Shown here: piece after piece, positions 1-64,000 of the stretch
How positions within the stretch are numbered: the first letter of the stretch is position 1
How the letters are laid out: each line of letters begins with the position of its first letter
Assembly (NCBI GenBank): GCA_023105745.1
Contig: JALGQZ010000001.1
Span: 57,679,437-57,743,436, forward strand
DNA length: 64,000 nt
Reading direction: 5' to 3'
Source of the DNA: Austropuccinia psidii
Lineage: Eukaryota; Basidiomycota; Pucciniomycetes; Pucciniales; Sphaerophragmiaceae
Program-made: the position numbers and the translations under genes
Notes under the pieces: generated by a model
The model's input: the letters and a program-made list of their open reading frames with translations, nothing else
What the model was told of the DNA's origin: nothing
The model's database searches: none

Positions 1-310
1 CTGTGTCTTTCAAGAGGAGTGGGATAACTAGGGATCCGCAGCAGGATGCATATTGCATTTGCGTGTGCTTGCAATATTCCAAATTGCTGGATTGGAAAGT
101 GATTGCATGGGAACATCAATGTGTAAAATTGAATAATGCACTATCCACTGCAATTTTCAGGTTCAGGTATTTGAGATCGTGAATTTGCCAAGGTCAGGCG
201 TGAGCTTTCTTTTTAGCCGCAATTAAAAAAGATTCATCCATCGCAATCCAATTTAGGTGATATTAAGAAATCAGTAATCATTTGGTTTCGTTTCATTTTC
301 TGCTGAAAGC
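1..310. promoter_or_regulatory. 5' flank of the TET-like gene
   Basis: No ORF of note is present. This is the upstream flank of the dioxygenase gene that starts at 311. No TATA box or other element stands out clearly enough to call. Confidence 0.3.
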
Positions 311-1655
311 ATGCCATTCACGAAAAAAGGAAAAGAGCGTAAAAGGGAACTCGCGAGAAAGCGTCGGGCTGAGGAAGGAAAGTGTGAGTTACTCGCTTAA
401 TCTCAGTGTATATATATAGATATATATATATGCTTCCACATTTATGTGGCACCCTCATTGGGCCCCACTGAGGAACATGGGCTTTAGTCGGTTCAGATTG
501 TGCCAATGTCATGTGGGCTCCAACAGGGAAGTCAAAGGATGTGTGCCGAAGAAAGCTCCTTGGCAGTATCTGATATCTTGTGTGCTTCAACACATAGTGA
601 TCCCGCAACCACTCAGGAATAGTAGCAGATCCCAAAAGACAAATGAGCGCAAAACGACCCGAATGAATAGGTTTTTTTCCTCCTCTCGCCCAACAGCACA
701 AATATCAATGCCAGTATCAGCAAATATCACCCCAAGTGAAATTCGGAGGGTGGTGGATGTCAATCAGATCAAACGCATTCACTTTGGCCGTGTGGCAATT
801 TTCTCTTCAACCGGATTACTCATTGCCCTTGTTGAATTCCGACCATTCACAACAATGAGTGAAGTCGAGGTCAATCAATGGGATGAATTATCACAATTCT
901 TATTTCGCGAAAAGAGGTTCACTGACCCTATTGCAACAAATGGAGCATTACTGGAGGGATTTATGTTCGCGATTGGGTGGCGCAAATGCACCACGAAGAA
1001 TGAACAATTTGGTCTGTATGGTAGTGCTGGCAAAATTGAAAATGCAAAAGATGAATGGCGGGACCGAGGTGCCAATCTTAGCTCGGTGGGTCGCATTCTA
1101 GGTCAATCCTTACGATATGTTGGGGATAATTTATTTCAGAAGATTCAAAATTGCTACAACTCATTGGGGGTTCCGTCTTTTGATCAAGTCAACTATGAAG
1201 GCGATATTCCGGCAAATCAGGGTGCATTCGAGTTCGCTTCCGCACTCACTTTCACCATGAATGGATTCAAAAACGCACCTCATGTTGATAAGGATGCATC
1301 GCTGTATGCTTCGGGATGGTGGTTTCAAGCTGATAAGCGGACCGGCCAAATTCAAAGAGATGCGTCAAAGCGGTGTACAGGGGGAAAATTGATTTTCCCA
1401 AATGAGCATTTTTGGATTGATCTATCCACATGTCATGGGCTCATTCAGGTAGTGTGGGCCAGTAGTACATTTGTTCATTATACTGATCCAGCACAGGACA
1501 ACGAAAGCACGACACTAGTGGGTATGTCCGCACAATGCTCAAGCAGGTTAGCAAAAACAATGCGGCAAAAAAGCAATGGCTATTATGAGATTGGCGAGAG
1601 AGCGGGCTATCAAATCAGGGATGGTAATACAATCTCATGCCGATTCAAAGAATGA
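311..1655 (+). CDS. TET/JBP-like 2-oxoglutarate-Fe(II) dioxygenase, two exons, 343 aa
   Basis: The spliced model is exon 1 311-383 and exon 2 697-1655. The donor is GTGAGT at 384. The acceptor follows a strong pyrimidine tract and CAACAG, and the phase joins exactly. Exon 1 encodes a very basic, NLS-like N terminus (MPFTKKGKERKRELARKRR). Exon 2 carries the double-stranded beta-helix core: metal ligands H220 and D222 in the HVD motif and a distal H285 in FVHYTD. Family members oxidise methylated pyrimidines in DNA or RNA using Fe(II) and 2-oxoglutarate. In rusts and other basidiomycetes they are greatly expanded and linked to DNA transposons. The Arg that normally binds 2-oxoglutarate (T-R-[IL]-x motif) appears to be Leu298, with the nearest Arg at 308, so activity is doubtful. 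The 313-nt intron is long for this window and contains a TA-dinucleotide run (411-431). The family call is firm; the substrate is unknown. Confidence 0.82.
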
Positions 1656-1779
1656 GGAGATTTGCAAGTGGGTTGGGTAAGTAATGGTGAGGTAAGGCAG
1701 AGGACAATATACACCAGGATTGGATGGATTCGAGTGCGGGAGATGGGGTGTCTCACATGAAAAAGGGGTGAAGTGGATT

Positions 1780-1805
1780 ATGTACGGTGGCATGCCATCG
1801 TACAT
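1780..1805. repeat. 26-bp imperfect palindrome (copy 1)
   Basis: The left half is ATGTACGGTGGCA and the right half is its reverse complement with one mismatch. It lies 125 nt past the stop codon of the TET-like gene. Related copies occur at 6677, 6810 and 12575. Confidence 0.8.
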
Positions 1806-1837
1806 CGGTCCTGGTTTGTTGCTATTGTCCAGGATGC

Positions 1838-2400
1838 CAATGCTTCACACGCGAATCCTCATGCTTGTGCAGGTTCTGACAATGCTAAAAGTTCCTTACG
1901 CCTATGCGGGGGGCCATCGCTACACACGCCAATCCTTATGCCTGTGCAGGCTCCCAAAAGTTTACACGCCAATCCTTACGCCTTTACAGGCTTTCAACGA
2001 TTCACACGCCAATTCTTACGCTTGTGAAGCTTCCCCACAATGCTGAAATTTTCTTTAGCCTGTGCAGGATCCCAAGAATTCACACGCCAACTCTTACGCC
2101 TGTGCAGGCTCCCAACAATTCACACGCTAATCCTTATGCTTGGGGAGGGTCCCAAAAGTGCTAAAATTCCTTACGCCTGTACAGGCTTCCGACGATTCAC
2201 ACGCCAATCCTTACGCATGGGAGGGTTGCCAACAATGGTGACAAATTCTTACGCCTGTGCAGGCTCCCAACAATTCACACGCCAATCCTTATGCCTGTGC
2301 AGGCTCCCAACAATTCACACGCCAATCCTTACGCCTGTGCAGCCTCCCGACAAGTCACACGCCAATCCTTACGCTTGTGAAGGTTCTAGCCAATTTAAAC
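1838..2400 (+). repeat. 40-bp minisatellite, about 13-14 units
   Basis: This is a tandem array with the core CAATTCACACGCCAATCC followed by TTACGCCTGTGCAGGC. Exact 40-nt spacing is seen from 2271 to 2350, with indels elsewhere. Because 40 is not a multiple of three, three units form a 40-aa super-repeat that is open in several frames, so long apparent ORFs here are repeat artefacts. Some units have a variant middle containing AATGCTAAAA. Its role is unknown. Confidence 0.85.
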
Positions 2401-2812
2401 AATTCAATACATGAGTAAGACTAATAGCGTGTGACCATAGGAAAGGCCATGTTTCACGAATCTGGACTCGATTGCTCACATACGGGAACCTCCCGCTTTT
2501 TTACAGTTAAGAATGGGTATGGCTCTAAACCATGGGAGAAGAAAATATAGGAGAGGATAACGGCAACTATTGGCGCATTTTGAGAAAAAGAGGTTCACGA
2601 AAACAAATACTCACTCAAACTCTTGGTGGGGCACTTACAAAAATAATTCTCACGCAATCAGGGTTTTTCTCTAAGGAGGAAATAAGTAATTTTTACGTGA
2701 ACAAAGAATGTAATAGAATTTGAACATAACAATAATTTAAGACAAATATTTTATTCAAAAGAAAGTATTACAAAAAATAAAAAGAGGAAATAATGACATT
2801 TTTTTTAAATTT
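2401..2812. other. Non-coding spacer
   Basis: A 63-codon ORF (2532-2723) has no recognisable motif. The last 100 nt are A-rich and lie just past the stop of the reverse-strand proline-rich gene, so they probably include its 3' UTR. Confidence 0.3.
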
Positions 2813-4162
2813 TTATTTTTCGAGGAATTTGGAGACCATCCCGGTTATGTCCTCCTTTGGATAAGCCTCCAGTGCCTGGGCAAGGAGGGAGTTTAGTTCC
2901 TCCCGGAATTCCCGGTGCATCTCATTTCGATAAGTTGCATCCACGAAAGGAATCATGTGGAGCAAGCGACGATGCTCCAACAAGATTCGGTTGATCGAAT
3001 CGTGGACGATGGCTCGAGGAATCATTAGGGTCGGTCGCAGGTCGGTGAATTCCTGGCGAGCGTCATCGTGAGAATGAGACGCGCTTGGCACCGGGGGGGA
3101 GGAGGCGTTGGGGTTCTCGGGGGCACTGGAAGGGAACCGGGGTTGGAGTGGAAGGGGAAGATGGTGGAGTCGGTGAAGAAGAAGGGGGAGGGGGATGGGG
3201 TGATCCCACGGGCGTATCGTCGATGATGATGATTGAGCGAGGAGTGGCGGGACGATCTGGAGACGGTCGAAGAAAAAATGAGGAAAGGTGAATATGGATC
3301 GAAGAGAAAGAAGGGGTGACTTACCATAAGGTTCCTCCGTGGATTGCGTAGGAGCCACCTCAGGTTCTGGCTCACGAGTCGTATTGTCCTCAGGTGGTTG
3401 GGACGATGGACTCGGGCCAGGAATAGGTGGCTCTTCGGTTCGGGAGGGTTCTAAAAAAGGAGTAAGAGTCAGTTCACTTGACTCGAAAGTGAAAGTGAAA
3501 ATGAAATGAAACTTTGGCTGCTTACCACGGAATAATTCCTCAGACCATCGGGTGCCACTCGGGCCTGGAGTGGGTTGCCGGGGGGTTTGCTCGCGAGGCA
3601 AACTGGGAACGGGAGAGTCGTGTCGGGGGGGATTCGGGGGGTTTGGTTCTATGAGTAATGGAAAAAAGTCAGTATTATTGTGTGAAGAGAAATGAGATAA
3701 AGAGGAGAAATAAAACTTACTTTGGCGTTTGAATCCCATCGGTGACAAGACATGGTGACGATCAGCCCAAGCTCGAATGTCCTCTCGCCATCGCCATCCT
3801 TCATCGGCCGGATAATCACTTCGCTCCGGTCGAGGAGTGAAGTGACCATCGGATGGTGGCCTAGGAGGGGGAGTGGACAAATCGATACTGGAGGGGACAG
3901 GGCTAATCGTCCGGAATCGTTCCCGTTGGCCTGTTTGGGGGCCCGGCGTCCATTCACGCTCGGAAATGGTTTCATCATTGTCGACCACAAAGGAGTCCTC
4001 GCGAGGGCGTCTTGGGCGAGAACTCGTCTGGCCTCGTGGTCGGAAGGGGCGGACAACGAACGAACATTTCTTGTGTGCTTGTCGGCAAGCATCACAAGCG
4101 TCGTTCGTTGTCGAGGAGCGAATGCAGGGGATACCCCGCTTGGTGCATAACGTGCACGACAT
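2813..4162 (-). pseudogene. Proline-rich protein with N-terminal Zn2Cys6-like cysteine cluster, four exons, probably frameshifted
   Basis: The N terminus has C3, C6, C13, C23, C26 and C33, spaced C-x2-C-x6-C-x9-C-x2-C-x6-C as in fungal Zn2Cys6 domains, followed by a basic stretch and a long Pro/Ser/Arg-rich low-complexity body. The C terminus is a helical domain (motifs RRLLHMIPF and EELNSLLAQALEA). On the reverse strand three introns with GTAAG donors fit: 3649-3720 (72 nt), 3451-3525 (75 nt) and 3257-3324 (68 nt). Splicing the third restores an IIIIDDTPV segment. The C-terminal domain then lies one base out of frame, so a single-base indel around 3110-3215 is likely. I recognise this as a high-copy rust family of unknown function, so it may be transposon cargo. 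DNA binding is only suggested by the cysteine spacing. Confidence 0.65.
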
Positions 4163-4600
4163 CTAAAAACAAAACAAAACAGGTTAGTAACTGAATAGAA
4201 AGTAAGCAATCAAGAAAGAAAAGGAAGACATACGATGATTTATATAAATTTAAAACAGAATCAATATAAAAACGCTCTAGTCGGAAGTTTTTAAAAGTCT
4301 GGAAGGAAGTCGTGAAGAAAGAAAAATATTAATATCGGTACATAATGTTGACGAAAGTTTAATTGGAGAAAACGTACAAAGTAGATAGAAGTGGGGTTCT
4401 GAAAGTATTAGCAGGAAAAACAAAAAGCGAGCAGGAAGGGGAGTGGGGTTAGTCGAGTGCGAAAGAAAAGACTGGAAAGGCAGGAAGACGAGGGGGATTA
4501 CGCACAAGAAGGACAAACGCGGGTGAGGTTGAGCGAAGTGGAGCGGGTGAGAAAGAAAGTGAAGTGCGTGTCGTGTGAAGATGGTCTTTTATACCAAGGT
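4163..4600. promoter_or_regulatory. 5' flank of the reverse-strand proline-rich gene
   Basis: About 440 nt, purine-rich on the + strand and therefore a pyrimidine-rich promoter on the gene strand. No specific element is recognised. Confidence 0.3.
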
Positions 4601-4603
4601 GAA

Positions 4604-4698
4604 GCTGAGACAATCTCAGCAGTTGCAGCACCCGCAAAAGTCTCAGCTTCAAGGCGTGTGGGCAAAATTGAAGCTGAGTCTCAGCGAATGCTGCAACT
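4604..4698. repeat. Nested inverted repeats built on GCTGAG/CTCAGC
   Basis: Three stems are visible. GCTGAGA and TCTCAGC pair at 4604-4620. CTCAGCTTCAA pairs with TTGAAGCTGAG at 4642-4677 (11 bp, no mismatch). The outer AGTTGCAGCA (4621-4630) pairs with TGCTGCAACT (4689-4698). The same word recurs to about 5740. Confidence 0.75.
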
Positions 4699-4773
4699 GA
4701 GAAGTGAAATGCTCACGTGAGGCAGAAGAACAATGGGGGTCTGGCTGAGTATTTCAATTTATTGAATTGTCAA

Positions 4774-5106
4774 GCTGAGTATTGCAATTTATTGAATTGT
4801 CATGCTGAGTCAAATCCCCTTTGTTTCCTTAAATTGCCACCCGATCACCCAGGAGGGTGGTCGTGAGGCCCTTATTGATTGTGCATTGTGGGTGCAATGC
4901 ACAAGTGACCGCGGCAAGATCACCGGCCTTATGGCCTGGTGATAGTCTTTGAACAAAGGGGGGGGCTGTAAGACAAGTGAATACAGCGTGAGCTTGCCTC
5001 GACCCATTGCTCAGGTTTGCTTTCAGGTCATAATTGAAATGCTCAGTGGCTGAACATTTTAATTGCACAGTAATTGAACAATTGATATAACAATATCAAA
5101 TGCACC
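4774..5106. repeat. ~333-bp repeat unit, copy 1 of a tandem pair
   Basis: The unit starts at GCTGAGTATTGCAATTTATTG and ends before the same sequence at 5107. It contains hairpins, including ATCACC/GGCC pairing with GGCC/GGTGAT (4919-4943) and GTGCATTG with CAATGCAC (from 4881). No coding sense is apparent. Confidence 0.85.
4919..4943. repeat. Hairpin in repeat copy 1
   Basis: The stem is ATCACC plus GGCC, the loop is TTAT, and the returning arm is GGCC, a bulged T, then GGTGAT. The equivalent hairpin in copy 2 has a matched base-pair change. Confidence 0.7.
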
Positions 5107-5479
5107 GCTGAGTATTGCAATTTATTGAATTGTCAAGCTGAGTCAAATCCCCTTTGTTTCCTTAAATAGCCACCCGATCACCCAGGAGGGTGGTCGTGAG
5201 GCCCATGTTGAATGTGCATTGTGGGTGCAATCCACAAGTGACCCATGCAGAAAAGCACCCGGTGCATTTGGTCACAAGTGACCGCGGCGAGATTACCGGC
5301 CATATGGCCTGGTAATAGTATGTGAACAAAGGGGGGGGCTGCAAGACAAGTGAATACAGCGTGAGCTTGCCTCGACCCATTGCTCAGGTTTGCTTTCGGG
5401 TCATAATTGAAATGCTCAGTGGCTGAACATTGGAATTGCACAGTGATTGAACTATAGATATAACAATATCAAATGCACC
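5107..5479. repeat. ~373-bp repeat unit, copy 2 of a tandem pair
   Basis: It is near-identical to copy 1 but carries about 40 extra bases (roughly 5240-5280) flanked by a direct repeat of CACAAGTGACC. That fits a small insertion with target duplication, or loss from copy 1. Confidence 0.85.
5292..5316. repeat. Hairpin in repeat copy 2
   Basis: ATTACC plus GGCC, loop ATAT, GGCC, bulged T, GGTAAT. The C-G pair of copy 1 (4921/4941) is a T-A pair here (5294/5314). Confidence 0.7.
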
Positions 5480-6676
5480 ATGCTGAGCCATTGCTCAGTC
5501 GTTTTTGTATGCGCGCACTCTGAGCATTTGGCACAGCATCGGATGACATTTCAGCCAGGTGCAGCATTTCACACGCTTTGGTGAAGTGCTCCAAACTGAG
5601 CCTTCCAATGAACTATTGCAAAAAAGTTCATTCCATGGCTTTACTGAGCACTTTCTCACGGTGCTTTTGACCATGACATGCTCAGCTTGTGTGTGCAAAT
5701 CGGGTGAAACGCAATGCTGAGCATGTGGCACATGAGCTACGTAAATGCAAACGATCGGAAGGTGCATGCACATTTGCTAGATGGATGCAGGCTCAAGTAG
5801 TATTACACCTTCCTGATCTGTACAGTACAGTCGACACTGTAGTACGCAGTACACCTTTGTAAATGTACTGCGGGGCAGAGCAAAAAGCTGTTCAACAATG
5901 TAACATGCAATAACGTCAAGCCATCGAGTCATATCTCTCACCTGCATCCCTTTGATGCACCTTGTTGGACAGCTCTGCCTAACTACGGCACAGATGCGCA
6001 TGTAATCCAAATTAATGTAAGTGGGTCTTAATGGGATGACTTAATATTTGGGTCTAACACAAAGAGTTGATTCACTCCGGTGCCATTGTTGGGGCAAACA
6101 ATGACTGGCCCGCTTGTTCATTGTCGGGCAGCCACACGCTTTCATACGCACCCCCGATGGGTCATACACAGGCAACTTTCACACGCCTGGAAGACATTTT
6201 ACTGCCAGTCTTCCAGCTGCCTATTTTCTTGGTCGGGTTGTCAGCTTGACTGCAGACGCTCACCCGCTTGCGCGTGGAAACCTGAGGCCAATCAGTGTGG
6301 ATTTGCTTCAGCCTCATCCACATTAGAATAACAATCCCAGCCTATGATTGCTGAGGCTGGTCATGTTCGCGTGGGTATCTCCCACCGCGGGTCATTTTCT
6401 TCACGTTCTCACACGCCCCGCGCAAGTTGTGGCACCTGGCTTGCAGCCAAAAAATTCCTCGGGCATGTGGCCTCTTTCTCCGGAGTTCTGTACGCGCGTG
6501 AGGCAAAGAGGCCAATGCCAATCTCGGTGGATTAGTACTCGCCTCAAACGCCATAGGGGTGAATGTATATGTGGATCACGGCTCACGGCTGGCGCCCCCT
6601 TTGATCATCCCAGACATTCCCCCCTGAAAGCCCAGTATGCATCAGTCAGCAAAAAACTTCAGGCCAAACCAAAGTC
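5480..6676. other. Unassigned CpG-containing spacer
   Basis: To 5740 it continues the GCTGAG/CTCAGC-rich sequence. From about 6060 it holds degenerate CACACGCC-rich sequence reminiscent of the 40-bp minisatellite, with overlapping ORFs that have no domain signature. I see no supportable gene. Confidence 0.4.
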
Positions 6677-6702
6677 ATGTTCGGTGGCATGCCACCGAAC
6701 AT
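6677..6702. repeat. 26-bp perfect palindrome (copy 2)
   Basis: ATGTTCGGTGGCA is followed directly by its exact reverse complement. It belongs to the same family as the palindromes at 1780, 6810 and 12575. Confidence 0.9.
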
Positions 6703-6809
6703 ATCTCACCCGCCCACACACAAACATCCCCACAGTGAGATTGCCCTTTGAAACTGCCAACATTGCCCAGTAGGTCCCTGTGAACAATTAACCTGGGGAG
6801 GATACGCTC

Positions 6810-6837
6810 ATTGTTCGCTGTCACACCAGCGAACATG
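6810..6837. repeat. Palindrome (copy 3), 9-bp perfect arms
   Basis: TGTTCGCTG (6812-6820) pairs with CAGCGAACA (6827-6835) around a 6-nt loop. It is a diverged member of the 26-bp palindrome family and lies 367 nt upstream of the SNF2 start codon. Confidence 0.8.
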
Positions 6838-7201
6838 ACTGCATGCCTCTAATATGCCCTCCACAATAAGCTGCTACAACCCACCCAATTTCGGATGTGC
6901 TAATGTCAGCCTTGTTCCACCAAAGGTTTCGTAACTCGCTGCAGATCCAGCAGTCAAATGGTGCACCCACATTTTGGCCACCTTGCCTTGATATATGCCC
7001 CAAATCGGATATGAAAATTATGAGCCCAAGAGGCCCACCTCCATCAAGACCATGCACGTAACCACAGGCCATCCCCCTTTTGGCCTGTTGCTGCCACTCA
7101 TATAAGTTCCCCACCTGCGCTTATTCCTCTTCATTCCCTTTAGCTAACCCCTCCCGATCATATAATTCCCAACTGTCCCCAAATAATTCAAAATAGCCAT
7201 C
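6838..7201 (+). promoter_or_regulatory. 5' flank of the SNF2 gene
   Basis: About 364 nt between palindrome copy 3 and the SNF2 ATG, becoming C/T-rich in the last 100 nt. TATAAG occurs near 7100 and is a weak TATA candidate. Confidence 0.35.
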
Positions 7202-9768
7202 ATGTCAACCCCTTCACAACCACTTTGCATTGGGATGATTAATATTCGTATTCAAATAAATAGTGATATAACCTTAAAGCCTGAGAATTCCCACTTAGGT
7301 TCTTGGATTATCCTATGGCACAATCAACACAACATATTCGTATATCTCCCCAATCACCAGCATGCTATTGGCTCTCTCCCGGGAACCCTTTCCCAAACGT
7401 TGATACCATTCCTTGGGGCACCCAAAACGTTCATGCACTGTGGTCCTGGTGGGGCATGGATTGAAAATTGCCAATCCAATCCTACTCAAATATTATTCGT
7501 TGAGGGAGTATTTATGACTGATGCCAATGATCCCTCCTCATCTCAGAGACCCAATCTAGCATTGATGTTCTTCACATGGTATCCAAACGTTCTATTCATA
7601 ATGGAAAGCTTTCGAAAACAAGATTTCAAGCTTAAAATGCCCAAAGAATATGACTGTACTACTCATTGTCAATGTCAACTCTTTACTCCGACATTTCCCG
7701 CTTCAAACTCGACGCCTGCTTCATATCCTGCTGTTTCATCATTGATTTCCAAGCAAAAACTGATACAATTACCCAGTGGATCAGACCTCCCCATGATGAC
7801 CCCGCCCCATGCCATTATTCAAACCCCCCTCCTCCCTCATCAAAAGACCGGACTAGCTTTTCTCTGGGATCGAGAAATCCCCAATGGCCAATCAGCCCGT
7901 AACCTTTGGGCAACCTCACCCCCAGGATCCACTTTTAATGCCAGGCACATCATTACAAACAAGGTCGTTAGCTCATTTGAATCCCTTTCGACCAATACCC
8001 CTCTTGGAGGACTGCTTGCGGATGATATGGGATTAGGTAAAACCATTCAGGCCATTGCTCTAATTGGTACCTCCAAGGAGCGGATGATTGCAAACCCCCA
8101 TCGCTCCACGCCCACCATGATCATCTGCCCCCCTCGCTTAATTACCAACTGGCAATCAGAAATATCCAAGCATGCTCAGGCTGGAGCACTGCATGCCAAA
8201 ATCTACCATGGTCCCACTCGTCACTCATTATCCCAAGCCGACATCTTAAAATATGATATCATCATCACTTCTTACAATACTATCACCCAAGAATTTAAGC
8301 AAACCAATCCCTCTACATCATTCATTTTTCAAATCAATTGGCATCGTATAATCTTGGATGAAGCACAGTGAGTGGCTGAGCTTAAATGATTCAAATTACC
8401 TTTTATATCCAATAACCCTTGCCCCCTCTTATAGCTATATTCGCTCTCAATACACTGCCACTCACCGTGCCATTAATAGCCTCCTTTCATCCCGTCGAAT
8501 ATGTTTAACGGGCACACCTATTCACAACACCATTTATGACCTTTTGGGCATAATATCCTTCATCACTCAACCCCAGAGCGCCGATCAAGATAACTGGTCA
8601 CCATTCATCCTGAGTAGTCTTTCAAAAGGTTGCAATGATATTTTGCATTTGGCATTGCGGCATTTAAGTTTGCGCCGCACCAAAACCACACATCTCGAAT
8701 CTCTCCCCACTATTAGCCATCATTATGAGCTGCTCCCACTCAACCCGACCATGCAGCAAGAATATTCCACATTATATGAAGAATTCCTATCATCCAAAAG
8801 CAAAGGACCAGGAGAGTTTTTCAGAAATATTAATAAGCTGCAAATATGTTGTAACCATCACATCATGCTTAACACAATTGCGGAGGCGGAGCTGGAAGAC
8901 CCCGAGGGCAGGAGCACTCAGGATAACTCCCCAAGAATCACACGAACTATTGTGGATGTGGAAACATGCATGATGAGTAGTAAAATTGCACACCTCCTAC
9001 AAAGCTTAATGAAGAACAAACAAACAAGGTGTGGTCCAACGAAATCGGTGGTTTATACCCAATGGACCCAATTTCTAGATTTGTGCGTTAATTCTAATAT
9101 GCATCCATTACCAATTGACTCCATCTGACTTTTTTATATTGTAGAATTGGTATTGCTCTTGCCCATCACTCTATCCTTTCAGCACGAATTGATGGAACAA
9201 TTACACCACGAGCGCAGGACAAGGCGCTTGAGAATTTCTTCAATAATCCTGAATGTGAAGTACTCATTGCATCCATTGCCGCGGCTGGAACTGGCCTCAA
9301 TATAACTTGTGCTAATGTAGTCTATTTAATGGTGAGGGGCCCCCCAAAATTCTCCCCTGATTTTCGGACCCTGACATCCACATTTCCAGGAGCCCAATTG
9401 GAACCCAGCCATTGAGGCTCAGGCTGTTGATCGTCTACATCGTATTGGCCAACAACGACCTGTACAGGTCATCCACTATATCACTCCTCATTCAGTTGAG
9501 GTCAACATGCGGAAGGTACCTTTCAAGCTCATCTTTCACTTGATTGTATTACTATTCTGAAATCATTCCTTATGGGAATGCCATATTCCAATTACCAATA
9601 GGTCCAAGAAAAGAAAAAATCATTAACTGCGTGAGCCTTACTGATATTATATAATTTGTGATTGACAAAGTTGATAACTCCTGTTGACTCTGGCACAGGT
9701 CCACAATTATGAACACCATGAGCTGGATCGAACTTCTTCAATATTTCCTCAATGAAAATGAGCAATAG
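7202..9768 (+). CDS. SNF2-family DNA-dependent ATPase, six exons, 741 aa
   Basis: The exons are 7202-8367, 8435-9082, 9145-9331, 9390-9515, 9602-9630 and 9699-9768. All five introns (58-86 nt) are GT-AG and every phase joins. Splicing completes the DEAH box, whose His codon is split by intron 1. Walker A DDMGLGKT is at residues 274-281, DEAH at 386-389, and the LTGTP motif follows. Lobe 2 has the VYTQWTQFLDL segment and a motif VI with QAVDRLHRIGQQRP near residues 678-691. These remodel or translocate along DNA using ATP. The layout resembles the Rad5/Rad16/HLTF branch, but no RING finger lies between the lobes. The N-terminal 200 residues match nothing I recognise. It is convergent with the unknown gene, with a 172-nt gap. 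The last two small exons are less certain; without them the protein ends at 9634. Confidence 0.88.
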
Positions 9769-9940
9769 AGTATTATTGCAAGGGAGACGGTGATACATTT
9801 CAATTCATATTGTCTATATTCTAACATATTTAGCAAGTTGTTGCATCCTTAAGAGATAATAATCAGATTTTATTACACCTGCACAAATAATTCACAAAAT
9901 TTTAATTTGTCACAGTGCTATACCGTGACCAATTACTAAG

Positions 9941-12002
9941 TTATTGCAGAGCATCACCATTAGGCCTAATAACTGGCATGTCAAGTATCTTGAGGGCGCT
10001 AGTCTGCATCTTACTACAGCCTTTGAGCCAATCTTGATCAAATACCTGAAATGATAGGCCTTCCGGAATATCACCATCATCTGTCGATCGTAATTCTGGC
10101 AATCTATCAATAGTTTTTTTACCCTTTTTTTTAATCCGATTACAAAACTCTATGTCTCTATCCATTTTCAATACCAAATCATTAAATAACTGGGAGCGCC
10201 AGCGTAATCCCACTTTGCGGTAAACTTGACGGCCATTTTCCAGTACCTCCTCAGTATCTGAGCATACTCGAGGGTCATTGAATTGTGATGCTAGGATGGG
10301 AAATTTAGCCGTATCACACCATTCACGACGGCGCTCACAGGTCTGCACATAATCAAGTAGATCATCATCAGACTTGGTCCACAATGAAGAAGAGATACAG
10401 TAACTAACTCTTTGACGGATCTTTGCGAGCTTTTGATTCTCTTTCTTTTTTACCAAATACTCGGCATCCTTTTGAATAGACTTCCATTCTCTTTTCAAAT
10501 AAGTGAAATATCGCTCCATTAAAGCCGCCACGACCCCATAGTTGTTATGATCCTTGTTCCAACAGTAGTGATGATACTCAGTGCTGACAAGTGCGAGACG
10601 GAATGTACGGTAAAACACCATAGACATCAGCTCGTTGAACGGATGTTGCCATGAGCTCTCCCAGTCCCAAGTGAATCGCTTTAGTCCTAGCTTGTGGAGC
10701 TCATTTTCGCAGTAGCTTTGGAAACCCTGAGACTGAACCTGTGTTGATGGCTCATTGAACACATCCTCGGGGACATAACCGAGATGACCAGCCACTTGAA
10801 TTGCAATTTCACGCTCTTCTGTGCTGGGTGGTGTTGGTAGTGAGGAAAAATCCTTATCCCTAACTTTGAGTAGGAACAGGCAATGTGCGTGTACTGCTGA
10901 TCTCATTCCATGGACATTCTCTGGAAGTTCTGCCTTCAGCCATTTTTGTTGCTCCTTCTGGCTTGCACGTTTCGCCACATTGTGAGCTTTGCGGGCCTGG
11001 TTCCTTTGCTGTCTGACCTCGGATTGTTCAAGCATACTCTGGGCGAGGCCCAGCTGAGGATGGGTGAACTCACTATTTGATTGAGTGCCTTGCTCATGCG
11101 CTGTGAAATTGTCCCTCCTTGGTTCATCATTTCTTTCACTTTGAGTCGGAGACATGTTCTCATCCTCATCATCCACCATTGTTTCTCTTGATGTACTGGC
11201 ATGACCCGTTCTTGGTTTGGAGGCATATGGATGATGACGTCCACTGACTTTCTCTTTATGGACCAGAGGTGAAGACGCATAAAGTTCATCCCCTGCTATG
11301 CAAATCATCAGTTAACACATTAAAACATTAATGAAGACTGGTCATCCTCACGATCTTCAATTGGCTCCTGAGATCGGACTGACTTGCCTTTAGGTGCCAT
11401 ATCTAACCCATGAAACAAACATATCAAATCATGAATAAGTTTCTACTCCAAAATTCAAATGACTTACTTTGATGAAGCGTCAATACTGGATTTCCCTCCG
11501 ACAGACCGCTCCAAGTTACATTTTCCAAAGGTCTTTTTCGTAGCCCCCCATCCACGCGCCTTTCATCACCCACATGAACCTGCGATCCTGATGGAATATT
11601 GAGGGTTGGCTGTTTACTTTGGCCAAAGGGATCCTGGGATGCGACTGGACTCCGACCGGGATTAAGGAGGAACTCACGTGGAAATTTTGATTGGGGATTA
11701 GCGTGTGAGGAGATTTGAGGTGTGCCTTCTGGCCCCTGAGACACATGAATTTGTGTATTAGTGGGATTCGGGGGAATTGGAGTGACGGAAATATTTGGGA
11801 TCGACCAAGTGCTTGAAGTTGGAGCCTTTGGATTGCCCACATCAATGTTAAGACCTGATACATTCATTGAGGATGCGATAGGGGTTGTGAGAGGAATGTT
11901 GGGACTCAATGGTGACTGTGTTTGAACATATTCTATGCTAGATTCACTATTTGAGTCATGAACAGAACCTGAACGGGATTTATGTGACTTGAAAGATGAC
12001 AT
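9941..12002 (-). CDS. Unknown fungal protein, three exons, 646 aa
   Basis: On the reverse strand the exons are 12002-11468, 11402-11352 and 11295-9941. The donors are GTAAGT and GTGAGG, the introns are 65 and 56 nt, and the phases join exactly. The N-terminal ~270 residues are Ser/Pro/Gln-rich and look disordered, with a basic KRASQKEQQKW segment. The rest is a conserved-looking, mainly helical domain with motifs HPFNELMSMVFYRTFRLAL, TEYHHYCW, ERYFTYLKREWKSI and RKVGLRWRSQ. I know of related expanded proteins in rusts but no assigned function. The start is head-to-head with the transposase across 960 nt, and the end faces the SNF2 gene. Its intact frame between two transposon-type genes suggests it is cargo or a partner of the element. 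No catalytic motif or zinc finger is visible. Confidence 0.75.
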
Positions 12003-12962
12003 AAGGGCCGAAAAAGTACAGTAATATTTTTAACTAGATAAAACACCTCAGTATTATGATAAAATAGAGTGATATGAGATGAAATCTTTTCAAATTTAGA
12101 ATAGAGAAATTCTATGAATAGTTGGAACTAAGTGTTGTGTGGAAGTCGGATAAGACTCTTTTGAGGAGAATCCTCCCTGCCTCCTCTTGAGCTCCTCCGC
12201 TTTTGTCGGAAACCACCCTGCACGGCCTACCAGCATATAATGTGATATTTCCTTGATCTGAAAGGGGACCCATCATCCATAGGTAATCATATTTGGTAAC
12301 ATTTCCGCCTCCCCATTGTCACATTTTGTGAATTATCCAAACTGCCAATATATGCATTGAAATTCCCCAACATTGTACATCTGTAAAGGGGTATATTCAT
12401 GAAGGATTTACCCACAAAAGAGACATCACCTTTTCACGAAAGGCAAGACAATCCAAATCACATTCCAACTGATTCAAAGCCCGCCGTACTCAAACCAAAT
12501 ACCAAGACTTTAGCTGCACTCCAACCCCTTATGTAATAGAGTTATATAGTTATGTCTGTAATAAGGTTTAAACCATGTACGATGGCGTGCCAGCGTACAT
12601 GGATTAAATGTTAATCCCCTCAATTCAATGGTAACACTTCACTAATGGAACCCCCTCAATGGTCAAACCCGCACTATCACAATGTGTAAATAAACTAGAA
12701 TATGTATGAGCATTGAGCAGCATGGCATTTTACCCAATTAAACGCCTAACCAATTCCGCCATCCAGATGAGACATGTTAAACTTTATCCACTGCAGCTCA
12801 TGCTCCATTACAAATGGGATAAAATCCTCAGCTGGCTCAAATCATCTCCCCCTTCATAAATAATCACTGAATTTTATTTCCAATTAATAACACTCCTAAA
12901 CACTTTCACATCAACCATAGATATTTATACACAAACCAACCGTACTCCCAATTCCTGCAACA
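12003..12962. promoter_or_regulatory. Bidirectional promoter region between the unknown gene and the transposase
   Basis: 960 nt separate the two divergent start codons. The region contains palindrome copy 4 (12575-12600), 363 nt upstream of the transposase ATG. That spacing is almost the same as copy 3 has from the SNF2 ATG. No other element is called. Confidence 0.5.
12575..12600. repeat. 26-bp imperfect palindrome (copy 4)
   Basis: ATGTACGATGGCG is followed by TGCCAGCGTACAT, with two mismatches between arms. Flanking CC and GG extend the arms to 12573-12602. Confidence 0.8.
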
Positions 12963-15900
12963 ATGACAACCCGGCCATATTCCTCAATGCGTATATGCAT
13001 GTGTCAACACTGCTCAACTCAAACACATTCTTCCCCTGAGGGTGATAGGCAAGGAGTTGCCTTCACACCTTTCCAATATAAACAGCACATTAAAAAGCTC
13101 AAATCAACCATTGCACCCAAATCTCTTCCAAACATCCCTACTTCTGCATCAGGATCTGGGTGCCCACAAATTCTATTGGATCAAATCTTCCCAGCTGATT
13201 ATTCACGTTTGACCCAAAGCACTTTCCCAACTCCAGCGGGTCTCAATTCAACTGCACAGAAACCATATAGTGGCAGTCAAACCCTTCCCCCACAAGACCT
13301 AGGAATGATAATATCTGCCATTCTATCATTAAGGTATAATTTACCCCGCAGGGCTTCACGCATACTCAACCCCGCCCTGAACCTGCTGATCAAGTCCAGT
13401 ATCTCAAGCTCAGCTGGTCCCCCCGCTCCTGCATTCCATATACCTCAAGATCTGAGTACCATATTTGAACATCTCCAATTGGAGCCAGTGATTCAAAACT
13501 ATATATGTTGTCCTCAATGTTTCTCTCTTAATGGCCTTACTGAATCAGTCACAACTGACCAACCCCACTGTCAACGCCATAATGACCCAAATGATCATGA
13601 TCCCCCTTGCACACAATCATTAGGCAAATTCATCTATTCATCTGAACCCCACACCCAAAACACAACCAACATGAAGCAAAATTTATACCAACAAAACATT
13701 TCATTTATCAACCATTCAAAAATTGGCTTGCCAGATTCCTCCAGCGGGCTGGAATTATGGACATTCTGCATCAACATCAACAATCCCAAACTCCCGAAGA
13801 TTCCCCAAAACGTGACGTCTGGGATGGATTGGTCTGGAGACGCTTCACTGGCACTAAAAATATCCATGACCCCCCATTCATGTCCATTCCTGGTGCATTG
13901 GCCTTCTCCATATATGTGGACTGGTTTAATGCACATGGAAAGTCAACCCGGTTGGCTAGCATTGGACCTATCATGCTTATTTGTCTTAATCTCCCCCCAA
14001 GTGAAAGATTGAAGCCCGAGAATGTCTATGTTGCAGGAATCATCCCTGGTCCGAAGGAGCCAACTGCGCTTCAATTGAATTATCTATTAATGCCACTCAT
14101 CAACGAGCTCAAAGAGCTATGGCAAGGTTACCATTTTGCACCCACCTCAACAGGTCCATCAGGATCCTTTATCCGTGTTGCCATCCTCACAGCCATTGCG
14201 GATGTGGTTGCCATGCGCAAGCTTACTGGATTTATTTCCCATTCAGGAAACCACTTTTGTAATTTTTGCACCATTCACAAAGCTCAAATTGAAGAAATTG
14301 GTCCTCAATTTCACTACACGCGCTCATACCAAAGTCATAAATCAACCATTGCCAAATGGCTTCGGGCAACCCCACAACAAAGACAAGCAATTTTCTCTGA
14401 GTATGGAGTGCGATATTCAATTTTGGAAGACCTTCCGTATTGGGATGCAACCAGAATGGTTAATCTTGACATAATGCATAATTTAATACTTGGAATTTTG
14501 AAGGATCATGCAACTTTCAAATTGTGCATTCCAGAGGCGAAATCAAAAATTTACTTCAGGTCCCGCAGGAAATCCAATGACACCAACAGTTCAGACTCAG
14601 ATTCCATGACCTCCAACAGCTCTCTTGATAAAATCACATTGAGAGAGGCCCGCTCCCTGAGAAGAGACGCAGCAAAAATAATAAATGAGCCACTCCCCAC
14701 TACTTCCACCCGAAAAAACTACTTCCCAATGCCCACCCCTAACACAGAACATCCATCTAGTGGTTCTGCGGAGATTCCTTCATTTGATTCCGATTACATC
14801 CCCACTTCTGAAATACCCTCTGAATTGGATATCACTGCACTGAGTGATCACCAGATCAAGGGTGAGGCTCTTGAGCATCTCCGAAAAATCATATCTGAGA
14901 CCATAATTCCCTCATCATGGACAAGAGTTCCCCGCAAAATGGGTTCCCCCTCTCATGGTAGCTTAAAAGCCGCTGAATGGGCTCTCTTATATAAGGTCTA
15001 TATTCCATTTCTAATGCTCAGTCAACAGATGTCATTAGATGCACACCAATCTGCCAACACTCAAAGAAAAATGGGTCAGTCAGAAGAACTTGCAAATGAA
15101 CTAGCCAAGAATACATTCCATTTGATTAGTGCTATCAACATTGCCACAAGCTGGACTGTTTCAATAGATGATGCGACTGCATTTGCTGAACATTGGAAAA
15201 AATTCCGCCTTTCCAATCAACACCTGTTCCCAAAACAGAAAAGTAAACCAAATCATCATTTTGCTGATCATATTCCCGAACTCTTCCAACGTTGGGGCCC
15301 AGCACAAGCCTCAGCCACATGGGGTTATAAGCACTTGATTGGAGTATTTGCAAAGATGCCAACAAATAACAAGATATGTAAGTCAATTAATAAGATCAAT
15401 ATATTCACATTGATTAAACACCTGAACTGAATAAGACTAACTTTTTGCAACTCTGAATAGATGATATAGATAAAACCTTACTTCAACATATCTGTCGATG
15501 TTCCAACCTTTCCGTTCTCCTGAAATCCCCATCTGTGCCATGTGAAATAAAACAGCTTTTCGAATCACAGCCACCTGCCGTGTTCAATCACCATAAATAT
15601 AACAAGCCATCCCGCCATGACCAACAAAATTATGATTGCCTGGTTGAGTACTTACAGACTTTTCATGCAACAAGGGAAATAGTTGATTGGATCAGCTTAG
15701 ACACTACCGTGCAATCCACAAGTCCTCCCACTTCAAGGATTTTCTCACCTTGGTATTTTCCAGTTTCAAACATTAATATTGGGAACAATATATTTTCAAC
15801 TGAATCCAAAAATATCAGCAACAGTGTGATATGTTTTCTGAGGGGCAACTCACGACAATTTGGTATTATTGATAGCATTTTCAAAGTCTCTGAGCCATCT

Positions 15901-16122
15901 AGCATACTGAACAATAACTTTCTGATTTTAAAACCTTTGAAGATTGATGTGAATTTCCTACCAGATTGGCCGCATCTGAATATTTATAAAGCTGTTGGTT
16001 TTGATGATGGACACTTGATTATATCTGAAGAAGAAATAGAAGGTAACTGTGGATTGTATGATAACAAAGCTCTGTCATGTGGACTGCTTGTAATGATAAA
16101 GCCGTTATTTCATGATATTTAG
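12963..16122 (+). pseudogene. Plavaka/CACTA-like Tnp2 transposase, about 1,020 aa, one apparent frameshift
   Basis: The exons are 12963-15377 and 15461-16122. The intron is 83 nt, donor GTAAGT, acceptor GAATAG, in phase. The N terminus has a zinc-binding C-x-C-x2-C cluster (CMCQHC). Then come DVWDGLVWRRF, an LAFSIYVDWFN-type segment, a LNLPPSERLKPENVYVAGI block, an HFCNFC cysteine motif, NLDIMHNLILG and PNHHFADH. All are typical of basidiomycete Plavaka/Tnp2 transposases, which cut and paste DNA by a DDE mechanism. The reading frame changes between 13643 and about 13690 with no convincing intron, most simply by loss of one base in the A-run at 13677-13681. The usual W-x(4)-E-R-x(2)-G motif near 15320 reads WGYKHLIG, so an acidic residue is missing. 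The copy is probably inactive unless the frameshift is a sequence error. Confidence 0.85.
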
Positions 16123-16383
16123 TCTACTAAAATGCAAATCTCTCAGATTCATTAGCAATTTTGCTAGTGAAATAATTGCCTCAAAATTTAGTGACAGAGA
16201 CATTCCATTGTGACAAGCAAAGCCCATTATTTCACATTGCCACAAAGAAGTTACTATTTTGACATTGGGTACAGTGTGAATAAGCCAAGTCCAATGATCA
16301 AATGACCCACACACTCACCTTTCACAGCATCCAAAATTTCTAACTGCGCCATCATCATGTTGGAAGCGGAATCGGCTTTTGCG
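16123..16383. other. 3' flank of the transposase
   Basis: No gene or clear repeat is seen. I could not identify terminal inverted repeats for the element here. Confidence 0.3.
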
Positions 16384-16545
16384 TACCCACACCCGCATGT
16401 GCACCCGCACGCGCCAATGCACACGCACACCCACCGGCACGCGCCAATGCACACGCCCACGCACACGCCAATGCACACGCAAACCCACCCGCACACGCCA
16501 ATGCACACGCAAACGCACCCGCCCCCACGCATGCACACGCACACT
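16384..16545 (+). repeat. CA/CG-rich minisatellite (units of 30 and 24 bp)
   Basis: The units share the core CGCCAATGCACACGC and follow each other at 30, 24 and 30 nt. All unit lengths are multiples of six, so His/Thr/Pro-rich or Val/Gly-rich ORFs appear on both strands. These are low-complexity artefacts. Confidence 0.85.
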
Positions 16546-16758
16546 TCATGGATGACCTGGTGAAGTCAAACCCCCCGCCTACATCAAGACTGGCTGAAGG
16601 ACATCTTTGATGTGTGTGTGTGCAAACAGGCGGGTCTGGTGTAATTTTTACCAATCATCGGACGGTTGTGGGATGATCAGGCGGTGAGGAATCTGAGTTG
16701 AAGGCACAGGGGAACCAATATTATTGGATGTCACAGGATTTGGTGTAAGACCAGAGTG

Positions 16759-16858
16759 TGACGTGTGCTCGACGTTCGCTTGATTTTCGCTTGACGTGAG
16801 CTCGACTTTTATCCTGCTTGACGTTTGCTTGACGTGAAGTCAATCGCCGACGATTGAC
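16759..16858. repeat. TGACG/CTTGACGT word cluster ending in a perfect hairpin
   Basis: TGACGT occurs four times (TGACGTG at 16759, 16792 and 16829; TGACGTT at 16819), with TCGAC or TTGA in between. The cluster ends in GTCAATCG (16839-16846), loop CCGA, CGATTGAC (16851-16858). TGACGT is the core of bZIP (CRE/ATF) sites; function here is unproven. It sits at the switch from CpG-rich to CpG-poor sequence. Confidence 0.55.
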
Positions 16859-17264
16859 ACGAGATTCGCCCCGGTGAGTTTCACTGGTTTTGACATTTCT
16901 CACACACATTCTGATGTGTTTTGAAGGCTTGAAACCAGGTATTACTATACCAATTGCTGAAATAAGGGTCTAAAATGGCTAAAGCCAGCCCTTTTTTGCT
17001 CTCAAACAGGGTTCAACAATTCCATAATTGGCTTTTCTGTTGTCAGAATGTTTCTCAAAACTGATAAAAAAAATTACTTTTCAAGCAAGAAAATTGGTGG
17101 CTATAAAAAAATGTCTTCTTTGCCCCACTTTTCTCTTCATGTTACACTCTTTTCCTTTTATAAGTAGTTTAGACACTGTTAAACCAATCAATAAAAGATT
17201 AAAAAAACCAATTTTATATCATTTTGAACCTTTTACCCACTTGAAAAATCATTATAATCATTTT

Positions 17265-17722
17265 TTGTAGCTCTTACAATCATTTTTACCCTTGAACCAC
17301 CCCAAAAGTGAATTAAAGCATCTTTCCTCACTTTTAGATTTGTCACTTTGTTTCCAAATTCACTCTGGTCACTTTTGGGTGTGTTTTCTCTTTAATATTC
17401 TTCTTGTAGACTTTGTTCCTATATTCATTTTGTGCAGTTCCTTTCTCCATTAATTCCAATCAAAATTGCTCTTGAAGGATTTATTTTTTAGCCTTAAATA
17501 TCTCTTGTGGATTATATTTGGATAAATTCTTATTGTTGGTAAAACAATTAAGATTTGTCACAATATTATTTTTTTATACTAACAGAGTTATAAGCAATAA
17601 ATTTGGCATTTTTTCTCTTAAACCCCCTATAATTTACTATTTTTAATGAAATTTTACCTTATACAAAGTTTGAGGACAGAAACATCATTTAATTTTCAAT
17701 CAAAGTTTCATATCCACACCTT
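17265..17722. repeat. Dispersed repeat (LTR-like), related to 40985-41255
   Basis: The blocks GAACCACCC, TTTTGGGTGTGTTTT and TTGTTGGTAAAACAAT occur in the same order and spacing at 40985-41255. The end, TTTCATATCCACACCTTACA, resembles the 3' ends of the LTRs below (TTTCATAGTCAAACCTTACA), so this may be a decayed LTR terminus. Confidence 0.5.
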
Positions 17723-18600
17723 ACAGTTAGTCAATTGATAACCACTGAAGTGGGGGACTTCAGAAATGCTCACCACCACTATAACTCTATATTAAAGCAC
17801 CAAAACCATCACTCTCAACCTTTCTATTACTTTTATCCATGTCAAAGTCATATTTAAAGCCTTTAAATACTATCTGATAGCTTCTACATAGTCTCAACCT
17901 GAAATTTTGACAGCCTCACCATGTTTTTAAGCTATTTCTTCACTTTTTTGGTTCAAAAGTAAGTTATTAATTATTTTTTGATCATTATATTATTTCTTTA
18001 GCATGCAAATACCTTTAATAAAGATAATAAATATATTAAATATCATAAATGTTTATTTATCTCAGTGGTATATAGCCATATACCACTGTTTCTATTTATC
18101 TTCTGACATGGTATAGTGGTAATTCAGCTACCAAAGTCTTTCTGTTTGGTTATTTTTTGTCAATATAGAAATACCATAACACTCAATTATTTTTTTAATC
18201 AAAAAAATAACCCCTGTACTTGAGATAAAAGCTTCAGATGTGTGGTTGAATCAATTGATAGTTTTGATTTTTCATGTGAAACCACTATACCAAAGCTTGT
18301 TTTGTTAATCACAAAACAAGCTGTCAGAGTCTACCATAAAAAGTATATTTTATGTGAAAATGGATTTTAATAATACACTATTATAATATAGAGGTGCAAT
18401 ACATCCATATATTGTACCCAATGCCATTGATTTACATTTAGAAGCACTTTAAAAAGTCAGAACTGACATAAAGCTCTCATATTTTGACTTATAGTAGAAG
18501 AAACATTTATACTGCTAGAGACACATTCACAGGGAAATCCATCAGTCACACCTTCAGACACAAACAACATCCATAAGAGAAATGGGAGAAGTAACAGTGA
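17723..18600. repeat. AT-rich sequence with a block repeated at 32324-32510
   Basis: 17736-17915 (AACCACTGAAG, GCTCACC, TATTACTTTTATCCAT) matches 32332-32485, and both follow an LTR-like end. That fits leader sequence of a retroelement or a shared insertion target. The rest holds nothing recognised. Confidence 0.5.
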
Positions 18601-19545
18601 GATCCTCATTCAAGACAAAAATTGGACACCAATTTCCACTCAGGGGACCAGAAAACCACAAATTTCTGCCTCAATACAAGGTAAACCATCCTTTATTGTT
18701 TTCAAAGTGAAAATAACAACCATTGACCCAGTTTTAACCTTTAAAGGCAAATTTCCCAAGCAAGTAGAGAACAGGTTTATACAGAGCACAGTCAAAGCTA
18801 AATATCCAAAGAAAAAAAAATTGGTGATGGGGTGCAAGAACTGATACCAAGTCCCCTGTGCATACTGGAAACCTGGGAGTACCAAGGAACCAGCCAGAGG
18901 ACAGGGAAGGATGTTCCAGAACCAAAAGATCAGGTTTTTGACAATATGGTAAATGGAAAGACACTTAGGGAAATCATTCTCCCTTTCACGTTGAAGTTCA
19001 ACAGGCACCTCAAACAAGAGGACTGGACAGACATGGATCAAGTTCTTCAGCTTCACCAGCTCCTCAAAGATCTTTTTCAAGAGGTTGAACTTAGCTTCAA
19101 ACTGGGAAGAGCTTGGGGAAATCTTCCAAAAGATTTCTCAGAGAAATATCTTTGAAAGATATCATGGAAATAACCAAAGTTTTAAATTACAACAAGAAAT
19201 TCAAACTCTTTTACAAGAGTGAAGCCCATATAAGGTATACTCAAGCCACCACCCAGGCTATAGAAGTGCAATAGAACCAGAAAGAGAATATTCTGAATTC
19301 TTCAGGATCACAAGGAATATTAAACCAACTCAGCTCCCCTGTGGCTTCAAACCACTCAGGATATAGCAAATAAGTGGGAAAGAGTCACCATTCTTCTCCC
19401 CAAGTAGTGTGGTATTCCATACCATTTTTGTCAGTTTGGATTAATATAAAAAAAAAAAAAAATTATTACCCAGGAACATTCTAGAAGATTTAATCAATAT
19501 AAAACCACAAGTTAGCCTTAATTCAGGATGGACTCTTTTCTCACC

Positions 19546-19557
19546 AACCCTAACCCT
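19546..19557 (-). repeat. Interstitial telomere-like motif
   Basis: AACCCTAACCCT, two TTAGGG units on the reverse strand. Very short; it could be chance. Confidence 0.35.
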
Positions 19558-19689
19558 GGAGAGTATAAATACTTCAAATTTTCATTTTTCAAACCTCATG
19601 CTTCTTCTGGAAATGTAATTTTAATTTATTTTTTCCAGAGTTCATCCCTCACTAGTAGGTTAATCTAGAAAATAATTATATTTAATATT

Positions 19690-19830
19690 GGGGAAAAGGC
19701 CCCTTTATTAAGAAAAAAGAATAGCTTTTATCATAGTAATATATAATAAGGGGAAAAGGCCCCTTATCATTCAAAAATAGCTTTATCATAATCATATTTA
19801 GTTTGGGGAAAATGCCCCTCCATTAAAAAA
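19690..19830. repeat. Three GGGGAAAAGGCCCC-type hairpin units
   Basis: GGGGAAAA(G/T)GCCCC recurs at 19690, 19750 and 19805 (spacing 60 and 55 nt), with an AATAGCTTT(T)ATCAT segment between. Each has complementary GGGG/CCCC ends. Confidence 0.65.
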
Positions 19831-22560
19831 ATATCTTTTATTATTAGTACAGTCTTAGTTATTTATAATCAAGTATTATTAAACAGTGAACCGAATTAGT
19901 TTCTAAATTAAAAAATATCAACTTCAGAAAACATATCAATATTATTAGCTTTACTATTAGAATCAGTCTATAAAAAATACTCATACCATATTCAGCTACC
20001 TTTATCCTTATTATCAAGCTATCAATACTTATCCCTGTTTTCCAACAGCTTCACCATAGTTATTTAAAATTGAAATCTGTGTTATCCCAAATCATCACAA
20101 AAAAAAACCAACTAAAAATATCTCTTATTACTTATCAAATTATTATATCAGTGTTATCAATTTGTCTTTAAATAACTGTTGTTTTAAAATCAATCAAAGT
20201 CTGATTAGAGTCTGTTGAATAGACTTTTCTGACCCAGCCACCATCAAATAAATAAATTGATTGTGGAACTCAAGTCAAGATAATTCAGCATTATTAGGAA
20301 GGGCAGTCTAGAGTATTCTAGCACACAAGCAGAGCAAGGGTTACAATCATAAAAGCAATTCAAAACTTTTTCTTGTAATTTCCCCTTCCAGGTACTGCCT
20401 CATTTATCCCACACAGAGGAGTATCCCACAGTAGCTTCCAGGAAAAGACAAGGACCAAAGGGCAAGAGCTGGAATTCTTTCAGCCAGAGGCAAAAAGAGT
20501 CTGATCCAATGATCCAGAAGCTTTTGGAACTAGTGAAGGAAGTGCAAAAAAGCAACAAATAATTGTGAATACTCCTGAAATAATTAGTATTCCTATTATT
20601 ATAGATAATATCCCTACTCATAATGAACACAGTGTTGTCACAATTGAGATTAAAATCAACAGAAATGAACTGGGGTTAAAAATGTTACAATTTTCAGAAC
20701 ATACTAAGGAAGATGTAGACAAACCTAAGAAGTGCATAAGAAGCTATGAAGAGGTTAAAACCTTGAGAACCAGGGCCATCCATAATCTTCAAGAGGACCA
20801 TACCAAATTAAGTAAATCCTGTGAAGAGATCAGCAGAGTACTAAACCTAGTATTAGAGGAGCAACATTACTCCAAACAAGATATGGCACATAACCAAGAA
20901 CAAGTGAGCTATATAGAACAAGAAATCAACAAACTGTTCAATTTCTGAAAATAAATAGACCCACAGACCCAGGGAAATGTTTCAGCTAACATAAATACCC
21001 CATACCACCAATAGGAAACAAAACCAGATTACCCAATCAATAAGATACAATCCCCATCACAATATCAAGATGGAGATAATATTAATCATTCATAGAAGGA
21101 AGAATTGAAGCCACAAGCTGGCTCAATTTCTCTGGCGTAGTTAAATATGATCATATGGAACTTATTGAGTATATTGATGTAATATTCATTGATTCACCAG
21201 GAATAAAAGACTACTGGATAACAAATAGACCAAACACAGCATTCAAATGACAAGCTAGTATATGGTATTATTAGATGAAAGAAATTCTTGGTTGAAGAGC
21301 AAGACTATCCAGAATTCCATTAATGGTAAATGGATATGAAAAAAGACTATCTCATTAGAAAATATCCATATGAGTGATGTCTTGAGCAATCCAAGTGACT
21401 TAAAGACATTGAACCTCATATGAACATTCGAATGAGAAATCACAAACTTCTGAAACAATTTGAAGGAGAAGTACAGCATGAAGTCAAATTCAGATGCAAA
21501 AAAGACTTCACTATAGATAATATTTCTAATGCCTTAAAAGATGTAAGGAATAGTAAAAATACTGAGAAATATTCCCCTTGTAAAAGCAGTAGTTTCAGAG
21601 AGAAACAAATTTTAAGGGCTGATAAAATAGACAACCCCAAATACCAATTGCAGAAGTACCTAAGAGAAGTAATTCTTGTCATAATTGTTGATCCACAGAA
21701 CCCTATTCCAAGAAATTTCCAAATGCAAAGAATAAAATCTATGCCATTGAAGAAATCGCAGGGGCAGAAGTTCAAACAGAAGATTCTGACTCTGACTCTA
21801 TGGGTAATGCCATCAGGAAAAACTCTGATGATGACCAAGACCCAATAGAGTAGAATATGGTGGAGTACAAAGATGAAACCCCATTAGAAATCCAGGAAAT
21901 GCAGTTTGAAGAATGTCTACCACAAGACACTGCTAAAAGAAATGTGTCCAAACACACTCAAGATGCATAAACATTCTTAGTGACACCCAATAGGAGAATT
22001 TCCTATATACAATGCACAACCACCAAGCCCAAAGTGCGCATTGACAACTCTAAAAACCCAATAATCATTGAACATAGAGAGAACTTCTCCATAGTATCCA
22101 AAAGCTACTTAAACAGTCATTTTTCTATTTTGGAAACCCAACTATTCTCCACCAAAGCCAAAAACCTTTAAAGTTCATCAGGAAAGATGAACTCTATATG
22201 TACTATTATCAAAGAGGTAATAATACCCCACAAGAAAGGTAAAACCAGACTAAATACAGAGTTTTTAGTTCTTAAAAATGCATGAAAAGAAGGGTTCTTA
22301 ATGGGAACAGACTACCAAAAGATGCATAGAATTGACATTTACAAAATTAAAGGAAGGGACATTACCATAGTTAAAAAAAAGAGAAGAAATTTTCCCTTAA
22401 TACATACCAAAGATGAAACCAGGATCCCTTGGAAGAATTGATGGATGAATTCAAAGAGGGGAAATTAAGTTCTAACCTCACTGGTAATCAGAAAATCAGT
22501 TTACTGAAAATACTGAGAAAGAATAGACCAGCTTTTGAAATAGGAGAAGAACCCTTAAGA

Positions 22561-23840
22561 AATATTAGAGGCCATGAAATATAGCTATATCTGGATGTGG
22601 AAAGACCTTATCCACCCATGCTGAGAAGACCTCCATACCTGGTGAGTCTGGAAACTAGGAAAGAGATTGGGAAATACATCAATGAGCTCCTAGATATGTA
22701 TTTAATTAGGAAGATTTGAAATAAAGAGATTGTGGAAGTAAGAACACCAGCCCTAATCACTTGTAATGATGTAAATTCTATATTATGTGAAGACTTCAGA
22801 GCACTGACAGGTACCCCATGCCTTGGAAAAATTTGCAAAAGCCAAATACATTACAAATATTGATTGTATGAAAGGCTTCCACCAAAACTGAGTTACTAAA
22901 AATTATATTCCATATGGGAATATATGATTGTACCAGAATGCATCAGCCCACTCCCAAAGGATGATGGACAAAATATTTCTGGAGGAAATATTGGAAGGCT
23001 TGATGGTAGTATATGTTTATGATATCATAATATACTCAGATAAATGGGAAGAACATGTTCAATAAATAGATAAAGTGTTAAGTAAATTCACACCCATCAA
23101 TTTGAAATTTTCACCAAAACATTTTGGTTTTGGACAGCAAGAACAATGGTCACTGGGACACAGACTCTCAGGGCTCAGCTTGGCCATAGATCAAAAAAAA
23201 ATAGAAGCATTATTGTAGAAACAAATATCAAATAAAATTCAAGAACTTCAATACTTTTTAAGATTTTCCAGAAACTACAGAAACCACACCAATAACCTTT
23301 CAAATATGGCTAGTAGCTAAGGAAAGCTATATTCAAAGGATGTAGTTTTTCAAATAACCAAGGAAAGAAGGGATGTATATGGAAGAATCAAATATGAACT
23401 TACTGATGAACCTGTTCTAATGTTAACTTACTTTGAACTTCAATTACATTTTTGAATAGATTCAGCCTGTAGTCAAAGACAAGGAGAAATCCTGCACCAG
23501 AGACAAATTTTAGATGGTGAACCTAGAGAGGGTGTAATATTTTATATCTCCAGGAAACTGAAAGATTCAGAGGGTAGATATGGAGGAACCAAAAAATGCC
23601 TATTCCTTGTGTGGTGCCTAGAGAACCTTCACTACTACCTGAAGGTTAAGTCTTTGAATTGTACACAAGATTCAAAGCACTTAAATCTTTGCACAACATG
23701 AAAAAAATGACATGCACATGTTGAGATGGCAAATAGAAATCTAAGAGTATAGAGGTAAAATTAAAATAATATGCAAGGAAGGCAAAATACACACCAATGC
23801 AGATGGGCTTAGTGGATGGCCATTTTATAATGTCAAAATC
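22561..23840 (+). mobile_element. Ty3/gypsy relic 1: reverse transcriptase and RNase H remains
   Basis: In broken frames the translation shows the gypsy RT hallmarks: an RPYPPMLRRPPYL-like segment at about 22600, a DFRAL-like block at about 22795, a KGFHQ-like block at about 22870 and the LSGLSLAIDQKK-like end at about 23170. RNase H-type sequence follows to 23840. Several stops and frameshifts show it is dead. Confidence 0.85.
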
Positions 23841-24868
23841 AAAAAAGCTTATGACCTAGAAGTAACTGCAAAAGTCCCTATCCACTTTATGGAAGACAAT
23901 AGAAAAAAGAACTTCAGATTCTCAAAGTGTGCACCAGAAAGTGGCAATCTAGACCCTTGTATTAATAGACCTGTGAGCCCTGTGGATATACCCACATATC
24001 TAAATAGGTCACAAAACAACTTTACAAAGCTTATTTCAATTATCAGAATTGAAATTACAATCTTAAAATAAGTAAAAATTCCATAAAACTCATGAAGTCT
24101 TGATCATCTCAGAAAATAATTCAGAAACATGTTAAAAATCACACCATTGGATTCCCCATCAACCACTATATGTATGACACTTTTATTTCATATCTGTAAA
24201 ACCAATACTTACTGAGATAACCTGGATATATTCACTTTTATTATCAGTGCCTATATTTATGGTTTTAGCTCATATCTTTGTAAATAAACTTGATGAAAAC
24301 TTGATTAAAGATTCAGTTTACCACTTAATAGCTGTAAGAATATAGATATATCCTTTTTTTGACAATTTATAAGGAAGATTAAGAAACATAAGGGTAAATT
24401 AGTTAAAATAGCAATGCCTTTTGATGACTTAAAATCAAAATGTTTTCAAGCCTAAAACAAGGTATATATTCAGATTCTACTAGTTACTACATGAATAATT
24501 ATGTAAGGTTTTACCATGGTAGTCAAGGTATAGCCCTAAAGTAGCAAATTTTGGAAGAAAAGATGAATTACAAGGAAAATTATCAAAAAAAGTTTTGATG
24601 ATGTAATTAAATCCTCTTGGAAGCTTATTAAGAACATGCTAAGCTATTAGGATTCCCTCTTTGAATCACATTAGCGTGAAAAATTTAAAAGTTCTTAAGG
24701 ATTGAAATTAAGGCTTAAAAATTATCATCTCTGACCAGTACCTCTAATCTTATTTTAAGCTTAACATTTAAATAAGAGATTAAACGTGTGTATATTATTA
24801 TATTACAATTGAAGCTAATTTAATCCACAAAACCAAATTCTTTTCTCAACCTATGATGTCAGAAAATT

Positions 24869-24888
24869 AGATTTATAGTGATAACTCT
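24869..24888. promoter_or_regulatory. Conserved LTR inverted repeat (copy A)
   Basis: AGATTTAT-AGTG-ATAACTCT, one mismatch from the perfect palindrome in copies B and C. Confidence 0.55.
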
Positions 24889-24997
24889 AAAAAATGGTGT
24901 AATATTGGTATAATAATCATCAAAACTCAAAATACTGATCAATTCAAGTGTATAAATCTATTAAAGCTCTATTAGAGGGGATATTCTTTCTATAATA

Positions 24998-25052
24998 AAA
25001 GATCTTTAATATAAAAAGACCTCTTCTTCCTCTTTTTCCCCCTCAGATGCTA
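24998..25052 (+). promoter_or_regulatory. LTR core promoter candidate (copy A)
   Basis: An A/T-rich TATA-like stretch (AATATAAAAAGA) is followed by a C/T tract ending CCCCCTCAGATGC. The same arrangement is at 31603-31645 (B) and 58505-58553 (C). Confidence 0.5.
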
Positions 25053-25702
25053 AAAATACAATGAAATCATTTAATAAAAGGTAAATTTCTTGAATCTCTA
25101 ACATACAAATCTTATATTATTGAAGACCAAATTTATATCTTAAATTAATAATTATTTTATACTTTATTACTTAAATATTTAATTGTCATTTGTTAATTTC
25201 TCTTAAAATCTCTAAATCTATGTAAAAATAGCAAAATTTGTAATTCTTTCTATTTTTTTATTGTAAATACAGCTTGAATAAGTGGTATTTATATTGTGAG
25301 GAATAAACTCAATCCAAATTATTATATCAATTATTAAAAACAGTTTATTTTCTCTTATCATAATTTTTTTCTCTCTATTACTACTCTTAATAATTCTTTC
25401 ATTAATACATAACTTTAATATTAGTAATATTATTTTTATCAGCTATTTTTTATTTTTAAGTAAACATCTAGAACACATTTATTATTTGTTTTTAACAATA
25501 ATATATTTCCATAAATATATTTATCCTATTATATCATTTTATTATCTTTGAATAATGTACTTATTTTTTATGCCATAATTATAGTAATTTATTATTATTA
25601 TACTTTTTTTTAATATTATCATTAATTTAAACCGGGACATTAAAAGTAGAATAAGTAAAATACTATCAACTTTTACTTATTGTTTCATAGTCAAACCTCA
25701 CA

Positions 25703-27240
25703 AGCCCAGAGAAGAAAGAAACAACTATACTGGTGATAAGCCCCTCAGAGATTAATCCTGAGTTTTTTAATGCAGTAAAAAAATCTTATTCAAAACACAA
25801 ACAGTGTAGCATTATGATACCACTCCTACAACAGAGATATAGGGGCCCAGAACTGAAATCACATTTATAGGAACCTTGGCTAAGGGACTATAAGGGAAAC
25901 AGGGTCTTGCTTATTAATGGACTCCTGTACCACTGGGAGAAACATAGTAGTCCCCTGATAGCTATAGACAGAGATCACATCACACTTATGTTTCATGAAT
26001 TTTATTACTTCCCCTATATGGGACACATGAGTGAAGACAAAACCAAGGAGAGGAGAGGAAGAACAGCTTGGTGTTCTCAGTGGGAACAAGAGTTTAGTTA
26101 TCACATCAAGAATTGTTACAGATGGAATAAGGCAAATAGGAAAAATGGTAAGAAATATGAACTACTCCAACATATAGAGGAGCCTAAGAACCCATGGGAA
26201 ATAATCAACATAGACTGGGTAACAGGACTTGTCTCAGGTGAAAAAGGAAACTTTGATTCCTTTATAGGACTTGTGGACAGATTTAGCAAGAGTTTGAGAT
26301 TCCTACCATGTCACAAAGAGGATACAGCTATCAAAACAAAACTCATATTTTGGTATATCCTTATAGAAACCTTTGGCATGACCAAGATATTAATACATGA
26401 TAGGAACCCTAAATTCACTTGAGAATTTTGAAAAAATCTTTATTACATTCTTGGGACCAAGCTTGAACTATCTACAGCTTACCAGCAACAGAAAAATAAA
26501 CTAGCTGAAACAATGATCCAAAATATGGAAGAAATCATTAGGATATTCTGTTCCTATGGCATGGAATTAAAATACTCTGAAGCATATAACCATGAGTGTT
26601 TTACACTTCTACAAGCTATACAGCTGGCTTACAACACCTGAAAGAACTCAATCACAGGGAAATAACCTCCTATGATAAAGAAAGGATGGAATCCCCTATT
26701 GCCAGTGGATAAGCTGAAGAAAGACCTTATTACATTCCACCCTATAGCCAATACCCTCCATGCTATATGCAAGAGGGTATGTGATTCAGAAGAAAGATGC
26801 ATATCTGAAGCAACAGAGTGTAACAAGAAGAGTTATGACAACACCCACAGGGAACCAGACTTCAGGGAAGGTGACCAAGTGCTTGTGTATACCTTAAACT
26901 TGAATAATCTGGAAAACCCAAGAAAATGATAGACTTATATTCTGGGGCCATTCAGTATCATCAGATTGATAGGGAAGAATTCAGTGGAGGTTAAGCTCAC
27001 AGAGGAATTATCTAGGAAAGACCCAATATTCCCAGTAAGCATGGTCAAACCTAACCCCCAATATTGAGAGGATAGTTTTCCCTCCAGAAACAGAAATATT
27101 GCTCCACAAGACATTGTGGAAGTTTTGGACTCCCCTGGCCCAGTGAAAAAAATCATCAAAGCCGGAAAGATCAGAATTAACAGCAAAGAACATAGACAAT
27201 ATCTGGTCAATTTGAAGAACCAGGCAGCTGATAAAGACAA
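25703..27240 (+). mobile_element. Ty3/gypsy relic 1: integrase and C-terminal domain remains
   Basis: The largest open part (25907-26422) covers the HHCC zinc-binding region, in which one Cys of the final C-x2-C is Trp (NCYRW). It also covers the start of the DDE core, with Asp in NIDWVTG and in HDRNPKF. A stop follows at 26420. 26672-26929 carries the GWNPLLPVD region and 26935-27240 a chromodomain-like tail in degraded form. Inactive. Confidence 0.85.
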
Positions 27241-28512
27241 ATAGTTTTCAGAATATGCAATGCAAGACTTATAACTTCACCTAAGAAGCTTGAGAGCCTA
27301 TAGTAGGTCTGAAAAGTCTCATCAATGATGTGCCTTTTTTTGAGGGAGGCTATGTCATCCTGTGACTCAAAACTAGAGCACAAGCATGGCAGTCAAATAC
27401 CATAAAACCAATGGTAGAGAAAAAATCACTGAAAAGCAACCTTTGCTAAAATTTCTCATAATATCATCCCAAGAAAAGTAAAACCACCTATTCACAAATA
27501 TAAAGCTCATATAATCATAGGACAAGAAAGAACAAAGTTATTACAGCTCAAAGTAAGAGTTGGGAATAAACCTTAATTTCGACCTCCCATCTAAAATATA
27601 GAGAAAGAGGAATATCCCCATAAAATGGGTGTTCAAATTGAAGCTCTCAGTCAGGGTTGCTCAATGATTCTGGAAAAATTGAGCTAGCATCAAAGTCACA
27701 GAGTTTATGGTCAAAAAATGACCAAATAAGGAGGACCAAAATATTCAACTCTAATTAAGCTTCTACAGTTTTAGTGTGAGATATCCAAGGTGGGACCTCA
27801 TTTCAAATCGAATGAGCTTTGAATTTTAATTTTACAATCTATAAAATTGCACCACTTCTAGAGCAAAAGTCATTAATGATAATAAATTAATACAGGTTGT
27901 CTCAAAAATCCAAATTCCAAGAATGGAATTTAAAGCCTGTATAGCTTTTCCATATTTAATGACAGGCATAAAAAATGAGTAGCCACTGTGTAGAAACCAT
28001 CAAGGGCTACAAAATGAACCCCCTTGAGCCCTATATCATCCCAACTGACAAGGTTATGGCAGTTTTCTGTGGGATACTATCCCATTGCTGTAATTATTAG
28101 GTGTCAAAGTCACAAAAGAGTTTATTTATACTTCAACAACTCATAGTATGACTAATACAGGGTCTTCTGACATTTTCCTTATAGATTCTTATGCATCTCA
28201 CTTGTCAAAATACATCTGTGGAAACCCTGTCTAAAAGGCTTTCACCCTGTATTTGGGAAAAGTTACCAGAGGTGGTTTTAAGCCTACATCTTGTGTCATA
28301 AAGGGCTGCATATACCACAAGCCCATCTCTGGAAGTTAATAACTCTTCACTCCTCCTTTGTGATAAGGTCTAGAGGCCTTATAGCTCCTCTTCAGGATTA
28401 AAAGGGAACTTTCTCTGCCTAAGAGAGAAATACCCATCCTGCTGTTAAGTTCCTGGGTAGTACAATTTTCTACCAGCAATTATACTCTTGAGAAATAATC
28501 AGGTGTAATTAG
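27241..28512. other. AT-rich spacer after relic 1
   Basis: No ORF of note. It is likely the 3' untranslated part of relic 1, or flank. Confidence 0.3.
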
Positions 28513-29959
28513 TGTGAGCCTTTAGGATTTTTCCTGATATTAAAAAAGGTTGAAAAACAACTTTAAAACACTTATTTTAATAATAAGAATTGAAATTATT
28601 ATCTTAAAATAAGTAAAAATTCCATAAAAAGGCATAAAACCTTTATTATCTCCGAAACCAACCAATGAGCATGTGAAGCAAATTATACCATATTATTACC
28701 CATGAAATACTAAACATATAACATTTTTATGTCATATCTTAAAATTTAATACTTACTGAGATAACCTGAATATATGCACTTATATGATCAGCACATATAT
28801 ACATGGTCTTTAGCTGATATCTTTTGGTATATACATGATAAAGAATTCAGAAAAAAATTATTGTACCACATAATAACTGTAAGAATACAGATATAAGATT
28901 TATTTGGAATGTTAAAAACAAGATCATAACTTACAAGGGTTTATTGAGGAGAATAACAATAGCTGTTGGCCACTTTGTTGTGAAAGTGGTCCAAACTTGA
29001 AAAAATGGAATTTTCAGACTCTACTAGCTTATATGTGAATAATGATATAATTTTCATTATTATATTCAAGGTGTAAACCCTTCAAATAATGGTTTTAAGT
29101 TCAAAATAGTAAATTTTAATAGAAAAGATGAGTTACAAGAAAAATCATCAAAAATAAAGCTTTGATGATTTAATGAAATTCTCTTGGAAGCATAGTAAGG
29201 AAACACTAAGCTATCAGAATCCACTCCCTGAATTACTGTAGCCTTATGTGAACTCCTTTTGGTGTTGGATGAAATAAGGCAGTACCTTGAAGGGGAACTT
29301 ATTGGTAAATATGGTTTGAATTTTGGAATTGTCCAATACCCATGGGTGCTAAGGTGTATTAGCTGCCCCTCTAAATAATACTGAATAGTCAGCCTATGGA
29401 GAATTACAAAAATAAAATAAGATTTGTGGTTTTAAAAGAGAGAGAAGAATTATCAGTAGTCTCCAAATCAGACCTATCAATAATTTATAGCCAAAACTCT
29501 GATGTAACACAATAATAAAATAAAGACTACTACTTTCTTTTATGTTAATAAGACTAATCAATATTATTTTTCTTTTAATTATGATGATTCGTTTTTGATA
29601 TGACTACTAATAATAAGACTATGGAATTCAAAACTAATAAATATTATTCAATAAATCTTTTTTATACTATGTTGATATCACTACTAAAATGCTTCTGAGA
29701 AAGGCTACTGAGCTTTTCACTATGGTTAAACTACTATTCTTCACTAATACCAAGCTTCTGAGCAAGGCTACTGAGCTTTTCACTACAGTTAAACTACTAC
29801 TAATCTAGAAATCCTGCTATTTCAGGGATGGTTGTGATCCTCAATCATGGGAACTTTTCCATTTTTTTGGAAAATGAGCAAGAGAAGACCTCTATTTATA
29901 CCTTTTGGGCCTCCATAGAGCTTCTCAAAACAGGGGGATTAGAGAAATCATAGTTGAGA

Positions 29960-30500
29960 TGTTTTAGCTGGTGAGACCTGTAGTTTTGATGTCTTTGTTA
30001 TGTGTTTGCTGAGAGAATTTTTCTGTTGGTTTTTTTTCTTTTCAAAATCATGTGATGTTATTGAGATAATTTTGCTGATAATATTTGCTTTTTTCCAAAA
30101 AAAGTGGAGAAAATACAGGTTGTAACAATTGAAATTTCTTCTAGTCATATGATATTTTTGAGAGAATTTAGCTGGTGACATTCTTCTTTTTGGAAACTTT
30201 GTTACATGTTTACTGAGAGAATTTTGCTGGTGGTGTTTTTTCCTTATCTAAATCATGTGATATCATTGAGAAAATTTGGCTGGTGAGATTTTCTTTTCTC
30301 CAAAAAAGTAGGAAAAATACAGGTTCTGACAATTGAAATTTCTTCTAGTCATATTATATCTTTGAGAGAATTTAGCTGGTGAGATTTTCTTTTTGCCAAA
30401 AAAGTGGATAAAATACAGGTTCTGACAATTGAAATTTGTTCTAGTCATAAGATATCTTTGAGGGAATTCAGCTGATGGGAATTTTCTTGGAAATGGAGAT
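29960..30500. repeat. ~96-bp tandem repeat inside LTR copy B
   Basis: Units share TGGTGAGATTTTCTTTT (30281 and 30377), the CAAAAAAGT block, ACAGGTTCTGACAATTGAAA and CTAGTCAT. About five degenerate units. Confidence 0.75.
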
Positions 30501-30604
30501 AGTGGGAAAATACAGTTCTTTGTTATTGAGTGCACTGCCATTATATTTGAAAATGGTGGGGACATGGTATTTTCTAGTTCCAGAGTTCCAAAATTTGGTT
30601 TCCT

Positions 30605-30930
30605 TCTTGGGAGTTATTTCCTAATTCCTATTTCCATCTTCAAAGTTATTCCCTAATTCCTATTTTCATTTCCAGAGTTATTTCCTAATTTCTATTTCCA
30701 TCTCCAAAGTTAGTCCCTAATTCCTATTTTCATTTCCAGAGTTATTTCCTAATTCCTATTTTCATTCCAGAGTAATTCTGCATTTTCATTTTCTTGTTGG
30801 GAGCTATTTCTCAATTTTTCCCTGGGTTATTACCTAATTTCTATTTTCACCTCTGGAGTTATTCCCTAATTCCTATTTCAATCTTGAGAGCTATTCTGTA
30901 ATTCCTATTTTATGTTTGAAAATCCAATAG
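30605..30930. repeat. ~32-bp tandem repeat inside LTR copy B
   Basis: The unit is AGTTATTTCCTAATTCCTAT plus TTCCATCTCCA, at about 32-nt intervals from 30612. Degenerate copies continue to about 31170. Confidence 0.8.
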
Positions 30931-31440
30931 TTTTATCGCACAGTTGTATTTTGATCTCCAGAATAATTCTGAAATTTTGTTTTTATTGCTCAGAGCTATT
31001 CAGGGATTTTTCTATAATTCAAAAATCTTCCTCCATAATTTCTCCCAAGTTCCTCAATGTCATTCCAATTCCTTCTCCAAAATTCCACAATTTTATTCCC
31101 ATTTCTTCTGTAAAATTCCAAGATTTTATTCCTGTTTCTTGAGTTATTCCACATTTTCATTTTCTTGCCCCTGGATTATTCTGTATTTTTTATTATCATA
31201 TCTGGTAAGCTTGAGACTGGTATAATTTGTATGGAATACCACAGCATCTATAACTCAAAAGTTATTAACAATCAAAGTTTAAGCTTAAAAAATGATCACT
31301 TATGATGACTCACTGTAATCTTATTTCAAGCTTAACAGTTATATAAGGCATTAAGCTGGTTAATACTAGTATATTATGATTAATACTAATAAAATTCACA
31401 ATTTTCAGCCTTCTTCCAAGTGTATGACATCAGCAAACAT

Positions 31441-31460
31441 AGAGTTATAGTGATAACTCT
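31441..31460. promoter_or_regulatory. Conserved LTR inverted repeat (copy B)
   Basis: AGAGTTAT-AGTG-ATAACTCT, perfect 8-bp arms, identical to copy C. Confidence 0.6.
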
Positions 31461-31602
31461 AAATAATGGCATAATAATGAGACAAAATGGTTTAATTGGG
31501 ATGTAATCATCACTAAAACTTAAAATACTGATCAATTCAAGTGGATACCATCACTAAATGTCTACTAGAAGCCTTCTGGACTCTAGTAGGGAGTATCTTA
31601 CT

Positions 31603-31645
31603 ATATATAGAGCTCTTTTTACCTCTATTTCCCCCTCAGATGCAT
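31603..31645 (+). promoter_or_regulatory. LTR core promoter candidate (copy B)
   Basis: CTATATATAGAGCTC (TATA) is followed by a C/T tract and CCCCCTCAGATGC, conserved in A and C. Confidence 0.55.
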
Positions 31646-32287
31646 CAAGAACATTAAATCCAAAGGTAATAACCTTATTCTTTCTATACAATTATATTAT
31701 ATTATTGAAGAATCAATCTCATCTCTATTCTAATCATAAATTTAGACATAATTGAGCCAATATTTAATTTTTTTTGCTAATTTCTCTCTAACATCTTCAA
31801 TTCCATGTAAACGCAAGAATATTTGTAATTTACTTTATTTTTATTAGTAAATACAATTTGAATAAGTTGTATTTACATTATTTGGCATAAAATTATTCAA
31901 AATTATTATATTACATGTTAAAAGTAGTTTATTTTCTCTTTATCATTATCTTTAATAATTTTTTTATTAATATAAATAGTATTTATAATCATATATAACT
32001 TTGATATTGGTAATAGTATCATTATAAATTGTTTTTTATTAATAAATAATAATTTCTTACTCATTTATTATTATTTTGTAACAATAATAAATTGAAATAT
32101 ATATTAAATATTAAATATTAATATATTTCTCTTTATTATATCATTTCATTTACTCACATAATAGAAATATTTTTATGCCATAATTATAATTATTCTTAAC
32201 CTTATTCATTACTTTTTAAGTAAATTCAGAGTACATTAAGTGATATATTAGTAATATTTACATATTGTTTCATAGTCCAACCTTACA

Positions 32288-35200
32288 CTCAGAGTCTTAT
32301 AAGTATTTTGGTGTTTATTATAGTCAGTAAACTGACAACCACTGAAACACAGTCTTTTAGAAGTGCTCACCCCCACTATAAATCTATAGTAAATCCCCAA
32401 CACCATCACCTTTAACATTTTTATTACTTTTATCCATTTCACAGTCATAGTTAAAGCCTTTCAGTATTATTTCATACCTTCTAGATAGACTCAATATGAC
32501 ACCAAGTTTCTGGTGCTTTTAGGTTTCAATGGGTTAAAATATGTCAGGCCATCAGTAAAAACACTCTAAGAAAGCTAAAACCTCATTGCTATAAGTGTTT
32601 CTAATTTAAGTGTATCTTTAACCTTACTTAAGTAGTTAAACATTCTTTGATTGATATGAAAAACTCTATAAGCTTACTCACAGGCCCTGTGATCAATCAA
32701 AAGCCCAAAATTAATGAGCTTTTGCATCAATTTCTTTACTCCAAATACATAATCAAATATTATGGGGTGTTCCGGAATTCATTTACTCCTCACGAATAAA
32801 TCTCTTTCATTTGAATTATCCATATTTGCAAACATCTATCATACTAAGAACGTATCCTGTTAAGTTGAAAATCTGAAGCAGAAAACTTTTAATTTCAAAT
32901 TTTTGTCTTTAAATAAAAATTCCACTTATTGAATACACAAGAAAAGTTTTTCCTTTCATCAAAATAATAAAATTACCCATACCTTTTAGGATACAAACAA
33001 TAGCCCATTCTAACAAACAATGCTGGTTAAATCTGAATGCAATGTAAATTGAATTAAACATTTGGAAATTTTAAAATATTCATTATAGAAATCTATAAAA
33101 ATGAATTTGAGTCTAATAATAGTAAAGCTGCAGAATATCCACCTGAAAGTGACTCAAATAAATGTTCATGGGGAATCCAATGGGGAAGAAAAACTATATG
33201 TTTTTTAATGAGAACTATTATGGATCATACATAATCTCTTCTCTAAAATATTAAATTTTCATTTTTTTAATTCTTCTAAGGAATTCCAATTCTTCTCTTT
33301 TGCTTAATATTATTTACTTCCTTTTTTTTGTTTTAGTTTTTGGTTTTCTTAAGAAACAATTTAAGATTTGTAAGTTTTATAACAAGTGAAGCTTAAGGGT
33401 TTCTTCTGTGAGTTATGAGTTAGAGCTGAAGATGGCTATAGTTTTGTCAATGCTTTTTATATATTGATACAACTCACTTTTTATTGATTATGAAAGATCC
33501 CTCTTTGAAAATTCACCATATTCTATTGTATTTATTTGCCTACTTTTTGAGCTTTTGGATTACAGGCTGAAACCATGGCTCTTTTTTTCTTTTATGTTGA
33601 AGGAAATTATTCTTACCTAATTTATGTGGAATATTTTTTGATATTATACATAAACCCTTGATATAGAAGGAAATCTTTTGAATAGAAAGAGTTTTAAGTG
33701 GGAAAAATCAATATATTCCGCAAGAATCAAACTAAAATCTCAAACTATAAGGTTTACATCAGCTTTTTCAATTGGATTGATGGTCATTTTACTGTGTTAT
33801 TTCATCAAACTGACTTTATCAAATATAGACCAAGATATATAAATAAACACATAAGAGTGAAGACAATAAGTTTGGGGGAAATATGAGTGTCATTTGGGAA
33901 TTTGAAGCAAATTCTACTTTATAGGAATCTTAATATATATATGTTTCTATCATTTTTGTTTGTATTATTATTTATTAATTTTCTATTTTTTAAAAATATG
34001 CAATATCAGAGTGAGCTTTTTTAGAGTTCATATTTTAATAGAAAAGACCAGAGCTAGTTTTCATTAATCATGTATCATTGATGTAAGAAGTATTAAGTAT
34101 ACTGATTAATGGAAAGAGAAGCTGTATGGGGAATATTTCAAGAATATGTATCACTACCAATACCTTATTCAAGGAAATATGTGAAATTTCTTTGAATTAT
34201 AAAAGGAGTTTTAATAGATTTTATCTCAAGGAATGAAGGAATTCTGACTACTATACTTATTCAAACTCAATTTCTGATCAGAAAGTCTTCAGGAAGCCAA
34301 AAGGCTTGCAACAGAACTTTCACATTTTATGTAATTGAATTCCAAATACTCATGATTTGGTATTTAATAGCCATATTTATCTTTGAAAAATCCTTTTCAA
34401 ATCTAATGCATGATACTCCAAAAGAGGAATCTAGTTGGATATTAATATTTATGGTGAAGGTTTTCAAGTTTCACATTGTTAGAATATGAATATTATATGA
34501 ATCTTAATATCTTAGAGGAATAATATATCTTTGGACTGAGCTCCAGATCATATATTGAATGAAGGAAATTTTTCACTTTATCAAAGAATTTTTTCTTGGA
34601 AATTCTTGCACATCAAAGAAAATTTTGTTTTTGAATGATTAAAAATTCACTTATTTTTTAAAATTAAAAGAAAAAATTGGAGAATTACAGTGAGCCAAAA
34701 GAAAGCAAGCGTTCTTTCCTTTTCTAATAAAATTGATTTTAATTTATTCAGATTTTTTGAAAAAAAAATATCAAGACAAATTTCTCTTATGTAATTCTAT
34801 TCCTTGAATTTCGATGAAAAGAGTAACTTACTCTTACTTGAGAAAATGCCGTCTTGGAGAAAAATGACTAAAAAGACCAAAAAATAATTTCATTTGTCCT
34901 TTCTGTTTTTATAATTGAGAACAATAAGAGATTCAAAGAAATAACTCTCTCATAATTATTGATCTTGTGTTAACTTTGAGGTCCAAATATGACTGTTTTA
35001 ATTAATATTTCTTCCTTCCATTAGTTAAGAATTTCTCAAAAATGTCTTTAAAATAGTCCTAAACAACATAATTGAAGGAAATAGGAGATATTCAAGCTCA
35101 AACGAGAATTCAATTAGGTATATTTTTCAAGCTTATGAGAGAGTTTATTTTTGATTTCCATTTTAAGTAAAAGAAAGGGTATAGATATCTAAAGATTTGA

Positions 35201-37760
35201 TAACTAGCTCAATATGAATTCAATTTCTTTTTTTTTTTGAAATTAAGTATAATATTTGAAGGAAGGAAAAGATGGATAAGCCATTTAATATTACAGTATT
35301 TGGGTGTTACTAAGGGAAAAGATGAAGCTTATGAATTCTGATGTCATGAAGGATTTATCAAATTTCAAAATTTGGATGATTAAAAAATAGTTCTTCAATA
35401 TGGAACAGTTTTATTACAATTACGAGAAGATAAAAGTGTAATAAAGCCCTTTTTGTACCCAAAAATAATTATTATTCTGGATGTATTATTTTTGGGAGAA
35501 TCGAAAGAGGTAAATTATAATTATTTCAATCGACTTAAGGACTGTTTTTGAACACATATAAAGCTCCGTAAACTATCTCTCACTGCTTTAAAAAAGATGA
35601 AGACGAACAACCCTCAGGGGATATTTTCAATATATATAGGTTATGCTAGATATTTATAGTGTATGGAGGGCTTGTTGGAAGGAATAAGTATTAATTGGAT
35701 CAAAATAAATTCTTTATATAAATTTAGCAAGCTCTCATAATAGTATATCACATAAATTGATAGTAAAGCTCATAATTGGATACTCTTATGAATAAAATTT
35801 TGTTTTTTGTTTTGACCTTTTAATTTTGAAAAGCTTAAGAACATCCGCTTGAAAAGTATTCCATTATAATTGGTTTCATAAAGAACTTAGTTATATTTAT
35901 ATTGATCCACAAAATTCTAGATTTTTTTTGAAATATATTTCTTTATATGAATATTATTTAGTTGAAGCTATCAAATTTCTCAAAAATTTAATTTAATTAT
36001 AAACTCGGAGAAAATATGAAAGAAACTATTTTTTCAATTTTAAAAGGAGGCTTTTATTTTTTTTAGTTATTGTTGTGTTAATATTTTTGAATGAACTTCC
36101 TTTTCTTACAGAAAAAATGACTTTTGCTATTTGAAAAATTAATTATAATGATATTTCAAAACTGAACAAAGATAAAAATATGTTCTTATCTGCTATTATA
36201 ATAATCTCACAGATTTCTTGTCCAAATTAAATGTTAGGATAAGAAAATTCTTATTAAGCCTGGATTATATGTATAGTCCTTTTCAAATACTGCGGATAAG
36301 ATTATCATTTACGAAAACTATAAAATCAATCAGATTATAAAACAATTAAGAAATGAAAATCTTTTGAGCCAATAACAATTATGTTTACTCAAAATATATG
36401 ATGATTCATACCAATTGAATTCCACTGAGGTCATAGTAGAAAGTATTGAACTCAAGAATACCAAATTTCTGAATCGAGTATTATCCTCTTTAAATTGAAG
36501 TTAATATGGATGGGTTCTATTTTCTCAGACATTGTTTATTTTTTGAGCCTTCCATAAAGACTGGAATATATTTAAAAATATGTAATGATGAAAAATAAAG
36601 TAAATTTGAATGTATGACATTGAATCTAGATATATTATATTAAATTATATGAAGAGGCTCTAGAAAGCTTCTTACAGCTGATATAGAGATGGAAAATCTT
36701 GCCCTGATGTTCTCTGGCCTGCTTTATATGGAGACAGACCTTAACGGAATTGAGAATAACAAAATTTTGAGTATGAATTTTGACCTTATTTTCCATAATC
36801 AATTTTTCCAAAGATAAAAACAAACAAAGAGTGATTTTTTAAAGTGATTTTTCTGAAAATGCTTTAAAATATTTTTTTCAAAAAAAAAGATTTTTATCGT
36901 ATAAGATCTTTGAGAAAAAAATCGTTTTAATTATTCATTCTCAGAAAATTCACTTCAATCATTTCTTAATTTAAAAGGAATTTTCCCTTGCTTAGAAAAA
37001 ACAATTTTCAGTTTTGATGAATTTAAGAATGGATTATAATTTTTATTATTATTTTATTTTTAAAAGGATATTTTTATTAAGTTTTTCCCAAAATAATTAA
37101 GGAACTTCTCATTATTTTTCTGAATTTTTTGTTTCCACATTAATTTTAATTTATGTAAAGAAAATTAGTAACCATTGATTTTTGGACCACAAAGGCATAC
37201 TAAGCTCACATATTCCAATTGATACCTGCATGAGGTCAGATGAGCACAAACCTATCCCCTGTATAAGTCATTGCTATACAGCTGGAAGAGGTAGGAAGAA
37301 TTTTAATTTGGAAAGAAGAGGAACATCCTCCAGAAGAATGTTTAAACAAATTAGAGAAGTTCAGAAAAATTCACATACCTTTGAATGTACCTCTTTTCAA
37401 ATTGGCAATCTTGTGTTATTTCCATGAATTTCCTTTTTTTCATGTTTCTTCCTGAAATAATTCAATCTTCCACTTTTCTTGTTTGAATAAAACATATTGA
37501 TTGGTTTATGGACAAAGAAGCACCTCTAATAAGATGGAATTAAACTCCATGTTGGACTTGAAGTAAAAATCAAGGAAAAAAATTCTTTTCAGAATCTATT
37601 CATGAAATATCAGTATGTAAATAGAACAAAAAAAAACTTCTGCAAAGTGGTACGAACAATCACCTGTATCATATATAAAGATTAATCAACACATACACAG
37701 AAAAATTTAATTTTATTACAATCTCTTAGAATTTATTGAATTGAACTCAATTTAACTATA
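32288..37760. other. AT-rich desert
   Basis: Apart from 32324-32510, which repeats 17726-17930, I see no gene or coherent element. Short ORFs (33698-33886, 36635-36823, 37182-37427) carry no recognisable domain. Probably old, decayed transposons. Confidence 0.4.
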
Positions 37761-38180
37761 GGGTGTTTGTAAACACATGTAAGCCCTTACATGATTTTAA
37801 AAATTTATGGTCAAAACCCATAGCTTTATTGTACAACATATGAATAGGGTGTAGTTTTTCTAAAAAAAATTAAATTACTGTTGGTTATTTTGTTTCATTT
37901 TTTTGTGTTTTGTGATGGCTTCTCAAGCACACAAAATTATGACATTTTTCAAATTAATTGTTGAGAAAAATAATGATAAAACAAAAATATGGCAAGCATT
38001 CTATGTGCTTGAAAAGCCACCAAAAAACACAAAAAACTAAAAAATAAAATAATATCCTCCAACTTTGTTTGAATATTTTTCTAAAAGAAACTTATTTATA
38101 TGTTTTTGGCCATAAATTGATAAAAAAACGTGAGTGCTTATATTTTTCTACTAAATACTTATGTGTGTTTACCAAAAACA
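37761..38180. mobile_element. Foldback / MITE-like element (~420 bp)
   Basis: Nearly the whole element is an inverted repeat. The left end is GGGTGTTTGTAAACACATG. The right end reads, reverse-complemented, TGTTTTTGGTAAACACACAT. Inner matches include GTGTTTTGTGATGGCTTCTC against GTGTTTTTTGGTGGCTTTTC and TTTATGGTCAAAA against TTTATGGCCAAAA. The spacer is about 37945-38000. No coding capacity; the target duplication is unclear. Confidence 0.75.
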
Positions 38181-40984
38181 TAATTATACTGAATTTTGTT
38201 TGATTGTATCTTATAATATCTGATTTCATTAAATTCCAAAGTTTCCTACAATATACCTTAGTAATATAAGACTTTGAAGTTTTATGAACTAAAATATTGA
38301 AATTAGATTATCTAGATTGTATAGCACCTTAAAATCCATATTATTATTGGACACTCATAAAGCTTATGTTACTTTTTTGTTCAGGTCACCAAAATCTGGA
38401 AGATAAAGTATTTAAAGCAGAATAACTACCTTTAGTATTTCATTTGATTATTACAGAACACATTTTGAGAACATAAATATGTATAATTATTTATCAAATT
38501 TACACAGAAAAGCAATCCAGATTTAACTTTTAAAAAAGGGAAAAAATAGAGAAATTCTCATTGTTTCTGATTGTTTGCTTTTTTCCCAAGAAAAATTGAT
38601 TAAAACTAAATCAAATTAATCTATATATAGTGCAATATATTTTTCCAATTTGATTTTTTATATTTGAAAGTTCAAATAAAATGGAAGTTCTCCTGGTGGC
38701 TCCTATTATGTGATTCATAGATATACTATAGAATCATAGTAAAACGCAGAATAATACATATATGAAACTGAAAAAATCCAATATTAGGTATATCTATTCT
38801 TATAGATTATTCATTACCATAAAAGTGAGAAGAGTAGGATATTAATTGATTTCAAGTGAATTTAAAAGAATTAAAATATGGAAATGACTCTATTGAAGGA
38901 GATGAAGTACTTCCATTGTTATTCTGAAAGTGAATTCATGAAAGGTTTTGTGGTAATTATTTTCTAGAAGAATCAGATAATAGCAAACCTTTAAAATAGA
39001 AAAGTAATTCAAAAATCAAATTAATTTATCAAAGAAACTAGAACAGTTTTATTTGATATCTATAAGATCTCCATAATATTATGTATCTCAGGTATTATAA
39101 ATCTCTGAGCTTTCCCATTTCATTTCGAAACTCTGTACTTATTATTAAGAAGTATTGAATAAATTTCAAGCTCTAATAGGTGTACATATTTTCACAGCTT
39201 ATTTTGATATAAATATGATACAAGTGATATTCATGAAATAAAATAGATAAATTTTACTTATATGTGGAAGCCCCATCAAAATTCCAAATTTAATGGGGGA
39301 TTACTTTATATTACTTCATGGAAGCAGATCTATAGCATCAATGTAAAGAAACATTATCAGATTAATTGATAGATAATCTAACTATTGAGTTTGTTTTAAT
39401 AATGATGAATTAAGTGAGCTTAAATGAGATTTTAAAATTCTATTTAATAGAGGAAAAACAGAGGAAAACTTAATTTAGTTAATATTTATGGTCCCCTAAC
39501 TCCAATTCACCATCTATTCAAGTTTTTGCCATCAATCTTCTGGAAATTTTGATATTTTCCAAATGTATATTTCCCTTTAATTATTAAAAAATAAAGTTCG
39601 AAATATTATATTATCACAAATTCAATTTATAATGATATTTTTGGCTATATGCCTCAAAAGGCCAATATTAAAATTACTGAATTAACTCGACTCAGCCCCC
39701 AAAGTTAATTTCTGATATTTCAAAGAAACCAAATCTTTTTATGAAAGAGCTCTCAGCTATAAATGATTTCATGCTTCTTGGTTCTATTATTCACATTCAT
39801 TTCAAAACTCTCATCATTTTTATAGATATCGAAGCAGATAACAGGGGTTAGGGTTAGGGTAAAAAATAATATCAAAAAATATTTTAAAAAAACTCACCTT
39901 TATGAAAAAAACACTTTATCATTGAATTTATGAAATTTCAAGATTACTATTTTAATCGACAAGACAACACAAAATTGAAGGATATATAGATTGTGTTTTC
40001 TCATGTTAAAGTATTAAAAACAGAAATAACAGTTTAATTTGAATTGAATTTTTCTTTGGGTAACCGTGGTTAAAGATTATGTAGCTCAATTTATTGAAGA
40101 TAAATTTGGTGATAGAATAATGCAGTATGGAAATCGGGAAAAAAGATTGATCGAATTTAAAGGAAATAGGTATTTAACCATCATTTTCTGTTCAAATTGA
40201 AGGATTATTTGTACTTGAGAATCTATCAAGGATTGAAGTCTAGTTGGTAAAATTTTACATGTGTATTGCAAAAATGAGCTTGGATTGACATAGGTGAAAT
40301 TTATATTGACATTATTTTAATTAAAATTTTGAATTGTATTGCACATATAATATTAAGTTATAGTTTAAATATATCAATTAATCTAAAACCAATCAGAAAG
40401 ATAATTCTTGATAATAAAAATTAATGTTGTCTCTAAAGGAAAAAAATCCCAAACAATCCTTAATTCTTTGTGTGAATTGTTGAGATTCATGCAAAAGTTC
40501 ATTTCAATTTGAGATTTGATTTATTTAAATTTCTTTGAGCTCAATTACCAGTGTGGTTTTGAATCCACCAAAGGAATTTTGATTCATTTTTAAAAGAATA
40601 TGTACAATGAGATTTTTTGAGAAAAAGTAACACTAATTATGGCACATATTTAGCCCTAAAAGCCTAAATTCACAATAAAACAGTATCATATATGGTTCAA
40701 AATGATAAAAGGGGGCTAAAAATAAGCTCTATTTTTTTCTAAATACCATGTTCCAGGGATGAAACTCTGACGCTAAATTATATCATGATGAAAAATTCCC
40801 TTTTAGAGGAATACTTACTCTTGTGAAGATGCTTTCAGGAGATAAAGATATTCTTTTACCTATCTTTTATTTTAATTTAGAAGTCTTTGTGCTTATAGTT
40901 AGTTCAAATAAAGATACAACCAACAAATTAAACTTCCAAACAAACACTACGAGCTAATTATGGACTCTTAACACATGTGGAAAA
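38181..40984. other. AT-rich desert
   Basis: Nothing is recognised except the short telomere-like motif at 39844. Confidence 0.4.
39844..39860 (+). repeat. Interstitial telomere-like motif
   Basis: GGGGTTAGGGTTAGGGT, two full TTAGGG units plus a partial one. TTAGGG is the usual fungal telomere repeat. Confidence 0.5.
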
Positions 40985-41255
40985 ATAAACTTCATAATTA
41001 TAAGATTTGAACCACCCAAAAAGGGGTTTCAAGAATCTTTTATAACCATAAGCTCTGTCACTAACTCCCTTTTTGGGTGTGTTTTACTTCAAAGGAGTTC
41101 TTAGAGACCATTCTCCAAAATTAATCTCCTGAATCATGCCCCTAGCTCAATTTAAAAGAAATTATCTGTTAGATTTTTTCTGTGAAATTAAATATTTCTT
41201 GGAATTTATATTGAATATATATTCCTTGTTGGTAAAACAATGCATTTGTGTTATA
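40985..41255. repeat. Dispersed repeat related to 17265-17560
   Basis: Shares TTTTTGGGTGTGTTTTA and CCTTGTTGGTAAAACAAT, with AT-rich sequence of matching length between them. Confidence 0.55.
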
Positions 41256-44200
41256 GTAGGAGCTAGACATAATGAATCCTTTTGTGTATTCACTCAGAAA
41301 TTTATCAATTTTCTTACTTTTTTTCCTATTAATTGAAAAATCTTTGAAAGTAAGCTTAATTTATTTTGAGCTCACTTTTTATGCCCACATGCATCATTTG
41401 TTACTTCAAAATCCAATTTTATTTTTCAAAGTTAAAAGTTTCTTCAAAAAAATTCGGGAATAATAATAATTTCCTCTTTAATGATTCACACCTAGTGATA
41501 GAAAGGATATTTTTGCACTAAACTTAAAATGGATTCGAAATAAAAAAATCTGACTTTTCGAAGGAGTAAAATTAAGGAAATTAGATATATATTTTTGAAA
41601 AAAGAACAATATAAATCTCACAATATTCAAAAATTATGCTAAATATTCCAAATATTTCAATAAAAGTCACTTCTCTTTTGAAATAACCATAGAATATTAT
41701 CTTTCGCTCAAACATAATACTTACCTAAATGAATTATAGTTATTGTTTTATGATTCTGAGAAAAATAAGAAAAAGGTTTAAGCTTTGGAAGCTATTTGAT
41801 CCAAATTAATTATCAAGCTTTTATTTCTACAACAGTCAATTGATATTTTCCTCATAGCTTACTGAATTATTGAGAATTTTATTCTTAAGAATAATAAAAT
41901 TGAAGAGTACTAATTTAAGGTTTGAGAATAAAGAATCCATCAATAATCTTCTCTTTCTTCATACAAAAACTTCTCAAATTTCATGTTGCAATAATTCATA
42001 TCTTGGAAAGTATAAGGTCAATAACCTTTTTCATAGTATAAATTATTATATCTTCAGTGCTTGAAATGAGCTAAGGCTATAATAACTCATTGAAATATAT
42101 ATTTCAAAGAACAAAAAACGCATTCTTTTTATAGCCATGATTCCAGAATATGAAATTAAATAAAGATCCGGACTAGATGCAAAAAAATTATTTATGGAAA
42201 TCTAGGATGAGTGAATTCGGTATTTACTTTTGGAATGGAAGGAATTTTCTCACAAAGAAAGACAATTCATTTTTTGAAAAATTGAGTTCCTAAAATAAAT
42301 TAAATAACTCACTTGAAACTTTCATTATTCTATTTAATGGAGAATTGACGAATGAATTCAGTTAAGAAAGACAAGTTTCTATATTTGAAAGTATTATTGG
42401 TTGATTAAGAGCCTAAATTCCATACATCTTCAAAATTCAGTACACAGTATTAAACCTTATTAGCTCAAATTTAGGAGAAAAACATATTGTTTTTGAATTG
42501 AGATGGTTTTAAAAACAATAAATTAGTTTTTACATTTCTCTTGGAAAAATTACAGGAAGATTCCATGAAGGAAAGCTAAAGATTTTTACTTGGAAATTGC
42601 GCTGGGAGGGAGAAGGGAATAATTTAAGTAATAATATGCAGGCTATTGAGATAGAAAATAAAATTAGGAATTGATTCCCCTTTGTTCAATTTCTATAAAA
42701 TTACAAATGATTGGGTTGAAAATGATAATGGAGTCTGATAAATTATTAATCTATAAGAGTATATAAGCTATGATTATAAAATTGGAGATTAAATTTATGA
42801 TAAAAAGCAAAGTATACTTGGAAACATCATTATTACAGAAAAGATCATATGGAGATATTGTAATCATAAGAAATCTTTGAAAATACAGAAAAAATTTTAT
42901 CCATAAAAATTCAAAAAGGATTATTTCTTATCATTTGGAAAAACAAATATACACAGAATAAAAATCTCGGAAATTTGAGTGAGTCCAATTGTTATTCTTT
43001 TATACGATATATGCCCCGTTTTGAAGATAGAAAAAAGTTAATTGATGTAAATCCTTGAGCGTGATAGATTGAGATTTAAAGGTATAAGTCTACAGGGATA
43101 TAATGAAGTCCAATATATCTATATTTGAAAGATTTGAATTTTTTTGAATATTATTCTTATAGATAGGAACATAGCTGCCGTAATGAGTGGTATCCATAGG
43201 CAAAAATCTACATAGCGATGTTTTTATGCTCTTAGTATGGATAAATAATTACTTAAGTACTTCTAGGGGTCTATGAAGGCTCTAAAATAGAAACACAGTG
43301 GGATGGAGACCATTAGTGAATGAATAAATATAAATTTATCTCACTTACCAATTAAGATTATATTTTATGACCAAAGTTATATTTATAGCTATCTAAAAAA
43401 GAAGTGGTTCCATGCTTAAAATTATCCAACTGTATAAAATAATTTTCTATAGAACATTTCATTGGTATGTTACTCTACTCTTCAAACCTACATAGAATTT
43501 CTTTTTGGTGAAATATATAATTTTAAATCCAATTTAATCATCAACATATTCCATGAATTAAATTAGTTAACATATTAAAACCCTATGATATCAATCTTTG
43601 GATACTTGAGAAAACTCTCTAGAAATTTTGAGAATGTGGAGGATACGTTTTGTGAAACTTATCTCATTTCATATCTGGATATTTTCCCTGCACATTTAAG
43701 ATTACAAAAAATAACTTTCTAGATATTCTTTGTATTTGTAGCTTTTATGAATCAAAAATTTTGATCTCAAGGATTCGAGTTATATGGGTTTAATACTTGC
43801 TCTATTTAATTTTTGAGACGAATAAGAAAAAGAATAGAATTATAAAATATTTTCTACCTAATCAGCCTAAAATAGCACTCATAAGTGATTAATCACAGGC
43901 TTTTTTCAAAAAGAATATTAACCGAACATCATATTAATAATACCTTGGTAGAAACAAATAACGTAGATTTTGTGTATATTACCAAATCCTGTAAGGAAAG
44001 AAAGATTACTCAAATTTTTATTCAAAAAAGTTTTATATAAATCATGTTCCTTTAGATTTGTATTATTTTTGGTATATTGAGAATACAAATTAAATTACAG
44101 CTTACCCCTTTCTTGATGCATACTTAATTTTGTCTTCAATAGTCTCGTTAAATGATGAAGATGAATTAGGAGATACAAGAAAGCCTTATTAAACACCTAT

Positions 44201-44970
44201 CTAAAATCCCTTACTCGTTCTGAAAATATTTTTTTTAAAAATCTTTTATCATTTATATTTTCAGAATCATTCAGAAGAATATTGAAAATTTAATGCTAAT
44301 TGTCATTATACCTATTAATTTTCTAATCTATGGATACTTCAAATTCTCAGATCTACAACTTAGATATTGTACTAATTTTGAAGTTTTCGAAATATATTCA
44401 AATTTATACCCTTATGAGGCTTTGTATTTTGTATTCATATATTTCTAATATTCTACTTCATCAATTGATTCTATTTTATGAAAATGTTTCATCTTCCCTT
44501 TTACTAGGTTACAATTATTCAAAATTTAAATAGTTGAAAAACGAAGCACTAGTCAAATAAAGCTTCAAAATTCTCTATTTCTTTTAATATTAGAATTAAA
44601 TCATAATTAAAACTAATAATAACAAATCTCAAATATTTTTATAAGCCAAAAATCTTCTTTATATAACCATCTTTCATGATAGTAGGAAGATTTCAGTACA
44701 CTGTGAGTTTCTCATTTTTTGAGACTAATAATATATATGTATATATGTATCATAAATAAGTATTTTGATGGAAAATACTATAATCTAGCATTATGAAGCA
44801 CTCATAATTCTTTCAAATCATTAAGAAGGCCTAGAGTTTCAATTTGGTTCAAGTATTTATCCCCATCACCTCCAGGAAACTAGTGTAATTATAAATATCA
44901 AAGGGATCTAGAAAATCATTAGTAAGCCTTTTGAATTAGCTAGTGAGGCCACCCAAATAATCATATATTT
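41256..44970. other. AT-rich desert
   Basis: No gene, hairpin or tandem array could be supported. The longest ORFs are under 70 codons and lack motifs. Confidence 0.4.
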
Positions 44971-45180
44971 TTGATGACGTAAATGTCATTTATGGCATTT
45001 TTGATGACGTAAATGTCATTTATGGCATTTTCGATGACATAAATGTCAGTTATTTCATTATTGATGCTATGAATGACATTTATGTCATTATTGATGCCAT
45101 TAATGTCATTCATGGCATTTTTGATGCCATTAATGTCATTTATGGAATTGTTGATGGCATAAATGGAATTGACAATTCCA
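44971..45180 (+). repeat. Exact-phase 30-bp tandem array, seven units
   Basis: Units begin at 44971, 45001, 45031, 45061, 45091, 45121 and 45151 with no indel. Consensus: TTGATGACGTAAATGTCATT then TATGGCATTT. Each unit has internal complementarity (TGAC with GTCA; in later units ATGCCAT with ATGGCAT). One frame (from 44973) stays open through the array as a degenerate 10-residue repeat but has no start codon. Confidence 0.85.
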
Positions 45181-46485
45181 CAAATTGAATTTTCAATTTA
45201 CTTACAAACATGAACAAAAATATATAAAAAAACACTTTTTGGGCCTCCAATTGACCCACCCAAGAAGTTTCCCAAAAATATGGGCTTCTTGTTTTTGATT
45301 CTCAAGATTAAACCCTACTATTTGAAAAAATTAAGGAAATTCATAGGTGGGAAGTTTTTCAATTAATTTTTGAAAAGCAAATTGGCCATTTTGATAAATT
45401 TACCAATTCAGAAAAATTTGGCAAAAAAAATATGAAAAAACTTGAGGATCTTAAAATCCCACAATTGAGGAAATATTATCAAAAAAATTGAAAAATTCTT
45501 CACAATGCTTCCTGAGGATTTTTTTCAAAATAGATGTCACTTACGTGTTTTTAGAAAAACATTATGTGTTTTGGCCATAAATTGGTAAAAACATATAAAG
45601 GCTTACATGCTTTTACCAACACCGTATATATATCATAAAAGAAAGACTTATTATTCTATTTAATTGATATTCTTGGAAATCTCAAATTTGTTTCATATCT
45701 GATGAGTCTATAAATACATCGTTTTTTACTCTTCACATTAAATTGCCACAAATCTTGTAAAGCTGGATGGAATCCAAGGTTTTTTCAGATTAATTTGTAG
45801 GAAAAATTTCAGAAAGAGTCTTCTTAATCACCATGTTTCCTTTTTGGGTCAAAATAAAAAGGATTTTTTGATGATCAAAGAACATATTTTATGGCTTAAG
45901 ATTTTGGAAAAATTAAAGCTCTATTATTTTGTGTGGGGAATAGTAGAGTGAATAAATATTCATATTCTTTAATGTTTAAATTGAGTGATGTGTAATCCAT
46001 ATAGGATCTCTCCATGGCTGTATTGTATAACATACCACAGTGGTATTTCTCAGGAATGATATATTTTTAAGGCTTATTTCAAAGCTTTGGAGTACTTATA
46101 CAGGAATTGTCTATTTTACTTCGAATTCAATAATGAAAATATACCACTTACAAAAAAATCTGAGATGGACATGAGTCAATTTCAGGAGAATTTCTTGGTA
46201 TCTGCCTCAATTTTAATAGTGCCCAATTGATTTCTAGCTGTAGCATGTAATTTGACCGACATTCTTTCATTAAGTTAAAGATCTTTCAAAGTGTAATTAT
46301 AAAGGATAAGTTGATGGAATTTATCTCATGAACCTCGTATGCATTTCTTCCGATCCACTTTTACCATTGTTTGACTGGCTTTTGTGCGGAGAGCGTTTTG
46401 CTGGTCTTTATGTTTTAGATTTTCTATCGATGGGCCTTTCTCGATTTATCATTCGTAAGACGAGTAATTATCAATAGATGCCTGA
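45181..46485. other. AT-rich spacer
   Basis: Contains a short hairpin (AAGAAG...CTTCTT, about 45260-45290) and the foldback-element fragment at 45541. Otherwise nothing is seen. Confidence 0.35.
45541..45623. mobile_element. Fragment of the foldback/MITE element
   Basis: TTTTGGCCATAAATTGGTAA and CTTACATGCTTTTACCAACACC match the right arm and end of the element at 37761-38180. Confidence 0.6.
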
Positions 46486-46978
46486 CTAACCACAATGGGA
46501 AGGCTGAATGGTTTGAAGTTTTTGAAGAGTTTGAACAACGCCTATGAATCCTTCGACATGTTCAAGAGTGCACATACAAGTGACAGCTGGCAATGTAAGT
46601 TTGACAGCCGGTCCTAAATCCTTGTCAACAGTGATTGAGTTGTATTTTGCAAGTGTGTTTTGGAAATCATGAATATGAGCTTGAGGTGGTGTTCCTGACT
46701 CATATTCCAAGACATTGGCTCAGAGAGGGGCATGAAGCAAACTTCGATAGGGTTTTTCCGCAGATGTCTCCAAGGTGTCCCACATGTTAGAGAGGGATGT
46801 TTTTTAACAGGACACTGGCACATAGCCACAACAGCAAGCATAGCGGACTAGTCCTTTGTTTGAACCTAGTGCTCTTTTTAGACGAGCCGATGGGTGCGTG
46901 AGTCATCGCCTCCTTTATGGGTAAGGTAGTTTCAATCTGACAGCTCCACTGGTACCAATTTGTCTTAGTGAGCTTCAT
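46486..46978 (-). pseudogene. Decayed Ty1/copia-type gag fragment
   Basis: On the reverse strand, starting at 46978, the translation opens with a KLTKTNWYQWSCQIE segment, the typical start of copia Gag (L-x-x-x-N-[YF]-x-x-W). It continues in a second frame with a W-D-T-L-x-T-like block and ends in LTLPAVTCMCTLEHVEG-like sequence. At least one frameshift separates the parts, and no pol sequence accompanies it. Moderate confidence, from pattern only. Confidence 0.55.
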
Positions 46979-47812
46979 GGTTTCAAATTCGAGAAAACCC
47001 CATCAGCTGATGGAGCTTCGGCCGTGTTCTGGTGTCATACATATAAAAAATTGTGTTTTCCTCTGACTTTTGTTTGATATGCAGCTTAGTGACCCTCGCA
47101 ACGAACAGTTATGGCTTTAAATTGTCATGAGTTGAAGAAAAAAACTAGCAGGAGTGCTACTAATTTTAAATCTATTCCACAAAAATTAAACATGAATAAG
47201 CTGTTGTAATATCTGCTATGGACACTCTATGACTTCTCTTAAATAGATCAGACGAGTATTCAAAAACACTTTGAGTATGCTAGAATAAGATCACCTCTCA
47301 CATTCTACCACTACCACAAAACTCATATACGCCTGCAACTTGCATGAGCGCTTTTTCCTTACGATTCGCAGGCTGCAACAATGATCAACAAGCTACGATG
47401 GGGCCTTGCGTGCCACGGAGAAAGTATAGACTCTATTGCCACTGCGCTTGTACTTTTTTACTCTCAGTCGTTTGAGAGATTTCAGCATCCTCGATCACGC
47501 AGAAGGGGAGCCTGTCGTATTTGTATCAAAACGTGGCTAAAACATGGCAGGACGTCCTCCTAGACCTTGAAGTACTATCTTCGGGCTTGCTTGATGAACA
47601 GTAAGTTGGAAAAGTGACACTGTGATGACTTGAGCTTTCTTCATGTTTCAGCTGGTAGCCAATCTGGCATAACTTTCGTATAAAAGTTCAGGTCGAACAC
47701 CTTTAGATTGATTAAACATTAGTTAGACTTAGTTGACAGGAGCAGCTCCCTAGCTGCGTTTCATTCAGCTCCCCCTAGTTTGAACGTAGCTATTTCATTA
47801 CACTTGGGTCAC
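46979..47812 (+). promoter_or_regulatory. 5' flank of the lysophospholipase gene
   Basis: CpG-containing, gene-island composition. A 60-codon ORF at 47381-47563 has no recognisable domain. The core promoter is presumably in the last few hundred bases, but no TATA box is convincing. Confidence 0.35.
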
Positions 47813-50508
47813 ATGCGGCTCTTCTTTGTAACCGTTTGGCTCACGCTGACTCACTTCAGCTGGGCATCTTCGAGGAACAGGTGTTTATGGCGTCGAGATC
47901 TCGCACTGATTAACTCTCCTTCGGGTAACTACGCCCCGATTCATAGCAGTTGTCCAGAAAAGCTGTTCTTAAGAGCCCCAAAGCAAGGCGAGGTAGGCTT
48001 CAACGTTCCACTGGATTAAACCTACCTGCTTTTTTAACACCCTTTGGAATTTAGTCGCACCTTTATTCCGCAGAATACACCTACGTAAAAGAAAGAGCGG
48101 AAAAGTCTATTCCGCTTTGGCGGGAGTACCTCTCACGGGTCAATTTATCGGAGTTTAACATTGAAAAGTTCTTGAAAAAGGCCGAGGAGCGCGGAGGCCT
48201 TCAGGCCAAAACCTTACCAAATTTCGGTTTTGCGTTAAGTGGAGGCGGGGCTCGAGCATTATGTCTGGGAGGATCTATTCTCGATGCTTTTGATTCAAGA
48301 AATGAAAAAGCAAACAAAGCTGGGATCGGTGGGATTCTTCAATTGGCGAACTATGCAGCCGGGGTTTCAGGGTATGTAGAATAATACAATTCTGTGGATC
48401 TGCCTTTTATAACTTTGTCTTGCCGTATTCTACCAAACCATTTTCTGATTAAATATTGTATTTGCCAGAGGAAGTTGGCTTTTGGGATCATGGGTGAGAG
48501 TATATTCAAGTTTGATGTGCTTTTCTTGTTGTAGTGGGTATTCATAGAAAAGCTTATTAAGATTTTTCCGCATAGTCAACATCTAATTTTCCTCGGATTC
48601 CCTCTTTAAACTGGCGTTTGACTGAGGAAAACGATTTGTGGGATTGGAATATTGCCAAACACTACCCGAAAGTATACAAGGTAGTCAAGCAGAAGAAGAA
48701 AGCGGGGTTTCCCGTCAGTATCGTAGAGTAAGTGCTCTTAATAGGGTGTGGACTTCGCTTTCTCTTGTCCCATACGCTCAGACAAGCATTCCTTATCCAA
48801 TTTTATTGTGGAACTTTAGCGCCTGGGGTCGAATCTTGTCTAGACATTTCATGTGAGGGCGATTCCCTAGGACGGACAAGTCACTTGAGAACCGCGACTA
48901 AATCTCCTCTTCGTTATCACATTTTACCATGAGAAAGAGCAGACGGCGCTGAAAATTCGTCCCTACAAGGTGTTGGGGTTCTTTGGTCGAGTATTCGCGA
49001 AACGAAAAGCTATAAAGAACGGAGTGCGCCTTTTGTCTTGGCAGTTACCATCAGCCGTCCAGGAGAAAAGAAGGACTTCACCCCCGAAACTCCTACGTGT
49101 AAACTTCAATTTTCCTAGCTACTAGTGATTGCAAAAATGAAAACTTGTTTCTTCATTCTGAACCAGATGAATTTACACCAGAAGAATTTGGTGTGTGGCA
49201 TCCTTACCTGAACGCCTCGATACCAATAGAATATCTGGGCTCTCCTTCCCCTTTGTTCTCCAGTGAACCCGGGGCATGCGTCAGGGGTTTTGATAATGCT
49301 GGGTAAACAAATACTTTAGTCTTGGTGGGCATAGCTCAAACCCGTTGACTGACACCGGCTTTTGTTTTTTTTCATCCGACCGTCGCTTCTATGCTTCGCC
49401 TTCACGCTAGCTTTGTCATGGGAATGTCTAGTAACATATTCTCGCTTGGAGATGCACCGAGCAGAACACAAAGCAAGCCTTTATTTCTGAAGCTTTTGGA
49501 TGCATTTATTAGTGGTGAAGACTTTGAAGGAAAGGTAGGTGTACTCTAGACTCTATACTGTGGAATTAACGTCCAGGCTGAAACTATTGAGCGTAGGTAC
49601 CAAACCCTTTCCAGGGTTTCGGGACCGCTGGGTTCCAAGACAAAAATCGTGAAATGCTATTGATGGCGGATTGTGGTTTTACTCGAGAAAGTATTCCAGT
49701 GTTCACTTTGATTCAACCAGCGCGAAAACTTGATGTTATTATCGCTGTGGATTCGGTAAGCAATTCTGGATGGCCTTCTCACTTGGTAGCTTTGTACTGA
49801 CGAGAAATATACCAGAACGCGGATGGTATCGACCCCGAGGATCCTAAAACAATGGCATGTAAGCTGAAATTTTCTTGAACTCCAAATTTTAACCTCAAAA
49901 AAATGCTAAAAAGTAGTGTAGATCCCAACGGAACTGCACTGTTCGCCGCCTACGCTAAGACTTCGGTGTCTGCGTTTAGTGGCTATCGGATACCTAAGTA
50001 AGCCTCACAAAACACTGGGAAGGTAGCAATAACGCTGACCTTTCTGGATATCGGGATCCAAAGAGTTCCTAACACATTTGACGGAACTTTTGCATCAGGG
50101 GGTTATAATAAACGGCCGACGTTTTTTGGGTGTAACTCTGGCCCCCAAGCTCCCCTAATTATCTACCTACCTAATTACTATGCAACGGCAAAAACCAACG
50201 TTCTCACGGAAGAAACAACATTTGAGGTAAGAACTTTGCTCTTAAAGTCTTTTGAAAAAGTCTCTGAATTCCCGTACTCATGGAAATTGTTGATAAACTT
50301 TATGAGTTTTCTCCAGCAAGAGGAGATTGAAGCCTTTCTTGACAATGGCTTTGCAATAGCCAGCCAGAATGCAGGTCCAACTAAAAGTACAGAATGGCCG
50401 GCATGCTTGGCATGCGCCTTGATTGACAACCAAGTTCAGAGAAACGGGGCGCAAAGAACAGCACAATGCGAAGCCTGCTTCAAAAAGTACTGTGCAAAAA
50501 GGGACTAA
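47813..50508 (+). CDS. Secreted lysophospholipase / phospholipase B, 13 exons, 586 aa
   Basis: The exons are 47813-47992, 48055-48371, 48469-48493, 48576-48727, 48820-48852, 48938-49098, 49167-49302, 49411-49534, 49597-49755, 49816-49858, 49922-49997, 50064-50226 and 50317-50508. All 12 introns are GT-AG (60-108 nt) and all phases join into one frame. The second in-frame Met (47813) is chosen because a signal peptide (MRLFFVTVWLTLTHFSWASS) follows directly. Family hallmarks: SGGGARA oxyanion motif (122-128), nucleophile Ser165 in GVSGGSW, VDAWGRILSRHF, GVWHPYLNAS, VPNPFQGFG, catalytic Asp401 (usual DGG is DCG), PTFFGCN, and the Cys-rich WPACLACALID...CEACFKKYC end. Such enzymes remove fatty acyl chains from phospholipids and lysophospholipids at the cell surface or outside. 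It looks intact and is the only clear host gene. Confidence 0.92.
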
Positions 50509-50930
50509 CATTTTACATTGACTTTGATCTTCAGTTGATGAACTGTTCTGCTGCTTAATATCAAAAACTGCTCAGTATTGGAGGCACTAATGGAATCTGT
50601 GACAAATACGCGAAGAACTGTGTGGTTGATGGCAAACAAAGAAATCTCAATATTTAGCATAAATATATGCAGGACGTACTATCGGAAGTTTTTGATGACA
50701 TAAACAATAGGTTGCTGGAAGAAACACAGAAAAATTGTCACCACAACCGTCTGACCAATAATATTGGATTCCCACAACGCCACTTGGGGCACTGCAGCAA
50801 ATTATGGTTGAGATTTTTTTTAAAAAATAGATATTTACAGAAAGAGACCATTTTCTTACATCCTGAATTTTAATCTTGACATCACAAATATTACTCATGT
50901 TTTATAATATTCTATTATCTAGTCTCTTGA
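50509..50930 (+). other. 3' flank of the lysophospholipase gene
   Basis: Likely includes the 3' UTR. Short ORFs on both strands have no motif. Composition becomes AT-rich after about 50800. Confidence 0.35.
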
Positions 50931-53100
50931 TCTCATTTCACATGATATAGTGGTTTTTTGAATTGGGCTTATTTGAAAGGTGTGATTGATTTAAGGGTAC
51001 CCACAGTAGCTCAAATTTGTTACAAAAGACCAGTTTTGCTTAATTTTCGAAACTTCAAGGGCTGAGTTAGTAAATTAAAGTATTGAACTCTGACAGTCAT
51101 CTTCATAGGCCTCGACATCTCCCTCAATATTTGTTGCTCAAAACTCCAACATGGAGGCAGTTAGTTTTATGCAAGCCCAATATATTTTGCTTCCCTCAAT
51201 TTTAATTTGGAGGGGAAGTGAAAATAATTCTGAAATGGTTGTACAATATTTCATTTATTCAAATTCCTAATTCAATAAAAGAAGAATTAATTTAATATAT
51301 TTTATGGCAAAAGATTTTTTTGATAGTCTTTTCATATTTATATTTTTTTTGAAATTTGTAGTACTGGGATTTGTTGACGTATTATGTAATTGATAATAGG
51401 GAAAAATATACATTTTGTATAATCCAAATCTCATTTTAACGCGTCTAATAGATAACCAGCTTGGAAAAAAGATGTTTGGTTCAAAAAGGAAATTAATTGT
51501 GGGATGAATCAAAAGTGGAGTAATCTAATAAAAAACATGTATCTATTTTAAATGGTGAATTTCAACCGAGAACGAAAATATAGAGGAAAATCATCCAAAT
51601 CAAGATGATCAAGTGGTATGAATAATCAAAAAATGAGTGAAAATGAATCTAAATATTCATATTAAAAAGGGAGAGAAGTTAAGTATAATAAAATTTTCAT
51701 CAATGATAGAAAATTACCCAATAGAGAACCTATCATGCCCAAATTTAGATCATATGTAATAAGTGATGAAAAAGGCATAAGTGAATTTAACTCAATAATT
51801 GACTTATTGAATGTAAAATATGGTATTTGATATGTGTATAAAACAATATTTCTGGAATTTATGTGGTAAATTAGTGGTGGTTAGTCAAAAAATGAATTGT
51901 ATGGCTGAATGAGAAATGAAATAAAAAGATGTCTTGGATTAAAAATATGCCTTTTCACTTTTTTTGAGAAGTATCTTACATCTGAAAATGGAGTGCACAC
52001 AATATTCTAGTTGTAGATTTCTATACAATATTATTTCACCCAGTGATTTAATAAATAATCACATAACTCAATTGTCTCTTCAATTTAAGTTTACTATTTG
52101 AGAAAAGATGCCATAGGATATATCTCTGGATTTTTGGTCTCTGTTTCAAATTTACGGTGAATATACTGAGACAAAAGAAGCTTAAAAGTCATACTTTGGA
52201 AATTCCATCTGTATTTCCCTCTTTTGAAATGCTTTTACTTCTCACAGGTGCTATTTCATTTTTTATTTCATATTACTGAACTGTCTTTTTATTTTTTTCT
52301 TTCTATATTATTAAGTGCATGTCACAGGGGCTCTTGAGAATAACAAGAGTGGCCTGGTACTCAGGAATCAAGAACTCACTTGGAGGGCTCCAAAAGAATA
52401 AATAATCATCTGCAGAATTTATTTCTTTAACAAAGAACAAGTGCAAGTACAAATATGTAGAAGATGATAAGAAAGAACCCAAAGGACAAAGAGCCAACCA
52501 AATGAATCCTCAATTGAATTTTTAAAACTTCCAGAAGAAACAATGGAATCAGTAAAGGATGTGACTACCAATATTCACTTACAGGAAAAGACAAAGCTGA
52601 AAGTTAATTAATTATGAATATCAGCATTTACTACCAAAAAGAAAAAGAAATAATAATAAAAATAAGTCCAATATATTAACTAACTGGGGAAGAAGTCCTC
52701 AGGGGTTGGAAAAATGGCCAGTATATGTGAAAAGCTGGAAGACTGATCTTGGAGGGTTGAGAACCCAGCTGTATAATTGGTAAATAACTTTATTGACTGT
52801 TTTTGGGAAAATACAGCTTGGCCATCTTGATAAATGAAGCTGTGTGTATTTAACACCCACAGTGTATGAATGAATTGACCCAAAGAGGTCAATTACATAC
52901 TGATTGCTTGAATACAGCATTTATGAATTGATTGAGTTTCCCAATGAGTACTGGAGCTCTTGATTATTTGACAGCTTATTTTGAAGATAAAAAAATTTCT
53001 GAATTACCCTTGCAAAAATTCTTGGCCAGTATTCCCTTGGGGGAATACTGTTGGAGTGGAAAGAACCAATACCTGGAGGGCCAAGGGATTGGTGTCCTCA
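50931..53100. other. AT-rich desert
   Basis: No gene or defined repeat is recognised; short ORFs only. Confidence 0.4.
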
Positions 53101-53985
53101 AATGGTCTTATGAGTGTCCCCAGTAATTAAAAAATTGCTTTCCTTGGAAGCTTCCTTTTGAAATTGGTTGTCAGACTGGTGACTTTACTTCAGATGGGAT
53201 AATTGAGTCTTGAAATGGTGACCATTAAATTGATGAGTAAAAATAGTTCATAATGGTATCTAATATCATATATGCCCCATTCATGGTTCCTGCAGTCATG
53301 ATTCCAGGACTGGGGAAGGCTTTCCCTTGTCTTGAGGGGAAATCCTTTTAAAGGATGTCTTATTTCCTCTGGTGACTTCCAGAGACCATTGTTTGAATAT
53401 TGAGGGTTCATAGTACATATGGCCATTTTGACCCTTAAGAATTGGTGGGTCAAAATGTGTTTTGGAACTCAAAGGGTATGGCCCATTGGCTCCCTTTGGA
53501 CTCATTGGGTTTAGGCCAAGAGGGGCCTAGAGGTGCCTACAGTATGGGTCATATTGACCCTAGAGGATGTAGGGGTCCTAGGTGGCCCAAAAGGTCCATT
53601 TAGGTCAAAGACCCCCTAATCAAAGGGTGTGTGTGGACCAGAGGGCCTGATTATGGCTGAAGGGGAAATATTACCCTGGCATGTTTAGAGGACCCCCCAG
53701 GTTCAATTCCAGTGGGATCTCCTGGTGGAAAGGATTCTCGAAATGGCCTAAAAAGTCATAGTGTTCAGGATATGGCTTGTGGGCCATAAATTGAGGTTGA
53801 GGCCAGGATTGTCTAGAAAGAGTGGGTGTGGCCCAGAGGCCACTAAACACCACAAGGGGCTAATTGGCCATGAAATTGTTAAGGCAAGGAATTGCCATAA
53901 ACAACCACTTTGGGTGTCTTTCCTGTTTTTTTTACAGCATGAGAAAAATACATTAAGTCTACCTATTGGCTCCTCAGGAGTATGA
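53101..53985. other. GC-richer but CpG-poor patch, probably an old repeat
   Basis: This is visibly richer in G and C (GGGGCC, GGTCC, CCCTAG words), yet from 53341 to 53760 I find a single CG dinucleotide (about 53738). That is the mark of a once-methylated, deaminated repeat. No domain is recognisable in the short ORFs. Confidence 0.45.
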
Positions 53986-56900
53986 TATTATTTTTTTATA
54001 TAATTAGTGCCCCTTGAATTCATGGCTCCTCATTTACTTGTGGAATCTATTGAGACCATTATTTTCCATGTAAAAACTCAGAGAAATTTACAATTGGTCC
54101 ATTAGCATCTCTTATTTTTTCTTTAAGTTATGAATGGAAAATTTTAGTAGGTGGAATGATTATTCATCAAATATTTACTCAATTAAGTATAAATAATAAA
54201 TAAATTTTATTTTTATTAGATATATCCAGTATCCAGTAGAGAAAAGTCATAGAAATAACCAATGGAATTTTTGAGATTTAATTTTACAAAAGGAAACCAT
54301 AATATTGAAGAAATTAGCTTTTAAAATAATCTCAAAGCCTAATATATAAGCCTTTATATTTTATTTAGATCTCAATGTTATATTATAGAGATGGAATTAT
54401 TCTCAGGAAAATAAGGCCCAAACAAAAATATTAAGTTTGCTATAGAATAAATTTTTTATTATACTGATAAATTTAAAACTAGTTTCAATAAAAAATATCT
54501 TCATAGAATAAAAAAAATTATTACCAAAAATCTCTCTTTAAAATATTATATGGATCTAAAAATATTAGTTCATAATTATACATAACAAATAAAGATAAAT
54601 CAAGAAATATTCTTGGAGTTATGTTTTGAAGAATGAACTGAGTTTCATTTTCAAAAAAACCATATCATTAAAATTATTTCCTAAATAGACACTTGTAAAA
54701 TTAATCAATAAACTCAAAATATTCAAGTCTTTTAGAACTGGAAATCATTCATTTTTTGAAATATATATTATTTTAAGTAATAGTTGGTATATAATTTGAA
54801 ACTTAATCCATAGTTATATGCTATTAATTGAAGATTTAGTTAAATATCTCAGCATGAGAGGTCAAGTCAAAGATTCTAAGATAGAATATAATATGGTTGT
54901 AAGAATGAAATTAACTAAAAGTTAAATCAATATTATACATTAAGAGACTCTTATTCATTTTAATAATAAGAAATGTACTTTGGATTAAAATAAAGTGGCC
55001 AAGAGATTTATAGAGAATAATGAAAGAGAAATTAATTGTGATCTTATATAAGAAAAATAATTAAAAAATATCTCATAGATGGAAATTAAACCTTCATTTG
55101 AGACAAATCCAAAAATATTCAAAATTCTATCAAAGAAGTATATTTATTCAATATTATTTGGTAAATAAAAAGGGGAATGCAATTAAATGACCTGAAAAGG
55201 AAACAATTCAACTACAAGAACTTTCATTCCATTCATTAAAGCATGTCTATATATTTCAGCTCCAAAATTTATCTCCCACTTAAGCTCTCATTTTAGCCCT
55301 GGGTGCTTCTAGTTTCATAGTATTTGGTACAAAATTGTACTGAAATATATTTATACATATATAACAGATATTCTCTTCAAATAGGACATAAAATATATCA
55401 ATGACACACAAATAAGTCATAAATAAGAAACATTCAACCTCTTATATCTTGAATTAATAATCTTATTTACATTGAAGAGAGTTGATAATTACAGCCATTA
55501 CATTTTTGTAGAAAATTCTCATCATATTTTAGCCAGAATAATCAAATTAATAGTCAAATTAGTTTTACCCTTATAGTGAGATTTAATAAGCTATTAGAAT
55601 TGGCCAAATTTATATTCATGTGTTTTAACTGAGTGAAGAGGTATATGAGAGAATACCTTGATAAAACAAAGTATAATTTATAAATGACAATTTTAGGTTG
55701 ACTTCAATTCCAAGATTCAAAATGAGACCCCTGAGCCATTCAATACAACCTTTGAATATTTTGGCTCTTAGCTTCTGAACTCCATTAAGGTAAGTGAAAA
55801 TTTGTTACCCATGATTCATTTCCCTTATGGAGAATCCATAGTCATGGACAAAAAGCTACAAATACCACCTCTAATAAATTAATTTGGGGTCTGACTCCAG
55901 AAGAACCAATTGAAGCCAAAGGGATTCTTATTTTTGGCCTTTTCTCAAAAAATAAAGAGAGACATTTTCCTACATTGATCTTAATTGGCTAGAAACATGT
56001 GTAAAATTTTTTGTCCTATAAGTCAACACATTACAAATAATAATTCTAGAATATATAAGCAAACTGGAATACCAAATTCATCATGATATAGATTAAGTTT
56101 GTGATTTTGAAAAAGCAAGAATGATTTTGGCTTTATTTTTTATAATTTGTGTTTTTCTGAAATAAAAGCCACAAGATTTTGAATATTGGATATTTGAAAG
56201 TACTTCTCCATAAGCTTTTTAGTTCCAATTAATATAACTTTACATTTTGATCAAATATTTCCATAATTTTGGAAAATATCAATCTGATATGACATGATTT
56301 TGACAGTATGATGTCATCTGCTACAGAACTGCAGCAATATTTTTTCAATGCAGAAACAGAACACCTACCAAAAAAAGATAGAAGTTCATCTTCTTTAGTT
56401 TTTTTGTCTCTTTTTTCCTCACACAGCTCAAGAATTAATATCCAAAGAGCAAATTTAATCCTTGCAATACATGGTTTCAGTGGAGGTGAAGAAACACCTA
56501 TCTATTATTAATTAAGAATAAACCTGAATTGAGTACTGTTTGTGCACTAAAATCATCTACTTGGGCTGTAACTATTGTGTGAAAAGAGTGTAGTCATTTT
56601 TTTCATTTTTGATCTTTAGAGCTACTGCAGTTTTCTCAAAATTTAGACACTAGTTTTTTCATTTAAATTACCAATATTAACTAACCAGATATACTTACCA
56701 ATACTACCTCAATTTATCGTAATATATTTTACCTACTGCTACATTTTTTCTTAGTAATTCAATTTACCAGTACTTAATTGTCTCAATAAATTACTTGATA
56801 TTATACAATCATAACCACCTCTTTCCTAAGCCTACATGGTAGCGGCTTGTTACTACTTGGAAATCAACAACATGTAAGGAAGGAAGCTGAGAACATGGAA

Positions 56901-57304
56901 TGATGGACATAATAACAAAAAAAGATAACACCCTGTATTTCCCCATCAATACTGAATACAACTCTTCATCAAAGTCAACTATTTTAAAGTTCACTCCCCA
57001 TAGCTGGGTATGGTTGAGACAAACACTCAATAATGTGTTTCTATTTCAAGGGTACAGCAAATTGTTTTATTCCAGGTGGACTAAAGCCAATGCTCACACT
57101 CAGGAATTGATTAAGGATAATGCCTTTGAGATTTCTACCTTATTCTCAACGGTTTCAGAAGAACTTCATCCAATCCTTCTTTTCAAAGAAGTATTTATTG
57201 AAACTCTGGAGCATTTGGCTTAAGCCTGTGGTCAAAGCTGCATAGTTACACTGTGTTACAAACTTCAAGAGCTACTCACTCTATCATTTGATCCAAAAGG
57301 TTTG
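53986..57304. other. AT-rich desert
   Basis: Nothing supportable. A 107-codon ORF (56900-57223) just before the LTR has no recognised domain and CpG-poor codons. Confidence 0.4.
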
Positions 57305-58347
57305 TGTGAGCCTTTGAGAGATGTCAGAATATCCAAAAAGGTTACAAAATGATCTTATAATGATTATTATAATAATAAGAATTAAAATATTATCTTAAAA
57401 TAGGTGAAAATTACATAAATGGACATAAATTATTGACTAACTCATGTCATAATTAATAAACATGTGAAATAAACTATACCATTAGATTCTTCAGGATAAA
57501 ATACACATAGAACATTTGTATGTCATATCTGTAAAGATAATACTTCCTGTGTAATAAGAAAAAATGCCATAGAAAGGCATAAATTCTTGTTTATCTAAGA
57601 AACTAATGAAATAAATTTGAACTAAATTGCACCATTGGATTCCCCATGAAATACTAGACATATAACATTTTTATATCATATCTGGAAGGTCAATACTTAA
57701 GGAAATAACTTGAATATATGCACTTAAATGATCAGCACATATATTAATGGCTTTTAGCTCATATCTTTTGAAGTATACAGAATAGATAGTTTAACAAAAA
57801 ACATTTACAGGTAATTACTTTAAAAATAAATATATGAACTTTATTTGACAAGTTATAAAAAGAATTTCTATATCTGTTGACCACATTGTTGTGAAAATAG
57901 TCCAAACTTAAAAATAATTAAATATTCAGATTCTACCAGTTTATACGTGAAGAATGATGTATTTTCTATTATTATATTCAAGGTACAACACCCTTAAATC
58001 ATGGCTTAAAGTTTAAAATAGTAAATTTTGACAGAAAAGATGAGTTACAAGAAAAATCCTCAAAAATAGAGCTTTAATGATGTAATGAAATTCTTTCAGA
58101 AGTTCCATAATCACATTAAAATCTATGGAAATTTATTCTCTGAATGGATATAGCGTGTACAACTTAGAATTTATTAATGATCAAATTTTAAGCTTAAAAT
58201 TGATCATTTATGATCAATCATTGTAATCTTATTTTAATTTTAACAGTCATAAAAGTGATGAAACTGGGAAGTACTATTGGATTATTATTAATCCTAATAA
58301 GTTCACAATTTTGAGTATTCTTCCAAGCCTATGATGTAATCAAAGTT

Positions 58348-58367
58348 AGAGTTATAGTGATAACTCT
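58348..58367. promoter_or_regulatory. Conserved LTR inverted repeat (copy C)
   Basis: AGAGTTAT-AGTG-ATAACTCT, perfect arms, about 140 nt upstream of the promoter-like sequence. Confidence 0.6.
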
Positions 58368-58504
58368 AAATAATGGCGTCATAATGAGATAGGATTGTTT
58401 AGTTATGATGTAATAATCACTAAGCCTTAAGATACTGATCAATTACAGTGGATACCATAATTAAACGTCTACTAGAAGTCTGTTGGACTCTAGTAGAGAG
58501 GACT

Positions 58505-58553
58505 TTAATATGAAGAGAGCTCTTTTTACTCTATTTCCCACTCAGATGCAACA
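58505..58553 (+). promoter_or_regulatory. LTR core promoter candidate (copy C)
   Basis: AATATGAAGAGAGCTC, then a C/T tract and CCCACTCAGATGC. The TATA core is weaker than in B. Confidence 0.5.
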
Positions 58554-59238
58554 AAAACATTGAATTATTAAAACCAAAGGTGAAAGATTTCTTCTTTTTA
58601 GATAAAACTTTTATATATCTAAAGAGTAAAGTTTATCTCTATTATAATCCCCAATTTTGAGATGATTGAATATTTTTTTTTTGTTAAATTTCTCTAAAAA
58701 TCTCTAATTCAATATAAAAACAAGAATATTTGTAATTTCTTTTAATTTTTATTGTAAATACAATTTAAATAAGTTGTATTTATATTATTTTGGATTGAAA
58801 TTATTCAAAATTATTATATTAAGTGTTTAAAGTAGGTTACTTTCTCTTTGTTATTATTTTTTTAATTCTTAAATTAATATAAATAGTATTTATATTATTT
58901 TATAACTTTAATATTAGTAATGTTATTGTTACAATTATTTTTATTATTGCAAAACAATTTATTAAATCTTTATTATTGTTTTTAACAATAATTATGTGCT
59001 ATAAATATATAAACTATCATATCTTGATATCTTTGTTTTATTATATCAATCCTTTTAAATATATAATTTATATTATTATATTCATTTAATAATATAAATA
59101 TTTTACACCATAATTATAATAACTCTTTATTATTATAATTATATCTTATCCTATTATTTAGTTTTCATAAGGACATTCAGAGTACAATAAGTAAAATATC
59201 AGTAATTTTTACTTATTGTTTCATAGTCAAACCTTACA

Positions 59239-60015
59239 TTTAGGGGCCTGGCCATAATATTTACTTGAAAGACCTTTTAAAAATATGCAAATTGGGTTTA
59301 TCAAATAAATATTATAATCATAATCATATGATTATATAAGAATTTCATATTTATTGATTTTAAAAGCTAGTGAGGAATTTTGAAAGAAATTGTACTGTCT
59401 TATAGATGGTTTTTCACATCCTTAGACTTTCAAGAACTTTTGTTGAGTGACCCTAGTAATTAAAAAAGATATTTTTAAATTCAAAATAAATTCATATTAT
59501 AATTTAATTTCAAAAAGAATGATCTCAATTTGAATTTTAATATTTAAAAATAAAAATATAAAAAATAACAAATAATAATAAATAATAATAAAAGATCATA
59601 ACAAAGAATAAAAAAGAATAAAATGTAATAAAAAATAAGAAAAAATAAGAAAAAGATGAAAAACACAATCAAAAATTATTTTTTGGTTCATTTCTCTTAT
59701 TTTTTAAGATATGAAATCAATCTTTACATGGAAATTGCCATATATCCTCAAAGTTAACACTTCTTATGAAAAGACTTATATTTATTTGTCTTTTTTAGTT
59801 TTTGAAAACAACCCAACACAAGACAACCAGGCTACTGTTAAGAGATTGGTGGAAGAAACTTGTAAAAGTTCTCCAACACCTTTTTTCAATAAGAAAAAAA
59901 AAGACCAAGAAATTAGTCTTTCCAGGACCCACTGTTCAAAACTCTGAAGGTGAGTACCTATATTAAAATTGCCATAAAAAGATTCCTAGTGTCCTGAAAT
60001 TTCTTTTTCTTAATT
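59239..60015 (+). mobile_element. Leader of gypsy relic 2
   Basis: Sequence between the LTR and gag: A-rich, including a run of AATAATAA/AAAATAAG repeats (59560-59660). A 78-codon ORF (59711-59947) may be the decayed first part of Gag. A tRNA primer-binding site could not be assigned. Confidence 0.5.
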
Positions 60016-62020
60016 ATGACCACTAGAAGAGGTTCCCAATACTCCATCCAATCAGAGGAAACTGAACGCAGAAGTAGAATTGATCCCTCAAAAGGGAAAA
60101 GAAAGGGAAAAATCTCCAGTGGAACAGAACCCACACAAGGAAATGCCATATCCCAAAAGCAAGTCTCAAAAATTCTCATAATATCTGAGCCAGAGTTGGA
60201 ACTAAGTATGAGAGACTCCAAAAGGTACAAATCACCTTCAGAGGGCTCAAATAGACATATAAATGAGCCAGTAAAAACAGTAATAAACCATGTACAAGGA
60301 CAAGAATTGGTAAATGCTGCCACAAATCCAACCAGGAGTGATGAACTCCTGGCACATCCTGAAAATGCTTCTCAAAGAGGAGGAAATAGTGAGATACTTC
60401 AATGGATGGAATCCACTATCATCCAAAGCTCAGATCAAAAAGACAAAGGGTTATCATGCTAAAAAGAGGGGGAAAGGCAAGGAAGAAGCTCCAGTATCTT
60501 CTACTAGCAAGCCACAAGTCAACCAACCTCCCCAAAAAGGGAAGAAGAACAAGAAAAAGAACTGGAGAAAACCATATTCCCCAAGTTACAGGATTCCAAA
60601 AATCCAAAAAGATGCCATGGACAATGTCTTCAACATGGCAAGAACCTTGATGGAATTCAAGGACAAAGAGGAAAAAAGAATGAGACAACCCAATTTCCCA
60701 AATAAATAACTTTGTCTCCTGGTGTTTTCAATACTTTAACAGAAATCAAAAATAGTATTTTACCTCTACAAGACATTAAAAGTAGCTTATTATCTTTAAA
60801 AGAAGTAAATAATAGTCCACTATCTTTAAAACAAATTTTTGTACAGAATAAAAAATAAATTGACAGAATTAAATTTATGGTTGAAAATAATAAACCAAAA
60901 GTCTTAATTGACAATATTCAGAAATTAATACAAGGACAACAAGAGTTGTATAAATACATAAGAGATATGAACAAAAAAAACTTTTACAATCAATTATGAC
61001 ATGAGTATTTATAATCTGACAGAAAAATTAAACAAATTGAGCATTTCTGTTAAGAAATTGGAATAAAATTCTTCATCACATCAAAAATTACTTCTAGACA
61101 ATGTAGAGAAAATTGATGAAGCAAGAATGAATATTAAAGATGACATTAAAAGTGAAATAAGACTTATTACTGAGAAAATGGATAAAATAAATGAGGCTAA
61201 CCTAAATATTCCAAAGTTATAAACCCCATTTTCTCACATAAGAATTCTTGTTAAGTGAAAAGAGGGAATAAAAAATCCATGCATATCAGACTTGAGACAT
61301 CAAGATAACAATCAAGTGACAATGAAGGAAGCACCTTGACTAAAAGAATGGCCGAAATTCCCAGGTGAAGGTGAATATGACCATATTTCATTCATTAAAA
61401 CAACTGAAATTCAACAAGAGTATTATGCCATACCAGATGAATTAATCACTGCCAGATTACATTCATTATTTGAAAAATCTGAAAAGAGATGGTATTATGG
61501 CATATGACAAACAAATAGCAGAAATACCTGGTCTTGGTGTAAAAATGAAATCATCACCCTGTGGGAAAATTATTTCTGGAGGTACAAAATAGAAAATTCA
61601 TTTGAAAATTTCTTCTTTGACCCACATAAGGATAAACCTCTGACTTGGTTCTTAAAAGAAATTGAAATATTAAATGCACTATACTCAGAAATTTTACAAA
61701 AATGGTGCATATGAAGATACTCAAAAAATGTGGAGGAGAACTGGAACATGCACTGAGGAGAAGTTTCATAGAGACATTCTCTACATAAGAGTACATTAAT
61801 GCACTATAGGACATAGTGACAAGAACCAAAATTGGCAGAACATGGAAAAAATTGGATAGTAAAATTCCAAATGAACCATTTATTAAGAAGGATAAACCAA
61901 GAGAACCTTTCAAACCCAATAAAATCATAATCAATGAGCAAAGAAAATGCCATAAATGTGGTGGTATTGGAAACTTAGTCAATAATTGCCTCAAAAAGGC
62001 AAAAAAATGAAATTTCAGAA
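60016..62020 (+). mobile_element. Gypsy relic 2: gag remains with zinc knuckle
   Basis: 60016-60462 starts with a basic MTTRRGSQY segment and is continued in the +1 frame to 60709, so a frameshift lies near 60460. A lysine/asparagine-rich coiled-coil part follows in broken frames. The nucleocapsid-type knuckle at about 61948 reads CHKCGGIGNLVNNC: the zinc-binding His of the CCHC pattern is Asn. Inactive. Confidence 0.8.
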
Positions 62021-62878
62021 ACAGAAGACCACAATGATAAAGAAGATGAATCTGATTCAGAAATAGAAACTGAAGAAACAGAAACTTCTGAGAGTGATGA
62101 AATTAACATAATTAATGAACAAATTGATAATATTGATTCAATATATGTAGTAATGGATGTAAATTCAAACTTGCCACAAGTTGGAACATCTGACACAAGC
62201 CTGAAAAACATACAATATTCCAAGCTGCATAGAACCAATCCTGATAAAGGAATGGGATATACATTTGGAAAGTAAAGTATAAGTATTGTCATGGTTGAAA
62301 ACCAAGAGGAAAAAGTAAACCTGGACACATGAGCATACTGCACATGTGCTGGCAACAGTGACTTGAAAACAATTATGCCATATTGTGAAGAAAACCTTAT
62401 ACCAATAAAAGGGGTTAAATTTAGTAGTGCAAGTGAAAGCATGAAGCCACTTGGAATAATTGACTTAACATTAATGTTTCCACACCCTTCCCAATGTATA
62501 AGAGTGAAAGTAGAATTTGTAGTAATAAACAACTGTACTAGTAACCATTTTATACTAGGAAATTACTACTTGTAAATCTATGGCATAGATATCTCTAGCC
62601 AAAAAGACATATATTTTACCATAGGAGAAAATAAAAGACAGAAATTTGGTTTCCTAAACAATGAGAAACAAATTACTGTAATAAAGAATGAAGAGCCAAA
62701 CCCAGAAAAGCATTCATTCATAAGTGAACAACTTACTGAGGCAGAATTCAATCAAGAATTAACAGAAAAAATAAAAGAAAAGTTGATTTCCCTCTTATTT
62801 AAATAGAGAAATTCCTTTTCAACTGATAAAGAACCATTAGGTGCAATAATTGGACATGAGGTAGAAATTATTCTTAAT
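62021..62878 (+). mobile_element. Gypsy relic 2: protease region remains
   Basis: The aspartic protease active site is visible near 62316 as VNLDT followed by a stop and AYC, so the Gly of D-T-G has become a stop. 62363-62575 continues the protease-like fold (FSSASESMKPLGI, TSNHFILGN). Confidence 0.75.
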
Positions 62879-63559
62879 TTGGAAAAACCTTATCCACTTC
62901 TACTAAGAAGGCCAGCTTACCTAGCCAGCCCAAGAGTTAGAGAATCCTTGGAGGTACACATTAAAGAGTTAATGGACCTTGGAGAGTTGAGACAAGTAGG
63001 ACATAATAAACAGGTAGAAGTCACTACACCTCTCAGTATAACTTGGCACAATGGAAAATCCAGGATAGTAGGGTACTTTAGGGCTTTAAACACCTATACT
63101 ATCCCTGACAGATATCCAATACCCAGAATCCATGAGGCATTAACACAATTTTTTCAGGCTAAGCTCATTACAGCCATCAATTCTCTAAAGGGCTTTCACC
63201 AAGATGTCCTAACAGACAAAGCCAGAAAAATATTGAGGATAATAGTCCACTGTGGGATATATGAATATCTAAGGATGGAATTTGATATTAAGAATGCACA
63301 TTCGTATTGTCAGAGAATGATGAACACCATATTTCCTGAAGGATTATTGGAAGGATGGTTAATCATCTATATTTATTATATCATAGTTTGCTCAGAAACT
63401 TGGGAAAATCACTTAAAAATACTGGAAAGAGTCTTACAAAAGATATTTCAAGTAAATATGAAAATTTCCTTGAAAAAATGTCACTTTGCATATAATGAAC
63501 TAAAAGCACTGGGAAATGTTGTATCTGGATTAAGCTTGGGAATAGACAAAAAAAAGTAG
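62879..63559 (+). mobile_element. Gypsy relic 2: reverse transcriptase, open but catalytically dead
   Basis: A 226-codon ORF aligns end to end with gypsy RT (motifs [55 protein letters not shown] in near form). The polymerase aspartates are replaced: the Asp of the A-motif is Asn (TAINSLKG), the YIDD box reads YIYY, and the Asp before FRALN is Tyr. The frame nonetheless stays open. Confidence 0.9.
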
Positions 63560-64000
63560 CAGAAGTACTACTAAAGCCAATGCCCCAAACCAAGAAAGTA
63601 ATGAAATCATTTCTAGGATTTTCTGGATATCACATGCAGCATATAAAGGACTTTGCAAAAATTTCCAAACCCTTATATAAGCTCTTTGACAAACAGACAG
63701 TCTATTAAATGACTGAAGAAAGGGAAAAAGCATATGAGGAATTGAAAAATTCCCTCACAAATGCCCCATTTCTTCTAAAACCAGATTGGAAACTAACTTT
63801 CAAACTGTACATTGATTCTTGTGGAGAAGGATTAGGTGATGCACTAAAACAGACACAAATTGTTAATGAAAAACCTTTTGAGGGACCAATTTTCTTTATT
63901 TCAAGACAAATTAAATCAACAGAAGCAATATATGGACAAATCCAAATGGAATTTCTTTGCTTGGTGTGGGCTCTAGACAAATTGCAATACTATTTGGATG
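63560..64000 (+). mobile_element. Gypsy relic 2: RT thumb and start of RNase H, cut by the window edge
   Basis: After a stop at 63557-63559 the translation continues in another frame with a [12 protein letters not shown] block and then the RNase H start [11 protein letters not shown] (first catalytic Asp present). The integrase and 3' LTR would lie beyond the window. Confidence 0.85.

What the first reader, a model, noticed from the sequence alone, without database searches (positions are those of the whole stretch)
1780..12600. A recurrent ~26-bp palindrome marks every transposon-type gene in the first 13 kb
Four copies of one palindrome family (consensus half ATGTWCGNTGGCA) lie at 1780, 6677, 6810 and 12575, and I saw none in the remaining 50 kb. 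Copy 2 is perfect. Two copies sit almost the same distance upstream of a start codon: 367 nt before the SNF2 ATG and 363 nt before the transposase ATG. One lies just past the TET-like gene. Arms vary between copies (TTCG or TACG) yet usually remain self-complementary, which hints at a site bound by a dimer or a hairpin. It could be a shared operator, a transposase-binding site or a decayed element terminus.
Basis: partly seen in the sequence, partly recalled or inferred. Interest (0 to 1): 0.75.

Follow-up and report, generated by a model that had tools for sequence, protein, structure and literature searches.

The report
Palindromes punctuating one giant fungal transposon
The four palindromes are real and belong to a single roughly 20.7-kb jumping gene of what is almost certainly the myrtle rust fungus, where six copies of the site sit between its genes, most likely as docking sites for a paired DNA-binding protein, and one gene block has been lost exactly between two of them.

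Summary
Four copies of ATGTWCGNTGGCATGCCANCGWACAT lie at 1780, 6677, 6811 and 12575, none in the other ~50 kb. All lie inside one ~20.7-kb EnSpm/CACTA-type transposon (window -3805 to 16876; CAC..GTG ends, 3-bp target duplications) of a 1.015-Gb genome, almost certainly Austropuccinia psidii. Two more copies lie left of the window (-149; a weak one at -2988). The genome holds 9330 sites at <=3 mismatches, 0 for the reversed pattern; 32 of 32 exact sites examined (of 50 listed) are this element's 1780 or 6677 site. The six sites share no flanking similarity, their arms mostly stay paired, and all four plus-strand genes have one 362-476 nt upstream of the ATG. Best reading: cis-regulatory sites for a dimer, perhaps the element's own Zn2Cys6-like protein. 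An amplified subfamily (18 full-length junction matches among 40 places scored) lacks the TET gene exactly between two palindromes; where checked it carries another TET in a nested transposon. Neither MITE ends nor subterminal transposase sites. Function is untested; conservation evidence is weak; CpG decay shows no protection.

The parts
1..16876 (+). Window part of a ~20.7-kb EnSpm/CACTA-type transposon; left end is outside the window at -3805 (L005); right end GATTCGCCCCGGTG followed by target duplication AGT
   Evidence: Boundary alignment with 6 other genomic copies and TIR/TSD reading
1780..1805 (.). Palindrome site 3 of 6, ATGTACGGTGGCATGCCATCGTACAT, just past the TET stop
   Evidence: present in 17 of 17 TET-linked copies fetched without regard to the palindrome
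6677..6702 (.). Palindrome site 4 of 6, perfect, ATGTTCGGTGGCATGCCACCGAACAT
6811..6836 (.). Palindrome site 5 of 6, TTGTTCGCTGTCACACCAGCGAACAT, 364 nt before the SNF2 ATG
12575..12600 (.). Palindrome site 6 of 6, ATGTACGATGGCGTGCCAGCGTACAT, 362 nt before the transposase ATG, in the divergent intergenic region
311..1655 (+). TET-like 2OG-Fe(II) dioxygenase gene (exon 1 from ATG 311, intron, main exon in the ORF 420-1655; exon borders are my reading)
   Evidence: PF20515 E 4.7e-47; exon reading
2813..4162 (-). Zn2Cys6-like protein, N-terminal CX2CX6CX9CX2CX6C, otherwise proline-rich
   Evidence: (Zn_clus, E 0.089, below cut-off)
7201..9760 (+). SNF2 helicase-like gene (several exons; 3' end approximate)
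   Evidence: PF00176 E 1.4e-31 and 1.4e-13 in two ORFs
9941..12029 (-). Protein of unknown function, two ORFs; the 120 listed homologues of the larger ORF are all named from A. psidii
12963..16122 (+). Tnp2/EnSpm-type transposase (several exons)
   Evidence: PF02992 E 1.3e-15, Plavaka PF18759 E 3e-6; relatives in Phakopsora pachyrhizi (54%) and Puccinia graminis (47%)
1826..2410 (.). Minisatellite directly right of palindrome 3
   Evidence: self-similarity

Best explanation
The palindrome is an internal, repeated cis-acting site of one high-copy EnSpm/CACTA transposon. Six copies punctuate its intergenic regions; each plus-strand gene (an unknown gene G1, TET, SNF2, transposase) has one 362-476 nt upstream of its start codon. 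The most likely mechanism is a homodimeric DNA-binding protein that recognises the half-site GTWCGNTGG (roughly) on both arms and switches the element's genes on (or off) together. The best candidate reader is the element's own Zn2Cys6-like protein, whose gene has no site within 2.5 kb upstream. Shown: that it is one transposon, the number and positions of the sites, their palindromicity. As a side effect the repeated palindromes can serve as deletion points: one subfamily lacks its TET gene exactly between two of them.
For: Exceeds chance: 9330 genomic sites vs 0 in the reversed control, 0 in 100 shuffles of the window. One family: 32 of 32 exact sites examined, out of 50 listed, all on contig C1 (12 chosen as pairs 4.5-5 kb apart, 20 without such a partner), match the 1780 or 6677 flanks on both sides. 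All six sites are non-coding (P 0.003 for random placement). Four of four plus-strand genes have a site 300-520 nt upstream; random non-coding placements reach this with P 0.00025 in 20,000 draws (the interval was chosen after seeing the data). The six flanks show no shared similarity (best score 13 vs null 95% point 13), so the sites did not arise by copying larger segments. Arms: 85.8% of cells pair, 0 of 500 shuffles as high, A-T to T-A change at columns 5/22. Substitutions in the sites are 13 vs 35.8 expected from local flanks, P about 0.02. Zn2Cys6 cysteine spacing; site 6677 reads CGG-N10-CCG.
Against: No binding, expression or methylation data were examined. The G1 site is weak (7 mismatches). 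A second sample not chosen for the site (17 copies at 1780) shows little extra conservation: 14/442 vs 114/2266 substitutions, 5 distinct changes in 26 bp vs 32 in about 134 aligned flank positions. Against 6214 non-coding windows the sites do not rank as unusually conserved. In one search the number of pairs with a change on both sides is not exceptional (93 of 500 shuffles as high) and a slide of -3 columns scores nearly as well on covariation. The third base of CGG varies (G, C, A), which is not classical for Zn2Cys6 proteins. Site 1780 lies 3' of TET and upstream of no known gene. Counting any gene within 700 nt, 5 of 6 sites qualify, P only 0.075.
Confidence: 0.55

Rival explanations
1. 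Anti-silencing anchor: an element protein binds the palindromes and brings the TET dioxygenase and SNF2 remodeller to demethylate and open the element, as VANC proteins do for Arabidopsis VANDAL elements.
For: The element encodes TET, SNF2 and a Zn2Cys6-like protein; motif found, where examined, in one TE family and in its non-coding parts, as for VANC21 (passages of PMC5735166); A. psidii has 5mCpG, higher in young TE families (passages of PMC12774611); each consensus half-site holds a CpG.
Against: CpG-to-TpG decay at the sites is not clearly lower: 4/64 vs 154/1432 elsewhere in non-coding element DNA, and 3/34 vs 6/84 in the second sample. Sites are six dispersed palindromes, not dense tandem arrays in one orientation as for VANC21. 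A subfamily without the element's own TET still amplified, though 11 of its 18 junctions have another TET downstream.
Confidence: 0.2
2. Recombination or cassette-exchange site: the palindromes are punctuation at which gene modules (G1, TET, Zn, SNF2+unknown, transposase) are swapped or lost.
For: In element D (C3) the left flank of site -149 is joined to the right flank of site 1780 at a single palindrome, TET missing exactly between; the same junction on C2; 18 full-length junction matches among the 40 places scored. 11 of 11 TET hits with a 615-nt match in the 150 listed lie 6.2-12.3 kb downstream of such a junction on the same strand.
Against: All 18 look like one event that was then copied (95-100% identical). 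Other breakpoints lie elsewhere, e.g. the identity step at 5106-5112 in ordinary repeats. Two nearly identical 26-bp repeats can delete what lies between without any dedicated enzyme. Two queries for other palindrome-palindrome junctions were sent and never answered.
Confidence: 0.12
3. Transposase or TnpA-type accessory-protein binding sites used in transposition itself.
For: Repeated motif inside a CACTA-type element; a palindrome suits a dimer.
Against: Sites are internal: nearest about 0.8 kb from the left end and 4.3 kb from the right end, whereas the TIRs and subterminal minisatellites have different sequence.
Confidence: 0.08
4. Neutral mobile micro-palindrome or remnant MITE ends that happened to land six times in the element.
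For: Palindrome copies with unrelated flanks.
Against: No target duplications noticed by eye around the copies (flanks); 32 of 32 exact sites examined are the same two homologous positions of one family, none free-standing.
Confidence: 0.05

Closest known systems
TET+ EnSpm / CMCT DNA transposons of rust fungi (Kojima 2025, PMC12730594; parts 1-4 of 7 of the text and find-passages read)
   Same: 5'-CAC..GTG-3' ends, 3-bp target duplications, Tnp2/Plavaka-like transposase, TET/JBP gene, rust host; EnSpm families are reported from A. psidii among others (the text I read does not say whether those carry TET)
   Different: The paper notes no palindromic sequence at TET gene ends in the pairs it compared, and its main text has no hit for SNF2 or zinc (find); here palindromes of one family flank the TET gene
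VANDAL/VANC anti-silencing system of Arabidopsis (PMC5735166, passages read)
   Same: Short motif enriched in one TE family, mainly in its non-coding regions; element protein acts on silencing
   Different: The VANC21 motif is 9 bp, not palindromic and arrayed at high density in one orientation, in a MuDR-type element; here a 26-bp palindrome in six dispersed copies of an EnSpm element that encodes a TET dioxygenase
CACTA/Spm TnpA subterminal binding sites (recalled)
   Same: Repeated motif inside a CACTA element, element-encoded binding protein plausible
   Different: TnpA sites cluster near the ends; these are internal and intergenic
Zn2Cys6 (Gal4/Put3-type) dimer sites, CGG-Nx-CCG (recalled)
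   Same: Site 6677 is CGG-N10-CCG with two-fold symmetry; the element encodes a protein with the cysteine spacing
   Different: Third base varies between sites, and the central GGCATGCC and outer ATGT are also largely kept

Membership tests
EnSpm/CACTA transposon | CAC..GTG termini with terminal inverted repeats | tested here: met
   CACCAGGGCAAATCTCG.. / ..CGAGATTCGCCCCGGTG in the window copy; the two ends match over 46 bp with 3 mismatches (counted by eye)
EnSpm/CACTA transposon | 3-bp target-site duplication | tested here: met
   6 of 6 elements with both ends read by eye: AGT (window), TCT, TCT, TAT, AGA, ATT (D); two further copies had only one end read
EnSpm/CACTA transposon | Tnp2-type transposase with C(2)C and H(3-4)H motifs | tested here: met
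   PF02992 E 1.3e-15; CNFC and HHFADH read in the translation, motif definition from PMC12730594. Catalytic D-D-E not tested
TET+ transposon | TET/JBP dioxygenase domain inside the transposon boundaries | tested here: met
   PF20515 E 4.7e-47 at 420-1652, between mapped ends
MITE terminus or free palindromic mobile unit | Copies occur outside one host element, with own target duplications | tested here: not met
   32 of 32 exact sites examined are the 1780 or 6677 position of this element; limited to exact matches on contig C1
CACTA TnpA subterminal site | Clusters within a few hundred bp of both ends | tested here: not met
   Only five internal sites at <=6 mismatches across the element
VANC-like anti-silencing motif | Motif confined to non-coding parts of one TE family | tested here: met
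   Six of six sites intergenic by my gene models; family restriction in the sites examined
VANC-like anti-silencing motif | Dense arrays in one orientation | tested here: not met
   Six dispersed palindromic copies in 20.7 kb
VANC-like anti-silencing motif | Bound by an element protein; loss of DNA methylation | not testable with these tools
   Proxy only: CpG decay not clearly lower
Zn2Cys6 dimer site | Inverted CGG triplets at fixed spacing | tested here: inconclusive
   CG and spacing kept; the base after CG is G, G, G, G, C, A in the six left arms and asymmetric in some sites

The most novel reading that the evidence does not exclude
A fungal counterpart of VANC: a giant EnSpm transposon marks its own genes with palindromes that its Zn2Cys6-like protein binds, guiding the element's TET dioxygenase and SNF2 remodeller to strip silencing marks; the same palindromes are the joints at which the TET module can be dropped when another TET-bearing transposon has moved in.
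Probability: 0.13. Interest if true: 0.85.

Novelty: new variant of a known kind. Interest (0 to 1): 0.5.

Why it matters
The function of transposon-borne TET enzymes in fungi is not experimentally validated according to PMC12730594, and how such an enzyme would find its own element is open as far as I read. A long palindrome repeated near each gene of a TET-bearing transposon, in perhaps a couple of thousand copy-equivalents of a gigabase rust genome, is a concrete, countable candidate address. The subfamily that lacks its TET gene exactly between two such sites while a foreign TET sits nearby is a natural experiment on whether a transposon needs its own TET.

Tried and rejected
MITE or terminus reading: rejected by mapped ends and by 32 of 32 examined sites in one family. 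Terminator or 3'-UTR hairpin: sites -149 and 1780 begin about 145 and 125 nt past stop codons, but the other four genes have no site just past theirs. Hairpin: single strands fold (that call used the -149 site shifted by one base), which any palindrome does, so no weight given. Alignment A3 used shifted coordinates for two sites and was replaced by A4. In some searches the weakest site was taken at -2986, two bases off. CpG protection: no clear difference. Unknown protein structure: AlphaFold mean pLDDT 52, not used further. The palindrome gave no exact match in IMG/VR contigs (one central base left open) or in the prokaryote genome collection. Ten of 14 TET loci of assorted classes have no such palindrome (<=7 mismatches) within the ~4.1 kb fetched; two of these ten (L027, L029) proved to be nested TETs inside this same element family, the other eight were not followed outward. 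In one search I used 17 of 20 loci first asked for. Never answered: counts of asymmetric arms, two other palindrome-palindrome junctions, and divergent Tnp2 families.
Full report
OBSERVATION. The four palindromes are at 1780-1805, 6677-6702, 6811-6836 and 12575-12600. At up to 3 mismatches to ATGTWCGNTGGCATGCCANCGWACAT the window has three matches (the 6811 copy has four mismatches) against none in 100 dinucleotide shuffles. No such match lies right of 12600. In the whole genome (1,015,390,075 bases, 84 contigs) there are 9330 sites at up to 3 mismatches and none for the reversed pattern.

HOST. The proteins of the region have their closest named relatives in Austropuccinia psidii MF-1: all 108 hits for the zinc-cluster protein and the 120 listed of 171 for the unknown protein carry that name. 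CACTA is reported second after Ty3 LTR elements in A. psidii (passage of PMC12774611). The species name is thus an inference; the genome itself is unnamed.

THE ELEMENT. Comparing the window and 10 kb to its left with six other copies gives one repeat from window -3805 to 16876. Four of the six copies run from end to end; one lacks the left part and one the right part in the stretch compared. Substitutions are 0.65-4.6% per copy. The ends are CACCAGGGC.. and ..GCCCCGGTG, matching each other over 46 bp with 3 mismatches in the window copy, with 3-bp target duplications in six of six elements whose two ends I read (AGT, TCT, TCT, TAT, AGA, ATT). With a Tnp2 transposase (PF02992) this is an EnSpm/CACTA element. 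Gene order: G1 (+, about -2486 to -295, no confident domain), TET (+), Zn2Cys6-like (-), SNF2 (+), unknown (-), transposase (+). Gene models are my reading of ORFs; no transcript data were used.

SIX SITES. Besides the four, the element has TTGTACGGCGGCATGCCTCCGTACAT at -149 and a weak CAGTACGGTGGCTTGTTGGCGTACAC at -2988, better kept in a relative as GTGTACGGTGGCTTGTTGGCGTACAT. All six are non-coding. The gaps to the next plus-strand ATG are 476 (G1), 434 (TET), 364 (SNF2) and 362 nt (transposase); four of four such genes have a site 300-520 nt upstream, P 0.00025 against random non-coding placement, an interval picked after the fact. Site 12575 is also about 570 nt upstream of the unknown gene; the Zn gene has none within 2.5 kb. 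Site 1780 fits no promoter. With the looser rule of any gene within 700 nt, 5 of 6 sites qualify, P 0.075. The flanks of the six sites are unrelated.

ARMS. On 13 distinct site sequences 85.8% of cells pair (0 of 500 shuffles as high), covariation score 0.231 vs 0.135 (1 of 500), with an A-T to T-A change at columns 5/22. Against this, the number of pairs with a change on both sides (4 vs 2.7, 93 of 500) is not exceptional and the slide of -3 columns scores 0.168. The sequences are related, so this is supportive, not decisive.

CONSERVATION. Using copies not selected for the site in question, 13 substitutions against 35.8 expected from local flanks (9 vs 20.5 distinct changes), P about 0.02 over 4000 draws. 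A further sample of 17 TET-linked copies all keep site 1780 with 0-2 changes, but at 14/442 vs 114/2266 in flanks and 5 vs 32 distinct changes the excess is small. In one search the site windows were not unusual among 6214 non-coding windows. CpG decay at sites: 4/64 and 3/34; elsewhere 154/1432 and 6/84. I conclude that the copies are too young for a firm conservation claim.

FAMILY RESTRICTION. Of the 50 exact sites listed (contig C1 only) I examined 32: 12 chosen as six pairs about 4.9 kb apart, and 20 without such a partner. All 32 have both flanks of site 1780 or site 6677. From 9330 sites and about four countable per full copy I estimate of the order of 2000 copy-equivalents; this is an inference that assumes the unexamined sites are of the same family.

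TET MODULE LOST BETWEEN PALINDROMES. Element D (C3:16782895-16809011) has G1 and the whole right part (97.6% identical from 5106 on, 84.7% between 2676 and 5112) but no TET at the usual place: the left flank of site -149 runs into one palindrome, TTGTACGGTGGCATGCCATTGTACTG, followed by the right flank of site 1780. The same junction occurs on C2, and a search with it scored 40 of 1866 candidates: 18 match full length at 95-100%, the other 22 match only the left part, as an intact -149 flank would. D also carries, inserted near window 2660-2676, a nested transposon with TIR CAAGGCATGGC and 8-bp duplication ATAGTAAA bearing a different TET (27.7% protein identity). All 11 TET hits with a 615-nt match (sorted by hand from the 150 listed) lie 6.2-12.3 kb downstream of a junction, same strand; so 11 of 18 junctions have a listed TET, but one search scored and listed only 150 of 7499 candidates, so the other seven are undecided. 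A C9 copy has the nested insertion at the same point, still holds TET sequence homologous to window 354-700, and its -149 flank matches only the left part of the junction. The simplest order is: nested TET arrives, own TET is deleted between the palindromes, the lineage multiplies (inference).

MECHANISM. I favour dimer-binding regulatory sites shared by the element's genes (0.55). The Zn2Cys6-like protein (cysteine spacing CX2CX6CX9CX2CX6C; Pfam Zn_clus only at E 0.089) is the obvious candidate reader but nothing ties it to the site. The anti-silencing reading is attractive given TET and SNF2 in the same element, but the only proxy I could compute does not support it. A recombination role has one well-documented event and no proven recurrence.

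LITERATURE. PMC12730594 (parts 1-4 of 7 and find-passages) describes TET+ EnSpm elements in rusts and notes no palindromic sequence at TET gene ends in its comparisons. Listings of searches for A. psidii transposable elements, for EnSpm/CACTA palindromes in rusts and for A. psidii with palindromes showed no title or shown abstract start that describes this site; supplements and Repbase entries were not searched.

Noticed in passing
L041/L040/L027, C3:16786975-16795130: Nested transposon with TIR CAAGGCATGGC, 8-bp duplication ATAGTAAA, carrying a second TET gene and an ORF that resembles an ORC4-like AAA+ protein (resemblance recalled, not searched).
   Followed up: partly
L005:7514-9705 (window -2486 to -295): Sixth gene of the element, multi-exon, no confident family (CDC24 calponin E 0.00097, below cut-off).
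   Followed up: partly
window 4774-5487: Two tandem repeats of about 340-380 bp (82-84% alike in most copies compared); identity between this element and element D steps from 84.7% to 97.6% there, so recombination also occurs at ordinary repeats.
   Followed up: no
window 1826-2410, 16380-16530; L005:6550-7000: Minisatellites, two of them near the element ends: likelier candidates than the palindromes for transposase-partner binding.
   Followed up: no
L030 and L037, about 1460-1480 in TET orientation: Another near-perfect palindrome, CAGATGTGGTTTCAAAACCACATCTG, near a different TET class; may be coding.
   Followed up: no
window 25871-26422 and 62807-63559: Gypsy-like integrase and reverse-transcriptase ORFs in the AT-rich remainder of the window (read from the translation, not searched).
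   Followed up: no
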